A stretch of 64,000 nucleotides of DNA from positions 1 to 64,000 of IMG/VR virus record IMGVR_UViG_3300044922_000409. One strand, given 5' to 3'. The translations under genes and the position numbers were made by a program. The DNA comes from a virus. A model generated the notes under the pieces. The model ran no database searches. It was not told the origin of the DNA and saw only the letters and a program-made list of their open reading frames with translations. The stretch's first letter is position 1. Each line of letters begins with the position of its first letter. Below, one piece after another: positions 1 through 64,000 of the stretch.

Positions 1-318
1 AATTGCAATAATAGTTCCATCATTTGGAGATGTAGGTAACGTAATAGTAAACGCACCTGCTGTACTATTACATCTAACTAAATCATTTGAAACTGCAGTG
101 TAATTTGCAGTTTTAATAGAAGTAGGTGTTAAGTTTCCAAACTGAATACTAGAAAAAAGTATATTTGTGTTATTAACTGTTTTAATATTAGTACCAGAAA
201 CTAATTTTGGGTGGATACCAAGTTTAACTAGTGCGCCGCTTGCAGTGTTAGCACCAGTACCTCCGTTTTCAATTGGAGTAACTCCGGTATATAAATTATC
301 AGAAAGTCTTGTTGTCAT
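1..318 (-). CDS. Virion structural / fibre-like protein, 5' part only
   Basis: The 3' part lies outside the window; the first 106 residues are visible, from an ATG after AAGGATTACAA, a good ribosome site. The N-terminus (residues 10-30) carries an ENGGTGANTASGA stretch of the kind seen in phage tail fibre proteins. From about residue 67 it enters the module IKTANYTA...DLVRCN...P.DG, which also closes the 1476-aa and 505-aa proteins in this block. It is therefore probably another virion surface or fibre protein. It is the last visible member of a minus-strand train of structural genes. The precise role and total length cannot be judged. Confidence 0.75.
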   Translation of the reverse strand, partial: MTTRLSDNLYTGVTPIENGGTGANTASGALVKLGIHPKLVSGTNIKTVNNTNILFSSIQFGNLTPTSIKTANYTAVSNDLVRCNSTAGAFTITLPTSPNDGTIIAI

Positions 319-329
319 TTGTAATCCTT

Positions 330-1817
330 TTATGATAACATAACTAATTTAGCTAACGCAACTTTTGATCCTGTTGGCCCCGCAAAGAAAGACAACGCAG
401 TAGTTGAATTAATAGTGATTAACCCATTATATCCATCCGAAATACCGGTATAAGTAGTACCGCTAAATGTATATCCTACTGTTGAATCAAAAACAATACC
501 AAGATTACTAATTATTGTTGATGATCCGGATAATGTAATACTTTTAGTTTCTATTTTTGACGATGTAGCGTTGTTATACTGTACAATTGCAATTGCTGGA
601 GACAATGTACACATTGATATGTAATAACAGTTAGCTGGATAAAGAGAAACGGTAGTAGGCACACCGCCTGTGCTTGTAATTGTGGTACCTGAAATTGTCA
701 TTTTATTTGTATAAAGCACTTCACCATAAGCGTAACAATAAACTACTATAGAATTAGATAACGGCGTAGATGATAAGTAATCAGTTGTAATACTTACTGT
801 TACCGGTGATCCGGAAGTTAATGCACCTGAACCAATTAAATTTGATATAACAATTGCGTTAATTGTTGATGAATCTGTTAATTTAAATATGATTGATAAT
901 GTAGTTGATGATAGTTTACATGCTGTAAGAATACGATATGCGCTTCCTGATGAGGCGGAAGTATTTCCAAGTGATAATACACCGTCAGTAGCGATAGCAG
1001 TGCCCGATATAGTAAGTCGTTGACAAATTAATACATAGTTGTTAGGTGGTATATTTCCGCTTGAAATTAAAATTGCAGTAGTTGATGATATAGCACAAAC
1101 TTTAATCCCGCCGTAGCCCCCATACGTAGTTGAGATTGACCTAGTAGGGTTAACTGTTAATGTTGACGATGTATATGTTATTATGCAACCATCAGTGACT
1201 GTCCACGAGCCTGACCAAACTAAAATTGCAGTAGTTGTATTTAATACATCGATAGAAAACGAATAACTCGGTGACCAAGCTATTGTGCTTGTTGATAAAT
1301 GTGTAATAGCTGATCCTGATATCTGTAACGCTGAAATATAAAGAGTCCACGGTTGAACTGTAATACCTATTGCTAATGTACTTGACAACATGCATACTTG
1401 ATGATATACGTTATTTGTAGCACCGTTATTAATATATGTTGCGTTTGAACTCGAGCCAATAGAATTAAACAAAGAACTTCCTACAATTAATACATTCCAT
1501 GTTCCGCTTGATGACAATTTGTTAATGCAGCAACAAGTTATGGTTTGGTTAATAGGTAATACTTTTAAAATAAATCCGTTATTATCGGATATTGAAATAG
1601 CAGTAGTTGATTTGTTAACAATATTAACAACGACATTTTTAATTAGTTGTCTAGCATCGGGTAACCTAATACCATAATTGTTTGATTTAGTTATAGTAAT
1701 AGTTTTACCCATATCAGATGCAGATAACACCAAATCCTTATCTAAATCACTGTAGTATGCACTGTTATCAGTCCTACCACCATTACCAAATGGATTAAGT
1801 AATCCAGCATTTGCCAT
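330..1817 (-). CDS. Virion structural protein with propeller-like repeats
   Basis: A 495-aa Ser/Thr/Ile-rich protein. After an N-terminal segment of about 110 residues it has at least five degenerate repeats of about 45-60 residues, each with a LSSTTAIL-like strand followed by a LxISGTAIT-like strand. This spacing suggests a beta-propeller or stacked beta-sheet surface domain. A CCC cluster near residue 95 is unusual. The start overlaps the stop of the upstream gene (TAATG), so the two are probably translationally coupled, and GGAGATTT just upstream is a good ribosome site. No enzymatic motif is visible. I infer a fibre-associated or decoration protein from composition and operon position; no specific family is recognised. 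Confidence 0.7.
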   Translation of the reverse strand: MANAGLLNPFGNGGRTDNSAYYSDLDKDLVLSASDMGKTITITKSNNYGIRLPDARQLIKNVVVNIVNKSTTAISISDNNGFILKVLPINQTITCCCINKLSSSGTWNVLIVGSSLFNSIGSSSNATYINNGATNNVYHQVCMLSSTLAIGITVQPWTLYISALQISGSAITHLSTSTIAWSPSYSFSIDVLNTTTAILVWSGSWTVTDGCIITYTSSTLTVNPTRSISTTYGGYGGIKVCAISSTTAILISSGNIPPNNYVLICQRLTISGTAIATDGVLSLGNTSASSGSAYRILTACKLSSTTLSIIFKLTDSSTINAIVISNLIGSGALTSGSPVTVSITTDYLSSTPLSNSIVVYCYAYGEVLYTNKMTISGTTITSTGGVPTTVSLYPANCYYISMCTLSPAIAIVQYNNATSSKIETKSITLSGSSTIISNLGIVFDSTVGYTFSGTTYTGISDGYNGLITINSTTALSFFAGPTGSKVALAKLVMLS

Positions 1818-2479
1818 TAGAAATCTCCGCCAATTGCAGTAACAGTAATACCCGGTGAGGTTTGACTAACACTTACTGATGTTCTTAAAGAAAATCCAGC
1901 TGGTAAAATAATTGGTAATAAATCTGGAGTTAACACTGACGTATATTGAGCATTATATGCAGCTTGTGTAGTTGATAAAGTAACTGCACTAAATGTGATT
2001 TCTCTTAACAACCCATATTGTGCAGATGTAGATACACGGGTTGAACTATAATATCCAACATCAGTTGCTGCTACACTGCTTACTGATGTAATTGTATATG
2101 TAAATACAGTAGTCGACGACACTGTGATAGACGCTGATTTTACGTTAAATTCAGGAGGGTTGCACCCTTGAATTGTTACGCAATCGCCTGTAATCAAGCC
2201 ATGTACTGATGCAGTTGTAACAGTAGCAGTAGTAGTCGATGATGTAATTGAGCTAATTGTTTTACCTGGAAAACCTTTACAAATAAAAAGTCTAAGTTGA
2301 CTTGCTGTTGTAGTCACAGTAGCCGATATTTGAATACTATCAATTCTTGATCCGGTATTTGCTGCGGTAAAAACTATTCCAGTTGCTGCAATTGCAGGCT
2401 GAGTCAATGATGAATCTGCAGTTAATACGGTTGCAAAGTCTAGTTTTGGTGTTGCGGTATATTGTGCTAATGCTGCCAT
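1817..2479 (-). CDS. Small virion structural protein (probable)
   Basis: A 220-aa protein, rich in Thr, Ser and Val, with no charged core and no catalytic motif. The central part (about residues 75-135) has alternating hydrophobic/Thr strands ending in SVSSVAATDVGYY, typical of beta-rich phage surface domains. Its stop overlaps the start of the 495-aa gene, and it begins one base after the 1476-aa fibre gene ends, so the three form a tight cistron group. It could be an adaptor or chaperone for the fibre upstream. That is only suggested by position; the family is not recognised. Confidence 0.7.
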   Translation of the reverse strand: MAALAQYTATPKLDFATVLTADSSLTQPAIAATGIVFTAANTGSRIDSIQISATVTTTASQLRLFICKGFPGKTISSITSSTTTATVTTASVHGLITGDCVTIQGCNPPEFNVKSASITVSSTTVFTYTITSVSSVAATDVGYYSSTRVSTSAQYGLLREITFSAVTLSTTQAAYNAQYTSVLTPDLLPIILPAGFSLRTSVSVSQTSPGITVTAIGGDF

Positions 2480-2480
2480 G

Positions 2481-5400
2481 TTATATTATTCCTGCGTTAA
2501 TTAATAAAAAGTCTAAAGTCGGGTTTGGTGCCGGAGTAGTTGATAATTTACTTGGCGTTTCTAACATTCTCCAGTTAGAGTTTGCTGAATTATAAACAAA
2601 TGATAAAAATGCCCCGTTAATATCTACTACAAAACCTATAGCATCTAATTCAATATATTTACCAACAGCATTTGGTTTAAGGGTTAAATTGTTTGTTGCA
2701 AATGAATTGTATACATCGATAACACTAACTATATCACCGTCGACCGGAAGTGCTGGAAACTTAATACTAAATGCAGATAATCGAGTATCACACCTGACAA
2801 AATCTCCGGATACTGCAGTATAGTCTGCAGTTTTAATTCCAGTAGCAGTACCAGCGCCACCACCGCCTCCTGCTATTGCGCCCCACGCAGTACCGTTATG
2901 TCCTTCAAATTTGTTTGATGTATTGTTAAACCGTAAATTACCTGCTATCGGAGTCGCTGGCAACGTGGAGGTAGATGGAAGAACAAGCGATGCAGTAATT
3001 GTTAATGTACTTGTATTTAGTGTGCCGTTAACGGTAGTAGTTATACCTGAAGACCCAATTGTAATTGCAGAAGTACCATATGTTCCAACAGTAGCTTGTG
3101 TTCCTATGTTAATAGTACCTAATGTAAGGGTACCACCTGCAGCAGGTGAACCACCATCGATATATACAGAACCACCAATTTTAATACCAGTTGCTGCACT
3201 CGGTGCACCGCCTACTATTTGGATATTACCGCCTGTGCCTGCAGTTGCTCCGGCCGAATTTCCGCCTTTAAGTATAAGTGCACCACCTGTTGATGTTGCA
3301 GCAGTTGAAGTACCACCATTTACAGTTATGTTACTACCGGTTGCAACTGCTTGACCAGAATATCCTGGACTAATACTAACAGTACCCGCTTGACCTCCAG
3401 ATGCCCCAGCACAATCACCAGATGCAATATATAATGCACCAGATGCCCCTACTGTAGAATTACCACTAAACAAATATACTGCACCAGTAGCACCTGCAGT
3501 AGTAGTACCAGTTGAAAATGTTAAAGTACCTGATGACACCCCAGTTGCAGTACCAGTTGATATAGTAACAGCTCCGGATGCAGCAGAAGAATTACCTGAG
3601 TTAATAGTAATTGCACCAGTTGTACCACTTGTTGTAGTTGTACCGGTTGATATTGCAATTGCAGTTGATGCAGCGGCTGTTTTATTAGATGAAGTAAATC
3701 CAGTAATACCAGTTAGTGCAATCTCAGATGATGTGTTTCCTAAACTAATTGATGTAGTACCAACATATAACGATCCGCTAATTGCAGTCCATGCAAATGC
3801 AGATCCGGTCCAATTTAAATATCCGGTTGTTGGTGTTAAAAATCCAGTAGCATTTAAACCGGTTTGATATACAAGTTGATTAGCAGCTCCGGCAGCTATT
3901 CCAGCTGCATACCCAGATGTATTTTGATTTAATGTCGGTATATCAGCACTAACAAGTGATCTAAAAGTTGGTATTGCTAATCCAGTAGTCGGTCCTGCAT
4001 AAACTATGTTTGCTGATTGAGATGTAAATGCTGTTTGATATGTAGTAGTATCAGCACTTAATTGACCGCCTGTTCCTAATTTTACAAAACCGGATGTACC
4101 AACTGTTGGTAATTTAATTGTACCATTTGCAACAATTGTTCCTGTAGTTGAACCAATAGTTATAGTGCCAGTGGTAATACCAGTCCATGCATTAATAATA
4201 CCAGTTGTTACATCAGTTGTTAAATTAATAGTACCTGCAGCAGTACCGGCAATTTTTAATATATTACCAGTAATTGCGCCACCTACTGTAGCAGTAGTTA
4301 ATGCAGTTGTATTTGTTCCTAATGCAATTGTAGTAGTAGTTGTACCACCAACTGTTACGCCGGTTGCAGATGCTAACACCTGAGCAGTATCTAATACAGT
4401 TACATTATTGATTTTATATGTTTTACCTGTAGCAATATTCCAATGTTCACTAGATGTCCAGTTAGTATTAGTAGAATCCCAAATAATAGTTTTATTACCA
4501 GCACTACTTAATAATGTTATGCCGCCGCTATTTGCAGTTGCATCAGTTGCTCCGGTGGTTGTAATAGTAGTAACTGTACCAGCAACTGGCGTTGTACCAC
4601 CGGTATATGTGTAAGTAACACTAGTTGAACTTACAATAGATGTAACAACTGCAGCACCTGATGCACCTAAACTACCAGGAGAACCATTAGTTGCAGCAAT
4701 AACTGACCCAATTATTAATCCAGTTGTGGAACTCATACTGGTAATTGTTGCAGTCCATGGGCCTGTTCCTGATATGGTTCCAACTGTACCGGTGGTACTT
4801 ACAGTTATTGCTGCTACTGATCCTAGTTCAATATTCTTATCATCAACTGTTAACGTTGAAGAATTTACAGTAGTTGTGTTACCGTTAACAATTACATTTC
4901 CGTTAACTGTTAAATCCGATCCAATTGTTGCAGTACCTGTAGTAGTTAATGTAGTAAATGCACCAGTTGACGCAGTAGTTGCACCAATTGACATATTGTT
5001 AATTGTACCGGTTGTGCCTGATCCAATTGTAATAGTACCAGTACTTGATGTAGTATACGATTGATTATTTGTAGTGGTATTAATAGTAATTGCACCAGTT
5101 GCACTTAACGTAGTAAATGCACCAGTTGACGCAGTAGTTGCACCGATAGTACCGGTAAAGTCTGTTGCTTTAACTCTGCCAGCTGCAAATATTGACCATG
5201 CATTTGTAAGTGTTGTATTTGCACTACCTACAGGAGCTGCTACAAATAAATTAGCAGCATCAGTAATTGTAATACCAGTATTAGTACTTGCAAAAGTAGG
5301 TGCGTTAATTACGTTGATATAACTGCTTGCTACAGTGCCGTTTAGTGCAGTTGATGTATCGGTGTAAGTACGTGATTGTAATTTTAAGTTAATACCGGCA

Positions 5401-6911
5401 GTAGTCCATACTGCTGCACTGACTGCCGTTGTTGGAGTATTAATAGTTCCAATAACTGTTAAATCAGTACCAACAAACAATTTTTTAGTAACTGCAGCGC
5501 CACCTGAAACAGTTAAGGTACCACCAGTTACGCTGTCAGTAGCATCAGTAGTTGCTGGAATAGATAACGATCCGTAGATAGTAGTAGCAGTAGTATTCCC
5601 AATACTGCCAATTACTGTCGTCTTATCACCTAAACCGACTGCTCCTGCGCCAATTACTAATTCGTATGTATTGTTAATGCCGGCGCCGACAGTATTATAA
5701 CCAACATATGTATTGTTTGATCCAGTAGTATTAGCATTTGCACTGCTTGCATATCCGGCATAGTAACCAAATGCAGTGTTGTTTCCACCAGTTGATGTAT
5801 TTTGCAATGCAAAATAACCAAGTGCTGTGTTATTACTAGATGTTGCTAGTTTAAGAGAATTGTATCCAACTGAGGTATTATAGTTTCCACTAATATTAGT
5901 TACTAATGAGTAGTTACCGATTGCAACATTATGGTGTCCGCCAGCATTTGCAAGTAAAGGTTGATATCCAATTGCAGTATTGTCAGTACCGTTAGTATTT
6001 GCAACTAATGTCTGATATCCAACTGCAGTATTATATGTACCTGTTGCTAAATTAACTTTTAATGCTTGGTATCCATGTGCAGTATTTGATGTTACTGCAC
6101 TGTTGCCATAACCAATAGTCATAGTTTGCACAGTGATATCGTTAGCAGTCGAAATTAAACTGCTCCATGTGCCCGACGTAATTGTACCAACACCGGATAA
6201 TAACGACAGTGTAGTAACTGCAGAATTAACTAACGTTCCGGTAGTTGGTAATGTTACGTTAGTTGCAGCAGTAGATGTAAATGTTATTGAGAATGCACCA
6301 CTTGTTGCCAAGGTTGAACCCGATGCAAGTGTTAACGTAGTAGTTGCTACTGGTGTCGGAGTTGATATCGATACTCCATTTACTGTACTAGTAATTAATC
6401 CACCAATTTGTAATTTATCATAAGTAGCAGACGTAAAATCTACAATAGTAGTAGGTTCTGTAGTAATGCCGCTAAACAACTTCCATACTGAATCAGTTGC
6501 ATCTCTAACTAAGCCAGTATGCAAATGTGTACTAGTTGGTTGATACGCGCCTACCCAGCCAATGTCTAATATGTCAGCTGCGTTGTTAGCTGCTAAGTAG
6601 ATTAACGAGTCGTTAACACTTAAATTAGTTGCACTTAGTTGATTAGCAGTTCCATTAAAATAAATGTTGCCTGCTACTTGTAAATCATTTTTTATATATA
6701 CTGTACTAGTTGTTACTGCTCCAATATTTACAGTAGTTGCAGCACCTGCAAAATTTACAGTAGTTGCACCAGTATTAAGCAAATCAAAACTACTTGAAGT
6801 TGTAATTACTGAAGTTAGTAATGTTGGCGAAGTCTGTAATACAGTGTTGCCTGTACCTGAGGTAGTTCCTAAATTTGCAGATTTTAACAGGCTTGAAAGA
6901 GTTTTTGACAT
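2481..6911 (-). CDS. Large tail fibre/adhesin with YadA-like repeats
   Basis: A 1476-aa Thr/Gly/Ala-rich protein, almost devoid of Lys, Arg and Cys. Near residues 75-110 and again around 680 it has the fibre motif NGTANQLSATNLSVNDS / TVNSSTLTVDDKNIELG. Residues 267-407 are tandem short repeats of the form NTAxGYxxL, the pattern of left-handed beta-roll heads of trimeric YadA-type adhesins. The C-terminus has the LRFNNTSNKFEGHNGTAWG motif (about 1330) and then the IKTADYTA...DFVRCD module shared with two neighbouring genes. The start has AAGGATAACAC upstream. Family knowledge says such proteins are trimeric fibres; receptor binding is inferred. Likely a long fibre or whisker on the virion. Confidence 0.8.
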   Translation of the reverse strand: MSKTLSSLLKSANLGTTSGTGNTVLQTSPTLLTSVITTSSSFDLLNTGATTVNFAGAATTVNIGAVTTSTVYIKNDLQVAGNIYFNGTANQLSATNLSVNDSLIYLAANNAADILDIGWVGAYQPTSTHLHTGLVRDATDSVWKLFSGITTEPTTIVDFTSATYDKLQIGGLITSTVNGVSISTPTPVATTTLTLASGSTLATSGAFSITFTSTAATNVTLPTTGTLVNSAVTTLSLLSGVGTITSGTWSSLISTANDITVQTMTIGYGNSAVTSNTAHGYQALKVNLATGTYNTAVGYQTLVANTNGTDNTAIGYQPLLANAGGHHNVAIGNYSLVTNISGNYNTSVGYNSLKLATSSNNTALGYFALQNTSTGGNNTAFGYYAGYASSANANTTGSNNTYVGYNTVGAGINNTYELVIGAGAVGLGDKTTVIGSIGNTTATTIYGSLSIPATTDATDSVTGGTLTVSGGAAVTKKLFVGTDLTVIGTINTPTTAVSAAVWTTAGINLKLQSRTYTDTSTALNGTVASSYINVINAPTFASTNTGITITDAANLFVAAPVGSANTTLTNAWSIFAAGRVKATDFTGTIGATTASTGAFTTLSATGAITINTTTNNQSYTTSSTGTITIGSGTTGTINNMSIGATTASTGAFTTLTTTGTATIGSDLTVNGNVIVNGNTTTVNSSTLTVDDKNIELGSVAAITVSTTGTVGTISGTGPWTATITSMSSTTGLIIGSVIAATNGSPGSLGASGAAVVTSIVSSTSVTYTYTGGTTPVAGTVTTITTTGATDATANSGGITLLSSAGNKTIIWDSTNTNWTSSEHWNIATGKTYKINNVTVLDTAQVLASATGVTVGGTTTTTIALGTNTTALTTATVGGAITGNILKIAGTAAGTINLTTDVTTGIINAWTGITTGTITIGSTTGTIVANGTIKLPTVGTSGFVKLGTGGQLSADTTTYQTAFTSQSANIVYAGPTTGLAIPTFRSLVSADIPTLNQNTSGYAAGIAAGAANQLVYQTGLNATGFLTPTTGYLNWTGSAFAWTAISGSLYVGTTSISLGNTSSEIALTGITGFTSSNKTAAASTAIAISTGTTTTSGTTGAITINSGNSSAASGAVTISTGTATGVSSGTLTFSTGTTTAGATGAVYLFSGNSTVGASGALYIASGDCAGASGGQAGTVSISPGYSGQAVATGSNITVNGGTSTAATSTGGALILKGGNSAGATAGTGGNIQIVGGAPSAATGIKIGGSVYIDGGSPAAGGTLTLGTINIGTQATVGTYGTSAITIGSSGITTTVNGTLNTSTLTITASLVLPSTSTLPATPIAGNLRFNNTSNKFEGHNGTAWGAIAGGGGGAGTATGIKTADYTAVSGDFVRCDTRLSAFSIKFPALPVDGDIVSVIDVYNSFATNNLTLKPNAVGKYIELDAIGFVVDINGAFLSFVYNSANSNWRMLETPSKLSTTPAPNPTLDFLLINAGII
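5691..6113 (-). repeat. YadA-like NTAxGYxxL repeat array inside fibre gene
   Basis: About ten units of 13-24 codons encode NTAVGYQTL-, NTAIGYQPL-, NVAIGNYSL-, NTSVGYNSL-, NTALGYFAL- and NTAFGYYAG-like strands. This is the signature of trimeric left-handed beta-roll head repeats. The DNA repeats are diverged, so it is an old array. Confidence 0.75.
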
Positions 6912-6920
6912 GTGTTATCC

Positions 6921-8438
6921 TTAAACAGTCGGCGTAATTTCCATTCGCCAGTTAGTAGTACTTGCAATATACACAAACGGCACATATGCTCCATTAATAT
7001 CTAATATAAATGCATCAGCAACACCTTCAATTGTATTGCCGCTACCTGGTATCACTGATACCGGATGTGCTAAAAATGTATATGCAACATCCATTACAGC
7101 AACTATTGATCCATCTATCGGCGAGGTCGGAAATGTAATATTAAACGATCCAGCTGTTGAGTCTGCTCTAACTAAATCAATAAGGTTTGCAGTATAATTT
7201 GATGTTTTTATTGGTGTTGAATTTAATCCAGATCCAGATATAACAGTTCCAACCTGCCCCCAATTTGATCCATTATACCCTTCAAAATATCCACTAGCAG
7301 TATTATATCGAATATTGCCGCCTGTAGGTGACCCAGGTCGTAACGACGAATCCCCAGATGGTAATGTAAACGAAGTTGTTACACTAGTTGCGTCAAATGA
7401 CACTCCAGACAATGATAAATTTCCAGTTGTTCTATTAAGTGCTATTGCAGTAGATCCTAAATATAAATTTGAATTTCCTAATACCGTAGACGGAATAGTA
7501 CCAGTTATATTTGATGCTGATAGTGATGTAAGATTTGCACCGGATACTGCACCAAACAAACCGGACCATGTTCCGGTTGTAATTGTGCCAACACTAGTTA
7601 ATGAGGATAGTGTCGATACTGTTGAGTTAACTAATGTTCCAGTAGTTGGCAATGTTACAGTAGTATCAGCAGTAGAAGTAAGTGTTATTGAGTATGAACC
7701 GCTTGTTGCTAATGTTGATCCAGTTACTAATGTCAATGTTGCACTAGTAGCAGGTGATGTAATTATTAATTTGTTAATCGATGTAGCAGTAGCTACACCT
7801 AATAACGGAGTAGTTAATGATGGAGAAGTTGCAAATACTAAACTACCAGACCCTGTTTTATCTGATATAATACCAGCTAGCTGAGATGATGTGGTATTTG
7901 CAAATACTGCTAATGTATTTTCTTTATATGCAATAGTACCGCCAGTATCAAAATTAACTGATGATGCACTAGTACCAGTAAACGATACCGAGTTATTTAT
8001 AGTTAGTGTTTGTCCGTCGACTATAGTTAATGTTGCACTAGTTGCAGGCTCAGTAATTGATAACTTATTTAATGAAGTAACACTAGTTAACCCAGTAAGA
8101 GTCACAGTGTTACTACTTGTAAGGGTTGACGATAAAACAATATTATCATTAGTTGACGCCGATTGAAGAATTAAATTCCCTGTGCTACTTTTAACAGTAT
8201 TTGTATTAATGTTGATATTACCGATATCAACTGTAGTACTCTTAATATTAGTTGAACGAGTAGTTCCGGCAATATCTAGTAAGTATGCAGGTGCATCAGT
8301 ATTAACACCAATTTTAAAATTTATCGGGTCGGGATCAGATAAACTGAAATATAAAAGATGTGATTCGATCGAAAGGTCTAACCCATTCCGCACCAAATTT
8401 GATGCCAACATCGGTCCTGATATGTTACCAATTGCCAT
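6921..8438 (-). CDS. Fibre-like virion structural protein
   Basis: A 505-aa Ser/Thr-rich protein. Residues 1-60 (MAIGNISGPMLASNLVRNG...) form a distinct N-terminus, perhaps the attachment part. The middle consists of repeating SLTSVGTITTGTWSG-like units also present in the 1476-aa protein. Near residues 355-390 it has LPSGDSSLRPGSPTGGNIRYN...FEGYNGSNWG, and from about 408 to the end the IKTSNYTA...DLVRAD...PIDG module shared with the two neighbouring fibre genes. It lies 9 bp upstream of the larger fibre gene, so co-expression is likely. Trimeric fibre assembly is inferred, not shown. Confidence 0.75.
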   Translation of the reverse strand: MAIGNISGPMLASNLVRNGLDLSIESHLLYFSLSDPDPINFKIGVNTDAPAYLLDIAGTTRSTNIKSTTVDIGNININTNTVKSSTGNLILQSASTNDNIVLSSTLTSSNTVTLTGLTSVTSLNKLSITEPATSATLTIVDGQTLTINNSVSFTGTSASSVNFDTGGTIAYKENTLAVFANTTSSQLAGIISDKTGSGSLVFATSPSLTTPLLGVATATSINKLIITSPATSATLTLVTGSTLATSGSYSITLTSTADTTVTLPTTGTLVNSTVSTLSSLTSVGTITTGTWSGLFGAVSGANLTSLSASNITGTIPSTVLGNSNLYLGSTAIALNRTTGNLSLSGVSFDATSVTTSFTLPSGDSSLRPGSPTGGNIRYNTASGYFEGYNGSNWGQVGTVISGSGLNSTPIKTSNYTANLIDLVRADSTAGSFNITFPTSPIDGSIVAVMDVAYTFLAHPVSVIPGSGNTIEGVADAFILDINGAYVPFVYIASTTNWRMEITPTV

Positions 8439-8471
8439 GTATTTTCCTTATTCTACATTCTTATAGTGCAT

Positions 8472-10145
8472 TTATTTGTCAAATCCGTGTAACACAGTAA
8501 CAGGTTTTCCGTATGGTACGCTTGAATTAAATTTTAAATAATATCCTAATTCTACATTTGTTGGCTCAACTATTGTAAATGATGTGTTTATTGCGATAAT
8601 ACTAGTATTAGTTGCTCTATTTAAAGTTACACTTATCAATGCATTGGTTATTGGATCAGATACATAACTAGAAACAGTCGGTAATACAATGTACGTTAAT
8701 CCTGTAGGAGTACCTGCAGTAGTAGTTATTCCGTTGCCAGTTGCAGATGTTGATAATGTAAATGTTGTAGTGCCATTAGTTGCAATAATATAATAGTTAG
8801 TTGGATTTATATATCCTGCTATAGACCCAGTACCACCATATGTGCCACTAATTGTAACTACTTGTCCAACTGCTAATGTAGTCGTAGCGCATGAGAATTG
8901 GCCATCAGTGCCAGTTATTACAACAGTAGTACGCGTAACTTGTAAACTTGTGCTACCACTTACTATCGCACCAATAAGATCACCATCGACATATAGAGTA
9001 GAAGTACTTGCAACCGTACCTAACGAAGTTGACGGAGTCACTGTTCCTGTACCGGCACTAGGATAGCTTAACTGAGACACAATGCCGCTAACTACAGCAG
9101 ACGTTGCAGTTTGCCAAGTATTAACAGTATAACTAGTTCCAGTAGTCGGAGTTCCGGTTGCTGATTGATTAAGTGTATAAGTTCCAGTACCGCCGATGCC
9201 TGTACTCAATGCCGAAATATATGTTCCTACAGTAACGCCTGTTCCTGTAATAACCATTCCGACTCTAATAGTCCCTGATGAAATTGCTGTTACTGTTAAT
9301 ACAGTCGTTGATATAGTTGCAGTAAATAATGCAGAGTTAACTGCTGTAATAAAGGTATTGCTAGCAATTGTTGTGCTAGTTACTACTCCGCCTACTACCG
9401 GTGTACCAGTAGCAGTACCGGTCATTGATAATACATTAGAACTAATAAATCCTGCAGTGTTACTAAATGTAGTAACAGTCGGTGAACTTACTGCAACTGA
9501 TGACACGTTGTATGGTGCTATATTAGTAACATTAATAGTTGCTCCGATTGCAAATGGTACTTGTGTGTTAGTAGGTAATTGTAACACTGTAATAGTTGCA
9601 GTGGTGCCAGTACCAGTAACGCTGGTTATTATCATGCTAGTATTAAAGTTTATAGTTGTTGCTCCGATTGCAGTTGCAACGCTGTTTGTACCAGTATATG
9701 TCTTACTCGATTCTTTAGGATTTTGTACAACAAGATAATTAGTTGTTGATAATTGTATAACATTTTCAACTATTACAATTAAATTTTGTGGTCCCCATAC
9801 TGCATTATTTTGTACAGTAATCGGCGGTGCTGGAGATAATGGACCAAAAAGGGTCGTTACACCATCGCCTGAACCTAAATTCTGTTGGGTAATCTGAGTT
9901 GCTTCTTTAAATCTTAAGCTGCGCCATGCGCCGGCTTGGTATAATTCAACTTCACCATTAGTTGCAACATCAGTGTTATACCGTAGCATACCATTTGTCG
10001 GCGATGCTGGTCGTTGTGCAGTAGTACCACTTGGTAATGTTAAGTTATTAGTAGTAGTCATAACGATAGAATCGTCAGCATTAATGTTTAGTCGTTGATC
10101 GTAAGGTGCTCTACGATTTAAAACTTGTTTTCTTAAATATCTCAT
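8472..10145 (-). CDS. Virion structural protein, fibre/baseplate associated
   Basis: A 557-aa protein. The N-terminus ([17 protein letters not shown]) is basic, unlike the rest, and may be the docking end. Residues 35-80 repeat the [21 protein letters not shown]...AGAWRSL module found in neighbouring fibres. A conserved-looking segment follows (about 85-140, [20 protein letters not shown]...). The remainder is low-complexity Thr/Val/Gly beta-rich sequence. The start follows the 110-aa gene by one base. No enzyme motif is seen. The role is unknown beyond virion structure. Confidence 0.7.
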
Positions 10146-10146
10146 G

Positions 10147-10479
10147 TTATACCGCCAATGTACTTACAGTAGCTGTAATATTACTCAACGAATCTGTTTT
10201 AGCAACTAATGTATCGCCGTTGGCTAACACTAATTTTTCTTGATCAAAAGACACAGTTTCACCAGCCGGGATAGGTAATCCATTAACAATTAATGTATTG
10301 TTACCTACTACGCCGCCACTAGGAACTGCATAAACATAAAGTAATGATTGATTCAATGCAGGAGTTGCTGTTACATACGCGGATGTATTACAAAATATAA
10401 CAGTAGTTATGGCATTATTGCCAGTACTAGAATAAATTGTTGTATTTGCAGATGTTACTGCAGTATTTGAAATTGCCAT
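10147..10479 (-). CDS. Small virion structural protein
   Basis: A 110-aa protein, [18 protein letters not shown]..., all-beta by appearance, ending in [21 protein letters not shown]. Small proteins with this [13 protein letters not shown]...GNTxITTxxFCN layout occur beside fibre genes in aquatic T4-like phages (recalled, not searched). AAGGATTAAAA precedes the ATG. It sits tightly between two structural genes, which supports a small decoration, plug or fibre-associated protein. The exact function is unknown. Confidence 0.7.
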
Positions 10480-10488
10480 TTTTAATCC

Positions 10489-11379
10489 TTAGAAAAGCAT
10501 ACTAAGCAATAATGCTCTATTTTTAGCTACTAGTTCATCATTGACTGTGCTGTTTATAAAATATAATCCGCTATTACCTGCACCAATTGTAGCTGATGCA
10601 TAAATTTTTGTTTTGTTTGCAGTTGCGCTAGGTGCAGTTTTATTATCAAGTGTAAGTATTGCGTCAACTTCTAATTCTGATCCAGATAATGGAGTAACTG
10701 TATTAACATTAAAACCAGTCGATGTAAATGTTGCAACCGATGTACTACTTATCGACGCGGTAATAATCGATGACCCTGCTAGCATTTTAGCAGTAGTAGT
10801 ATGTAAATTATCAACATCAGCCATACCTGAAGTTGCAGCTACGTAACTAGTAATGTATTTACGATTTGGAATAGTGTTATCTGATCCAGCAACTACATTG
10901 GCGGCATACTGTGTTGCATCCATATTAGATATGGAAATTAATCCTGAAGTGGAATTTTGTAAGTCAACAGTTAAATTAACTAATGTACCAGTAATTGAAC
11001 TACAAGTTAACTTGCCAACCGACATGTTTGCTAGTGCTATGCTAAGTCCGTTATTACTAATAGTACGACAAATAAAGTTGCCATCGGCACCGGAGGGCGA
11101 GTCATCAAATACTATCTGGGCATCGTCGTATGTACCACGGTTAACATTTATGCCCGATACATAATTCAATGTTGAACTAATACCATTACCGATATTACCA
11201 TAATTTAATTGAATTAAATTATCAGTAATGTTTAAATTGGTTGAATTTACAGTAGTTGCAGTACCTTGCAGTACAAGAGCACCCGATACCGTAACCGTAT
11301 CAGCATTTAATAAAATTTGGCCAGTTGGTTTAACCTGTATTATGTAATCGCCAGTACTAACTTTTAATATTTTTGACAT
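10489..11379 (-). CDS. Fibre-like virion protein
   Basis: A 296-aa protein. Residues 30-75 contain VSGALVLQGTATTVNSTN followed by LNITDNLIQLNYGN, the same motif as TVNSSTLTVDDKNIELG in the 1476-aa fibre, a common feature of fibre proteins in aquatic T4-like phages. The C-terminal part (ASATIGAGNSGLYFINSTVNDELVAKNRALLLSML) ends in a helical-looking tail. It starts just after a terminator hairpin with AAGGATAATAT as ribosome site, so its transcription needs read-through or an unrecognised promoter. Likely fibre or fibre-associated. Confidence 0.7.
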   Translation of the reverse strand: MSKILKVSTGDYIIQVKPTGQILLNADTVTVSGALVLQGTATTVNSTNLNITDNLIQLNYGNIGNGISSTLNYVSGINVNRGTYDDAQIVFDDSPSGADGNFICRTISNNGLSIALANMSVGKLTCSSITGTLVNLTVDLQNSTSGLISISNMDATQYAANVVAGSDNTIPNRKYITSYVAATSGMADVDNLHTTTAKMLAGSSIITASISSTSVATFTSTGFNVNTVTPLSGSELEVDAILTLDNKTAPSATANKTKIYASATIGAGNSGLYFINSTVNDELVAKNRALLLSMLF

Positions 11380-11395
11380 ATATTATCCTTAAAAG

Positions 11396-11415
11396 GGAGG
11401 GCTAATTAGCCCTCC
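11396..11415 (-). terminator. Rho-independent terminator
   Basis: A perfect 10-bp inverted repeat (GGAGGGCTAA / TTAGCCCTCC) followed, on the minus strand, by CCTTTT. It lies between the 315-aa gene and the 296-aa gene and would attenuate late read-through into the fibre block. Confidence 0.75.
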
Positions 11416-11426
11416 ATTATGTAATA

Positions 11427-12374
11427 TTAACCGTTATCGATTTTCACAGTTGAATTTATAGTAGGCGTACCAAATGTCCATTGCACTGCTTGCGGAAATC
11501 CGTTAACTAACGGAAATTGTGTACCAGTGTTAGGAACTATTATAACTTTATGAGCAGTTAATTTAGTAACCCAGTATGTACCACCTACACTGTCAGTAGC
11601 GTTAATAGTCATATCACCAACTTGTGTAGCAATACTAGATTTTAATGTTGCAACAATAGGAGTTCCGCTTGTATCGGATGTGTTAATTTTATAACGATTT
11701 TTTGCAACTTGTTTAACAATATCAGCTTGTTTAACACCTGAACCGGTATATGCTTGGGCAATAATTGCAGGTTCTGGATTATCACCTGTTCCAACTGCAT
11801 TAGTATTTGCAACAGGTGTTGTCATTACAACAGTACCAACCACTACACCACCTGCATTGTTAGCAAGAGTTGTAGTCGGAACAGTAGTTGTATAACCAGA
11901 TCCAGTGTCTGTAATTAACACTTCTTTAGCACGGTATGTAAGTGTTAACACTACTCCTGCACCACTGCCACCAGTAGTAGTTGTTGATGTTAATGCTTGG
12001 AAACTACCACGAGATGCTCCAGTGCCTGTAAAGTTTACAGATGCTACTGCACTACCTGATAATGTAGCAACATACGCAGTTGCGGTGCCGCCCGAAGTTG
12101 TTATAGTAAGTAAATCACCAATCACATATGTACCGGTTTGTGTACCACTTACTGCAGCAGTCCACGCTTCAGATGTAATTGTTGCAGCAGGTACTACACC
12201 ACCTAACAAATTAGGTGTACCTGAAAACGAAATTGTTGGGCGTGAAGTATATGAACCAGCAGTTGTTACTGGTACGCTAGCTACGCCTTTACCGCCGATA
12301 CCATCATCAGCAGTTGTGCTTGTTGAACCGGTGTTACGGTTACCAAAATATTTTTTATTTAATGGACGTCCCAT
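11427..12374 (-). CDS. Virion structural protein (MGRPLNKKYFG type)
   Basis: A 315-aa protein starting MGRPLNKKYFGNRN, an N-terminus I recall from structural proteins of aquatic T4-like phages. Residues 30-60 and 150-165 show the GGxxVASVPVTTAGSYTSRPTISFSG / ITDTGSGYTT motifs, a GxGYxxxPxxxxxG pattern also found twice in the 4355-aa baseplate-associated protein. The C-terminal third (about 225-300, KQVAKNRYKINTSD...) looks like a separate compact domain. It has a strong AAAGGAG ribosome site and its own late promoter upstream, and it is followed by a terminator, so it is nearly a single-gene unit. The precise role is unknown. Confidence 0.75.
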   Translation of the reverse strand: MGRPLNKKYFGNRNTGSTSTTADDGIGGKGVASVPVTTAGSYTSRPTISFSGTPNLLGGVVPAATITSEAWTAAVSGTQTGTYVIGDLLTITTSGGTATAYVATLSGSAVASVNFTGTGASRGSFQALTSTTTTGGSGAGVVLTLTYRAKEVLITDTGSGYTTTVPTTTLANNAGGVVVGTVVMTTPVANTNAVGTGDNPEPAIIAQAYTGSGVKQADIVKQVAKNRYKINTSDTSGTPIVATLKSSIATQVGDMTINATDSVGGTYWVTKLTAHKVIIVPNTGTQFPLVNGFPQAVQWTFGTPTINSTVKIDNG

Positions 12375-12454
12375 TTGATTTCTCCTTTGACGTTTTATGT
12401 CATACGCAGCGGGTCACTGCATAAGGCCACAGTCGCGGCACTTATTTGACAAAG

Positions 12455-12461
12455 TATTTAT
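12455..12461 (-). promoter_or_regulatory. Late promoter (ATAAATA) for the 315-aa gene
   Basis: GGATAAATAC on the minus strand matches the T4 late -10 element core. It overlaps the stop region of the upstream gene and lies about 80 bp before the ATG at 12374, which has an AAAGGAG ribosome site. Confidence 0.6.
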
Positions 12462-13036
12462 CCATAGGTAATACGTATACCGATTTGTTTCACATATACC
12501 AAATCTCGATGAGGATAAACTTGATTGCTTCTAAAACTAAACACTATGCCAAACGACGGATCTGCTACATCTGCACTTGTTAATGTGTCTGCGCCCCACA
12601 TAAAGTCAGCTGCACCATAAATATTATAATTACCAATTATTGGTAACAACGGACTATTGTCGCCTGTATACATATTACTTTGTACAGGATCAACCGGACT
12701 GGCCTGATTATCACCTATTAATTCGTTGTTTAATATAAGTTGGATTAGTAAATCTTCAACTCTAGCTAATCGATTCATATCTAATAAAAATTCTATACCT
12801 AGTACCGGTAAATTAGGATCCGGTATATTAAGATTAGTGCACCATAACTCATTAGTATTACTGAGATATTTTTCCATCCATAATCCGCTAATGGTATACA
12901 GTGGATATTTAGTAACAGCTGGAGTATCTGCAGATATCATTGCAATGTCGTTCCATTCGATAGAATGTTCTTGTGCAACACTGTTAAATGTAGTAACTTG
13001 ATTAATTGTTGTAGGATTATAGAATTGAGTAGTCAT
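12458..13036 (-). CDS. Conserved virion structural protein, role unknown
   Basis: A 192-aa protein with a balanced amino-acid mix, unlike the Thr-rich fibres. Seen in the sequence: a Trp/Tyr-rich first half (SIEWNDIAMISADTP, GLWMEKYLSN), a leucine-rich helix (LLDMNRLARVEDLLIQLILNN, about residues 82-102) and a C-terminus ending in VKQIGIRITYG. It stands between the gp23 terminator and the 315-aa gene. The ATG is only 4 nt beyond an ATAAATA element, so a transcript from there would be leaderless. Position and composition suggest a minor head, neck or fibre-attachment protein. No named family is recognised. Confidence 0.7.
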   Translation of the reverse strand: MTTQFYNPTTINQVTTFNSVAQEHSIEWNDIAMISADTPAVTKYPLYTISGLWMEKYLSNTNELWCTNLNIPDPNLPVLGIEFLLDMNRLARVEDLLIQLILNNELIGDNQASPVDPVQSNMYTGDNSPLLPIIGNYNIYGAADFMWGADTLTSADVADPSFGIVFSFRSNQVYPHRDLVYVKQIGIRITYG

Positions 13037-13040
13037 GATG

Positions 13041-13047
13041 TATTTAT
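13041..13047 (-). promoter_or_regulatory. Late promoter abutting the 192-aa gene
   Basis: TGATAAATAC on the minus strand, directly after the gp23 terminator and only 4 nt before the ATG at 13036. With T4-like spacing the transcript would begin at or next to the ATG. Confidence 0.55.
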
Positions 13048-13050
13048 CAT

Positions 13051-13075
13051 AAAAAAGGGCTCCTAAGAGCCCTTT
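13051..13075 (-). terminator. Rho-independent terminator after gp23
   Basis: Hairpin AAAGGGCTC / GAGCCCTTT (9 bp, CTAA loop), with a run of T on the minus strand right after the stem. It lies 25 bp after the major capsid gene stop and is the expected end of the head operon. Confidence 0.85.
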
Positions 13076-13099
13076 ATATAAAATAAAGTTAAGTTTAAA

Positions 13100-14266
13100 T
13101 TAACTAAATCTAACGTTGCTGTTATTAATACCAACACGACCTAAATAATCAGCTGCATTACCTAAAGATGATGCAGTGTTAGAAAGTTCAACATAACCAT
13201 AACGTGTCATAAATGATACAACTGGTTCAAATGTTGATGGATCTAAAACAACGCCTGAAGACATCAAAGGAATGTAAGGGCAATAAAATGCAGGTGCATC
13301 TGATTCTGAACCACCTTTGTAGCCAATCAAAATTGATGTGCTGTCTTGTGCATAGCTGTTTACATAAACTTTTAATGAATTGTTTAAAGTACCTACAAAT
13401 TTTGTATTTGTTGGAGCTTCAAAAGTACCTTCAGTTGTACGAGCAAATGCTGAAGTTGTAGCTGATTGCAAAATTGTTAATGCAAATGGTGATACAACAG
13501 CATAGTTGCCAGCGCCACGACGTGTACGTTGTGCAATCAAGTTAGAAACACGATTAATTTGAACAGCTAATGCAGCATGTTCGTCACCTACGAATGTAGC
13601 TGTACCTGATACTGCAGCTTGATCATATGATAAAACATCTGAACCGGCTAATGTTAATAATGATTGGATAATTTCTTGATCAATCTCAGCAGTAATTTCT
13701 TGAGCCAAAGCAGCCATAATTTCTGCTTCAACGTCAATACCTTGTTGTGATTGTGCATCTTGTGCAGATTCAAATGTCCAACGAGCACTCAATTTACGAG
13801 TTTTCGCTTCAACAGTTTGTTTCAAGATTTGGATGCTCATTCTTTTTCCAGCTTGGCCTTCTAAAGTTGCTGTAGATGCAGCTTTAGCAGTAGCAGAATC
13901 ATTACCTGAATAAGCTTCTGCAATTTTGAATGGGCTCAATGCTTCTTCGCCTGCTAATACATTAGTACCGTTGTCTGCGTAACGTACACGCAAAGTATGG
14001 ATTTGACCAACAGGGCCAGTCATTGGTTGTACGCCAACTAATTCGTTAGCAATAACGGTTGGCATAACACGACGGATTACTGGTAAAATCACGCGGTTTA
14101 AAGTTGCAACGTTGCCAGCAGAGGTAGCACCAGCTGTTGGACTTTCAATCAAATACCGACGGGTATTTTCAAGGGTTACGCCCATTACTGATTTTTTTGT
14201 ACCTGACAAGCCTTCTAAAAGTGCTTGTTTAGTTTCTGCCCAACGGCCATTAAGTAGTTCTGACAT
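13100..14266 (-). CDS. 23: Major capsid protein gp23
   Basis: A 388-aa T4-type major capsid protein, shorter than T4 gp23 (521 aa) and nearer to the compact forms of aquatic T4-like phages. It forms the hexamers of the icosahedral head. Recognisable blocks: RRYLIESPTAGATSAG near residues 36-51, VILPVIRRVMPTVIANELVGVQPM (about 58-81), and the helical ITAEIDQEIIQSL region. The L-I-E at 39-41 fits the prohead protease rule (hydrophobic-X-Glu), so the N-terminal propeptide is probably cut after Glu41. The ribosome site AGGAGAATTTAA is strong. It lies downstream of gp22 and before a terminator, the T4 21-22-23 order. Confidence 0.95.
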   Translation of the reverse strand: MSELLNGRWAETKQALLEGLSGTKKSVMGVTLENTRRYLIESPTAGATSAGNVATLNRVILPVIRRVMPTVIANELVGVQPMTGPVGQIHTLRVRYADNGTNVLAGEEALSPFKIAEAYSGNDSATAKAASTATLEGQAGKRMSIQILKQTVEAKTRKLSARWTFESAQDAQSQQGIDVEAEIMAALAQEITAEIDQEIIQSLLTLAGSDVLSYDQAAVSGTATFVGDEHAALAVQINRVSNLIAQRTRRGAGNYAVVSPFALTILQSATTSAFARTTEGTFEAPTNTKFVGTLNNSLKVYVNSYAQDSTSILIGYKGGSESDAPAFYCPYIPLMSSGVVLDPSTFEPVVSFMTRYGYVELSNTASSLGNAADYLGRVGINNSNVRFS

Positions 14267-14283
14267 TTAAATTCTCCTAAATC

Positions 14284-15372
14284 TTATAGTCCAGCGAGGC
14301 GGCGGATATCGATAATGTTCGATTCATCTTCGCTGCTACGGGTGGTGTTGGAAATTTTATTTCCGGTTATTTCTTTAGCTTCAACAAGAGCCTGTCTTTT
14401 TTGTGGTGCTTTACCAGAAATTACAGCTGGTAAATATTTTTCAAAACTTTCATTAAGTTTTGAAGTTTTAACACTCGTCATCAATTCACCCATGATTGCA
14501 CGTTGCTCTGCATTAAGCGGAGATAACAATTCGTTCATGACTGCTTTTCTTTCTTGCGATTCTTTTAACATCGCAATTTCTGCTTGTTTGCTTTCTAATA
14601 TTCTTTCAGCTTTGATAACTGCGTGAGCAGCTTCATTGATGGCTAAATCTTTCATGTCTATGACTTTGAGCAATTTTGCAGTTTCTGACTTATCATTCAA
14701 GTAACTTGCTTGGTATTCAGAAGCAAATGCTTCAAATAATTTACGTCCAAAATCTGTGCGACGAGCTGATTCAATGTCTTCTTTAAGTGAAGTAATTTCA
14801 GACTGCAAAGTTTGTCCTACTACACTTTCGACCATTGTTGCTGCGCGTTGTACAAATTGTTGTTTTACTCGTTTAATTTCTTGACGACCTTCACGAACTA
14901 GACGAACTTTTGATTCGGCTAAATCCTGTTTGTCTTTATAAAACTCTGTAATTTCTTGAGCAAGAGCTTCTACTACGAAATGTTCCAATGTGCTAAATTT
15001 GTTAGCCATTGCCATTTGATCTTCATGCAACTCTTTAACTTCCGACGCTAATTGATGTGATACGAATTTATTCACAACTTTTGCACTTTCGGTCATTTTT
15101 CTAGCAAATTTAATTTTCATTTCTGCTAAATGTTTGCGATCATCAACAAATTCGCCAAGTTCACTAGCAAGTTGTTCAGAAATCATACGATCTACTGCTT
15201 CAACCATTGTGTTCTTGTCATGCTCGTATTTCTGAGCAAATTCTTCTCGTAGTTGTTGAGAAACTAATTCACGGTTTTCGACGATACGTCTTTCCCATGC
15301 GTTCTCAATTGACTCTTTGATCTCTTCCGAAACCACATTGTTTTCAAATAAAGTTTTTAATGCATCCAACAT
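14284..15372 (-). CDS. 22: Prohead core scaffold protein gp22
   Basis: A 362-aa, highly charged, almost entirely helical protein (Glu, Lys, Gln, Ala rich, no Cys), larger than T4 gp22 (269 aa). Heptad-like repeats (VVNKFVSHQLASEVKELHEDQ, LASELGEFVDDRKHLAEMK) suggest long coiled coils. It forms the internal core around which gp23 assembles and is later degraded by gp21; several hydrophobic-X-Glu sites are present. The C-terminus (RSSEDESNIIDIRRLAGL) ends in the short hydrophobic tail usual for scaffolds that touch the shell. It is preceded by AAAGGAG and sits between gp21 and gp23. Confidence 0.9.
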   Translation of the reverse strand: MLDALKTLFENNVVSEEIKESIENAWERRIVENRELVSQQLREEFAQKYEHDKNTMVEAVDRMISEQLASELGEFVDDRKHLAEMKIKFARKMTESAKVVNKFVSHQLASEVKELHEDQMAMANKFSTLEHFVVEALAQEITEFYKDKQDLAESKVRLVREGRQEIKRVKQQFVQRAATMVESVVGQTLQSEITSLKEDIESARRTDFGRKLFEAFASEYQASYLNDKSETAKLLKVIDMKDLAINEAAHAVIKAERILESKQAEIAMLKESQERKAVMNELLSPLNAEQRAIMGELMTSVKTSKLNESFEKYLPAVISGKAPQKRQALVEAKEITGNKISNTTRSSEDESNIIDIRRLAGL

Positions 15373-15386
15373 GTGATTCTCCTTTA

Positions 15387-16013
15387 CTATTGGAGTCCGT
15401 TTATTATATTTAATAAACTTTCTTTGAGGTATTTTTGCGCTTTTGGATCTCCTCTAACTTCTTCCGCTATGCGAAAGGAATTAAGACCACCTTTTGAATT
15501 CATCAGGTGTTCATAAATCGGTGTAGGGTAAGCTCCAGGCGCACTAGGTTGAGCTACCATATCGACTGTGATAATCTCAAAATCCGATACTTCACCATTA
15601 CCGCTATCGCTAACGTTGCCGGATCCGCGTGAACTAACTCCAAGCTTCACACCACTTTCTAACATAGTGCGAATAAGATGTCCCATTGGTGTAGGTAATA
15701 TTTTAAGTTTACCATAACCATTAGGACCTTCCATCCACATGTTAGTTATCATGTGTGACACTCGGTCTAAGTTTATTTTTAGATCATCTGGGTGATCTAC
15801 TTCTCCGAGAACCGAATAACCATTTTGAATCTGATCATTAAGGGTTTTAACCGCTTTACTGATCTCGCTCACAGGATATACACGTTGATTTGCATTACGG
15901 ATGCCACCTTGTATACAAATACCACTCATATACAAGTTCTTTCCTTCTTTCTCATCAGATTCAACGATCATTTGCGCTTCAGTGAAGCTAAGGTTTTCTC
16001 GGAGATGTAACAT
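15387..16013 (-). CDS. 21: Prohead core protease gp21
   Basis: A 208-aa serine protease of the T4 prohead protease family, which cleaves scaffold, core and capsid precursors during head maturation. Motifs visible: GGIRNANQRVYP (about 36-47), the His motif GEVDHPDD with His74, and the Ser motif GVKLGVSSRGSG with the nucleophile at Ser127 or Ser128. FEIITVDMVAQPSAPGAYP (145-163) is the conserved third block. The start gives a complete N-terminus. It overlaps or nearly touches the acidic gene upstream (3-bp gap) and precedes gp22, as in T4. Confidence 0.95.
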   Translation of the reverse strand: MLHLRENLSFTEAQMIVESDEKEGKNLYMSGICIQGGIRNANQRVYPVSEISKAVKTLNDQIQNGYSVLGEVDHPDDLKINLDRVSHMITNMWMEGPNGYGKLKILPTPMGHLIRTMLESGVKLGVSSRGSGNVSDSGNGEVSDFEIITVDMVAQPSAPGAYPTPIYEHLMNSKGGLNSFRIAEEVRGDPKAQKYLKESLLNIINGLQ

Positions 16014-16016
16014 AAT

Positions 16017-16847
16017 TTATTTTCTGCCTGGAATTAAACTTTTTGTGTTTGCAGCTTTTTCACTAGTGCCTTTTCTTTCAGTACCGTGACCTGCAGCTAC
16101 TTTTTGTAACTTAGGAGCTTTTGCGTTGCCGGGAACGTTTTGGTTTCCGCCATCCATTTTAGTTGTTGTAGGTTTTAACAAACCTTTTCCAGTGCCTTCG
16201 CCAGTTGCAGTGCCACCAAATTTAGGAGCTACACCGCCCATGTCGTTGTATTTGGCTTTATTAAACAAACTTGTGTTGTTATCGCCGTCATGACCGTGTT
16301 TTGGTAATGCAACTTTGTTTACATATTCAAACATGCTTTGGAATTCGTTTTCTTCTTTGCCAAACATAGGTGCTGCCGATTCTTCTTCGTCACCAAACAT
16401 GTTATCTTCTTCTTCGTCACTTCCAAACATGTCAGCATGTTCTGGTTCATCTTCTTCACCGGCTAACAATTGTTCAAATTCTGATTTTAATTCGTCTAAT
16501 GCATCTTCTAAATCCATTACGCGATCTTCAATATCGCCATCTTCTTCGTCACCGAACGAATCATCATCACCTCCGAACATGTCGTCGTCTTCTTCGTCGC
16601 CTTCTTCACTGTCGTCTGAATCATCTTCGTCGCTAGCAGAATCATCATCACCGAAGTCATCTTCATCTTCATCATCGCCAAATGTTGGTTCGTCTTCGTC
16701 ATCAGATTCAAATTCTTCTGCTAACAATTGTTCGTAAATTTCACGAGATTTTGCTACTACGATATTGTGAAAAATATCTTTTGCTGATTCATGATCTTCA
16801 TTGATCAACGCCTCAAGCATGGCTTCAAATTTGGTACGGTCAGTCAT
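16017..16847 (-). CDS. Acidic prohead-core-like protein
   Basis: A 276-aa protein. Residues 1-45 are ordinary helical sequence (MTDRTKFEAMLEALINEDHESAKDIF), residues 45-170 are an extreme Asp/Glu/Ser tract with recurrent MFG.DEE units (FGDDEDEDDFGDDD), and the last 100 residues are Lys/Gly-rich and flexible (FGGTATGEGTGKGLLKPTT). Position between portal gp20 and protease gp21 is that of the T4 internal core proteins gp67/gp68, and I infer an equivalent role: a scaffold or internal head component, perhaps proteolysed to acidic peptides. The N-terminal helix resembles that of cyanophage prohead core proteins. No direct homology to T4 gp67 is claimed. Confidence 0.7.
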   Translation of the reverse strand: MTDRTKFEAMLEALINEDHESAKDIFHNIVVAKSREIYEQLLAEEFESDDEDEPTFGDDEDEDDFGDDDSASDEDDSDDSEEGDEEDDDMFGGDDDSFGDEEDGDIEDRVMDLEDALDELKSEFEQLLAGEEDEPEHADMFGSDEEEDNMFGDEEESAAPMFGKEENEFQSMFEYVNKVALPKHGHDGDNNTSLFNKAKYNDMGGVAPKFGGTATGEGTGKGLLKPTTTKMDGGNQNVPGNAKAPKLQKVAAGHGTERKGTSEKAANTKSLIPGRK

Positions 16848-16892
16848 GTTAATCTCCTGTGATAATTATTTTTATACAAGGCTGTCTTATAT

Positions 16893-16919
16893 TTACACTA
16901 CTTATAACAATTAGTGTAA
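16893..16919. other. Inverted repeat between the 79-aa gene and the acidic gene
   Basis: TTACACTA and TAGTGTAA form an 8-bp stem with an 11-nt loop in the 104-bp gap upstream of the acidic gene. No T-run follows on either strand, so it is more likely a processing or regulatory hairpin than a terminator. Confidence 0.4.
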
Positions 16920-16951
16920 TATTAGGGGCAAAATGGTGTTTTTTGAATATT

Positions 16952-17191
16952 TTATACTGCCGGGGCAACCGGAGTTGAATACATTGTGTGAACAAATGAT
17001 AATTCAACTTCTTGTTCTAAAATATGAGCTTCACTGCTCTTACGTAGTTCATTTATTTGCCTAAGTGACAATCGTGTTTTACGAGAGTCTGATCGATGCA
17101 TTACCGATTTGTCATTTTCGGAATTATATCGCATATCATTTGCAACATGTCTTGTATTAGGGTCTATGTAAAAAAGTTCTCTGAGTATCAT
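16952..17191 (-). CDS. Conserved small head protein next to portal
   Basis: A 79-aa protein starting MILRELFYIDPNTR, with the motif DSRKTRLSLRQINELRKSSE at residues 34-53 and a hydrophobic C-terminal MYSTPVAPAV. I recall similar small proteins, beginning MILKELFYFD and carrying a D(S/T)RKTxLTL motif, between gp20 and gp21 in marine T4-like phages. That placement suggests a head-assembly or core role comparable to T4 gp67/gp68. The ATG lies 5 nt after a late ATAAATA element and no ribosome site is visible, so it may be read from a leaderless transcript. A later start at Met21 is possible but would cut off the conserved N-terminus. Confidence 0.75.
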   Translation of the reverse strand: MILRELFYIDPNTRHVANDMRYNSENDKSVMHRSDSRKTRLSLRQINELRKSSEAHILEQEVELSFVHTMYSTPVAPAV

Positions 17192-17196
17192 GAATA

Positions 17197-17203
17197 TATT
17201 TAT
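17197..17203 (-). promoter_or_regulatory. Late promoter abutting the 79-aa gene
   Basis: GGATAAATATATTC on the minus strand, at the very end of the portal gene, with 5 nt between the element and the ATG at 17191. It would give the capsid block (small protein, acidic core, gp21, gp22, gp23) its own late transcript. Confidence 0.6.
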
Positions 17204-18939
17204 CCCATTGGCGATGCAGCACCTGGCATCGGTGCTGCAGGCATACCGCCAGCGCCCATTCCCATATCTGCTCCCATTCCCATATCTGCAGGAACTGACA
17301 TATTGCCTGCAGCTCCCATATCACCTTCAATGCCTGCTGCAGATAATCCGGCACTACGAAGTTCTCCAGCAGAATCAGTATGAGTAGGTTGTCCTTTTCC
17401 TTGCTCTTCACCCCACAATCTTTCGTTTTCAGCAACCTCATCGTCATTTAAACCTAAGAATCGTTTAAGTGCAAATCGTTTACTCATATACGGAACTGCT
17501 TGTATAGTATTAAATGTGTTAATTCTTTCAGAATCTAGCCCTGCTTGACGCGCACTGGCGAAGTTCATCGGCGGATTAAATGCTAATTCAAATAAGTTAG
17601 CATCAATGTTAAGTCCTCTTGAGAACATATACATTTTAAATTCATTTGTAAACACTTCTGTGATTAAACTTTGAAGCCGTTCACAATATTTGTTAAACCG
17701 CAACTCCTGAATATATGCTGTTCCTACACGACCGTCATTAAAACTTGCTTGAGAATCGTCAGCACCAGTCGGTAAGTAACTGCTAGGAATACGTAAACCA
17801 CGGAATAACTTGTTTGTAAAGAATTTTAAATCGTCAATTTCACCTAAATTAGTTCCGCCAGGTAATGTATCAACTTTAGAACCGCGTCCTTCAGAAGTCT
17901 GTGGAAAGAAATAGTCCTCATTTATCGATAATGGGTTGTATGCGCTATCAATTACGTTCTGTCCTCCACCACTTTGACTAGGAATTCTACGCTGATGTAT
18001 CTCATTTTTAACTCTTTCTACAAATGCCATAGCTAAATGGCTAGGCATATTACCCACGTCGATATGGAATACACGTCTTTCTGGTGCTCTTTGAATTCGA
18101 TAAATTAATATAGCGTCTTCTAACAGTTCTTTTTGTTTATATACTTTAAAAATATGTTCCAATAAGCTATTACCAAATGGAAAATTGTTATCTAACCCTT
18201 CTGATAATGAAAGATGAACTACATGTTCAGCGTTAATTGCGTATTCTGTTTCAGCTAATCCGAATCTACTGCCGGAACTAGAACTAGGATATGGGCCAGA
18301 TGCACCTTTTTGAGCACCCGGTGCACCCATATAACCAGCACCGGATGTCATTCCGCCACCGGATTGTCTAGGATTAATGTTAGGAGTAATTTGCGTAGCA
18401 ATAAGATTTTCAAAATTCGGTGCTAAATCTTTAACAACATATTGTTCAGGTTTCTTGCCATTGCTCTCATTTACCATGATTTTAATAATTTTACTAGAAT
18501 CAACCCAGTGCCATTTTTGAGTTTCGGGGTCTCTAATAAAGAATGCATCACCATATTTGAAAACGTTTCGCACTATTCGAAAAATCTTAGTATCAAATTG
18601 CTGTAGTTTATTCCATTGCTGTAAATATTCACCTAAAATGCGCACTTCAGAATTAGTAGCTTTACTATTCCATCTAACTGTAAATGGACTTTTACCATCT
18701 TTTAATTTTTGTGTGCAAAACTCAGCTAAAATATCTAATGCTGCATTAATTTCAGGATCACTATCCATAACTTCATATTGTTGATATCGTTCAATACGAT
18801 TCGGACTACCTGTATATACATCAGGTAAGTAACTTGAGTAGTTTGTTCTAGCAGGTCCTGCTTTTGAATTCTGATCAAAACTTGAAGGCTTTGATTCATA
18901 ATCATTTTCAATAGGTGAAAAGTGTTTTCGCCATGACAT
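17200..18939 (-). CDS. 20: Portal vertex protein gp20
   Basis: A 579-aa T4-type portal protein, which forms the 12-fold ring at the head vertex, nucleates head assembly and is the DNA channel. Visible family blocks: RYQQYEVMDSDPEINAALDILAEFC (about 51-76), ILIYRIQRAPERRVFHIDVGNMP (about 277-300), and FFTNKLFRGLRIPSSYLP (about 373-390). The length is slightly above T4 (524 aa), with a Gly/Met/Ala-rich C-terminal tail (GNMSVPADMGMGADMGMGAGG) that looks disordered. Ribosome site AAAGGAATT. It lies 22 bp after the probable tape measure and shares its transcript. Confidence 0.95.
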   Translation of the reverse strand: MSWRKHFSPIENDYESKPSSFDQNSKAGPARTNYSSYLPDVYTGSPNRIERYQQYEVMDSDPEINAALDILAEFCTQKLKDGKSPFTVRWNSKATNSEVRILGEYLQQWNKLQQFDTKIFRIVRNVFKYGDAFFIRDPETQKWHWVDSSKIIKIMVNESNGKKPEQYVVKDLAPNFENLIATQITPNINPRQSGGGMTSGAGYMGAPGAQKGASGPYPSSSSGSRFGLAETEYAINAEHVVHLSLSEGLDNNFPFGNSLLEHIFKVYKQKELLEDAILIYRIQRAPERRVFHIDVGNMPSHLAMAFVERVKNEIHQRRIPSQSGGGQNVIDSAYNPLSINEDYFFPQTSEGRGSKVDTLPGGTNLGEIDDLKFFTNKLFRGLRIPSSYLPTGADDSQASFNDGRVGTAYIQELRFNKYCERLQSLITEVFTNEFKMYMFSRGLNIDANLFELAFNPPMNFASARQAGLDSERINTFNTIQAVPYMSKRFALKRFLGLNDDEVAENERLWGEEQGKGQPTHTDSAGELRSAGLSAAGIEGDMGAAGNMSVPADMGMGADMGMGAGGMPAAPMPGAASPMG

Positions 18940-18961
18940 ATTTTAAATTCCTTTATTATTG

Positions 18962-21900
18962 TTACGAATGTAATCTATCTTGTGATAAACTTCGAGTTGC
19001 GCTAATTTGTTTTTGGCTATTAGTACTAATTTTATCAGTATGTTGTGCCATTTCTATCATATGTTTATTTAACTGCATCAATGCATCATGAAGATCTTTT
19101 AACGTAATTTCTTTTACCATCATTGTTGCTGGTTGTTCTTGTGGTTTAGGCGGTACTACTGGTGTTTCCGGCGGTTTAACCTGTGATGCCATTGCCCGTT
19201 GCATATCTACAGGTGATAATTGCGCCTGCATAGTAGCCGGCGGTTTAATTTGAGACCGAGATTGTTTTAGTTCAGCATCTAATCTAGTATTAAACTCTTT
19301 AAATGTTTCAAGACCACCTACATGCGGAGTTGCTTTAACTTCAGCAGTTGCAGGTTCTTTTTTAATGTTTTCTTTCAAATTAGGATTAGGTTTATACATT
19401 CCTGAATTCTTCTGACGGTCAATCTCCTTATTTAATTCGCTATTTTCATCTGCTCTACGGGCAGCAATAGCTTCTGGAGTATTCATAGCTTTTAATCTAG
19501 CAGCATTTTCTGCAGGAGTTTCTTGTTTAACATCTTCATATTTTACATTTCCACTAGACGCTGCAGGTTTATTAGATGATTTAAACATTCCGGATATTGA
19601 TGAACCTAAATCTTCAAATACACTAGTAGCTTTTTCTTGAGAAACTTTGCCAGGAAACACTTGCGGTTCAATTGGTTTTTCTGGGGGTTTGGGAAGTTTT
19701 TTCTTTGCAGACTCCGGTCCATGTTCTGCCATAAATTTCTTTTCATCCAATAATGCCTGTGATACTTGTAAAGATTTATGTTCATCATCTTTTTTATTTT
19801 TAATAACTGCATTTTTAACAGATTCTTCGCCGTGTTCTTTTAATCTGCCTTTTATTTTAATTAAATCTTCTTCATATGATAGTGCAATCTTTGCAACTTC
19901 TTCTTTTTTCTTAGCTAGTCGTTCAGCTGCTTCAGCTGATGGTTTAGTATTTGCTGCTTTCATTTCTTCAAAATCAAAAGATGCATTTTCTAATGCTTCT
20001 CTTTTCTTCATTAATGCAGTGCTAGCAGCAGATGGCCCTAATTTTTTCTCGGCGGCTTTGCTAGATTCACTAAGATCCATTTGTGCCATACCAATTTTAG
20101 AAAGATCACCACTTTTTAATGCTTGATTAAACTTAGCCATATTAGTTAAGCTTTCATTAAGTTTTGATACATCTGGCATTTTAGGTGGTTCAACTGCAAT
20201 TTTTGGTTGTTGTTCTTTAACGGCAGTTGCTTCTCTTTCTTTTTTCTCGTTAGCTAGTGTTTCTTCACGTGCTTTCTTTTCTTTTTCTGCTTCTAATGCT
20301 GCTTTTGGCGCAAATTGTGCTTGTTGAGCTTTGACAATTGGAAGATCATGCATAGCATCTTCATCTTTGCGACCTTTAAGTTCAGCAATTTTGTCATTAA
20401 AGAATTTTAACTTACCTTCGCGTGCTTGTTTTTTAATAGTAGCAGTTAATTCCTCGCCAGTTTCTAACTCTTGCATCTCTGCATTTGTCATTTCATCACG
20501 AGCGTCTTTTAACCCAGATGCTGCAATAGGTTTTGCTGATAGTGTTTTTGGCTTCTCAATATCAACCGGTTTAAATTCAGGAACCTTTGTGCCTGGATTT
20601 ATTTTTTCTATTAAGGCGGTCATTTTGTCAGATGATGCCTTAAATGCAGTTTCAATAGCAGACATTGGTTTTTCAACTGGTTTTGCTGGTTCTATTACTT
20701 TAGGTAACGCAGAGTCGGCTTGATTTTTATATTTTGCTTGTGCTGCAGCGTCTACCTCTTTGATTCGTGCTTGTATTGTGTCGTTAATTGATTTTGCATC
20801 AGCATTTACTACTGCAGATTTAACTTCAGGTGGTTTAACTTCAGCAGGTTTAACTTCAGATTTAACTTCAGGTGGTTTAACTTCAGCAGGTTTAACTTCA
20901 GATTTAACTTCAGGTGGTTTAACTTCAGCAGGTTTAACTTCAGGTTTAACTTCAGGCGGTTTGGCTATTGCAGTAGCGTGTTTAACTATTTCATGCGGGT
21001 TAATTTTGTCAAAAGTTTTAGTTACTTGCTCATTAAATTTTGAAGTAATATCACTAAAATTAACAGCGGTAAGTTTTTCAGTAATCCTAGTTAATTCTTT
21101 AACTATGCCTTGCATTGATGCAGTAACACTTGCAAATGTCTTAGTAAGCTCATCAGGTGTGCCACCGGCTGTTTTTGTTTCAGCAGTTTTTGATTCGTCA
21201 ACAACAGGAGATGCAGTATCTACAGTAGGTGCAGCCGGTGCAACTGCTTTTATATCAGCAGTATCAGTTGCAGGAGGTGCAGCCGAACCAGCTTTTTTAT
21301 TCATGTTAGTTAACAAATCCGTTGGTATTAATTTTTCAACATATCGACGCATCTGTGATTCAGTTGCAACTAACTCATTTCCATGTAGCTCTGCCGGAGA
21401 ACCTTTAGGATCAAAGTTTTCAAACATATCTTTGAATCCGCCATTACCGTTTAAGAAATTTTCAAATGTAGGTGATCCAGATGCACGGTGTGCAGGTGTA
21501 ACCGGAGCTGCCATTTCTTCTGGTGTAGTTTTCTTGTTAGATGCAGGTGATGCAGCATACGCTTGTTCTAATGTTTTTGAAAGGTGTTCGCTTGGAACCG
21601 AAAGAGCACCTGCTATTGTATTTTTAATACCGCCTTCTTCTTGTGTTCTAGGTCTTAAAATATCAGCTAATGCGTCTTGTTTTCCAATTAACCTGCCAGT
21701 TGATTCAGATAGTTTTCCAAAATCAGTAGCAACGCCGGCGGTTGCATCCTTAAATGATCGATTAACTTCGTTTATTGTAGTGCCGAGTTTAGATTGATCG
21801 CCAAAATCATGACCTTCTGCATTTTTACCAGCCATATTTTGTTGAACTTCTTTAGTCTGGCCTGCACGCGCTTCTTCCATTCCTATATTGCCGCGAGTTG

Positions 21901-23089
21901 CATTATATACTTCTTGTTTCTTTGCTAATGCTGCTCCTAATTCAAGGTTTCCAGTTAGTCCTGCACGAGTTTGATCTGCAAATCCACCTACTGCAACTCT
22001 AGCAGTATCTAAAAATTGTTTAGAATGCATTTGCTCGTCAACTGCGGCATGTGCTTTATCTAATGCAATTTTAGCATCTTGTTTTTGTTGGTCAGTAGAT
22101 GCAGCCATTTGTAAACGCACTGCTTTTTCTAATTCAACGCCGGCTGTACCCAACGATGCCATTTTATCAGCACCTTCTTTTGTACGAATACCGCCTGACA
22201 TAATTTCGTCTGCTACATCTTGTACAACAGGACCTAATGATCGTAAATTAACCTGCATATCTTGATACTGATTAAACTTATCTTGATCCATTTCCATTAA
22301 GGTTGCTTGGATTGTTGCATTTTTAGTTCTAGCAGCTAAGTCATCAACTTGTGCTTGTCTACTTAAACCAGTGATACGAGTAGTTTCTTCCATAGCAGCT
22401 GTTAAATTAATAGCTGCTTCAACTGCTTCTTTTTGTGCTTTTACAGTAGATAAATCTAATCCTTTGCGGTTAGCTGCTGATGATAGAGCAACTTGGCTAA
22501 CTTCATCTGCAGATAACCCCATCTTCTTAAGTTGATTAACAACTCCGGATTCTTGTAACTGTTTATCCATTTCAAGCCAATTAGCTTGACTACGATTAAT
22601 AGTAGATCCAACGCCACTTAATGCGCTAGCACCTTCTTTCATCATACGATTGTATTCGTCTTGGGTCATACGAGCGCCGGTAATTGCTCGATTGTATTCC
22701 CCTAGGTTGTTATTCCAATTAGCACCAACTTTGCCGGCTTCGTTCATGTTATCGTTGGTCTTAATAAGAGCACCGCCGAGATCTTGTGTAATTGCACCTA
22801 GTGATTTACCAATTCCCGGAACTGCAGCCGCTAGTATGTTGCTAAACATAGTAACTGCATTGCCGGCATTCATCGAGCCTTCAGCTAACTTAACAAATCC
22901 ATTTGAAATTCCACTAATCGCAGAGTTAATTTTATTAGCAGAATCACCGCCCATGCTGCCGCTGCTACTTCCACTACTGCTGCCGCTACTTCCTCCACCG
23001 CCCAGGCCTCCAGGACTACGAGCTAATTGTCCAAGCAATCTGTTAGTTTCTGTTACTTGGGCTAGTGTTTGTTCTTCAATTGATGCCAT
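18962..23089 (-). CDS. Probable tail tape measure protein
   Basis: A 1375-aa protein. A Gly/Ser linker (about 28-50) is followed by a hydrophobic stretch (82-113, VTMFSNILAAAVPGIGKSLGA) and a long helical domain to about residue 490 (GYNRMMKEGASALSGVG..., AINLTAAMEETTRITGLSRQ), as in the N-terminal parts of phage tape measures. Then comes SPAELHGNELVATESQ (about 560), a motif like the P-E-L/GxELV segment of many tape measures, a Pro/Glu/Val/Lys repeat (about 711-757) and further charged helices. T4 gp29 is 590 aa. If this protein sets tail length at about 0.15 nm per residue, the tail would be near 200 nm. The call rests on architecture and on adjacency to gp26; a large internal virion protein is the alternative. 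Confidence 0.6.
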   Translation of the reverse strand: MASIEEQTLAQVTETNRLLGQLARSPGGLGGGGSSGSSSGSSSGSMGGDSANKINSAISGISNGFVKLAEGSMNAGNAVTMFSNILAAAVPGIGKSLGAITQDLGGALIKTNDNMNEAGKVGANWNNNLGEYNRAITGARMTQDEYNRMMKEGASALSGVGSTINRSQANWLEMDKQLQESGVVNQLKKMGLSADEVSQVALSSAANRKGLDLSTVKAQKEAVEAAINLTAAMEETTRITGLSRQAQVDDLAARTKNATIQATLMEMDQDKFNQYQDMQVNLRSLGPVVQDVADEIMSGGIRTKEGADKMASLGTAGVELEKAVRLQMAASTDQQKQDAKIALDKAHAAVDEQMHSKQFLDTARVAVGGFADQTRAGLTGNLELGAALAKKQEVYNATRGNIGMEEARAGQTKEVQQNMAGKNAEGHDFGDQSKLGTTINEVNRSFKDATAGVATDFGKLSESTGRLIGKQDALADILRPRTQEEGGIKNTIAGALSVPSEHLSKTLEQAYAASPASNKKTTPEEMAAPVTPAHRASGSPTFENFLNGNGGFKDMFENFDPKGSPAELHGNELVATESQMRRYVEKLIPTDLLTNMNKKAGSAAPPATDTADIKAVAPAAPTVDTASPVVDESKTAETKTAGGTPDELTKTFASVTASMQGIVKELTRITEKLTAVNFSDITSKFNEQVTKTFDKINPHEIVKHATAIAKPPEVKPEVKPAEVKPPEVKSEVKPAEVKPPEVKSEVKPAEVKPPEVKSAVVNADAKSINDTIQARIKEVDAAAQAKYKNQADSALPKVIEPAKPVEKPMSAIETAFKASSDKMTALIEKINPGTKVPEFKPVDIEKPKTLSAKPIAASGLKDARDEMTNAEMQELETGEELTATIKKQAREGKLKFFNDKIAELKGRKDEDAMHDLPIVKAQQAQFAPKAALEAEKEKKAREETLANEKKEREATAVKEQQPKIAVEPPKMPDVSKLNESLTNMAKFNQALKSGDLSKIGMAQMDLSESSKAAEKKLGPSAASTALMKKREALENASFDFEEMKAANTKPSAEAAERLAKKKEEVAKIALSYEEDLIKIKGRLKEHGEESVKNAVIKNKKDDEHKSLQVSQALLDEKKFMAEHGPESAKKKLPKPPEKPIEPQVFPGKVSQEKATSVFEDLGSSISGMFKSSNKPAASSGNVKYEDVKQETPAENAARLKAMNTPEAIAARRADENSELNKEIDRQKNSGMYKPNPNLKENIKKEPATAEVKATPHVGGLETFKEFNTRLDAELKQSRSQIKPPATMQAQLSPVDMQRAMASQVKPPETPVVPPKPQEQPATMMVKEITLKDLHDALMQLNKHMIEMAQHTDKISTNSQKQISATRSLSQDRLHS
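20818..20958 (-). repeat. 42-bp tandem repeat in the tape measure gene
   Basis: About three and a half copies of a 42-bp, in-frame unit encode KPAEVKPPEVKSEV-type repeats, a stiff Pro-rich linker. Nearly identical copies suggest recent expansion or contraction. Confidence 0.85.
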
Positions 23090-23114
23090 AAAAAAATCCC
23101 TAAAAGTTTGTATA

Positions 23115-23122
23115 TATAAATA
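23115..23122 (+). promoter_or_regulatory. Late promoter (full TATAAATA) for gp26
   Basis: An exact T4 late element, TATAAATA, 28 bp before the gp26 ATG, whose leader contains CCGGAG as ribosome site. Its predicted start site lies beside that of the oppositely oriented late promoter at 23132-23138. Confidence 0.75.
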
Positions 23123-23131
23123 CGGTTAATA

Positions 23132-23138
23132 TATTTAT
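23132..23138 (-). promoter_or_regulatory. Late promoter for tape measure and gp20
   Basis: GGATAAATAT on the minus strand, 42 bp before the ATG at 23089. It faces the plus promoter at 23115-23122; the two cores are 9 bp apart and each lies in the other's transcribed leader. Confidence 0.65.
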
Positions 23139-23150
23139 CCGGAGTTATAT

Positions 23151-23978
23151 ATGGCGAAGAACCCTTTAATCGATTATTTTAGACAACCAAAAATTTATAT
23201 TTCATTACCTTCAAAAGGAATGTATAATAAATTAGGGTCACTCAACGGTGATGCTACAAACATTCCAATTTACGGAATGACAGGCATGGATGAAATAATA
23301 ATGAAAACCCCTGATTCAATGTTATCAGGTGAGAGTACAGTTAAAATTTTTGAAAGTTGCTGTCCTGCAATTAAAGATGGCTGGGAAGTAACTGCATTAG
23401 ACACTGATGTATTATTAACTGCAATTCGAATTGCAACATACAGCAATATTATGGCAATTACACATACTTGCCCAAAATGCAGTGCTGAAAATGATTATGA
23501 TGTTGATCTAAGTACAGTAATTGAACATTTTGCAAAATGCGAATATCAAAATACAATAGAATTACCTGGATTACAATTAAAATTACAACCATTAACTTAT
23601 AAACAATCCACTGAATTTTCAATTCGTAATTTCCAATTACAACAACGATTATCAGCTTCGTATAAAATAGAAGATGCAGAACTACAAAATCAAGAAGTAG
23701 CAACAGTATTTGTTGAATTAGGACATATTCAAAATGATATGTATGCAGCAAGTATCGAATCAATTGATATCGGCACCGTAGTTGTAACTGAAAAACATTT
23801 TATCATTGAATGGCTAAAAAATTGTGATAAATCAGTGTTTGATACTATTCGTGAGCAGTTTGCAATTAACAAAGATTTATGGAAAATTCCAAATGTAAAC
23901 GTTAAGTGCGGTAGTTGTGATAAGGATTCGTCTGTTGCTATTGATTTAGATCAGACAAATTTTTTCGCTCCAGCCTAA
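23151..23978 (+). CDS. 26: Baseplate hub / tail assembly protein gp26
   Basis: A 275-aa homologue of T4 gp26 (208 aa), needed for assembly of the central baseplate hub. The N-terminus, RQPKIYISLPSKGMYNK...IPIYGMTGMDEIIMKTPD (about 11-55), is the family's conserved block. Two CxxC pairs (Cys107/Cys110 and Cys253/Cys256) suggest a zinc ribbon. The gene is led by a TATAAATA late promoter and CCGGAG. The last codons run over the heptamer TTTTTTC three codons before the stop; a -1 slip there enters the gp51-like frame and would give a fusion of about 349 aa. It is divergent from the probable tape measure, the place where tail assembly chaperones often lie. Confidence 0.85.
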   Translation: MAKNPLIDYFRQPKIYISLPSKGMYNKLGSLNGDATNIPIYGMTGMDEIIMKTPDSMLSGESTVKIFESCCPAIKDGWEVTALDTDVLLTAIRIATYSNIMAITHTCPKCSAENDYDVDLSTVIEHFAKCEYQNTIELPGLQLKLQPLTYKQSTEFSIRNFQLQQRLSASYKIEDAELQNQEVATVFVELGHIQNDMYAASIESIDIGTVVVTEKHFIIEWLKNCDKSVFDTIREQFAINKDLWKIPNVNVKCGSCDKDSSVAIDLDQTNFFAPA

Positions 23979-24021
23979 TTGGATTATCTAGGTCACAAGC
24001 TGGAGATGTTCTAATTAGGCT
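23960..24021 (+). other. Candidate -1 programmed frameshift signal (gp26 to gp51)
   Basis: The heptamer T TTT TTC (23960-23966), in the gp26 reading frame, has the canonical X XXY YYZ form. Five nt later a perfect 9-bp stem can form between AGCCTAATT (23972-23980) and AATTAGGCT (24013-24021); the gp26 stop TAA is inside its 5' arm. A second perfect 7-bp pairing, CTCCAGC (23968-23974) with GCTGGAG (23999-24005), interleaves with it, so a pseudoknot with a shortened second stem (23975-23980 with 24013-24018) is possible. The -1 frame is open from 23945 to the stop at 24197-24199 and contains the gp51-like sequence. Confidence 0.6.
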
Positions 24022-24034
24022 AGACGATGAAGTA

Positions 24035-24199
24035 ATGGCATTTAAACGCGAGCTTTATAGATTATGTTGGTATATGCGAGGTGGTGTATCAATTAACGAT
24101 CTCCTATACAACTTATCATATGAAGATCGTAATGCGATGTATTCAGTAGTTAAAGAAAATATTGAATTAACAAAGACGTCAAGGATGCCGTTACTTTAA
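24035..24199 (+). CDS. 51: gp51-like baseplate hub assembly protein (small)
   Basis: From the only ATG the frame encodes 54 aa, MAFKRELYRLCWYMRGG followed by SINDLLYNLSYEDRNAMYSV and ending KTSRMPLL. The WYMRGG...DLxYxxSxEDR pattern resembles the short gp51 proteins next to gp26 in aquatic T4-like phages; T4 gp51 itself is much longer (249 aa) and catalyses hub assembly. No ribosome site is visible before this ATG, while the frame stays open upstream through the gp26 stop back to 23945, adding IGLSRSQAGDVLIRLDDEV. This favours translation mainly as a C-terminal extension of gp26 by -1 frameshift. The stop overlaps the convergent gene by 4 bp. Assignment to gp51 is moderate; coding status is stronger. 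Confidence 0.65.
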   Translation: MAFKRELYRLCWYMRGGVSINDLLYNLSYEDRNAMYSVVKENIELTKTSRMPLL

Positions 24200-25113
24200 T
24201 CGGAATCTGCATATTTTAATACAAGATCACCTTGTTTATTTCGTTTAAAACGATCAGGGGTATATCCTTGTGCTTTATCTGACGCTTGTTGAGCAGCTAT
24301 ATCAGCAGGGTTTGTTGATGGTTTAGCAGTAGCAGTAGCATCAACTGGTTTATTAGTTGTTGCTGTTGCATTAGCAGGTTTTTCTGTTGCAGTAGGTTTA
24401 GTAGCTGTTGCGTCTATAGGTTTATCAATTGTAGCAGCTTGATCAGCAGGTTTTTCTGTTGTAGCTGCTGCATCAGCAGGTTTTTTAGTTGGCTCACCTG
24501 TTGCAATGCTGTCAGCTTCTGCAATTGCATCTTGCACCATTTTACTAAATTGGTCAACTGCTTGATTAGCTAATGCACCGACATCTTTAACACCGTTAAT
24601 TGTTCCAAATGTTAGAAATTTAGAAAGCATTATTCTGCCTTCTTCTGACGCAATTTTCTGAAACACGTATGTTTGTGCACCTGCAGATAATAAATTAATT
24701 GTATTTGCAATAACTGGCCCAACACCGGGAATAATTCGTATAAATCCAAGCAATGAGCTGATAGATCCAAATACTATTTTTGTTACTAATGCTGAGGCTA
24801 AAGATGAAATTAGCAAACCCATTTGGATATTATGTTCTTCGTTATAATCCATTTGAGCTTCTTTTGAATTTTTTGATTGTTTTAAAACATCGTTAGCATT
24901 TGACATATTTGTAAAATATGTATAAAACGGTTTAAGTAAGAAAAATAAGCCAGCTGCTTTTAATAATTTTAATGCCGCATTTGCAGCTGTAGAGAAGAAG
25001 CCCTCTTGCAATGGCTTAGACGTAGTAGCAGATGCAATTTCTGATAGTTTTCGTAGTTCTTGATGAATGAGATATTCATTCGGTGTTTTAGCAGTAATCT
25101 CGTATATTTTCAT
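24196..25113 (-). CDS. Membrane-segment virion-type protein
   Basis: A 305-aa protein beginning MKIYEITA, an N-terminus I recall from several proteins of aquatic T4-like phages. Hydrophobic segments lie at about 46-66 (AALKLLKAAGLFFLLKPFY) and 97-150 (MGLLISSLASALVTKIVFGS, then LLGFIRIIPGVGPVIANTIN). The last third is a low-complexity tail of about 11-residue repeats with the form KPxDATAT. This layout suits a membrane-interacting or pore-forming protein, for example an ejected internal protein; a lysis role is possible but there is no holin-like size. It has its own late promoter and is convergent with the gp51-like frame. No family is recognised. Confidence 0.65.
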   Translation of the reverse strand: MKIYEITAKTPNEYLIHQELRKLSEIASATTSKPLQEGFFSTAANAALKLLKAAGLFFLLKPFYTYFTNMSNANDVLKQSKNSKEAQMDYNEEHNIQMGLLISSLASALVTKIVFGSISSLLGFIRIIPGVGPVIANTINLLSAGAQTYVFQKIASEEGRIMLSKFLTFGTINGVKDVGALANQAVDQFSKMVQDAIAEADSIATGEPTKKPADAAATTEKPADQAATIDKPIDATATKPTATEKPANATATTNKPVDATATAKPSTNPADIAAQQASDKAQGYTPDRFKRNKQGDLVLKYADSD

Positions 25114-25159
25114 TTATAATCCTGTTTGATAGATCGTACTATCCCTTAATTGTTATTCA

Positions 25160-25166
25160 TATTTAT
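25160..25166 (-). promoter_or_regulatory. Late promoter for the 305-aa gene
   Basis: TAATAAATATG on the minus strand contains the late core ATAAATA, 47 bp before the ATG at 25113, whose leader has CAGGAT. Confidence 0.55.
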
Positions 25167-25250
25167 TAAAAAATAATAATCATCTTAAGATGAACTAGCG
25201 TTCATCTGTATTTCGTTATCACTCAATACATTTTTATAGAAGAAACAAAA

Positions 25251-25320
25251 TATAAATTAATATTTAAATATGAAATAATAATTTAAATATGAATTAATAA
25301 TTTATTTAATAATAAAAAGA
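25251..25320. repeat. Extremely AT-rich block with 13-bp direct repeat
   Basis: Only three G and no C in 70 bp. ATTTAAATATGAA occurs at 25262-25274 and 25281-25293. Such a segment melts easily and could be a replication-origin unwinding element or a promoter upstream region. Confidence 0.5.
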
Positions 25321-25334
25321 TAGATATCACTTTG

Positions 25335-25720
25335 GAGTCAGATGCACCCTAATAAAACTGGATGCAAGAAATCACCCCATCGCCATGGAATTGCAGTAAG
25401 AATTTAATGACTGTAGACTCTCGCTATTGGCTACCTCCCAACCAACACTTACAGGTATTTTTAAGATATAACTTTCAGGTGCTTTGTATATCATTACGAA
25501 ATTGTTACTATGTCTAGTATTCTACAGATTCTACGGACTCAGCATGCGAGCTTTTTGTCCACCATTCCGATTAAACAAAGCATTGACACCAATGGGGTGT
25601 TGCTTTAAGGCATCCTTATTGCGTTAAGGGTAGTGTTTAAAAGTCGCTATGCAATTAGCGATTTGAACAGCGGTTCACACATCAGGAACTTATCCAGCAG
25701 TATTATTATTCCGGCCTGCT
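25335..25720. ncRNA. Candidate structured non-coding RNA, strand uncertain
   Basis: The segment is richer in G+C than its surroundings and dense in complementary stretches (plus coordinates): GAGTC/GACTC at 25335-25339 with 25536-25540, enclosing CTGTAGA/TCTACAG at 25411-25417 with 25521-25527; then local hairpins at 25550-25581, 25586-25600, 25612-25631, 25641-25664 (9 bp), 25665-25676 and 25696-25720. Two of them (25612-25631 and 25641-25664) use G-U pairs that exist only in plus-strand RNA; one (25343-25366) is fully paired only in minus-strand RNA. No tRNA, tmRNA, RNase P or group I intron core was recognised. The rnhA promoter could transcribe it from the minus strand. Confidence 0.4.
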
Positions 25721-25805
25721 AACCTTATGTTGCATTATATATTAAGTGTTTTGTGTGTTCTGTCTGATATTTATAATTGTGTTGTTAAGCAACCCGCAGA
25801 AGTGA

Positions 25806-26225
25806 TTAACCTTTACGAGCAGCTAATTCTGCAAGATCATTTGCACGTTCATTACCTGGATTACCTGCATGAGCTTTAACCCATTGCCAATCTATAGTAT
25901 GTGCAGCAGCAACAGTTTCTAATTTAAGCCAAAGATCACGATTTAAGTAATCAGTACGACCTTTCTTTTTCCAATTAGGAAACCATTGTGTAAAACCGTC
26001 AACGAGATATTTTGAATCAGAATAAATTCTAACTTTACATGGTCTTGTTAATCTAGAAAGTGCTTCAATAGCAGCTTGCATTTCCATGCGGTTGTTAGTA
26101 GTTTTTGGTTCTGTTCCAGAAAATTCTTTTATAACGTCTTTGTATTGCATAGTTATTCCCCATCCGCCTTTGCCTGGATTAGGTACGCATGCGCCGTCTG
26201 TATAAATTATTACAAGTTCTTCCAT
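25806..26225 (-). CDS. rnhA: Ribonuclease HI
   Basis: A 139-aa RNase HI, which cuts RNA in RNA-DNA hybrids and removes primers or R-loops during replication. The four carboxylates are visible: Asp10 (IYTDGACV), Glu48 (NNRMEMQA), Asp70 (IYSDSKYL) and Asp130 (GNERANDLAE), with His119 in VKAHAGN. The length and the basic WKKKGRTDYLNRDLW segment (85-99) match cellular RNase HI rather than T4 Rnh, which is a FEN-type nuclease, so this gene is probably acquired from a bacterium. A perfect sigma70-type promoter and a late element lie upstream. It is the last gene of the minus-strand nucleic-acid block. Confidence 0.95.
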   Translation of the reverse strand: MEELVIIYTDGACVPNPGKGGWGITMQYKDVIKEFSGTEPKTTNNRMEMQAAIEALSRLTRPCKVRIYSDSKYLVDGFTQWFPNWKKKGRTDYLNRDLWLKLETVAAAHTIDWQWVKAHAGNPGNERANDLAELAARKG

Positions 26226-26268
26226 AGTGTTTTGTGTTAGATTATATTGTGTTTAGTTCTTAAACAAA

Positions 26269-26275
26269 TATTTAT
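26269..26275 (-). promoter_or_regulatory. Late promoter upstream of rnhA
   Basis: CAGATAAATATTTG on the minus strand contains ATAAATA, 43 bp before the rnhA ATG and downstream of the sigma70-type promoter. Confidence 0.5.
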
Positions 26276-26305
26276 CTGAACAACTTCTCCACCTTGTTAG
26301 AAACG

Positions 26306-26334
26306 ATTATACAGTAATAGTATAAGGATGTCAA
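26306..26334 (-). promoter_or_regulatory. Perfect sigma70 consensus promoter upstream of rnhA
   Basis: On the minus strand TTGACA (26334-26329) is followed after exactly 17 bp by TATAAT (26311-26306). The predicted start near 26299 gives a 75-nt leader to rnhA. It matches the host vegetative promoter at all 12 positions, so it is likely an early promoter. Confidence 0.85.
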
Positions 26335-26338
26335 CTGA

Positions 26339-26860
26339 TCATTTTGCCAAACATAAAGTCTTAACAGCTTCATTGTTTGCATTCCAAAAAGAATCGTAAT
26401 CTGTAAACACCCATTTACCGTTCTTTTTGGAATGATAGTCTACACTTTTTTGTAGTTTGAATTTTTTAATATGTTTATGTTCAAATGCAACATACGAGCC
26501 TTTGCGATTAAACTTCATCATAATGATATTAAAATCATCTGTATCAGCAACTTCTAAAGTTTGCTCAATCCAAGTATCTAAAATCTTAATTTCACCTGCA
26601 GTAAACAATTGATGAAATGGAAAATCAGCATAGGATTTACATTCGGCATTAAAATGTTTCCAATTTAATGGCGGTACAATATCACCCTTCATAGCACGAA
26701 TTTGTCCTTCATGTAAGAAGTCTTTACGCACTGCATTCTTACCTCCGATATAAGCACCGCTGCCTGGTACCCTCATAAAATGACTTCCATATAAAGAGCT
26801 TAAATGTTTTGATACGGTGTTTTCCCAACTGTTCCCTTTTGATTTGCTCTTACTCGGCAT
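26339..26860 (-). CDS. PD-(D/E)XK nuclease, resolvase-like
   Basis: A 173-aa protein with the order expected for a PD-(D/E)XK nuclease: Glu13 in the N-terminal helix (GNSWENTVSKHL), RVPGSGAYIGG (30-40), Gly-Asp60 (MKGDIV), then Glu73-x-Lys75 (NAECKSY). The GSG plus GD...ExK layout is that of archaeal-type Holliday junction resolvase-like enzymes. In T4 the equivalent function, cutting branched DNA before packaging, belongs to the unrelated endonuclease VII. A role in resolving recombination intermediates beside gp46/gp47 is an inference. Start and stop of adjacent genes overlap (TAATG at 26860). Confidence 0.7.
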   Translation of the reverse strand: MPSKSKSKGNSWENTVSKHLSSLYGSHFMRVPGSGAYIGGKNAVRKDFLHEGQIRAMKGDIVPPLNWKHFNAECKSYADFPFHQLFTAGEIKILDTWIEQTLEVADTDDFNIIMMKFNRKGSYVAFEHKHIKKFKLQKSVDYHSKKNGKWVFTDYDSFWNANNEAVKTLCLAK

Positions 26861-27189
26861 TATAATTTCCCTTTCCTTTTTATCTTTACTTTAATTATCG
26901 GTTCGATTAAGCCATCTTGTATTTTTTGGTCACGCTCTTGTATTAACGCTTTAGCACGCTTACTTGGAGTTTTAGGAGAGAAATGATAATATCTCCAATC
27001 TTGAACTGTTTTGCGTTGTTCATCACAATAATTTCTAAGCTTAACGCTAAGTTTTTTAATTTCCATTAATTCTTTACGTAAGTCTACAACAGTAGCTGAA
27101 TTTTGTATTGTAACCCAGCGTTGATGTGCTTTAAAGTATTCATTAAATGCATTCATTATTTCGTCGTGTAATTCTTCATTTGGTAACAT
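26860..27189 (-). CDS. Conserved small protein of the recombination block
   Basis: A 109-aa basic protein, mostly helical (LHDEIMNAFNEYFKAHQRW, VDLRKELMEIKKLSVKLRNYC), with a Lys/Arg-rich C-terminus (IIKVKIKRKGKL). Visible motifs are WRYYHFSPKTPSKRAK at about residues 66-81. It overlaps the resolvase-like gene by one base and has its own late element upstream. Nucleic-acid or partner binding is possible from its charge, but the function is unknown. Confidence 0.75.
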   Translation of the reverse strand: MLPNEELHDEIMNAFNEYFKAHQRWVTIQNSATVVDLRKELMEIKKLSVKLRNYCDEQRKTVQDWRYYHFSPKTPSKRAKALIQERDQKIQDGLIEPIIKVKIKRKGKL

Positions 27190-27208
27190 AATAATTCCAT
27201 ATAATAAC

Positions 27209-27215
27209 TATTTAT
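27209..27215 (-). promoter_or_regulatory. Late promoter for the 109-aa gene
   Basis: CTAATAAATAG on the minus strand contains ATAAATA, 20 bp before the ATG at 27189. It lies between the hairpin after gp46 and the next gene. Confidence 0.5.
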
Positions 27216-27226
27216 TAGTCGTGAGA

Positions 27227-27252
27227 ATGCCACTCTAAAAATAAAGTGGCAT
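27227..27252 (-). terminator. Hairpin after gp46, possible terminator
   Basis: Perfect 8-bp stem ATGCCACT / AGTGGCAT with a 10-nt loop, 5 bp after the gp46 stop. Only a weak T-run (TTCTC) follows on the minus strand, so termination may be partial. Confidence 0.5.
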
Positions 27253-27256
27253 ACAT

Positions 27257-29026
27257 TTATCGGATTTCTAAATCTGTATCGTAGGAAGTAAAACCGTTTT
27301 CCTTTACAACTCTAAGTACATTGTTTACACGTCCAATTAATTCTTCTTTATGACTAATTAAGAACACGTTTTTATGACGTTCTCTTGCCATACCTTTTAG
27401 TACAGTTAACGCACTTTCAATACCATTAGCATCTAAACCGTTGTCAATAAGTTCGTCTACAAATAACAAGTTAATACCTTGATATAGACTTTCCCACACA
27501 TCACGGAATGCCCAAGACATACCTAAAATCAGTCTGTTACGTTCCCCACGGGATAAATTGTCAAAATCTAAATCTTGTCCTAATTGTGTAATTTCGACAG
27601 TTAAATCATTTTGAAATACTACATTATGCGGCAACCCCATCTTATCTAAGTAGTAAGTTAACCGATTGTTTAAGTACGCTAAATTTTGATCTATAATTTT
27701 TTTACGGATAAAACTGTCTTTATTTGTGAGTAGTTTAAGCAAAAACTCTTGGTGATCTTTGAGTGCGTTTGCTTCGTTAATCTTATCCCAACTAATCTCT
27801 TGTAATGCAGCATTCCGCATTTCGTCAATTTGTTCTTGGTATGGATCAGTGTCAACTGCTTTAACTTCTAACTGTTGTTCTAAAGATCTAAAGTTAGTTT
27901 GGTGTTTTAATGCTTGCTCAAGTGTGTCATAATATGTATCTGGTCTAGTTTCAATAACTGTAATATTAGCTAGCTCATTGCATATTTTATTGTAATCAGA
28001 TGACACTTTATCAAAATATTTTTGTGCTTCGAGTAAGTGTTGTTCGGCAGTGTTAAGTAATTCTGTGTGTTTGTGATCGTGTAATTCTTGTTCACAAGCA
28101 TGACATTTTTTGTTATCAAGTGCGTTAATTTCTCTAACATATTTGTCTCTAGTTTTAGTAGCTTGACTTGATGCAGACTCTAAAGTTGCTTTTTCTTTGT
28201 TAAGACTTGCTATTGTTGCACGTTGTTCTAAGTACTCTTTTAGTAACGAATGATTAGCAACTTCAGCTTCAATGTCTACACTTTCCATTTCTACAATGGC
28301 ACGAGCAAGTTTTTCAAGATCAGTTTCTTGTTGACTATACCATGCTTTTTGTCTTAATAACAGGGTATTAATGCTTTGTTGAATACGCTCATTTGACTTT
28401 TTAGCAGCTTCAATGTTTGCAGTTTCTTGATAAATTGTATCTTTGGTTTGTCTAACTTGCTCTTTAAGTGTTTCGGCTTTTTCACTTAGCAATGTAATAC
28501 CTAACAGTTGTTCAATGATTTCTCGTTGATCATTTGCTCTCATTGACAAGAATGGTTCTGTGTAAGTGTTCAATGCAACGATATGTTTGAACATATCATG
28601 ACTCATACCGAATAAGTGATGCAAGTCTTTTTGTGTCTCTCTCATATCGCCTTGTGCATCGTCTGCTAACACTTGTGATTCTTCGTTAACAAAGAACTTA
28701 AGAACAGTTGGTTTGCGTCCACGTTCGATGCGATATGTGTTACCGTCTTTTTCAAAAGACAACGTAACTAACATGTTCTTATTATTGATTTTATTGATTA
28801 AATTATCTTTTTTGATGTTAGTAAGAGCAGAACCGTATAGCGCGTAACTAATAGCGTTTAACATTGCAGTTTTTCCTACTCCGTTTCTAGATCCAGCGTC
28901 ATCACCGCCTTGATCTAGGTTTTCTCCTAATACAAGTGTTAAGTTATCAGTAGTTAAGTTTACTGCTTGCGTTTGGTTACCGATTGAGAGAAAGTTTTTT
29001 GCAGTTATTGATTTAAGTGTTATCAT
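27257..29026 (-). CDS. 46: Recombination nuclease subunit gp46 (SbcC/Rad50-like)
   Basis: A 589-aa SMC-type ATPase, partner of gp47. The complex processes DNA ends for recombination-dependent replication. Motifs: Walker A SRNGVGKTAML at about residues 44-54 (with an insertion GENLDQGGDDAG before it), the zinc hook KKCHACEQEL near 305-314 between two coiled-coil arms, the ABC signature LSRGERNRLILG at about 488-499 and Walker B INLLFVDELID at about 512-522. The length is close to T4 gp46 (560 aa). The start overlaps the end of the endonuclease-like gene by 14 bp, so the natural gp47-gp46 pair is interrupted by an inserted gene. Confidence 0.95.
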   Translation of the reverse strand: MITLKSITAKNFLSIGNQTQAVNLTTDNLTLVLGENLDQGGDDAGSRNGVGKTAMLNAISYALYGSALTNIKKDNLINKINNKNMLVTLSFEKDGNTYRIERGRKPTVLKFFVNEESQVLADDAQGDMRETQKDLHHLFGMSHDMFKHIVALNTYTEPFLSMRANDQREIIEQLLGITLLSEKAETLKEQVRQTKDTIYQETANIEAAKKSNERIQQSINTLLLRQKAWYSQQETDLEKLARAIVEMESVDIEAEVANHSLLKEYLEQRATIASLNKEKATLESASSQATKTRDKYVREINALDNKKCHACEQELHDHKHTELLNTAEQHLLEAQKYFDKVSSDYNKICNELANITVIETRPDTYYDTLEQALKHQTNFRSLEQQLEVKAVDTDPYQEQIDEMRNAALQEISWDKINEANALKDHQEFLLKLLTNKDSFIRKKIIDQNLAYLNNRLTYYLDKMGLPHNVVFQNDLTVEITQLGQDLDFDNLSRGERNRLILGMSWAFRDVWESLYQGINLLFVDELIDNGLDANGIESALTVLKGMARERHKNVFLISHKEELIGRVNNVLRVVKENGFTSYDTDLEIR

Positions 29027-29894
29027 TATAATGGGTAATAAGTTGAATAAGGGTGTTAAGTTCTATAGAACATTTAATATGTTTAGATATATTGTCTGTG
29101 TAAGGCATCATTACTAAGTTACAAATATGACCAATTATTTCCGGAGGAACGCTGTCTGTAAATCCCTGCCAAACACTAAATTTATGGTCTAAATGATAAG
29201 TTAATCGACCTCGTTTATCGTAGTTTTCTAAAATGGTCAAGTTTTGTTTTCTCGTTTCAGCCCATACTTGTCTTTTATATTGTTCAAACTCAGAATGTAA
29301 ATCAGGCGACATACATAATCCTAATTTTACCTTTGTATCTATAACTCTTTCAAAAATTTCTTTAGTTTTTTCTTTAGGACGGCGGGCAACAGTAAGTTTT
29401 ACGTTAGTAGAAACTTTCTGCTTTAATAACGTTGCTTCATCTTCTGATAAATGTAACCATCGATTTTTTCGTCTATTAATATCATTTATTTCTTCAATTG
29501 ATTTAGATTTTAATGTTTCTTGCCATTTTTGTTGGCGTTGACTCCAAATTTCAAATCCTTCTTTATCACCGTATTTGTTAATACATATTTTTTTAGAAAA
29601 GTTAGTCTGAAACTCTGATAGTTTTAAAGTTGCATCTTCGAATGACAGCCCTTTTGTTAACCAAAATTCTAAACATCGAGGAGATAATTTTCGTTTTTCT
29701 TCAGCAGACATTTCTTTTCGTTTTTTACCTCCTTGTTGCTGTCGTTCTTTTACTAATAAGGTTGCTTCATCTTCTGAATATCCTTTGTTGATATAATATA
29801 AAACATTATTTGGTCTTCTAATTGCAATTTGATATTTTGCGTCATCTTCTGAATATCCTTTTGTAATCCAGTATGACAAAGAAAATACTGACAT
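29013..29894 (-). CDS. Homing-endonuclease-like protein between gp46 and gp47
   Basis: A 293-aa protein. The N-terminal half has three copies of a short motif of the form YWITKGYSEDDAK / YINKGYSEDEAT / FWLTKGLSFEDAT (about residues 8-95), and a fourth fragment (HLSEDEATLLKQ). This resembles modular DNA-binding repeats of phage homing endonucleases. The C-terminal part has LTYHLDHKFSVWQGF...CNLVMMPYTDNISKHIKCSI (about 235-275), an H-x-x-D-H...N...K pattern like a His-Asn-His or related His-Me nuclease. Ribosome site AGGAGAAACCT is strong. Position between gp47 and gp46 and a 14-bp overlap into gp46 point to insertion. Nuclease activity is inferred. Confidence 0.65.
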   Translation of the reverse strand: MSVFSLSYWITKGYSEDDAKYQIAIRRPNNVLYYINKGYSEDEATLLVKERQQQGGKKRKEMSAEEKRKLSPRCLEFWLTKGLSFEDATLKLSEFQTNFSKKICINKYGDKEGFEIWSQRQQKWQETLKSKSIEEINDINRRKNRWLHLSEDEATLLKQKVSTNVKLTVARRPKEKTKEIFERVIDTKVKLGLCMSPDLHSEFEQYKRQVWAETRKQNLTILENYDKRGRLTYHLDHKFSVWQGFTDSVPPEIIGHICNLVMMPYTDNISKHIKCSIELNTLIQLITHYNDNT

Positions 29895-29946
29895 AGGTTT
29901 CTCCTTTATTTGTATTTAGTTAACGGCACTGGTAAATGTAATATCT

Positions 29947-30960
29947 TCATAGGTTGCTATAGATTGATAATAATGTGTTTTTGTTATAAGTTTCAGAGTC
30001 AATATTTACAATTTGAGTTGCTACAATTTCGTCTATACTTTCAAATGCTTCAATGTCTACGTTGCTTGATACATCTATTGACTTGCGTTCTTCAATTACT
30101 TTAAGTTCTCTTAATTTATAATCTCCAATAAACTTTTCTTTAATAAAGCTAGCTTCTTCAAAGCTAATATCAATGTCTAATGCTACACGTAAGTGTTGAT
30201 TTGGTTTAAGAATCTTATCAGCATCGTCTAAAAGTTGACTTAATTTAACAGTTCTAAATGTAGGTTGATTTGGCCAAGTAAAGAATTCAGGTTGTCCGTC
30301 CCACTCTAAAACCATCATACCTCTTGCATCGTCCCACGCATCTGCATAGTTATGCGGGAATGCATTACCAATGTAATGCATGTTTTCACGTTGCTGTCTT
30401 TTGTGAAAATGACCACTAAAACCAAGTTCATAACTGCTAAAAGCTTCTAAACTAATCTCACCGTGATCTGGCATTTGTACCATTGCGTTCATAAAAAAAT
30501 GAGGTAATTCAAAGTGACCAAAGATATACTTCGCACCTTTCTTACCAATTTCTTTCCATTCATCATGTACTAACCAAGGACATAATGTAACATTTTTAAT
30601 AGTAGTTGGGTGATGAACTACGGTAATTCCGGGGATATATTTGCCAAATTCAACACTGTGTATGTCACGTTTATCTTTGTAATATAGGTCATGATTACCT
30701 GGAAAAAAGTAAAACTCATCAAATGCTTGACCTAATTTTTCCAAAGCTCGAAGGCTGTAATCCATAGTTGTGATGTTTAAACTATTACGATTATGATGCC
30801 AATCTCCCATAAAGATACCAACATCACACCCTTCTTCTTTTGCTTTTGCAATGTACCAATCTACAAAATCTTCACAATCTTGATTGTGAACGCTGCTGTT
30901 TGACTTAAGACCATAATGGATATCGGTAAAAACAGCAGCCTTTTTAAATAAATTATTCAT
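29947..30960 (-). CDS. 47: Recombination nuclease gp47 (SbcD/Mre11-like)
   Basis: A 337-aa calcineurin-like metallophosphoesterase, the nuclease subunit that works with gp46. Metal-binding motifs are in order: D13-I-H15 (VFTDIHYGL), GDWHHN (about 51-56), GNHD (about 92-95), GHFE (about 148) and GHFHKRQ (about 182-188). The length equals that of T4 gp47 (339 aa). It overlaps the upstream 85-aa gene by 8 bp. In most T4-like phages gp47 and gp46 are close; here the homing-endonuclease-like gene separates them. Confidence 0.95.
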   Translation of the reverse strand: MNNLFKKAAVFTDIHYGLKSNSSVHNQDCEDFVDWYIAKAKEEGCDVGIFMGDWHHNRNSLNITTMDYSLRALEKLGQAFDEFYFFPGNHDLYYKDKRDIHSVEFGKYIPGITVVHHPTTIKNVTLCPWLVHDEWKEIGKKGAKYIFGHFELPHFFMNAMVQMPDHGEISLEAFSSYELGFSGHFHKRQQRENMHYIGNAFPHNYADAWDDARGMMVLEWDGQPEFFTWPNQPTFRTVKLSQLLDDADKILKPNQHLRVALDIDISFEEASFIKEKFIGDYKLRELKVIEERKSIDVSSNVDIEAFESIDEIVATQIVNIDSETYNKNTLLSIYSNL

Positions 30961-31210
30961 TATTTCCTATTGAACTATATTTTAATAAAAACCAAACTAA
31001 ATCTTTGTTTGTGATAAATGTAACATCCCCGCCAAAACTACTATTAAAATTTACGTTGCATTTATAAGTATCTTCAAAAAGCTTTTCAAGATATCTAGCA
31101 GTGGCATCTGGGTGTTCTTCTCTAAGTATTTTATAAGCAGCATCGAGTGCCGGATGCTGAATATCTAATGAGTTATTCGTGATCTTCTGATCGTCGCATT
31201 GCAATGTCAT
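30953..31210 (-). CDS. Small protein between gp55 and gp47
   Basis: An 85-aa protein with the block ALDAAYKILREEHPDATARY followed by LEKLFEDTY (about 22-50) and a Trp-containing C-terminus. Its first 38 nt overlap the end of gp55 in another frame, and its end overlaps gp47 by 8 bp. There is one candidate Met; AGAAGAAT before it is a usable ribosome site. Function unknown. The tight double overlap and balanced composition support that it is real. Confidence 0.65.
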   Translation of the reverse strand: MTLQCDDQKITNNSLDIQHPALDAAYKILREEHPDATARYLEKLFEDTYKCNVNFNSSFGGDVTFITNKDLVWFLLKYSSIGNNE

Positions 31211-31997
31211 ATTCTTCTGATCCGGTCCTAGTATATGATGGGTTCATTCCGTTCATTTCTAAAATATCATCTCTAATATTTTGATTACGTTTTTCTATGT
31301 TAATAACTCTAACAAATGAATTAGTGCAGGCAGCGGTAAAATATGCAAACGGATTATCTGATTTTGATTCATCAAACTGTAAACCAATTTGTGTTAGCTG
31401 TAATATTGCCTGTCCGCGCATCTCGTCATTGTAAGTATACCCTCTTACATTACCTCTAGTTGCGTATCGCTCACACAGTTTAATCATCATTCTTGCTAAA
31501 GTATCAGTAATTTGTCCTGCAGTTCTATGATATTGCCCTGTTTCTAAGTCCCCTGACCAGTGACTCTTGCCAACGCACACTAAAACATTATCTATAAATT
31601 TCCAATGTTGAAACGGTGGAAAGTTTACTTTGTCTCTTTTATCTGCTTCTGTTTTTGGATTTTTCTTTCTAGTTGCATTTAGTGGAATATGTTCATATGA
31701 CATAATTCTAAATACTAAATCTTCTTTTGCTATAGTTTTATAACTAATTTCACAATCTGCTTGTTTAAGTTTTTCGCCATTGTTCTTTCTAGTTAAATAG
31801 TTTAAATCACCTAGCCGCTTTGCTTGATTCCGTTTTGCATCTGCTATAGTACGAATGTTTATCTTATCTATACTAGGTAAAATTAAATCGTATTGATGAT
31901 ACGATGGGTCAGTAAAAACACAATAAGAGCTTTTTGATCTATGTATTTCTAACAGCATATCTTTGTTGTTTAAGTAATTTACTTTTGGTGTAAGCAT
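31173..31997 (-). CDS. 55: Late-transcription sigma factor gp55
   Basis: A 274-aa homologue of T4 gp55, the sigma-like subunit that directs RNA polymerase to late promoters of the TATAAATA type. The family core is clear at the C-terminal half: MMIKLCERYATRGNVRGYTY followed by NDEMRGQAILQ (region 2-like) and DNPFAYFTAACTNSFVRVIN followed by IEKRNQNIRDD. T4 gp55 is 185 aa, so this one has a longer N-terminal half, including a Lys-rich loop (LNATRKKNPKTEADKRDKVN). I chose the Met at 31997 because GGAG lies 9 nt before it; an ATG 15 nt upstream (32012) has no ribosome site. A near-consensus sigma70 promoter lies immediately upstream. Confidence 0.9.
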   Translation of the reverse strand: MLTPKVNYLNNKDMLLEIHRSKSSYCVFTDPSYHQYDLILPSIDKINIRTIADAKRNQAKRLGDLNYLTRKNNGEKLKQADCEISYKTIAKEDLVFRIMSYEHIPLNATRKKNPKTEADKRDKVNFPPFQHWKFIDNVLVCVGKSHWSGDLETGQYHRTAGQITDTLARMMIKLCERYATRGNVRGYTYNDEMRGQAILQLTQIGLQFDESKSDNPFAYFTAACTNSFVRVINIEKRNQNIRDDILEMNGMNPSYTRTGSEEYDIAMRRSEDHE

Positions 31998-32022
31998 TGT
32001 TTGTATCTCCATTTACATAGCT

Positions 32023-32051
32023 ATTATAAACTCTACACTTAATAAAGTCAA
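32023..32051 (-). promoter_or_regulatory. Sigma70-type promoter of gp55
   Basis: On the minus strand TTGACT (32051-32046), 17 bp, TATAAT (32028-32023): 11 of 12 consensus positions. It drives gp55 before late transcription. Its -35 box abuts the plus-strand late element at 32052-32058. Confidence 0.8.
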
Positions 32052-32058
32052 ATAAATA
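32052..32058 (+). promoter_or_regulatory. Late promoter of the baseplate operon
   Basis: CAAATAAATAATG contains ATAAATA, 22 bp before the ATG at 32081, whose leader has ATAAGGAAC as ribosome site. It begins one base after the -35 box of the gp55 promoter. Confidence 0.65.
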
Positions 32059-32080
32059 ATGTAATATAAGGAACACAATT

Positions 32081-32983
32081 ATGTCAATTTCAGGTTTAGG
32101 AGCAGTTGCAGGTGCGGGAATTTCAGCACTTGGCAACGCAGGTAATTTATTAACTAACATACGATCAGCAACGTTGCCTAGAGCAGGCGAAGTAATTGGT
32201 GATTTTATGAGTGTAAAAGCAGCATTTGATGATATGGGAATTGATGATTGGCGAGCAAGACTCACGTTGCCAACGTGGCCAAGTTTTAGAGGAAGTCCGG
32301 TATTAAAGCCATTAGTCGATGCCGGTGGCATGATATTTCCATATACGCCAAACATTCAACTAGCAAGTTCTGCAAAGTACACTACGGTATCACCGATACA
32401 TTCAAATTTTAATTTTCAAGCGTTTCAACATAGTGATCCGGGATCTATTACAGTTACTGCGCCAATGAATGTCGAGGATACTACTCAAGCATTGTATTGG
32501 ATTGCTGCATTACATTACTTTCGATCAATAACTAAAATGTTTTCCGGTAATGATCCAAAAGCAGGGAATCCACCGCCAATTGTAATGTTTAATGCATATG
32601 GAAGTTATGTATTTAATAATGTACCAGTTGTTATAACATCGTTTAGCACTAATCTTACTGCAGAATGCGACTATATTCCAGTTGCTACTGTTACCAGTAA
32701 AGCAGGATTAGTTGCAGGTATGGCAGATGCAGCAGGTCAGGTTTCTAATGCATTTGGATTAAACGGAGTTACTGATATTTTTGATGGTATATCTGAAGTT
32801 GCACAGTTAGCAAATTCATTAGGTACAGGCGGCACAAAAAAAGACGGGACAGCATATGTTCCTACTAAATCGTCGTTTACTATAACAATGGTACCTGCGT
32901 ATAGTAGAACAAGTGCTCGCAAGTTTAGTTTAGATAATTTCGTCGCAGGCGGATATTTAAATAACAGTTTTGGATATTTATAA
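32081..32983 (+). CDS. Tail tube/baseplate junction protein (gp48/gp54-like)
   Basis: A 300-aa virion protein. A Gly/Ala-rich N-terminus is followed by a core with FPYTPNIQLASSAKYTTVSP (about 86-105), the segment ALYWIAALHYFRSITKMFSG (137-156) and NPPPIVMFNAYGSYVFNNVP (about 163-182), then VPVKSSF-like KSSFTITMVPAYSRTSARKF near the C-terminus. I recall this set of motifs from baseplate tail-tube cap or initiator proteins (gp48/gp54) of aquatic T4-like phages. Such proteins close the baseplate centre and start tube polymerisation. It opens the plus-strand baseplate operon and is followed directly by gp53. Which of the two T4 proteins it equals cannot be decided here. Confidence 0.65.
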   Translation: MSISGLGAVAGAGISALGNAGNLLTNIRSATLPRAGEVIGDFMSVKAAFDDMGIDDWRARLTLPTWPSFRGSPVLKPLVDAGGMIFPYTPNIQLASSAKYTTVSPIHSNFNFQAFQHSDPGSITVTAPMNVEDTTQALYWIAALHYFRSITKMFSGNDPKAGNPPPIVMFNAYGSYVFNNVPVVITSFSTNLTAECDYIPVATVTSKAGLVAGMADAAGQVSNAFGLNGVTDIFDGISEVAQLANSLGTGGTKKDGTAYVPTKSSFTITMVPAYSRTSARKFSLDNFVAGGYLNNSFGYL

Positions 32984-32984
32984 T

Positions 32985-33284
32985 ATGGCATCATATAGCA
33001 ATACAAGTCCGTGGTTTAGAACCCCTATAACACAAGGATATTTAGGTATATTAAAAATACGTCCGGTTGCAGAAGAAGTATCGGATTTTTTATATACGAT
33101 TGAATCTCAATATACACATCGTCCTGATCTATTAGCGTTTGATTTATACGGCACTTCTGCATTATGGTGGGTATTTACGCAGCGTAATTTAGATGTAATA
33201 CAAGATCCAATATTTGATTTTGTACCAGGAACGAAGATATATATTCCGCAATTTAGTAAATTAAAAATATCATTAGGAATATAA
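32985..33284 (+). CDS. 53: Baseplate wedge protein gp53
   Basis: A 99-aa homologue of T4 gp53 (196 aa), which joins wedges during baseplate assembly. The family core is RPDLLAFDLYGTSALWWVFT then QRNLDVIQDPIFDFVPG and TKIYIPQ (residues 46-90). The ATG at 32985 lies one base after the previous stop; an ATG 15 nt upstream would overlap the previous gene and was not chosen. The shorter length suggests that only the core domain is kept. Confidence 0.85.
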   Translation: MASYSNTSPWFRTPITQGYLGILKIRPVAEEVSDFLYTIESQYTHRPDLLAFDLYGTSALWWVFTQRNLDVIQDPIFDFVPGTKIYIPQFSKLKISLGI

Positions 33285-33285
33285 T

Positions 33286-35484
33286 ATGGCTTCAATACTT
33301 GACTCAGCAACAACAATGGTAAGCGACGCAGCGTCATCTGCAATTGATAGTATCTCAGATTTTGCATCATCAATTAGTACTAAATTTAAAACATTTTCAG
33401 AAATATCACTACCGATTGCAAATCCGTTATTTGATTATGCAACATTTAATTACATATTAGGTATTGGTGTGTTAACAGATACTGATTTAGCATTTCCGGA
33501 TAAGTCATACTTAATAAATCGGACATTACCGTCAGATAAACCTATACCGCTAATTGCTAAAACTGCAGGAATTGATCCAAATAATCGGATTAATACTCCA
33601 TACGGGAAGTTTGATTTTTTTATAGATCATTTAGAACTAAGTGCAAGCATTGGATTTGAATCCGGTAACAACACAAATACTGTTCAGTTATCATTTGATA
33701 TTCAAGAACCTTATAGTATGGGATTATTTTCTATAGCATGTAATCAAGCCGCATTAGACGCCGGCCATAAGAACTGGCGAGATGCACCGTTTCTATTAAC
33801 AGTTGAGTTTCGCGGTAACACTGAAACTGGTGTACTTGCTAATATACCGGGCACTTCAAGGTATATTCCATTCAAGTTTACAAATATGAGTATGACTGTA
33901 AACCATACCGGTTGTGTATATCATTGTAATGCAATGGCATATAATCAATCTGCACTTAGTACAAAACATGCTGTATTAACAAATGACATTTCGGTTAAAG
34001 GTAAAACAGTACAAGAAATTTTGCAAACAGGTGAAAAAAGTTTACAAGCGGTATGGAATAAACGATTGCAGCAATTTAAAGATGATAAAATTATAGAAGT
34101 TCCGGACGAGGTTATCATAGTTTTTCCAAATGATATTGCATCAGAAAGCACAGATGCAACTGCTGATGAGTCAGGAGATTCAAGCGGCACTGCGACTACT
34201 GTAGGATCAACTGACATATATTCAAAAATTGGCGTAACAAAAAGTGCAATTAACCAAACGCAAGTACAGGATCCTGCTAATTGTAATATGTTAGGTAAAG
34301 CGTCTATGGGATTTGGACAAGAAAAACCTGCAGATTCTCCATACGGAAAAGATAACAATGTTTATAATGAAGAATGGAAAGTGTATGTGCAAGCAAATAA
34401 TGTTCCAGATTTTACAGTAAGTGATTTTAAATTTAGTCAAGATACTGATATTCCAAATGCGATTAACCAGGTTCTATTGCAAAGTAATTATCCGCACGGC
34501 GCATTTGATTCTAAAAGCATCACACCTGAAGGTTATCGTAAGTGGTGGAGAATAGATGTACAACTTTATAATGTATCATCTGATGCAAATTTAAAATCTA
34601 CAGGAGTTAAACCTAAAATTATTGTATATCGAGTAGTTCCATATAATGTACATGAGAGTTCCGGAGTAATGCCAAACAATGTTAAACCTCGAGGCTACGA
34701 CAAAATGAATGTAGTTAAGGTATACAATTATATCTATACTGGGAAAAATGTTGATATTAAAAAGTTTGAAATTAAAATTGAGAATACATTTCAAGCAATG
34801 ATGAATGCTGATGCAGGTAAATCTTCACAAGACATAAAAGAAGCCGCTGAAAACGGCGGGTTTTTATCAAAAGTCGCTAATATGTTTTCGTTGGTAGGTA
34901 CTGATCCAGAAGACGGTGTTACTCCTACACAAACATCATATTCTACTACTAAAACTGACACTGATCGATTAGGCGGCGGTGGGTCTGAGACTGTTGCAAA
35001 TCGAATAGCACGAAATTTTCATGATCAAGTATGTAGCGGAATGGATATGATAATGTTGGATATGGAAATCATCGGAGATCCGCATTGGATAGTTCAAAGC
35101 GGAGTTGGTAATTATACATCACAACAGACTCAGTTTCCTACATTAAATGCAGACAGTAGTGTAAATTACCAAAGTGGTGAAGTTGACATTATTGTTAATT
35201 TTAGATGCCCGATTGATATTAATCAAGCAACTGGCATGGACGATTTTACCGGTGGAGCACCGACATCAGAACTAATGCAATTTAGTGGACTATATCGAGT
35301 AAATCAATTAACAAGTTTGTTTAATCGCGGTGATTTTACACAGGTATTAAAAGGGCAGCGTAGGAAATTGCAAGAAGCAACAACCAAAGACGAGCCAGAT
35401 CCATCATTTAGTACTGATAGTTTTACATTTGACGGAACACCGTCGATTGGATCGATAATTGATAAAGTAACAAACTTGTTTTAA
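33286..35484 (+). CDS. Baseplate hub candidate / virion structural protein
   Basis: A 732-aa protein. After a Ser/Ala-rich N-terminus, residues 85-260 contain FDFFIDHLELSASIGFES, IQEPYSMGLFSIACNQAALD and DAPFLLTVEFRG, then VKGKTVQEILQTGEKSLQAV at about 240-260. I recall these from a conserved structural protein of marine T4-like phages encoded beside gp5. An acidic linker (285-310) leads to a second domain, and the C-terminal part has PHWIVQSGVGNYT and RVNQLTSLFNRGDFTQVLKG (about 670-690), a motif like tail hub proteins. Its place between gp53 and the gp5-like spike fits a gp27-type hub. That is an inference from context; T4 gp27 is only 391 aa. Confidence 0.5.
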   Translation: MASILDSATTMVSDAASSAIDSISDFASSISTKFKTFSEISLPIANPLFDYATFNYILGIGVLTDTDLAFPDKSYLINRTLPSDKPIPLIAKTAGIDPNNRINTPYGKFDFFIDHLELSASIGFESGNNTNTVQLSFDIQEPYSMGLFSIACNQAALDAGHKNWRDAPFLLTVEFRGNTETGVLANIPGTSRYIPFKFTNMSMTVNHTGCVYHCNAMAYNQSALSTKHAVLTNDISVKGKTVQEILQTGEKSLQAVWNKRLQQFKDDKIIEVPDEVIIVFPNDIASESTDATADESGDSSGTATTVGSTDIYSKIGVTKSAINQTQVQDPANCNMLGKASMGFGQEKPADSPYGKDNNVYNEEWKVYVQANNVPDFTVSDFKFSQDTDIPNAINQVLLQSNYPHGAFDSKSITPEGYRKWWRIDVQLYNVSSDANLKSTGVKPKIIVYRVVPYNVHESSGVMPNNVKPRGYDKMNVVKVYNYIYTGKNVDIKKFEIKIENTFQAMMNADAGKSSQDIKEAAENGGFLSKVANMFSLVGTDPEDGVTPTQTSYSTTKTDTDRLGGGGSETVANRIARNFHDQVCSGMDMIMLDMEIIGDPHWIVQSGVGNYTSQQTQFPTLNADSSVNYQSGEVDIIVNFRCPIDINQATGMDDFTGGAPTSELMQFSGLYRVNQLTSLFNRGDFTQVLKGQRRKLQEATTKDEPDPSFSTDSFTFDGTPSIGSIIDKVTNLF

Positions 35485-35499
35485 CTAATTAGGATTATA

Positions 35500-37047
35500 A
35501 TGAAACACAACAATTTAGAATCATCACCGAAGTCGCAACCAGCTTCTAAACCAGGACCATTTTTAGCTAAAGTTATTGGGCATTTAGATCCTAGTTTTAT
35601 GGGTGGATTAGAAGTTGAAATTTTAAGACCAGTTGGGAATACCTCAGCTGAAGGCCAATTGCATCAAGTAAAATATATGAGTCCGTTTTATGGAGTCACT
35701 GGTGTTGATTACACAGTAAAAGAACCAGATGATCACAATAATACACAGAAAAGTTATGGCATGTGGATGATTCCGCCTGATCCGGGTACTACTGTTGTTA
35801 TTATTTTTATTGATGGAGATCCAAAGCGTGGGTATTGGATCGGATGTGTTCAAGACGAAAATATGAACTTTATGGTTCCTGGATTAGCCGGAACTGCAAA
35901 TGCAGTTACACCAAAAAAAATTGACGGGGTAGTAACTCGATCGCCGGTATCTGAATACAATAAAAAATCAAATACAACTACCGGTGATGCTACTAAGTTT
36001 AAAAAACCGGTGCATCCTATTGCAGATGCTATGGAAAAAGCAGGTTTATTGCTAGACGACATTCGTGGAATAACAACTAGTAGTGCAAGACGAGAAACAC
36101 CGAGTGCAGTATTTGGTATATCAACTCCTGGCCCATTAGATAAAAAAGGCAAACAAGGCACTATTGGAAAAAAAGAACACGAAATTAAAAATGCGTATGT
36201 AAGTAGATTAGGTGGTACTACGTTTGTAATGGATGACGGAGATGATAAAGTTCTTCGTAAAACTCCGGCTAGCGAAGGAAAACCCGATTATGTTAGAGCA
36301 GACCAGGGAGAAAAAGGTGGAAATGTTGGTATACCGCACAACGAATTAGTTAGACTCCGCACTCGTACAGGTCATCAAATTTTATTGCACAATAGTGAAG
36401 ATTTAATTTATATTGGTAATGCAAAAGGTACTGCATGGATTGAATTAACAAGTAACGGTAAAATTGATATCTATGCAGAAGACTCTATTAGCATCCATAC
36501 TGCTCAAGATTTTAATTTTTATGCAGGGCGAGATATAAACTTTGAAGCTGCTAAAAATATTAATATGAAAGCAGGTGCTGAGTTGCAAATCGAAGCTGGC
36601 AAAGATTTAAATATTGTAATTGGCGGCGATGGCAAAGTTACAACTACCGGTGGACTTGATATTAATACTACTGGTAGTAATAAATTTACTGCAGCTGGAT
36701 CAACTGAAATTAAAAGTGGTGGGAATCACATCGAGTCTGCATCGCAAATTCATATGAACGGGCCAGGCGCAGGTGCAGCTAAATCTGCTAAAAAGTTAAA
36801 GATACATGCATTACCTACTGAAGTAAAAGGTGGAACAATAAATTCAATAATGCGTCGGATACCAACTCACGAACCGTATCCACAGCATGAAAATTTAGAT
36901 CCGTTAAAGTTTAATGCTAGTGCAACTAACCGAGATATTGATGGTCGAACTGAAGGTACTAGTCAAACATTGAAAGAACCAGCAACATTATGGAAAATAT
37001 ATACATCTATAATAGAAACATTTAATAAAGTAAAGGGAGGAAAATAA
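35500..37047 (+). CDS. 5: gp5-like central spike protein, no lysozyme domain
   Basis: A 515-aa protein. Residues 20-140 form an OB-fold-like domain (FLAKVIGHLDPSFMGGLEVE, then GMWMIPPDPGTTVVIIFIDG and GYWIGCV), as in gp5/VgrG. The middle (150-290) is a variable linker, followed by RLRTRTGHQILLHNSED (about 285-305) and a run of short repeats of DIxIxAxxxI type (GKIDIYAEDSISIHTAQDFN to about 430), the trimeric beta-helix needle. The T4 gp5 lysozyme domain between them, with its catalytic Glu/Asp/Thr, is not seen. It should form the cell-puncturing tip bound to the hub. The stop overlaps gp25 (TAATG). Confidence 0.85.
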   Translation: MKHNNLESSPKSQPASKPGPFLAKVIGHLDPSFMGGLEVEILRPVGNTSAEGQLHQVKYMSPFYGVTGVDYTVKEPDDHNNTQKSYGMWMIPPDPGTTVVIIFIDGDPKRGYWIGCVQDENMNFMVPGLAGTANAVTPKKIDGVVTRSPVSEYNKKSNTTTGDATKFKKPVHPIADAMEKAGLLLDDIRGITTSSARRETPSAVFGISTPGPLDKKGKQGTIGKKEHEIKNAYVSRLGGTTFVMDDGDDKVLRKTPASEGKPDYVRADQGEKGGNVGIPHNELVRLRTRTGHQILLHNSEDLIYIGNAKGTAWIELTSNGKIDIYAEDSISIHTAQDFNFYAGRDINFEAAKNINMKAGAELQIEAGKDLNIVIGGDGKVTTTGGLDINTTGSNKFTAAGSTEIKSGGNHIESASQIHMNGPGAGAAKSAKKLKIHALPTEVKGGTINSIMRRIPTHEPYPQHENLDPLKFNASATNRDIDGRTEGTSQTLKEPATLWKIYTSIIETFNKVKGGK

Positions 37048-37478
37048 TGAGTTTATCAATGTATGATAGGATTACATTACCGGCATTTGCTAATAAACCG
37101 GAACTAGTAAAACCAAAAACTTATAAAGGATTTAGTACAGTTAATACACAATCAGAACAATACAGCTTGTATGATTTTGAATTAATTAAACAAGATATAC
37201 AAAATCATTTTCATGTTAGACAAGGTGAACGATTAATGCAACCGAATTTTGGCACTATTATTTGGGATCTGTTGTTTGAACCATTAACTAATGAAATAAA
37301 AGACATGATTTTGCGAGATATTAACAATATCATTAATTATGACCCTCGAGTACAAATTGGTGATGCAATAGTAACAACTTATGAAAGTGGGATACAAATT
37401 GAATTCTCGTTAACTTTTACTCCATATAACGTTACTGAAAAAATAAAAATGCGATTTGATCAACAACAAGGCCTGTAG
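37047..37478 (+). CDS. 25: Baseplate wedge protein gp25
   Basis: A 143-aa member of the GPW/gp25 family, which links wedge and hub and contacts the sheath (T4 gp25 is 132 aa). The core HVRQGERLMQPNFGTIIWDL followed by LFEPLTNEIKDMI (about 56-90) and DPRVQIGDAIVTTYESGI is clear. The catalytic-looking Glu of the related lysozyme proposal is not needed for this assignment. Start overlaps the previous stop; AGGGAGG just before it is a very strong ribosome site. Confidence 0.92.
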   Translation: MSLSMYDRITLPAFANKPELVKPKTYKGFSTVNTQSEQYSLYDFELIKQDIQNHFHVRQGERLMQPNFGTIIWDLLFEPLTNEIKDMILRDINNIINYDPRVQIGDAIVTTYESGIQIEFSLTFTPYNVTEKIKMRFDQQQGL

Positions 37479-37508
37479 CATAATAAACTATACGGTTTAT
37501 GTTAATTA

Positions 37509-37515
37509 ATAAATA
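37509..37515 (+). promoter_or_regulatory. Late promoter for gp6 and the giant gene
   Basis: TTAATAAATATC contains ATAAATA, 22 bp before the gp6 ATG, with ATTAGGATAA as ribosome site. It follows a small 6-bp hairpin (ATAAAC / GTTTAT, 37483-37500). Confidence 0.6.
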
Positions 37516-37537
37516 TCATTATTAGGATAACATCATC

Positions 37538-40500
37538 ATGAGTGCAACTGACAGACAAAATAGATTATTAGTAGCTGAAGATTGGAAAAAAATATATCAA
37601 TCATTCAGAAGTGCAGATTTTCAAAGTTATGATTTTGAAAATTTACGACGTACAATGGTTGATTATATTCGCCAAAACTATCCAGAAGATTTCAATGATT
37701 ACATCGAAAGTTCAGAATATCTAGCATTATTAGATGTGATTGCATTTTTAGGACAAAGTGTAGCATTTCGTGTAGATTTAAATGCACGAGAAAACTTTTT
37801 AGAATTAGCCGAACGTCGTGACAGTATTTTACGATTATCGCAGTTAGTAAGTTACAATGCAAAACGAAATATTCCAGCACACGGATTATTAAAATTCACA
37901 TCAGTTAATACAACACAAGACATATATGACAGTAACGGCAACAGTTTATCAGGCCAAACTGTTACATGGAATGATTCGTCAAATCCAATTTGGTATGATC
38001 AATTTATTAAAGTAATAAATGCAGCACTACCAGGAACCCAACGATTTGGTAATCCGGTAGATTCTTCCATTATATATAATATACCTACTGAGCAGTACAC
38101 ATTCCAAAGTGCAACTGCCGATGTTCCGATTTATGCATTTTCTAAAACAGTTGCCGGTCGATCGATGAATTTTGAAGTTACTAGTACTACATTTGCTGGA
38201 CAAGATTATATATATGAAGAAGCACCTAAACTTAAAAATAGGTTGTCGTGTGTATATCGAAATGACGGACACGGATACGGCAGTGCAGGTTCGGGCTTCT
38301 TTTTCAACTTTACACAAGGTACTATAGGACATTCACAATTTACAGTTGACCAACCTCGAAGTAACGATCTAATTAATATTGCATCAACTGGTATTAATAA
38401 TACCGATGTGTGGTTATATCGATTAGATAAAAATGGAGACGAAACTGAGACATGGACGCAGGTACCAAGTCTTAAAGGTAACAACATTATCTATAATAGT
38501 GTTAATAAAAATATTAAAAATATTTTTGGTGTAACAACTCGTGCAAACGACGCAATTACTTTAAACTTTAGTGATGGTACTTTTGGTAATATGCCATACG
38601 GCACATTTAAAGTATATTATCGATTAAGCAACGGTTTGTCATATACTGTTAATTCAAAGGATATACGAAATGTATCAATTACTATTCCATACATGTCAAA
38701 TATGGGACAACAAGAGTCATTAACCATTTCGTTAGCATTATCAACAACGATTACTAATGCCGAATCTAGTGAAACAAATGCTAGTATTAAAGCAAATGCA
38801 CCTGCGTCATATTACACACAAAACCGAATGATTACAGGCGAAGATTATAATATTTGTCCGTTAAGTGTAAGTCAACAAGTATTAAAAGTTAAAGCAGTTA
38901 ATCGTTCATCAAGTGGGATTAGCAGATATTTTGATTTAGTTGATCCAACTGGCAAATATAGTTCTACAAATTTGTTTGCAGATGACGGTGTTATATATAA
39001 AGATAATTATGAATCATACACTAAATTTTCATATATTAATAAAACAGATATCGAAGGTGTGATATACAATGTAGTAAATAACATCTTAACTAAATCTGAA
39101 CTACGTAATTTTTATTATTCAAAATATACCGATTTTGCAAAATTAGGTAGTAATTTGCAAGTTGGATGGAGAGCAGTAACGTCTGACGTAGTGTCATCTA
39201 CTGGATACATTTATGATTTACAGGCCACTGGTGAAGTTTACAAAGTTGGTCCACAATATACAGTTTCTGATTTAAAATATGTTACCTTAGGATCACTAAT
39301 AAAATTTGTTGCGCCTACCGGTTATTATTTTAATCTTGATAATCAAAATAAACTTGAAGAAGCTATTAGTGTAAATTATGCACCTAATACATCATTATAC
39401 ATTTGGGCTGCAGTTGTTGCTATAGTTAATGACGGCCGAGCTAACGGTATTGGCGTATTATCATCCGGAGCAGGCCCGATTACATTAAATGTTAATATTG
39501 CCGATGGTGCAATCATAAGCCAAATTATACCTAAATGTCGAACAACATTAGATTTAAATGTAATTAACACTATGATTGATTTAATTTTTGAAAATAAATC
39601 TTTTGGATTAAGTTATAATGCAGCACAACAGGTATGGCAACTTGTATTTGAATCAAACATAGATTCGACTAGTCAATTTAGTTTAATTAATCAAGGTAGT
39701 ATTACTAATACACAGAAAGATGCTAGTTGGATGTTGCTATTTACTACCGATAATGAATATTATACAATTACTAGTAGAGAAACTCGTTATATTTTTGAGA
39801 GTGACAGTCAAATTAGGTTTTATTTTGATAGCAGTGAAAAGGTATATGACAGTAGAACAAATTCAGTAGTTCGTGATAAAATCAAGGTGTTAAGTATTAA
39901 CAAACAAATATCATCGTATAATTCATATACTACTGATTTTGTTTGGGATGTTGTTTCTGAATACATTGGGTTAGATGGGTATGTTGATAATAAGAAGATA
40001 GTAGTGTCGTTTGCAGATTCTGATGATAATGGCATTGCAGATGATCCTGAATTATTCACAAATCTTGTGTTATATCAACAATATATATTGCAAGAAAAAT
40101 ATCAAATTTCATTAGGGCAAGAAGATTATCGATATGTTGCAAATAACAGTAAAGTTTGGATAATTCCAGAACTTACAACAATTGGAGATGTAGGATTGTA
40201 TTATTATATACCGGGATCAAATACCGTAACTCAAGCATCGTCTACTGGTGTATTAGAACCTACATTGGATTACAAGGTGTATGAAGGTCGCGCGAATTTA
40301 AAATTTCAATATATTCATAACGCAAATTATGAATCAAGAATAGATCCAGGTGTGAGCAATATTATTGACGTGCATGTATTAACTAAAGGTTATGATACTG
40401 CGTTTAGACAATGGATTAACGGTGCAGCTATTTCTAAACCATTACCGCCGAGTGCAGATGAATTATACAATACACTCAGTCCGTCATTAAATTTAATTAA

Positions 40501-40975
40501 ATCTATCTCAGATGAAATAATTTATCATGCAGTTAACTATAAAATATTGTTCGGTGCAACTGCTGATCCGGAATTGCAAGCAGTATTTAAAATTACAAAA
40601 ACTCCAGGACAGATAATATCTGATAACGATATTAAATCGCAAGTAATAGTTGCAATTAATACTTTCTTTAATTTAGACAACTGGGATTTTGGAGATACAT
40701 TTTTCTTCACAGAGCTAGCAACATTTGTAATGAATCAACTAGCACCAAAAATTTCAAATTTTGTAATTGTACCTCGAAGACAAGGTTTAAATTTTGGTAG
40801 TTTATTCGAAGTTAAGTCATTAAGTAACCAACTTCTTATAAATGGAGCAACGGTTGATGATATTGAACTTATATCCGGAATCACTGCAACTAATATTAAA
40901 ACATCAAATGTAATGTCTCTTGATAGTACAATAAATCGTCAATCTATAACTAGTTCTACATATGGGAATATCTAA
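37538..40975 (+). CDS. 6: Baseplate wedge protein gp6
   Basis: A 1145-aa gp6 homologue, part of the (gp6)2-gp7 wedge core that holds the baseplate together. The N-terminus, DFQSYDFENLRRTMVDYIRQ followed by NYPEDFNDYIESSEYLALLD (28-67) and SVAFRVDLNARENFLELAER, is diagnostic of the family. Further blocks are APASYYTQNRMITGEDYNIC (about 425) and the C-terminal VIVAINTFFNLDNWDFGDTF FFTEL region (about 1030). T4 gp6 is 660 aa, so about 480 residues are added in the middle, with beta-rich sequence. The stop overlaps the giant gene (TAATG). Confidence 0.92.
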   Translation: MSATDRQNRLLVAEDWKKIYQSFRSADFQSYDFENLRRTMVDYIRQNYPEDFNDYIESSEYLALLDVIAFLGQSVAFRVDLNARENFLELAERRDSILRLSQLVSYNAKRNIPAHGLLKFTSVNTTQDIYDSNGNSLSGQTVTWNDSSNPIWYDQFIKVINAALPGTQRFGNPVDSSIIYNIPTEQYTFQSATADVPIYAFSKTVAGRSMNFEVTSTTFAGQDYIYEEAPKLKNRLSCVYRNDGHGYGSAGSGFFFNFTQGTIGHSQFTVDQPRSNDLINIASTGINNTDVWLYRLDKNGDETETWTQVPSLKGNNIIYNSVNKNIKNIFGVTTRANDAITLNFSDGTFGNMPYGTFKVYYRLSNGLSYTVNSKDIRNVSITIPYMSNMGQQESLTISLALSTTITNAESSETNASIKANAPASYYTQNRMITGEDYNICPLSVSQQVLKVKAVNRSSSGISRYFDLVDPTGKYSSTNLFADDGVIYKDNYESYTKFSYINKTDIEGVIYNVVNNILTKSELRNFYYSKYTDFAKLGSNLQVGWRAVTSDVVSSTGYIYDLQATGEVYKVGPQYTVSDLKYVTLGSLIKFVAPTGYYFNLDNQNKLEEAISVNYAPNTSLYIWAAVVAIVNDGRANGIGVLSSGAGPITLNVNIADGAIISQIIPKCRTTLDLNVINTMIDLIFENKSFGLSYNAAQQVWQLVFESNIDSTSQFSLINQGSITNTQKDASWMLLFTTDNEYYTITSRETRYIFESDSQIRFYFDSSEKVYDSRTNSVVRDKIKVLSINKQISSYNSYTTDFVWDVVSEYIGLDGYVDNKKIVVSFADSDDNGIADDPELFTNLVLYQQYILQEKYQISLGQEDYRYVANNSKVWIIPELTTIGDVGLYYYIPGSNTVTQASSTGVLEPTLDYKVYEGRANLKFQYIHNANYESRIDPGVSNIIDVHVLTKGYDTAFRQWINGAAISKPLPPSADELYNTLSPSLNLIKSISDEIIYHAVNYKILFGATADPELQAVFKITKTPGQIISDNDIKSQVIVAINTFFNLDNWDFGDTFFFTELATFVMNQLAPKISNFVIVPRRQGLNFGSLFEVKSLSNQLLINGATVDDIELISGITATNIKTSNVMSLDSTINRQSITSSTYGNI

Positions 40976-43900
40976 TGGTTAACAAAAAAATAACTTTACC
41001 TAGAAGTACAGCAACCGATACAAGCAACAGTGATAATACTGCAAATTTTTTACCTAGTTATTACCGAACAGACACTAATAAAAAATTCTTACATGCAACA
41101 ATTAATCAGTTAACCCAGCCGGGTACTGTAAAAAAAGTTAACGGGTATATTGGTCGATTAAATGCTAAAGCATCCTCATCGGCTGATATTTTTATAAATG
41201 CGCCTACTCAGGTTAGGCAAAATTATCAATTAGAACCTGGGTTAGTAATAACTGATAATATAGATAATACTGTATATCTAAAAGATTATCAAGATTATAT
41301 TAATCAGTTGCGTGTTAACGGCGCAAATGTATTTGATCATTCTAGATTAAATAATCAAGAATTTTACAGTTGGGATCCACATATCGATTGGGATAAATTT
41401 GTTAATTTTCAAGATTACTATTGGTTACCAAACGGTCCTAATACTATTAGTATTAGTCATGCTGCTACGACTGACCAAAGTGTATTTACAGTAACGATTG
41501 ATACGGCTGGTCTTGATTCTGCATATGTGTTTACACCTAATGGATTTAATAGAAATCCAACAATTACATTATATAGAGGAAAAACTTATGAATTTAACAT
41601 TCATAGTACTGACAACGTGTTTAGTTTTAAAACTATTCGAACTGAAGGTACACTAAACCGATACATAACACCTACATTAGATAACAATTCAATTACTTCG
41701 GGTAAAATTATATTTACCGTACCGTATAATGCACCGGATGTGTTATTTTATGTAAGCGAATCTAATATTGATCTTGGTGGCACAATTAGTATTTTAGATA
41801 TTAACACTAGCGGATTCATTGATGTTGCTACTGAAATTATAGGCAAACAATCATTCCAAATGCCAAATGGTAAATTATTAAGTAATGGTATGTGTTTATT
41901 GTTTACTGGTGAAGTAACACCGGCATTATATGCAACCGGAAAATTTTATGTTGAAGGTGTTGGCACTGCTATTAAATTAATTCCAGAGCGTGATTTAGAA
42001 ATAATTGCACCATATACTACCTCCGAAATGATTTTATTTGATGCAACCCCGTTTGATACAACACCATTTAGTGATGCTACTACATTTGCAGGAAATCCAG
42101 ATTATATTGTAATTAACAGAAGCAGTACTGACAAAAATCAGTGGAGCCGATATAATAAATGGTTTCATAAAAGTGTAATTGAAACTAGTGCTGCAATTAA
42201 TGGAATAACTGCAACTGTTGATCAGTCTATGCGTGCAGTTAGACCTATTATTGAGTTTGATGCTAATTTAAAATTATTTAATTTTGGAACAACTGCAATT
42301 ACTGATATCTCAATTATTGATCGGTATACAACTGATGCATTTTCAACAATTGAAGGATCACTTGGTCACACCGTTGACAACATCCCATTACAACATGGAC
42401 AAAGAATTATATTTACTGCTGATACTGATCAATTAGTAGCAAACAACGTGTATCGTGTTGAATTTATTGATGTGAAACATACAACTGACGGATTCGGAGT
42501 TTCTAATAGTCGACAAATTCGACTTGTATTAGAATTAAAACCATCTGAAAATCAAGTTGTATTAGTGCAACAAGGCACAATATCACAAGGTACTATGTTT
42601 TGGTATAATGGTAATACGTGGATTAGTGCGCAACAAAAAACTAAACTAAACCAACCACCATTATTTGATGTAGTTGATAGTAATGCAATAAGTTTTGGTA
42701 ACGGTGCTGTATATCCAGGTACTACATTTAAAGGTACTTCTGTATTTTCGTACAAAGTTGGTACCGGAATAGCAGACAGCAAATTAGGGTTTCCTCTATC
42801 GTATAAAAATATTAATAACATTGGTGACATAAATTTTAATTTTACATTATTAACTGATATGTTTCAATATGATCAATCAAGTAACACTATTACAAAAACA
42901 ACAGATGTAGGATATTTAATTAAAACTGTTAACGGACACGTGAATTATGTTAACGGCTGGCAAACAAGTTCTGTATCAAATGTGCAACCAGCGGTTCGCA
43001 TTTACAGAAATTCAGAGATGACAAATAATTTTGATATAGATATTTTTGATACGTTACCTGCATTAATAGACATTAGTGTTCGCGTTTATATAAATGGCAT
43101 GCGATCACCAGCTAGTAATTGGGTTATTAAAACTACGGCAACTAGCGTTACAGTTGGCCAAGTGCCGTTGACACAATATCAAATTGTGTTTAACACACCT
43201 GTGTTGTTAACTGATTGCGTAACTATAAAAGTGTATTCGCGTACTCCTATTAACACAAATGGGTTTTATGAAATTCCGATTAATTTACAACATAATCCAC
43301 TAAATGGTGTACTGACTGAGTTTACACTAGGCGAAGTAATTGATCACGTTGATAGCATTATTGATAACATTTATACAGGTACATCATTTGTTGGTATATT
43401 CCCGGGTCTTAGTAATTTGAGAGATTTAGGAAATGTAACACAATTTGGTACAAAATTTGTTCAGCATAGTGGACCACTTAGTTTGCCAATGTATCATTTA
43501 ACATCGGCTAACAATGTAATTAATGCGATTGAAAAATCAAGAGACGACTATTGCAAGTTTAAACGTGCATTTATGGTGTTAGCTGAAACATTAGGAGTAG
43601 ATACCCATCCTATTAATCATGTAAATTTAATTTTGCGTACACTAAATGCAGATGTTCCAGCAACTGCTCCTTACTACTTTAGTGACATGGTACCATATGG
43701 AGCGTATTCGAAAATTGATGTTACTGTTCGTGACCCTGAATCTAATATTTTCTCATTATCTAAAGTGTTTAGTTTATCAGAATTGTCAACTTCGGCAGTT
43801 CTTATATATGTAAATGACCGGCAGTTATTGCACGGTAAAGATTATACGTTTAGCAATCAAGGATTTGTAATTGTTACTGCACTATTAAACGTTGCTGATG

Positions 43901-46900
43901 TAGTATCAGTGTATGAATATAGCACTACTGACGGATGTTTGATACCAGAAACACCTACTAAGTTAGGTATCTGGCCAAAATATGAACCAAAAATATTCTT
44001 AGATACTACATTATTAACTCCTTCAAGAATGATACAAGGACATGACGGTAGTTTAATATTAGCATATAACGACTATAGAGATGATTTGATTTTAGAATTA
44101 GAAAAGAGAATTTATAATAACATTAAAATTAAATATGATCCTACTATTTTTGATATATGTGATATGATTCCTAGTTATGCTCGAACTACTGATTATAGCT
44201 TAGACGAATTTAATTTAGTGTTATCTGCAAACTATTATCAATGGTCAACACATGTTAAAAAAGATTTTTCAATACCTTCATTACCTGGAACTAGAAATAA
44301 TCCTTTTACATTTAATTATAGCAGCAATTTTGCTCCAGATGGTCGACCAACACCTGGATTTTGGAGAGGTATTTATCAATGGGTGTATGATACTGATCGT
44401 CCACACTTATGCCCGTGGGAGATGCTAGGAATTAGCGAAGAACCAATTTGGTGGAGTACAGTATACGGATTGGCACCGTACACTAGTGATAATTTAGTGA
44501 TGTGGAATGATATTAGTAACGGATTGGTAAAAGAGCCAGATCAACCAATTGTTAAGAAAACTAAATTTGTTAAATCTTTTTTGATGAATTATTTGCCCGT
44601 TGACAGCAATGGTCGATTAGTTAGTCCATTAACAAATAATATTGCTAGCGGAACATCATCAAGTGATGTTCAATTATCCTTTAAGTTTGGTGATGTATCG
44701 CCAACTGAAGCTGCTTGGAGACGTCATTCACATTATCCATTTAGCGTATTAAAAACACTATTATTATTAAAACCTGCAATGACAATGGGATTAACACTAG
44801 ATAGAAACCGAATTGTTCGAAATTTAACAGATCAATTAATATATTTAGATACTGGTGTACGTATTAGACTGGCTGATATTAAATTGCCGAGTGTGTATTT
44901 AAGTAGCACCCGGGTACAAACTGCAGGTCTTATAAATTATTTGGTAAATTATATTGATTGTAATGAATTGTCGTTATACAATGAATATAAAAATAATTTA
45001 TCAAAAGTAACTGCGCAGTTATGTTATCGTGTTGGTGCATTTACTAGTAAAGAAAAGTTTAATTTATTATTAGAATCAAAATCACCGTCGTCAGTTGGCA
45101 ATATTTTTATACCACCAGAAGATTATAAAGTAATAATGAATACGTCATCTCCGATTGCATCATTAGTATATAGCGGTGTTACTATTACTAAAGTAGAAGG
45201 TGGATTCGAAGTTACCGGATATAGCAAAACCCAACCGTATTTTACATACTATGCTAGTTATTATAGCGGTTCAACTATTACAGTTGGCGGTATTTCTGCA
45301 GTATATTCCGTATGGACACCGTACCATTATTATGTAGTTGGATTTGTAGTTAAGTATAACAATTCATATTGGCAAACTAAAATTTCACATAATTCAACTG
45401 AATATTTTTCAATAGATCATTTCACACTGTTACCATCTATTCCGATTGTTGGTGGTTCTAAGGTTGAATTTAGAACACGTTGGGAGTCTACTGAAATAAT
45501 TGTACCATATGGTACTAAATTTTCGTCAATACAAGAAGTAACAGATTTTTTATTAGGTTATGGAAAATGGTTAACAGATCAAGGATTTGTATTTGATGAC
45601 TATAACGATCAGTTAGGGTCAGTATCCAATTGGGAAACTAGTGCTAAAGAATTTATTTTTTGGACTGCAAACAATTGGGGAGTATCTCAACAGTTATGGG
45701 ATGATTGGGTACCGGATATGTTAATTACCTTTGATACAATTGTTCGATATACCGGAGATTATTATCGTGCAATTAGAACAATGCAAGAACCAGTATTTAA
45801 TGAGACTGATTATGAATTAATAAACGGTCTTAGTTCTAATGGAAATTCAGTCATAACACTAAGTCCGGCTGCAACTAAACTGCAATTTAAAACTATTTTA
45901 AGTGTAGTAGACGATATTACTAATCCGGATTATGTGTATGAGATGTTTAATGCGCAAGGTAGTCCAATTCATTCTAATCTAGTAAATTCATATAGGTCAG
46001 GTAACATAGTAAGTTATTCCACTACTGATATTAACGCATACATTTATTGTGCTAGTTTTTACTTAGTGCAAAAAGAACATGTTATTGTGATGAATAATGC
46101 AACTATGTTTAATGATGTAGTTTATAATCCAGAAAGTGGATATAAACAAGACAAAATTAAAGTGTCCGGATATGTTAGCATTGAGTGGAATGGCTCATTA
46201 AATGTTCCGGGATTTATCGTAGACAGTGCAATCATACATGAATGGGAAATATGGAAAGATTATTCAGTAGGTGATATTGTTAAACACCAAACATTTTATT
46301 ATAGTGCAAGTAAATTTTTGTCAGGTACACAAAAATTTAATGATTTAGACTGGATTAAGTTAACAGAAAAACCAACTGCAAAATTATTGCCAAACTGGAA
46401 TTATAAAGCAACTCAATTTACTGATTTCTACAGTTTAGATAGTGACAATTTTGATGCAGCTCAACAAAAAATGGCTCAGCATCTTATTGGATACCAAAAA
46501 AGACAGTACCTAGAAAATATTATTCAAGATGACACTAGTGAATTTAAATTTTATCAAGGTATGATAATTGAAAAAGGTACAACAAATGTTCTTAACAAAC
46601 TTTTTGATGTTTTGAGTCTCGATGGTCAAGAAAGTATGGAGTTTTATGAAGAATGGGCAATTAGAACCGGACAATACGGCGCAAGTTCAGCATATAATAC
46701 TGTTGAATTTATATTAGACGAGGCATTAATAAGAACTAATCCGCAAGGAGTTGAATTAGTTACGACTACACAACAACTTGATGATCGTATTATTCGACAA
46801 ATTCCGTCTGATGTGTATGTAAAACCATTAGGATATACTCCGTATATTTGGCCTGCATTATCGTCAACGTCATCTATATTACGATCAAGCGGCCATGTTA

Positions 46901-49900
46901 GAGCTGATGAAGTAACAGTTACCATTCGATCACCTGAAGAGTTAACGACCCTTGATCCATCAGTATTACCTATTAACTCGTATGTGTTATGTACCTTTGA
47001 AAATGCAAGTTGGAATGTGTACCAAATTATATCATCTAAGTTATCACTTATTGCAATAACAATGATAGATGATACCACTGTAGAAATAACAGTTAATTCT
47101 TACATTAATTTTGATGTTGATTCATATGTTGGTATTAAACACAACTCGTTTAATTCATTTTATAAAGTAGTAAGTATCGGAACAAACAATTTTAGAATTA
47201 ACATAGCTGGATTAAAGATTCCGACTAATGTTAAAACTATTTCACTTGTTACTGCAAAATCTCGTCGTGTAAGTTCAATTGATAATATGAATTATACGTT
47301 AGCAGATTTAGGAACATCATCATTATTATGGGCAGATAACACATTAGCTAATGATCAGACATGGGCAACTTGGAAACATCAATCTGTTTATACAAGAAAT
47401 ACGGTGTTTAATCAACAGTTAATTGATAATTTAAAATTTGGAAAAAGCGTTGCATCAACTGCAGACGGTAACTTAGCAGCAATCACAACTGCGCTTGGCG
47501 AGGTTATGATCTACGATAGGTTAGGTAGTTCTAAACCATGGACTCTCCGCCAAGTAATTAATAAACCGTTTATATCATCAGTTACTCCTATTGCAGACAC
47601 AATTGCAACTGTTGTTGCTATATCTAAAGATGGTAAATGGCTAGCAACTGGATCACCAACTGCTAGTTTTGCAACGGTGTCGATGCCAATGACTGGTTTA
47701 AATGTAACTGATATTAACGGTTTAAATACCGAGTATCCTGGGCAAGGTGTTGTGTCAATATACGAAAACACCAATAACATGTTTACATTAGTTAACACAG
47801 TTACGAGCCCAATGCCACAGTCGCATGAAAATTTTGGATTAACTTTAGAATTTAGTATCGGTGCATCGCAATCATTGTTTGTAGGAACATCTCGTAGTTA
47901 TAGTACAGTTTATCGATTGCAGTATATAGAAACAATCCGTGCAGGTACATTGTATAATCCAAATGGCAGTACTTCAACTTCTATTCAAGTTTCGACAACT
48001 GTTGATATTGTACCTGGCATGCGTATTAGAGGTACAAATATTGATAACATTGTAACCGATGTTATTGATGATACAACTATCGTTCTTAATACGCCGTTGT
48101 CTGCAGATCCTGATGGTAATTTAATATTTTCTACATTAGAATGGAACTATTGTAATGAAGTATATTATAACGATCAGCCTGGTAGCAACTATGGTAAATT
48201 AATTAGGGTGTCAGCCGATGGCGCCATTTTAGTAATTTCTGCACCATATGGGTATGGGGTGTTTAGTTCCGGTCAGGTATACATATATGAATACGATATT
48301 ATGTTAAATTCTTACATACTGTTAACGACGTTGTCATCAACTAGTTCAAATTCACATAGTATTATGATGGAACAGTATGGTCAAAGTATTACGGTATCAA
48401 ATAACGGTGAATACATAGCAGTATCAACACAAATGAACACGTACACAGTTAACAGTAACTTACAGTGGGTACAGATGGCATCAATCGGAATAGTGTATAT
48501 TTATGAACGTAACGGAAGTGACTATAACTTGTATTATGAACCGATTGCTGCATCAGATATTACTAGCGGCTTTGGTACAGACATTCAATTCACAAATGAT
48601 TATTCAACACTTGTAATTTATAGTCAAAATACAGATAACACACACCGAATGTCTATTGATGCTGGCACAACTACATTTGATGCAGCAGAATTAGATACGA
48701 TTAATACTACTACTATTACATATACACTTACTGAGTTTGGCGGCATTGACGTCTATGATCGGTATGGACTGAGTTGGGTTATTAGTGAACGATTAACTAC
48801 TTTATCATTATCTGAAGATGGATACGGAACATCTATTGTTGCAACACCGGACAGTATACTAGTTAGTTCACCGTTTGCAGAAACTAGAGTTTCACAGTAC
48901 ATTAATTTGCAAACTGGCATCGTATACGATTATGTTAAACCGACCAACCAGTACAGTTGGACAATAAATCACTATCCTGTTGCCAAACCCGATGTAAAGA
49001 AAATTAAACAAGCATTTTTATATAATAGATCAACTAACAAATTAATAAAGCATTTAGATCTAGTTGATTCGTTACAAGGTAAAAATTCAAGTATTGCTGA
49101 TCAGGAAATTAAATTTAAATCGTTTTACGATCCAGCAGTATACAGTTCGCAAGTAGACAATCCAACATGGGTTAATGACGGTCTTGTAAATATAGATGAT
49201 GGAATAGCATGGACTACAAATCAAGTAGGTGCATTATGGTGGGATTTAAGAACAGCTAAATTTATTGATAGTTATACGGATGATGTAGTTTATAGAAACA
49301 GTACATGTAGTACACTTGCATTTGGTGCATCGATTGACATATATGAATGGGTTGAAACAGATCTATTACCGTCGGAGTGGGATGCAGAGGCAGACACTGA
49401 AGCAGGATTAGCAATTGGTATAAGTGGAAAGTCGTTATATGGTGATAATGCATTTAGTTACTGTCAACGATATAATAAGTTAACTCAACGTCTTATAAAC
49501 ACTTATTATTTTTGGGTTAAGAATAAAATAACAATACCGTCAATTCCGGGAAGAAATTTGTCAGCAAATACGGTATCTAATTTAATTGCAAACCCGCGAG
49601 GCGCAGGGTACGAGTATTTGGCATTAACTGGATTAAATTCGTTTAGTTTAGTAAATGTAAAATCACTATTACATCATACTGATGCGGTATTATCAGTTGA
49701 GTTTTGGAATGGCAATACTGTTGATCAAAATATTCATTCACAGTGGAAACTTATTAGCACTTCTCCTAGAACAACTATACCTGCAAATATAGAACAAAAA
49801 TGGTTTGATAGTTTGTGTGGGAAAGATTTAGGAAATCGAGTAGTGCCTGATCAATCGCTGCCAGTTAAATTGCAATATGGAATTGAAAATCGCCCACGCC

Positions 49901-52900
49901 AAAGTATGTTTATTAATCAATACGAAGCATTAAAGCAACTAATTGAGCAAACTAACATAGTGTTACGCTCAAATTTAATAGTTGATACTCGTAATATGGC
50001 AAACTTGCACAAGTATGATGAACTTCCAAGTGTAACACGCGGATTATACGACGACATTATTGATACTGATTTAGAATTACGATTTGCAATTGCAAAGTCG
50101 TATATTAAACCAGAAATTACACCAATAATAACAGATAGTGCAATTACTGGAATTATCGTAGTGTCTCCTGGACGCGGGTATTTAATAGCTCCGTATTTTA
50201 CAGTTATTGGCAGCGGTACAGGTGCAATTATTAAATCGGTAATTAATGTAGCTGGTCAAATCATTGGTTGTGAAATTATAAGATCAGGAGTTGGGTATAA
50301 TAGTACTACTACATTAGATATTAGAGATTATTCATTATTAGTTAAAAGTGATTCTGCATCAAATAACGGATGGAGTATATACGCGTATCAATCAGCTACT
50401 GAAACATGGAGTAAGACACTATCTCAAACTTATAATACTACCCGATATTGGGATTTAATTGATTGGTATGCAGATGGATATACACAATTTACAGCAATTA
50501 CTCATTCAATTAATACATATGCTGATTTAAATTTGATTAGTGTTAAAATTGGAGAACATGTAAAAATAAACACAACAAGTTCAAATCGATGGGTTCTGTT
50601 AAAAAAATATGCAAATGTAACATCAGTTGACTGGACACTTTCATATAAAGTTATTGGTAGTCAAAACGGTACAATTCAATTTAACTCATTATTATATGAT
50701 TTTAACGATACAGTAATTGGGTATGATGGATTGTTGTATGATTCTGGAGTATTTGATAACGGCGCATCAACCGAGTTACGGATAATTTTAAATTCAATAA
50801 AGGACGATTTATTAATTGACGACTTAAAATCACAATATTTAAGTTTATTTTTCTCTAGCATTCGATATGCAATGTCTGAACAGACATATATTGATTGGAT
50901 TTTTAAAACAAGTTTTGTTAATGTGACTCACAAAGTCGGTAATTTACATCAGTCAGTTACATATCGTAATGATAATTTATCAAATTTTGAGGATTACGTA
51001 TCAGAAGTAACACCGTATAGAAGTCAAATTAGAGAATATGTAAGTTTATATAATAATATTGATGTAGGTAAATTTGCAGTAACCGATTTTGATATGCCAC
51101 CTGCAATTATCAATGGTAGTATTGCCCCTGTAGTTGCGGTAATTAACAGTGATGATGAAATTATAGTATCCTCTGGAAATATAGATAGTTATCCATGGAA
51201 AAGTTGGGCCGATACTGTAGGTTTTTCAGTAGTATCAATAAAATTATTAGATGGAGGTTCTGGATATGTGTCTGAACCGACTATTAAAATTTCTGGAGCA
51301 TCCGGTTCAGATGCTCATGCAACTGCATTTATTTTAAATGGTAAAGTAAATCGAATTAATTTGATAACATATGGCTCAAAATATTTGTCAATACCGACTA
51401 TTTCGTTTGAAGGTGGGTTACGTGCAGGCGGAGTTTCTGCAAGCGCAATTGCAATTTTAGGAAACAGTGTTGTCCGATCTAATCTAGTTGCTGTTAAATT
51501 TGATAGAGTTACATCAACATACGATGCAATTACATTATCTCATACAGAAACATTTGTTGGAACCGGATCAAAATTGCAATTTCCGTTAATATGGGTTCCG
51601 AATGTACAAATTGGGTATTCTAGCGTAACAGTTAATGGAATTTCGGAATTGCGTGATAACTATACACTTCGAATTGTTACTTCTAATATTAACGGAACTG
51701 TAAAGTATTCTGGATCAATAACATTTGTAACAGCACCACCTGTTGGATACGAAATTAATGTAACATATATGAAAGACGTGTCGATGTTAACAGCTGCTGA
51801 TCGTATCCAGTATTTTTATAATTCTCCAGATGGCGGATTAGGACATGAACTATCACAGTTAATGACCGGTGTTGAATACGCCGGTGTGATACTTAGCGGA
51901 AAAGATGTTAATACTGCAAACGGTTGGGGAAGTGGCGGTTATTATACTGATAAATGGGATAGTTATAAATCGGTAATTGATGATTACAGTATAACAGTGT
52001 CTGCTGATGTGCATGATATTCAAATGCCATATGTACCAGTAGTTGGTACTATGCTAAATGTATATTATTATCCAGTAAGTATTGCAGATACATTTAATAC
52101 TGATGGTAGAACGTTAACTTACACCTATTCTAATTATGAACAAGTTCCGACTGTTAATTTATATAAGGTTGTATCAACTTCATTAGTAACTGCAGCTTTA
52201 AGTGATATAATTTATGTAACTTCGGTATACGGCATTAATGTTGGTGATACAGTTACTGATTTTACTAATATCAAATGGACTAAATTATTAAAAGCAACGT
52301 CTACTAGTATTGCTAACGGACATTATTATGTAACATTATCATCGATTGATCAGTTAACTATCGGTATGCCGTTATTATTCTTAGGTAATGAATTTAGCAA
52401 TTTGCAAGACGGATATACATATTATGTTAAAACTATCAGTGCTACTAACCGTATTACAATTAGTGGCACAGTAAGCGGACCTGAAATTGTATTAACTGCT
52501 GATACCGGTAGTATGACAGTAGTAGTTGGTGCATTCAAGTATGATACTACTGTAATTGAAGTTAATAAAATAACTAATGCTGTAACATTATCTCAACCAG
52601 TAAGTACTATTATATTAGAAAATACTTCATTAAAATTTGGTCGAACATTGTCAAAGTATCAAGATTTAGCAAATATCAGTAGAACTAAATTTACATTAAT
52701 GAAAAAATTACCAATTGGCATGATTATAGAAGTATCGGGTACAAGAGAAGCTATTAGACTTGATGATGATAATTATGGTAATATAACTACTATACCTAAA
52801 AATACTAATGCAATCATGTCACCGTATATTGCAGACGGTACCGGCGATATGATTATTATACCTACTAATTATGTAGATGTATACGGAAACACTCGTACAT

Positions 52901-54042
52901 TTACTGTTTCAGCAGGTGACAGGTTTGTGATTCGTAAATCAACTAGTAGCGGCTCTGAAGAATTAATTGATATCGATTCTGCTATTTCGGGGGGCACTTT
53001 TGCAATTGGCTCAGCTGCTGGGATTGCAGCTGATGACATTATCATCGATGGCGATATGTTAACAAATCAAGACACGCACGCCGGACCTGAAGAAGTAGTA
53101 CCCGGACAGGTAATTGATGCAGTTGCTATTACTATATTTGATACAAACGTATCCGGATCGTACATGCAGTTTAAAGACATGTTAAATCGTACACATTTTA
53201 AACGGTTAAACGCATTTAAATATACTACATTAACTACAGCTATATCACAAACTAGTACTACTATAACAGTAGCTGATGCAACAACGTTTGATTTACCAAA
53301 TCCAACAGGTAATAAACCGGGTGTAATTTATGTTAACGGTGAACGAATTGAGTTTTTTACAATTACCGGAAATGTATTAGGGCAATTGCGTAGAGGTACA
53401 TTAGGAACTAGTATTCCTGTAACCCATCCGATAGGTACTAATGTACAAGAAATTAGTACCGGCGAATCGATGCCGGTATCTGATCAAATTATTATGGACC
53501 AGTATGAATCAGATGGTACTAATTTACTTACTATTGCAATTTCTCCTACTAAATCAAAAGATATTTGGAAAACATCAATACCTAATGCTGCATCATACGG
53601 CCAATGTAACGACATTGATGTATATATTGGCGGATATGACGAATCAATATGGGGGTCGTTAGTTTCATATACTGACGGAATGATAGTTAAACACAATAGC
53701 TATACATATAGATGTGTCGAAGATCACATTAGCAGTAGTAGCTTTAGTACAGATATTTCTAAATGGATATTTTTTATTGGTAATATAAAATTAAAAAAAT
53801 CTCCATACAGTATACATAATAGTAATATTAATGCAACAAGTCCCGAGGGTGATATTGCGTTTGATGCTGATTTTTCAGTAGATGGTAAATCTAAGCAAAT
53901 TCGATTAACTAATGTTTTACCGATTGGAACTCAAGTTACTGTTATTAAACGGACAGGAATGTCTTGGAACTTACCAACTACATCTGCAGTTATATCAACG
54001 TTCTTAAATGCAGTACCTGGAAGTCAGTATCTTAACAATTAA
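40975..54042 (+). CDS. Giant baseplate-associated virion protein
   Basis: A single uninterrupted ORF of 4355 aa. The N-terminus contains NFLPSYYRTDTNKKFLHATI (about 24-43), NGYIGRLNAKA and YSWDPHIDWDKFVNFQDYYW (about 128-147), which I recall from very large structural proteins following gp6 in aquatic T4-like phages. In order: mixed beta domains; Trp/Tyr-rich repeats of WKDYSVGDIVKHQTFYYSAS type (about 1750-1790); a seven-blade-like propeller (about 2150-2630) with blades such as GKSVASTADGNLAAITTA and GQSITVSNNGEYIAVS; two GxGYxxxPxIxIxG units (about 3065 and 3430); and a C-terminal carbohydrate-binding-like segment. It occupies the gp7 position and may replace gp7 and fibre parts. Function inferred. 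Confidence 0.8.
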   Translation: MVNKKITLPRSTATDTSNSDNTANFLPSYYRTDTNKKFLHATINQLTQPGTVKKVNGYIGRLNAKASSSADIFINAPTQVRQNYQLEPGLVITDNIDNTVYLKDYQDYINQLRVNGANVFDHSRLNNQEFYSWDPHIDWDKFVNFQDYYWLPNGPNTISISHAATTDQSVFTVTIDTAGLDSAYVFTPNGFNRNPTITLYRGKTYEFNIHSTDNVFSFKTIRTEGTLNRYITPTLDNNSITSGKIIFTVPYNAPDVLFYVSESNIDLGGTISILDINTSGFIDVATEIIGKQSFQMPNGKLLSNGMCLLFTGEVTPALYATGKFYVEGVGTAIKLIPERDLEIIAPYTTSEMILFDATPFDTTPFSDATTFAGNPDYIVINRSSTDKNQWSRYNKWFHKSVIETSAAINGITATVDQSMRAVRPIIEFDANLKLFNFGTTAITDISIIDRYTTDAFSTIEGSLGHTVDNIPLQHGQRIIFTADTDQLVANNVYRVEFIDVKHTTDGFGVSNSRQIRLVLELKPSENQVVLVQQGTISQGTMFWYNGNTWISAQQKTKLNQPPLFDVVDSNAISFGNGAVYPGTTFKGTSVFSYKVGTGIADSKLGFPLSYKNINNIGDINFNFTLLTDMFQYDQSSNTITKTTDVGYLIKTVNGHVNYVNGWQTSSVSNVQPAVRIYRNSEMTNNFDIDIFDTLPALIDISVRVYINGMRSPASNWVIKTTATSVTVGQVPLTQYQIVFNTPVLLTDCVTIKVYSRTPINTNGFYEIPINLQHNPLNGVLTEFTLGEVIDHVDSIIDNIYTGTSFVGIFPGLSNLRDLGNVTQFGTKFVQHSGPLSLPMYHLTSANNVINAIEKSRDDYCKFKRAFMVLAETLGVDTHPINHVNLILRTLNADVPATAPYYFSDMVPYGAYSKIDVTVRDPESNIFSLSKVFSLSELSTSAVLIYVNDRQLLHGKDYTFSNQGFVIVTALLNVADVVSVYEYSTTDGCLIPETPTKLGIWPKYEPKIFLDTTLLTPSRMIQGHDGSLILAYNDYRDDLILELEKRIYNNIKIKYDPTIFDICDMIPSYARTTDYSLDEFNLVLSANYYQWSTHVKKDFSIPSLPGTRNNPFTFNYSSNFAPDGRPTPGFWRGIYQWVYDTDRPHLCPWEMLGISEEPIWWSTVYGLAPYTSDNLVMWNDISNGLVKEPDQPIVKKTKFVKSFLMNYLPVDSNGRLVSPLTNNIASGTSSSDVQLSFKFGDVSPTEAAWRRHSHYPFSVLKTLLLLKPAMTMGLTLDRNRIVRNLTDQLIYLDTGVRIRLADIKLPSVYLSSTRVQTAGLINYLVNYIDCNELSLYNEYKNNLSKVTAQLCYRVGAFTSKEKFNLLLESKSPSSVGNIFIPPEDYKVIMNTSSPIASLVYSGVTITKVEGGFEVTGYSKTQPYFTYYASYYSGSTITVGGISAVYSVWTPYHYYVVGFVVKYNNSYWQTKISHNSTEYFSIDHFTLLPSIPIVGGSKVEFRTRWESTEIIVPYGTKFSSIQEVTDFLLGYGKWLTDQGFVFDDYNDQLGSVSNWETSAKEFIFWTANNWGVSQQLWDDWVPDMLITFDTIVRYTGDYYRAIRTMQEPVFNETDYELINGLSSNGNSVITLSPAATKLQFKTILSVVDDITNPDYVYEMFNAQGSPIHSNLVNSYRSGNIVSYSTTDINAYIYCASFYLVQKEHVIVMNNATMFNDVVYNPESGYKQDKIKVSGYVSIEWNGSLNVPGFIVDSAIIHEWEIWKDYSVGDIVKHQTFYYSASKFLSGTQKFNDLDWIKLTEKPTAKLLPNWNYKATQFTDFYSLDSDNFDAAQQKMAQHLIGYQKRQYLENIIQDDTSEFKFYQGMIIEKGTTNVLNKLFDVLSLDGQESMEFYEEWAIRTGQYGASSAYNTVEFILDEALIRTNPQGVELVTTTQQLDDRIIRQIPSDVYVKPLGYTPYIWPALSSTSSILRSSGHVRADEVTVTIRSPEELTTLDPSVLPINSYVLCTFENASWNVYQIISSKLSLIAITMIDDTTVEITVNSYINFDVDSYVGIKHNSFNSFYKVVSIGTNNFRINIAGLKIPTNVKTISLVTAKSRRVSSIDNMNYTLADLGTSSLLWADNTLANDQTWATWKHQSVYTRNTVFNQQLIDNLKFGKSVASTADGNLAAITTALGEVMIYDRLGSSKPWTLRQVINKPFISSVTPIADTIATVVAISKDGKWLATGSPTASFATVSMPMTGLNVTDINGLNTEYPGQGVVSIYENTNNMFTLVNTVTSPMPQSHENFGLTLEFSIGASQSLFVGTSRSYSTVYRLQYIETIRAGTLYNPNGSTSTSIQVSTTVDIVPGMRIRGTNIDNIVTDVIDDTTIVLNTPLSADPDGNLIFSTLEWNYCNEVYYNDQPGSNYGKLIRVSADGAILVISAPYGYGVFSSGQVYIYEYDIMLNSYILLTTLSSTSSNSHSIMMEQYGQSITVSNNGEYIAVSTQMNTYTVNSNLQWVQMASIGIVYIYERNGSDYNLYYEPIAASDITSGFGTDIQFTNDYSTLVIYSQNTDNTHRMSIDAGTTTFDAAELDTINTTTITYTLTEFGGIDVYDRYGLSWVISERLTTLSLSEDGYGTSIVATPDSILVSSPFAETRVSQYINLQTGIVYDYVKPTNQYSWTINHYPVAKPDVKKIKQAFLYNRSTNKLIKHLDLVDSLQGKNSSIADQEIKFKSFYDPAVYSSQVDNPTWVNDGLVNIDDGIAWTTNQVGALWWDLRTAKFIDSYTDDVVYRNSTCSTLAFGASIDIYEWVETDLLPSEWDAEADTEAGLAIGISGKSLYGDNAFSYCQRYNKLTQRLINTYYFWVKNKITIPSIPGRNLSANTVSNLIANPRGAGYEYLALTGLNSFSLVNVKSLLHHTDAVLSVEFWNGNTVDQNIHSQWKLISTSPRTTIPANIEQKWFDSLCGKDLGNRVVPDQSLPVKLQYGIENRPRQSMFINQYEALKQLIEQTNIVLRSNLIVDTRNMANLHKYDELPSVTRGLYDDIIDTDLELRFAIAKSYIKPEITPIITDSAITGIIVVSPGRGYLIAPYFTVIGSGTGAIIKSVINVAGQIIGCEIIRSGVGYNSTTTLDIRDYSLLVKSDSASNNGWSIYAYQSATETWSKTLSQTYNTTRYWDLIDWYADGYTQFTAITHSINTYADLNLISVKIGEHVKINTTSSNRWVLLKKYANVTSVDWTLSYKVIGSQNGTIQFNSLLYDFNDTVIGYDGLLYDSGVFDNGASTELRIILNSIKDDLLIDDLKSQYLSLFFSSIRYAMSEQTYIDWIFKTSFVNVTHKVGNLHQSVTYRNDNLSNFEDYVSEVTPYRSQIREYVSLYNNIDVGKFAVTDFDMPPAIINGSIAPVVAVINSDDEIIVSSGNIDSYPWKSWADTVGFSVVSIKLLDGGSGYVSEPTIKISGASGSDAHATAFILNGKVNRINLITYGSKYLSIPTISFEGGLRAGGVSASAIAILGNSVVRSNLVAVKFDRVTSTYDAITLSHTETFVGTGSKLQFPLIWVPNVQIGYSSVTVNGISELRDNYTLRIVTSNINGTVKYSGSITFVTAPPVGYEINVTYMKDVSMLTAADRIQYFYNSPDGGLGHELSQLMTGVEYAGVILSGKDVNTANGWGSGGYYTDKWDSYKSVIDDYSITVSADVHDIQMPYVPVVGTMLNVYYYPVSIADTFNTDGRTLTYTYSNYEQVPTVNLYKVVSTSLVTAALSDIIYVTSVYGINVGDTVTDFTNIKWTKLLKATSTSIANGHYYVTLSSIDQLTIGMPLLFLGNEFSNLQDGYTYYVKTISATNRITISGTVSGPEIVLTADTGSMTVVVGAFKYDTTVIEVNKITNAVTLSQPVSTIILENTSLKFGRTLSKYQDLANISRTKFTLMKKLPIGMIIEVSGTREAIRLDDDNYGNITTIPKNTNAIMSPYIADGTGDMIIIPTNYVDVYGNTRTFTVSAGDRFVIRKSTSSGSEELIDIDSAISGGTFAIGSAAGIAADDIIIDGDMLTNQDTHAGPEEVVPGQVIDAVAITIFDTNVSGSYMQFKDMLNRTHFKRLNAFKYTTLTTAISQTSTTITVADATTFDLPNPTGNKPGVIYVNGERIEFFTITGNVLGQLRRGTLGTSIPVTHPIGTNVQEISTGESMPVSDQIIMDQYESDGTNLLTIAISPTKSKDIWKTSIPNAASYGQCNDIDVYIGGYDESIWGSLVSYTDGMIVKHNSYTYRCVEDHISSSSFSTDISKWIFFIGNIKLKKSPYSIHNSNINATSPEGDIAFDADFSVDGKSKQIRLTNVLPIGTQVTVIKRTGMSWNLPTTSAVISTFLNAVPGSQYLNN

Positions 54043-54063
54043 ACTAACAGTTAATATTACTTG

Positions 54064-54070
54064 ATAAATA
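54064..54070 (+). promoter_or_regulatory. Late promoter for the 202-aa gene and fibres
   Basis: TTGATAAATATATG contains ATAAATA, 20 bp before the ATG at 54091, with AAGAGAGAA as ribosome site. It lets the fibre genes be expressed independently of the 13-kb giant gene. Confidence 0.6.
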
Positions 54071-54090
54071 TATGATAAAGAGAGAACACT

Positions 54091-54699
54091 ATGCAGAATA
54101 AAGATATAACAGGATTACATATAGAAGGACACATTAAAATATATGATCCCATTAGTAAAGAAGTATATGTGAATAAACGAAATGCAATTCATTACGAAAA
54201 TATAAGTATTGCATTAGCAAAAAGTATAGCTGACAGAGGACAGGGATTTATTTATGAAATGGGGTTCGGTAATGGCGGAACAACCGTTGACCCAACTGGC
54301 ATTATTACATATTTAACACCTAATAGTTCAGGTTCAAATGCAAGTTTGTATAATGAAACATATTTAAAAATTGTAAATGATCGGTCTATTAATAATACTG
54401 ATCCTACTAGAAATTTTATTGAAACTCGCCATGTTACTGGAATGAATTATACTGATGTATTTGTTACATGTTTATTAGATTATACAGAACCAACCGGTCA
54501 AGAGGCATTTGACACATCGTCAAGTAACAACGGAACATTTGTTTTTGACGAATTAGGATTAAAATCATACAATGCAGACGGCACTAGTATGTTATTAACT
54601 CACGTTATTTTTCATCCTGTACAAAAATCATTAAATCGATTAATACAGATTGATTATACCGTTCGTATACAAAGTTTAACAAGTATAGCAGGAGTATAA
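54091..54699 (+). CDS. Conserved virion structural protein (baseplate/fibre adaptor)
   Basis: A 202-aa protein with a compact, non-repetitive sequence: HIKIYDPISKEVYVNKRNAI (about 14-33), IYEMGFGNGGTTVDPTGIIT (52-71), and a C-terminal block FVFDELGLKSYNADGTSMLL THVIF (about 150-175). It begins a late transcript and is followed after one base by the first of three related fibre genes. I recall relatives next to baseplate genes in marine T4-like phages but no named function. A collar between the giant protein and fibres is a plausible role. Confidence 0.7.
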   Translation: MQNKDITGLHIEGHIKIYDPISKEVYVNKRNAIHYENISIALAKSIADRGQGFIYEMGFGNGGTTVDPTGIITYLTPNSSGSNASLYNETYLKIVNDRSINNTDPTRNFIETRHVTGMNYTDVFVTCLLDYTEPTGQEAFDTSSSNNGTFVFDELGLKSYNADGTSMLLTHVIFHPVQKSLNRLIQIDYTVRIQSLTSIAGV

Positions 54700-54700
54700 T

Positions 54701-56710
54701 ATGGCATATCAAGTTAAATTTACAGAAGCAACTAACTCAGCTAAGCCGGCAATTGTTGTTGAAGATAAAACAATTAATGCACAAACTGATCTTAACTTTG
54801 TTGGACAAAATTATGCAGGGTATGCTCCAATTCTTGCAGAAAATTTCTTGCATTTGTTGGAAAATTTTGCTAAAAGTACAGCTCCGACTAATCCAGTTGA
54901 AGGTCAGATATGGTATGATAATACCACAGGGGAAAACATACTTAAGGTGTTTGATGGCACCACTTGGAATCCTACTGGATCAATAAAAAAAGCAGTAGCT
55001 GCACCCGATGTTGCAAATAGTACAAATGGTGATTTATGGGTAAATCCTATAACACGACAACTGTATATTTTTTCAGGTATTACCTGGGAATTAATTGGTC
55101 CTCAATTTAGTAGTGGTGTAAAAACAGGCCCATTAGTAGAATTATTTGTTGATACACTAGTTGACGTAACAAATAACCAACCGCATTCAGTAATATCGTT
55201 GTATGCAAGTAACGAAAGATTGGCAATTATAAGTGCTGATTCGTTTATTCCAAAATCGTATACTATTGGATTTGCAACAATTAATCGAGGAATCAATTTA
55301 TCAACTATTAATAGTAGTGCAACTTCTCTTATTAAGTTATGGGGAACTGCACGGTCGGCAGATTCATTAGTAGTTGGCAGTGCAGAAGTTAGTGCTTCAA
55401 ATTTTTTAAGAGCTGATGTTGCATCAACTACTACCGCTGCATTAAATGTGCAATCTGATAGTGGTATCTCAGTTGGTAGTGATTTAAGTTTTAGTATTAA
55501 TGCAACTACATCAGTAATTGGGTTAACTGCAAAAAATAAAAATATTGGCATTAAAGTGCAGGATAATCAAGGTGTGACTACTGTTATTCATGTTGATACA
55601 CAGAAACGAGTAGGAATTGGGTCAAATAATACATCACCGTTATCTACATTAGATGTAGGAGGAGATGCACTCATTCGTACTAGTTTAACTGTTGGTAGTG
55701 TTGACGACGTTGTACCGGGAAGTATTAATTTGTACGGTAACATGACTGTATTTAAAACATCAACATTTAAAGATATTGCAACTTTTGAAAAACCGATACG
55801 TGTTTATAATTTAACCGGCGGAGCAGTTATATTACCGCAATATACCGTGGATCAGTTAGTAGCAAGTCGTCCTATGTACGACATCGGTTCAGCGGTATTG
55901 CCATTTAGAAACATGTATGCTAAGTCATTTGTAGGTGATTTAACAGGTAGTGTAACTGGTACGCTTACTGGAAACGTAACAGGTTCAGCATCTTATTTAA
56001 AGAATGCAGTTAACATGACGTTAACTGGTGACGTTACTACTGCAGCAACACAGTTTAATGGGCAGTCGGATGTTACATTTACAACTACTATTAGTCAAGG
56101 ATTTATTACCTCAAAAGATCCAGCAGATGCATCGTTTGATACTGATCAAATATTAACATTTCGTACTAAAACTGGGCTGCAACGTACTACTAAGGCATTA
56201 TTTTTGCAATCGGTTCCGTCAGTACCAACAGGCGCAATTTTACCATTTGCTGGTTCTATAATACCAGCTGGATATTTGTTATGTGACGGTAGCGAAATAT
56301 TAATTTCGTCATATATTCAATTACATAATACGCTAGGATATGCATATCGAGATCCAACATTGTTAGTTGGTGTTGGAACATTTGCATTACCTGATTTGCG
56401 AGGTAGATTTCCATTAGGTTGTGATAACATGGACAACAAATTAACTATTCTTAATGCTAGTGGTTCTACCGTTAACGCCGGCGGTAATCGAAATGGAACT
56501 ATAGATAACGCTAGTAATGCAGCAAATCGAGTTCAAAATCCAAATTCTAAAAAGACTGGTGCATCTTCAGGTACTGATACATTAGGCATTGCTGCACAAG
56601 CTAATGCAACCGGCGATAAAATGCTAGCAAATTCAAACGGATCTATGTATTCTATTATGAATCCATATCAAACAATAAATTATATCATATTTACCGGAGT
56701 AGTAACCTAA
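54701..56710 (+). CDS. Fibre protein with phage tail collar domain
   Basis: A 669-aa protein. Residues 1-95 form the module LNFVGQNYAGYAPILAENFLHLLENFAKS...P.EGQIWYD shared with the next two genes. The middle is beta-rich with DVGGDALIRTSLTVGSVDD (about 320). Residues 505-565 match the tail collar domain (PTGAILPFAGSIIPAGYLLC DGSE...ALPDLRGRFPLG), as at the tip of T4 gp12 short tail fibres. The Asn/Gly/Ser-rich C-terminus (580-669) ends NPYQTINYIIFTGVVT, the usual collar-protein ending. The role is probably receptor binding as a trimer. The stop overlaps the next gene (TAATG). Confidence 0.85.
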   Translation: MAYQVKFTEATNSAKPAIVVEDKTINAQTDLNFVGQNYAGYAPILAENFLHLLENFAKSTAPTNPVEGQIWYDNTTGENILKVFDGTTWNPTGSIKKAVAAPDVANSTNGDLWVNPITRQLYIFSGITWELIGPQFSSGVKTGPLVELFVDTLVDVTNNQPHSVISLYASNERLAIISADSFIPKSYTIGFATINRGINLSTINSSATSLIKLWGTARSADSLVVGSAEVSASNFLRADVASTTTAALNVQSDSGISVGSDLSFSINATTSVIGLTAKNKNIGIKVQDNQGVTTVIHVDTQKRVGIGSNNTSPLSTLDVGGDALIRTSLTVGSVDDVVPGSINLYGNMTVFKTSTFKDIATFEKPIRVYNLTGGAVILPQYTVDQLVASRPMYDIGSAVLPFRNMYAKSFVGDLTGSVTGTLTGNVTGSASYLKNAVNMTLTGDVTTAATQFNGQSDVTFTTTISQGFITSKDPADASFDTDQILTFRTKTGLQRTTKALFLQSVPSVPTGAILPFAGSIIPAGYLLCDGSEILISSYIQLHNTLGYAYRDPTLLVGVGTFALPDLRGRFPLGCDNMDNKLTILNASGSTVNAGGNRNGTIDNASNAANRVQNPNSKKTGASSGTDTLGIAAQANATGDKMLANSNGSMYSIMNPYQTINYIIFTGVVT

Positions 56711-57576
56711 TGAGTTATACAATAAACAGAACTGATGGAACATTATTAACTGAATTAGTAGACGGAACGGTTGATCAAATTTCATCAGATTTAACATTAG
56801 TTGGGAAAAATGCAAGTGCATACGGTGCCTATATAAATGAAAATTTTGTACAATTATTGGAAAATTTTGCCAACTATAAAGCCCCTGCTAAACCAATTCA
56901 AGGTCAATTATGGTTTGATTCTCTTGAAAAACGATTAAAAGTATTTGATGGTTATACGTTTAAATTGAGTGCCGGCACAATTGTAGCCGATGCAGTGCCT
57001 AGCTCGATTGCACAAGGCGACATTTGGATTGATAATAAAAATAAGCAATTATATTTTAACGATGGCGTATCAACAATTTTAGTTGGGCCAACATCAACTA
57101 ATGTAACTGGTTATGCGGTAGAGATTGTACTTGACAATATCGGAGATCCACATACTATAATGTTATTGCGAATATTAACTTCGTTAGTTGGCATATTTAG
57201 TATTGATGCATTTACATTAGGCGATAGTATTGCAGGATATGCTAGATCTAATATTGAAATTGGTTTTAATTTTGCTACTGTATCAAATATTACATATGTT
57301 AATGATCCGGTTATTGATACCGATGCTGCAAATAAGCAATATGTTGATAACTCAATTAAAATAGCTCCGCTTGCTATTTCATTAAACACAACATCAATGG
57401 TTGATACTCATACTGAAATTCCGGATTTATTATCTAAAATTTTCCCAGCATCTGAACATGCAGTAATTGACGTAGTTGGACCAATTTGTAGAGTAGTATG
57501 TACTAACAATATAGTTGTAACAGTTAAGCAATTTGTATTAACTGACAGTGTGTGGACGTGGCAATCTGATTTATGA
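56710..57576 (+). CDS. Fibre-module protein, short paralogue
   Basis: A 288-aa protein. The first 95 residues repeat the shared module (LTLVGKNASAYGAYINENFV QLLENFANYKAP...P.QGQLWFD). Residues 95-130 have a second conserved piece (GDIWIDNKNKQLYFNDG) also present in the neighbours. The C-terminal third (DPVIDTDAANKQYVDNSIKI, about 197-216) is the DAANKxYVD motif of many fibre proteins, and then a short beta domain. It is coupled to the preceding gene by TAATG. Likely a shorter fibre or adaptor produced by tandem duplication. Confidence 0.75.
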   Translation: MSYTINRTDGTLLTELVDGTVDQISSDLTLVGKNASAYGAYINENFVQLLENFANYKAPAKPIQGQLWFDSLEKRLKVFDGYTFKLSAGTIVADAVPSSIAQGDIWIDNKNKQLYFNDGVSTILVGPTSTNVTGYAVEIVLDNIGDPHTIMLLRILTSLVGIFSIDAFTLGDSIAGYARSNIEIGFNFATVSNITYVNDPVIDTDAANKQYVDNSIKIAPLAISLNTTSMVDTHTEIPDLLSKIFPASEHAVIDVVGPICRVVCTNNIVVTVKQFVLTDSVWTWQSDL

Positions 57577-57587
57577 TACATAAAAGA

Positions 57588-57594
57588 ATAAATA
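57588..57594 (+). promoter_or_regulatory. Late promoter for the 503-aa fibre and the repeat adhesin
   Basis: AGAATAAATATATT contains ATAAATA, 24 bp before the ATG at 57619, with AAGGAAT as ribosome site. Confidence 0.6.
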
Positions 57595-57618
57595 TATTAA
57601 AAATAAGGAATATCTAAA

Positions 57619-59130
57619 ATGGCATATGACGTTAGACAATATAACGGAGATCCGGCAGCAACAGTTGAAGAAGGTACCATAAATTCTAAGTTTGACATTA
57701 GGTTAGTTGGGAAAAACTACGCAGGCTACGGAGAAACGCAGAATACAAATTTTATTCATTTATTAGAAAATTTCTCTAATAACACTCCACCTCCTAAAGC
57801 TACAACCGGCCAAATTTGGTATAATAGTGCTGATCAAAAATTACAATTCAATGCAGGCACGATGTCATTAAAAGAATGGCATACAATCGGGTCAGTTGAA
57901 TCATCTGTGATTGCACCGACTACATTAAAGGTTGGCAATTTTTGGTGGGATACTACAAATAGCCATTTATATTGTAGAAGTGCAGTTGGTACTAATATAT
58001 TCATCGGTGGTGATACTTCAGGAATTATTACACAAATGAAGTCACGTACTGTTACTGCAGTTGGCGGAGCAACTCACGAAATAATCGAAGCAATGGTAGA
58101 TAATACTACTATTTTTATTATTAGTAAAGATGCAGATTTTACGTTAAACACAGAATATAATGATATTTCAGGATTTACACATGTATATCCGGGTATCACA
58201 TTATCTAACATAACAGGAGTTAAATTTAATGGCACTGTTACTAATTCGGAACAGCTTGGCGGGATCGAAGCAGACAAATATATTAATAATGTTACTCCGG
58301 TATTTCCAGTAATTGCAAAATTTGCCGATGCAGGGATATCAATCGGAGCAACTGAAACATTGTTCATTTATAGTGATTTAGGAATTCCTACTATTAATAA
58401 TGGAGTATCTGAAAAAATAGTATTTAACACAACAACCCTTGCTGGATCAGCTATTGCAATGGAATTAAACGGTGCTGATATACTACCAGGTACTGTTGAT
58501 GTTTCTAATTTAGGATCAATTGGTTCACAATTTGATACAGTTTATGCATCGACATTTACAGGTAATGCAGCTTCGGCAACTAGTGCAGCAACAGCCGCGC
58601 AGGCTGATTCAGTATTAGCAGGAACAACGTATCGTACTGCATCAGAAACTATTGCTGCTGGTACTATTGTAGCAAGAACTTCATCTGACTCATTAGTTAA
58701 CGGTACAAATCTTACTGCAGGATCAATTAATGCAAATTATTTTGTAGGTATTGCAACACATGCATTAGCAGCTGATTTAGCAGAAAAGTATGTAGCTGAT
58801 GCCAAATACGAAACTGGCACAGTGTTAATGATTGGCGGCGAACAAGAAGTAACTGCTGCGCAAGGTGGATATCGCGCACTAGGTGCAGTATCGGAAAATC
58901 CAGCGTATGCAATGAATACGGGATTAGTTGATGGTACATATGTTGCATTAAAAGGCCGAGTACCGGTTAAAGTTATAGGTATAGTTAAAAAAGGTGATCG
59001 ATTAATTGCTGCAGATACCGGAGTTGCATCGTCGTTGACATTGTTAGAACATGCAGGTCTTGTTTTTGCAATTGCACTCGAAGATAACAATGATACGGAT
59101 ATCAAACTGGTTGAAGCAGTTATTTTATAA
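57619..59130 (+). CDS. Fibre protein with a virion C-terminal domain
   Basis: A 503-aa protein. It begins with the same 95-residue module (IRLVGKNYAGYGETQNTNFI HLLENFSNNTPPP...TGQIWYN), then GNFWWDTTNSHLYC. The centre has NAASATSAATAAQADSVLAG (about 315-335), typical of coiled fibre shafts. Residues 387-503 form a compact domain (AEKYVADAKYETGTVLMIGG EQEVT...NPAYAMNTGLVDGTYVALKG RVPVKVIG) seen at the C-termini of many phage fibres, perhaps an intramolecular chaperone or capping domain. It is transcribed from its own late promoter, 14 bp ahead of the repeat adhesin. Confidence 0.8.
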   Translation: MAYDVRQYNGDPAATVEEGTINSKFDIRLVGKNYAGYGETQNTNFIHLLENFSNNTPPPKATTGQIWYNSADQKLQFNAGTMSLKEWHTIGSVESSVIAPTTLKVGNFWWDTTNSHLYCRSAVGTNIFIGGDTSGIITQMKSRTVTAVGGATHEIIEAMVDNTTIFIISKDADFTLNTEYNDISGFTHVYPGITLSNITGVKFNGTVTNSEQLGGIEADKYINNVTPVFPVIAKFADAGISIGATETLFIYSDLGIPTINNGVSEKIVFNTTTLAGSAIAMELNGADILPGTVDVSNLGSIGSQFDTVYASTFTGNAASATSAATAAQADSVLAGTTYRTASETIAAGTIVARTSSDSLVNGTNLTAGSINANYFVGIATHALAADLAEKYVADAKYETGTVLMIGGEQEVTAAQGGYRALGAVSENPAYAMNTGLVDGTYVALKGRVPVKVIGIVKKGDRLIAADTGVASSLTLLEHAGLVFAIALEDNNDTDIKLVEAVIL

Positions 59131-59144
59131 ACAAAGGAAACAAT

Positions 59145-62100
59145 ATGGCAACACCAATTACAGCATTACAATACAATACAGTTCAATCTAAAATAGCTAA
59201 AATTTTAGGTGAAGGAACTGGGGATTATGGATACGGTCAGATTGTATTAAGCAATCCAATTTCAGAAGGTGACGTATTTACTTTTGAAATGTTTGATAGT
59301 TTAAAAACTGACATTTTATCTGCAAGACAACATCAAATTGGCCGACTAATACGTCCACCGATCAGTGAAGTTCCTGCAAATGGCTTAATAACCGCTGCTC
59401 AATTTATACAATATACATCAACTTCGGGGCTAGTAGAGTCAAATAGATTAGTAACTCCGCCTAGCTCACAAGCTGTGCGTGAGGTAATAACATCAACTAC
59501 ATTAATTGACCCATGGAATAATGTTACTACTCACACAGTTGAATTGTCATTTGAATCTGGTGCTGCAATGAGAGCGTATTTCAATACTGGTAGTACTATT
59601 GAATTTTCAGCTTCTAGAGCAGGAGGAGGAACAACTACAAAAAATACATCATGGACCAATATGTTAGCGGCAGTAGGAGTTGTTAGTTTCAAGCGTTCAG
59701 CAACTACTTCAACTAAATCAGCTGGTACTGCAAACGGTTATACTGCATTAATGGCACAACCAAGTACTCCTATTAAAATATTTCAAAGAACTGTTACTGA
59801 TGCATTTAAACCAAATTATTATTCGATAACTGCACAGTTGACTGAGTCACTTGGAGATGAGCCACCTGCTGGCATTACATTTACTATTGAATTTTCAGAC
59901 AATTCAACAGCTGGATTGGATATCAACGTTACTGGAACTTTAACTAGTACAGTAAGGGTGTATCGTGCAATGGGAATATTTACAACACCGGATTCAACAA
60001 TGTTATCGTTTGAAGCACCGTCACCTACTCCTACTATTGACGAGTTACAAGGTGGCACAGCACTTCCTACATATTCACTTATAAGAACAGGTGCAACACA
60101 AATTCATGAAGGTGATAATGTTCCGGCTTCTTTTTATGTTTCAACTTTTAATGTTGACGACGGTACTGAGTTATATTGGACTGTTAGCGGGTATGGTATT
60201 TCTGCTAGTGATTTTGAAGATATTGATTCAATTACGGATGTTCCGTTTACTATTAATACAAATTCGTCACTACCTCTTAATTTTTACGCTGCTGCTGATT
60301 ATTCTACTGAAAAACTTGAACGGTTTAATTTGGAAATACGAACTGCACCTATGTCAACTAGTCCAGTAGTTGCTAATATTTCAGCATCACTTCAGCAAAT
60401 AACTGACGATTCAAGAAACCTAGCTCCAGTAGCAGCGTTGGCAAGTTATAGATTTATATCACAAACGATTACTTCTGTAAAAGAAGGATTTAATGCAACA
60501 TTTACAATTGCTGCTACCGGGATAACAAAACCTGTAGAAGTTACGTGGAAAATAGTAGGTATTCTCGGTGAAGTTACTGGTACTGATTTTTCTGGTATCG
60601 CTAGTAAACTGACAGGTACATTTAATATTACCAGTACATTTACGTTAAATTTATTAACACTTAAAGATGCATTTGTTGAACCAGATGATGCATTCCAAGT
60701 TGAAATATACGTTATGGAAAATAATGCATTAACATTAAAAGACACTAGCGCAACAATGTCAATTGTTGATACAACAGTAGTTGTACCAGAAGGGTCGTGG
60801 TCAGTATCGTCAAACAGAATAACATCGATTGCTGAAGGTAACACACAAGGGGTTCAATTTACAGTTACTACACCGACTAGTGTTAAAAATAATACAAAAT
60901 TATATTGGAAAGCAGTACTTACGTCGGCAAATGGTGTGTTAGCTGATGCTGATTTTAAAAACACCGGTGGCATTGGTATCGGCGGAACAAACTCTAGTTA
61001 TATTTTTGTTACTAATAATACTGCTACACTTACTAGATATGCAGCAAATGATACGTTTACTGAAGGCACTGAAAGTTTTGCAATTGAATTTTATATGGAT
61101 ACTAGTCCTGCATCTAACGCACCGTTTACTTCAGATAGATTTGTAGTTTCTAGTCCAGTAGTTGATGTTACAGAAAAAGATACGTATACCATATCACCTC
61201 CGTCAACAATAACTGAAGGTAATACAACTGGTATGACATATACTGTAACTACTCCGTATATGGAAAAAGGTTCATTGTGGTGGTTTATCCCAACAAGTCC
61301 TACTATCACTGCTGACGATTTTAATGCAATGTATGGTGAAATTCCGATTATAAATAGCACCGGAACCTTTACTATATATGCAAAAGATGATGGTCTAATT
61401 GAAGGTAACGAAACATTTAACGTAGTAGTAAGGGCAACATCAGTTGCAACTGATGCTATATTAATTTCAAGTTTAAATTCAACTGTAATTGAAACAGACG
61501 TTTATACTATTGACACTCAAGGAGTTGCATCTATTGCAGAAGGCGGTACACGTATTGATTTTGCTATAACTACTCCAAAAATGAGTTCGGGTTATGTATT
61601 TTGGACGTTACAATCTGATTCTGGTGTAGTTGATAAAGACGATTTTGCAGAAGGTAAAACTTCAGGTCAAATTTCAATTACTAATAATTCAGGTTCGTTT
61701 TATTTAACAGCATTAGCTGATGGCAAAACTGAAGGTATAGAATCATTTCATATTGTTTTACGTACTGGATCGATTACTGGCCCTATAAAGAAAATTAGTG
61801 ATATTATAACAATTACAGAAGTTGTTAAATACAATGTTAATGCCGTTACTACGTCAATTACTGAAGGCGTAACTGGTACAATATTTAATATTACTACACC
61901 AAAAGTTGCCGATGCTACAGTATTACGGTGGGAAGCAGTTGCAGTTACTGGCGCACTTCAAACTACTGATTTTATAGTAACTGATTATGCACAACAAGCT
62001 ACGCAAGCTACTTCAGGCACAGTACGCGTTATGAACAATAAAGCATCGTTTATAATGAATGCTAGATCCGATAGTACAACTGAAGGTGCTGAATCATTTC

Positions 62101-64000
62101 AAGTAGCGTTATTTGATGCAGACGGCAATGATCTAAATAGCCGCAGTCAAATTATAACATTAAATGAAATTATTAATTTTAGTATTTTAACACCGGTAGT
62201 AAATGGCTCATCTGTTACTTCGTTTGATGAAGGCACAAAATTAGCATTACAAGTTTACACTCCAAAACGTGATAAAAATACTCCGCTATACTGGAAAGTA
62301 GTTCGGTATTCTGGAACAATTACATTTGATGCAGCATCTGGTGCAATACCGCCTAATGACTTTGACGGTGCATGGAATGGCACAGTGTATGTTGATGGCA
62401 ACAATCATGCAGAAATTATTATTGGTATAAGTAATGATTTGTATAGTGACGGGGTTGATGTATTTAGAGTTGAAGTAAGAGAAGTTTCAACATCAGTATT
62501 ACCTGATGCAGTCACTTTGCCAATTACTATTACTGATACATCTGGTACTCCGGCTGTTATTGTACCAGATGCCCCAAAAGTTCTTACTATTACACCTAAA
62601 GTAAACAATGCTGCAGCAACGTCTGTGTATGAAGGAGGTACTATTACATTTGAGGTTGCTACTGCAAATATTCTACCAGCAAGAGATATTTACTATTCAA
62701 TTTATGGCGGCGCTGGTCTAGCAGACAACGACATTGTTGGTGGTTTAAATAGTTCAGTTGCACTTCACGTAAATTCAAGTGGTATTGTAAATATTCCAAT
62801 TGTAATAAACACCGACGTGTTAAGTGAAGCTGCTGAATTGTTTATGCTTCAAATTATTTTAGATGAATCGACTAATTCTCCAATTGCTATTTCTAAAGCA
62901 GTTACTATTACTGATGCGTTACAATACAGAGTTTCGCCATCGAAAGTTTCAGTGTTAGAAGGCGAGTCAATAAAACTTAATTTTTATACACCACCATCTG
63001 CATTTAACACTAATATTAGATGGAATATTGATTCTGTAACAGTTGGAAGTTCAAGTGCAGTAACAGCTGAAGATTTTGATGTAACTTCTGCATCTGGTAC
63101 ACTGTACGGCACCGTATTAATTGATTCAATTGGTTATGGCAGTGTTACATTAACACCAGTGTCAAACGACGCAACTGAAGGTGCTGAATATTTTACAGTA
63201 TCATTATCTACAACAGCCGGTGCGCCGATTGCACTTGGAGTTCCATGTCCACAAATAAAAATTAGAGAAAATATTGATTACAGTTTATCAGTATTATCTA
63301 CTCCAATGGATGAAGGCGGTTCAGTTAGAACATTTACGTTTACTACGCCAAAGATGGCAGATTCTACGTTTACATATGAAGTTATTCAAAAATCCGGAAC
63401 TGTTACATATTCTGATTTTGAAGAAACTAAAACTCTAACATCTGGACCAATTGGAAACTCATTTACTACTACTAACAATACTGGCACATTCCATCTTCAA
63501 GCTCGATCAGATAACTTTGTTGAAGGAAACAATGATTCATTTGTTGTAATGATTTATAAAAATGGAAATCCAGTTGCAATTACACCTGAATGTCCGCAAA
63601 TTTATATACATGAAACTGGCGCATATAATATTTCAGTGATTGATAATACATCAACATTAGTACCCGGCGGAGTAGTAAAATATAAGATCACAACTCCATA
63701 TTATGATGATGCTACTAAACTTTATTGGGAAATATTGCCGTATCAAAGCTCAGTTATTGGAGTTAACGACTTTGTAGAAACAAAGTCAGCTAATGCATTA
63801 ACTAATTATGTAACATTATATTCAAATGAAGGATATTTTACATTACAAGCAGCATCTGCGTTTAATAAAGGCAATACGCCATTTGTAATTCAACTACGTA
63901 CTGGATCAGCAACTGGCTCTATTCAAACATTAGGGGCTGCTTGCCCGGTTGTTACTATTACACCGCTGCAAGTATATAGTATATCTGCAAACGGTAATAA
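59145..64000 (+). CDS. Giant repeat adhesin, 3' end outside window
   Basis: Open from the ATG (ribosome site AAAGGAAAC) to the window end, at least 1618 aa. Residues 1-80 (MATPITALQYNTVQSKIAKI LGEGTGDYGYGQIVLSNPIS) and 90-280 (SSQAVREVITSTTLIDPWNN...; SFESGAAMRAYFNTGSTIEF) form an N-terminal virion-attachment-like region. From about residue 310 there are eleven or so degenerate repeats of 105-130 residues, each with (S/T)xxEGxxxxFxVxTP, then LYWxxxxxxG, then xDF, resembling Calx-beta or Ig-like sandwiches of cell-surface adhesins. It is probably a long flexible receptor-binding or surface-clinging protein. The C-terminus, which would carry a tip or chaperone, is not visible. Confidence 0.8.
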   Translation, partial: MATPITALQYNTVQSKIAKILGEGTGDYGYGQIVLSNPISEGDVFTFEMFDSLKTDILSARQHQIGRLIRPPISEVPANGLITAAQFIQYTSTSGLVESNRLVTPPSSQAVREVITSTTLIDPWNNVTTHTVELSFESGAAMRAYFNTGSTIEFSASRAGGGTTTKNTSWTNMLAAVGVVSFKRSATTSTKSAGTANGYTALMAQPSTPIKIFQRTVTDAFKPNYYSITAQLTESLGDEPPAGITFTIEFSDNSTAGLDINVTGTLTSTVRVYRAMGIFTTPDSTMLSFEAPSPTPTIDELQGGTALPTYSLIRTGATQIHEGDNVPASFYVSTFNVDDGTELYWTVSGYGISASDFEDIDSITDVPFTINTNSSLPLNFYAAADYSTEKLERFNLEIRTAPMSTSPVVANISASLQQITDDSRNLAPVAALASYRFISQTITSVKEGFNATFTIAATGITKPVEVTWKIVGILGEVTGTDFSGIASKLTGTFNITSTFTLNLLTLKDAFVEPDDAFQVEIYVMENNALTLKDTSATMSIVDTTVVVPEGSWSVSSNRITSIAEGNTQGVQFTVTTPTSVKNNTKLYWKAVLTSANGVLADADFKNTGGIGIGGTNSSYIFVTNNTATLTRYAANDTFTEGTESFAIEFYMDTSPASNAPFTSDRFVVSSPVVDVTEKDTYTISPPSTITEGNTTGMTYTVTTPYMEKGSLWWFIPTSPTITADDFNAMYGEIPIINSTGTFTIYAKDDGLIEGNETFNVVVRATSVATDAILISSLNSTVIETDVYTIDTQGVASIAEGGTRIDFAITTPKMSSGYVFWTLQSDSGVVDKDDFAEGKTSGQISITNNSGSFYLTALADGKTEGIESFHIVLRTGSITGPIKKISDIITITEVVKYNVNAVTTSITEGVTGTIFNITTPKVADATVLRWEAVAVTGALQTTDFIVTDYAQQATQATSGTVRVMNNKASFIMNARSDSTTEGAESFQVALFDADGNDLNSRSQIITLNEIINFSILTPVVNGSSVTSFDEGTKLALQVYTPKRDKNTPLYWKVVRYSGTITFDAASGAIPPNDFDGAWNGTVYVDGNNHAEIIIGISNDLYSDGVDVFRVEVREVSTSVLPDAVTLPITITDTSGTPAVIVPDAPKVLTITPKVNNAAATSVYEGGTITFEVATANILPARDIYYSIYGGAGLADNDIVGGLNSSVALHVNSSGIVNIPIVINTDVLSEAAELFMLQIILDESTNSPIAISKAVTITDALQYRVSPSKVSVLEGESIKLNFYTPPSAFNTNIRWNIDSVTVGSSSAVTAEDFDVTSASGTLYGTVLIDSIGYGSVTLTPVSNDATEGAEYFTVSLSTTAGAPIALGVPCPQIKIRENIDYSLSVLSTPMDEGGSVRTFTFTTPKMADSTFTYEVIQKSGTVTYSDFEETKTLTSGPIGNSFTTTNNTGTFHLQARSDNFVEGNNDSFVVMIYKNGNPVAITPECPQIYIHETGAYNISVIDNTSTLVPGGVVKYKITTPYYDDATKLYWEILPYQSSVIGVNDFVETKSANALTNYVTLYSNEGYFTLQAASAFNKGNTPFVIQLRTGSATGSIQTLGAACPVVTITPLQVYSISANGN
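60085..63700 (+). repeat. Tandem Calx-beta/Ig-like protein repeats
   Basis: Units start near 60085, 60465, 60826, 61198, 61515, 61855, 62215, 62620, 62950, 63305 and 63655, spaced about 320-400 bp. They are diverged in DNA but share EGxxxxFxxxTP and LYW / DF signatures. The last visible one (LVPGGVVKYKITTPYYDDAT) is degenerate. Confidence 0.7.

Follow-up and report, generated by a model that had tools for sequence, protein, structure and literature searches.

The gp26 gene of an uncultured T4-like phage ends inside a second open frame, shifted by −1, that encodes a conserved gp51-like protein, and this raises the question of how that protein is made. The DNA analyzed here (64,000 nucleotides, hereafter the window) belongs to a 99.7-kb viral contig, IMG/VR record IMGVR_UViG_3300044922_000409, with a T4-like virion module that includes a portal, a head maturation protease, a major head protein, a late sigma factor, a gp5-like hub lysozyme, and a baseplate wedge. 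Our analysis makes it highly likely that gp26 is the short tail assembly chaperone (TAC-N) and gp26-51 the long one (TAC-NC), the latter arising by a −1 frameshift: judging from the sequence, ribosomes very probably move back by one base near the end of gp26, so that a small share of the protein copies carries an additional piece. The features on which this reading is built are listed below.

23151-23978, + strand: gp26, the short product (TAC-N), 275 aa, 30.9 kDa (Pfam, PHROG, AlphaFold2/Foldseek)
23960-23966, + strand: slippery heptamer T_TTT_TTC (sequence; invariant in 97/97 distinct junctions)
23966-24199, + strand: −1 frame, a 77-aa C-terminal domain (TAC-C, gp51-like), conserved from the first codon in relatives
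23972-23980, + strand: 5' arm of the stimulatory stem, AGCCTAATT, which includes the gp26 stop codon (folding, alignment)
24013-24021, + strand: 3' arm of the stimulatory stem, AATTAGGCT (folding, alignment)
18962-23089, − strand: divergent virion structural protein, 1375 aa, candidate tape measure, starting 61 nt from gp26

The heptamer and the −1 reading frame

The initial annotation had placed a TTTTTTC heptamer in the gp26 frame, three codons before the stop. It is present there, read as AAT TTT TTC and followed by GCT CCA GCC TAA, with the stop at 23976-23978, and no other in-frame TTTTTTC occurs in the window's 35 main genes, which total 18,844 codons. As had also been noted, the −1 frame stays open from 23945 to 24199, and it includes the motif WYMRGG...YEDR. 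Counted from 23966, the first codon after a −1 slip, it contains 77 codons up to its TAA stop (24197-24199), and the predicted fusion, gp26-51, has 349 aa and a mass of 39.6 kDa. The end of the −1 frame overlaps tail-to-tail, by 4 nt, with a convergent gene encoding a 305-aa protein (24196-25113, − strand).

Related loci were found in viral contigs, 80 by the gp26 query alone and 60 by the −1 peptide alone, and were joined to cultured jumbo phages, giving 97 distinct junctions in all, the window's own counted. The gp26 search patterns left out the Phe-Phe site and therefore introduced no bias toward the heptamer. In this set, gp26 identity ranges from 69%, in contigs, down to ~28% in the jumbo phages 121Q, RaK2, PA5oct, Atu_ph07, and Phosso; the set comprises 39 lineages below 60% gp26 identity and 20 below 50%. 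The in-frame TTTTTTC was kept in every junction, 10-40 nt ahead of the gp26 stop. Only 18% of the other Phe codons of these gp26 genes are TTC, and the invariant TTT TTC after a T is thus not a matter of codon bias; the heptamer at the gp26 junction is more than chance. The −1 frame was open in all 94 complete junctions, and four residues of its domain (K27, W35, R38, and G39) are invariant in the corresponding alignment (A3). The length of the −1 domain is near-constant (77 aa in most), while the 0-frame stop drifts over 10-40 nt, and this combination is the hallmark of a constant shift point.

Two gp26 homologues from the Ackermannviridae, those of Vibrio phage VP-1 and Serratia phage 3M (loci L158 and L156), lack TTTTTTC. 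Their −1 frame is still open 167-176 nt past the stop, and close to the gp26 stop they have GTTTTTC or GGTTTTC, which may serve as another shift site.

Could gp51 instead be a short gene in its own right, with translation starting at 24035 or reinitiating after termination at the gp26 stop? Some records (Phosso, 121Q, and phi-ST2) do annotate it as a separate gene, and ATGA overlaps occur at the stop in a few relatives, such as loci L142 and L143. However, the conserved protein starts at the heptamer, and the first ATG of the −1 frame in the window (24035) lies 23 codons into conserved sequence and lacks a Shine-Dalgarno match, in keeping with the earlier remark that the −1 protein has no ribosome site of its own. 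Over these 23 codons, the entropy at codon positions 1, 2, and 3 was 1.21, 0.85, and 1.55, respectively, a protein-like pattern. Moreover, 76 of the 97 junctions have no −1-frame ATG ahead of the WYMRGG motif, and none of the ATGs that precede the conserved motif in the 97 junctions showed a Shine-Dalgarno match. A separate gene would also leave the invariant heptamer and the stem unexplained, and we consider it improbable.

RNA structure downstream of the heptamer

The two stem arms are perfect complements over 9 bp and begin after a 5-nt spacer, so that the stop-enclosing stem described in the initial annotation is indeed seen in the sequence. Folding of the RNA over 23967-24040 gave −23.9 kcal/mol (z = −2.75 against dinucleotide shuffles). 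In an alignment of 49 sequences from the window's clade (A1), the stem extended to 12 pairs with 93% of cells paired, a percentage inflated by the choice of loci keeping at least seven of the nine pairs, which does not affect the count of double changes; the alignment takes in all loci whose gp26 shares at least 48% identity with that of the window. Compensatory double changes were found in 22 cells; shuffles gave 5.4 and slid controls 2-11. Sliding one arm of the 49-sequence alignment made the stem collapse, and RNAalifold recovered the same helix unprompted. A stimulatory structure at the expected spacing of ~5-9 nt is therefore present, as a stem of 9-12 bp that covaries across the 49 sequences.

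The initial annotation had looked to an alignment of related junctions for conservation of heptamer, stem, and relative frame. The heptamer and the open −1 frame were kept throughout, but the 9-bp stem was not kept in a sister clade, and the stimulator is thus not universal. More distant relatives have other local folds in place of the window-clade stem, and Atu_ph07 and Phosso form a different 10-bp stem (z-scores of −7.6 and −5.1).

An interleaving 7-bp pairing, CTCCAGC (23968-23974) with GCTGGAG (23999-24005), had been put forward as a pseudoknot, but it exists on paper only. It overlaps the stem by 3 nt, so that at most 4 bp could coexist with it, and spacer-loop pairing in relatives was close to the shuffled level (4.8 versus 4.5 bp). 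A pseudoknot stimulator, which is optional for this class of signal, was therefore rejected, since its bases are common to the stem and its pairing is not conserved.

The site is also a homopolymer of six T, on which the RNA polymerase itself might slip, yielding mixed mRNAs that would be translated in the standard way. Transcriptional slippage, however, usually requires longer runs; in addition, a C ends the T6 run in 97 of 97 junctions, and a stem at 5-6 nt spacing with compensatory changes suits a ribosomal stimulator. This explanation appears very unlikely to us. A reading of the −1 frame as a relic that is not translated, or as an artefact of the overlap, has next to no probability, since, hypothetical or unannotated as it is in RaK2 and PA5oct, it is open in all complete junctions with conserved residues and its codon-position entropy is protein-like.

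As features of the sequence, the heptamer, the frame, the conservation of the domain, and the stem at the gp26 junction are established. Returning to programmed ribosomal frameshifting, we infer slippage at the gp26 heptamer and, with it, its efficiency: most ribosomes would reach the gp26 stop and yield the 275-aa short chaperone, and a minority would pause at the stem 5 nt downstream, where the two tRNA-Phe would slip from U_UUU_UUC to UUU_UUU. The slipped ribosomes would go on in the −1 frame to produce the 349-aa fusion carrying the 77-aa helical TAC-C domain.

Homology of the products and the divergent neighbour

The short form belongs to the gp26 family, as it matched Pfam T4_baseplate (PF12322, E=7e-13), PHROG 150 (E=1e-16), and the T4 gp26 profile (hhalign, 95.9%). 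Its AlphaFold2 model (pLDDT 88.8) was matched by Foldseek to T4-like baseplate hub assembly proteins, with a best E-value of 1.5e-21. No PDB match to the fold of the short form, lambda-type chaperones included, was found at E<=0.001, and no solved chaperone appeared among the results of PDB sequence and fold searches with gp26.

The −1 domain was predicted as a helical unit (pLDDT 90.7). Taken alone, it had no credible match in Pfam, PHROGs, or NCBIfam and matched T4 gp51 weakly (hhalign probability 10%); the whole fusion was co-linear with T4 gp51 to residue 337, at a probability of 42%. The long form is the short form plus a C-domain, as in T4 gp51. T4 gp51 itself matches PF12322 and PHROG 150 and has a C-terminal extension, and is thus a gp26 paralogue laid out in the TAC-N/TAC-NC manner; T4 therefore holds the short and long forms as two genes. 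Conservation (the heptamer in 97/97 junctions), architecture, and gp26-family homology lend strong support, at the level of sequence, to the proposal that gp26 and gp26-gp51 are a tail assembly chaperone pair produced by a programmed −1 shift. From the lambda pair gpG/gpGT, we infer by analogy that the proteins act as chaperones of the tape measure protein: the short form would coat it, the extra domain of the minor form would recruit tail tube subunits, and both forms would be absent from the finished tail.

The initial annotation had also placed the tape measure gene divergently next to gp26. A divergent homologue of a virion protein does adjoin gp26; profile comparison neither supported nor excluded its identity as the tape measure. 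The 1375-aa protein is homologous to a virion structural protein of RaK2, 121Q, and PA5oct (hhalign E=3.2e-11), which in these three phages lies between portal and gp26 and is divergent from gp26 (portal-X><gp26 order). The PA5oct record marks this homologue as detected by mass spectrometry, and the RaK2 annotators described theirs as similar to tape measure. None of the proteins from the window, RaK2, 121Q, or PA5oct was labelled as a tape measure by PHROGs, and no homology emerged when the profile of the 1375-aa protein was compared with T4 gp29 or with the genes adjoining gp26-gp51 in S-RIM50 and phi-ST2. It is plausible that this neighbour is the tape measure protein.

The 1375-aa protein is longer than its complete homologues in relatives (roughly 640-960 aa) and contains a repeated proline-rich linker, KPPEVKSEVKPAEV. 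Elsewhere in the window, a single 4355-aa ORF (40975-54042, + strand) lies downstream of the baseplate wedge gene. In four relatives (L014, L025, L037, and L099), there is a local rearrangement: in place of the large virion protein, the divergent neighbour of gp26 is an MKVYEII-type protein that resembles the one encoded at 24196-25113 of the window.

Relation to described systems

A 2022 study by Vladimirov, Gautam, and Davidson, in Virology 566:9-15, reportedly found conserved frameshifting in several groups of T4-like phages and named genes 26 and 51 for T4. As summarized in later papers, the TAC-N genes of T4-like phages carry poly-T −1 frameshift signals (PMC12846349, citing Vladimirov et al. 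2022), and some T4-like phages use separate short and long genes instead (PMC10885494, citing Vladimirov et al. 2022). As far as these summaries represent that system, the one described here shares with it a gp26-family short form, a long form made by poly-T −1 frameshift, and the same gene family, but differs in having a divergent large virion neighbour and a stop codon inside the stem.

In cyanophage S-RIM50 and Vibrio phage phi-ST2, a TTTTTTC also lies 10 nt before the gp26 stop and is followed by an open −1 frame starting FFR; unlike in the window, gp26 and gp51 are annotated there as separate genes, the C-domains diverge, and the next gene is large and co-directional. GenBank MT409116 labels both gp26 and gp51 'tape measure protein assembly chaperone'. 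The 2022 report, as represented in the papers citing it, overturns the suggestion that frameshifting at gp26/gp51 had not been described in T4-like phages, and gp26-51 is a well-supported further case of an already described system. For one structural detail of the gp26-51 signal, no earlier description was found.

T4 genes 26 and 51 offer a homologous gp26 and, in gp51, a paralogue with a C-terminal extension, but the short and long forms are there two separate divergent genes without a frameshift. The lambda chaperones gpG and gpGT (reviewed in PMC5009743) resemble the present pair in having a short form and a −1-frameshifted long form, in domain order, and in likely role. They have no detectable sequence or fold match to gp26-51, and here the heptamer is U_UUU_UUC, unlike the lambda site, and the pair is not beside a co-directional tape measure gene.

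It is conceivable, though we put it forward tentatively, that the jumbo and uncultured T4-like lineage formed by 121Q, RaK2, PA5oct, Atu_ph07, and the relatives of the window falls outside the 2022 work, with its invariant U_UUU_UUC, a stop-enclosing stem in the window's clade, and chaperones divergent from the tape measure and hence expressed from opposite promoters. A single exact slippery heptamer has persisted unchanged among phages with only ~28% gp26 identity. In the existing records, the −1 frame is a separate hypothetical gene in 121Q and XaC1 (loci L144 and L145) and was missed in PA5oct and RaK2 (L146 and L147). Annotation of jumbo phages thus overlooks a probable tail-assembly protein at the gp26 junction or breaks it in two, and the records of 121Q, XaC1, PA5oct, and RaK2 could become frameshifted CDS. 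T4 gp26 and gp51, mostly labelled baseplate hub proteins, would be better read as a chaperone pair, encoded in T4 by two genes.
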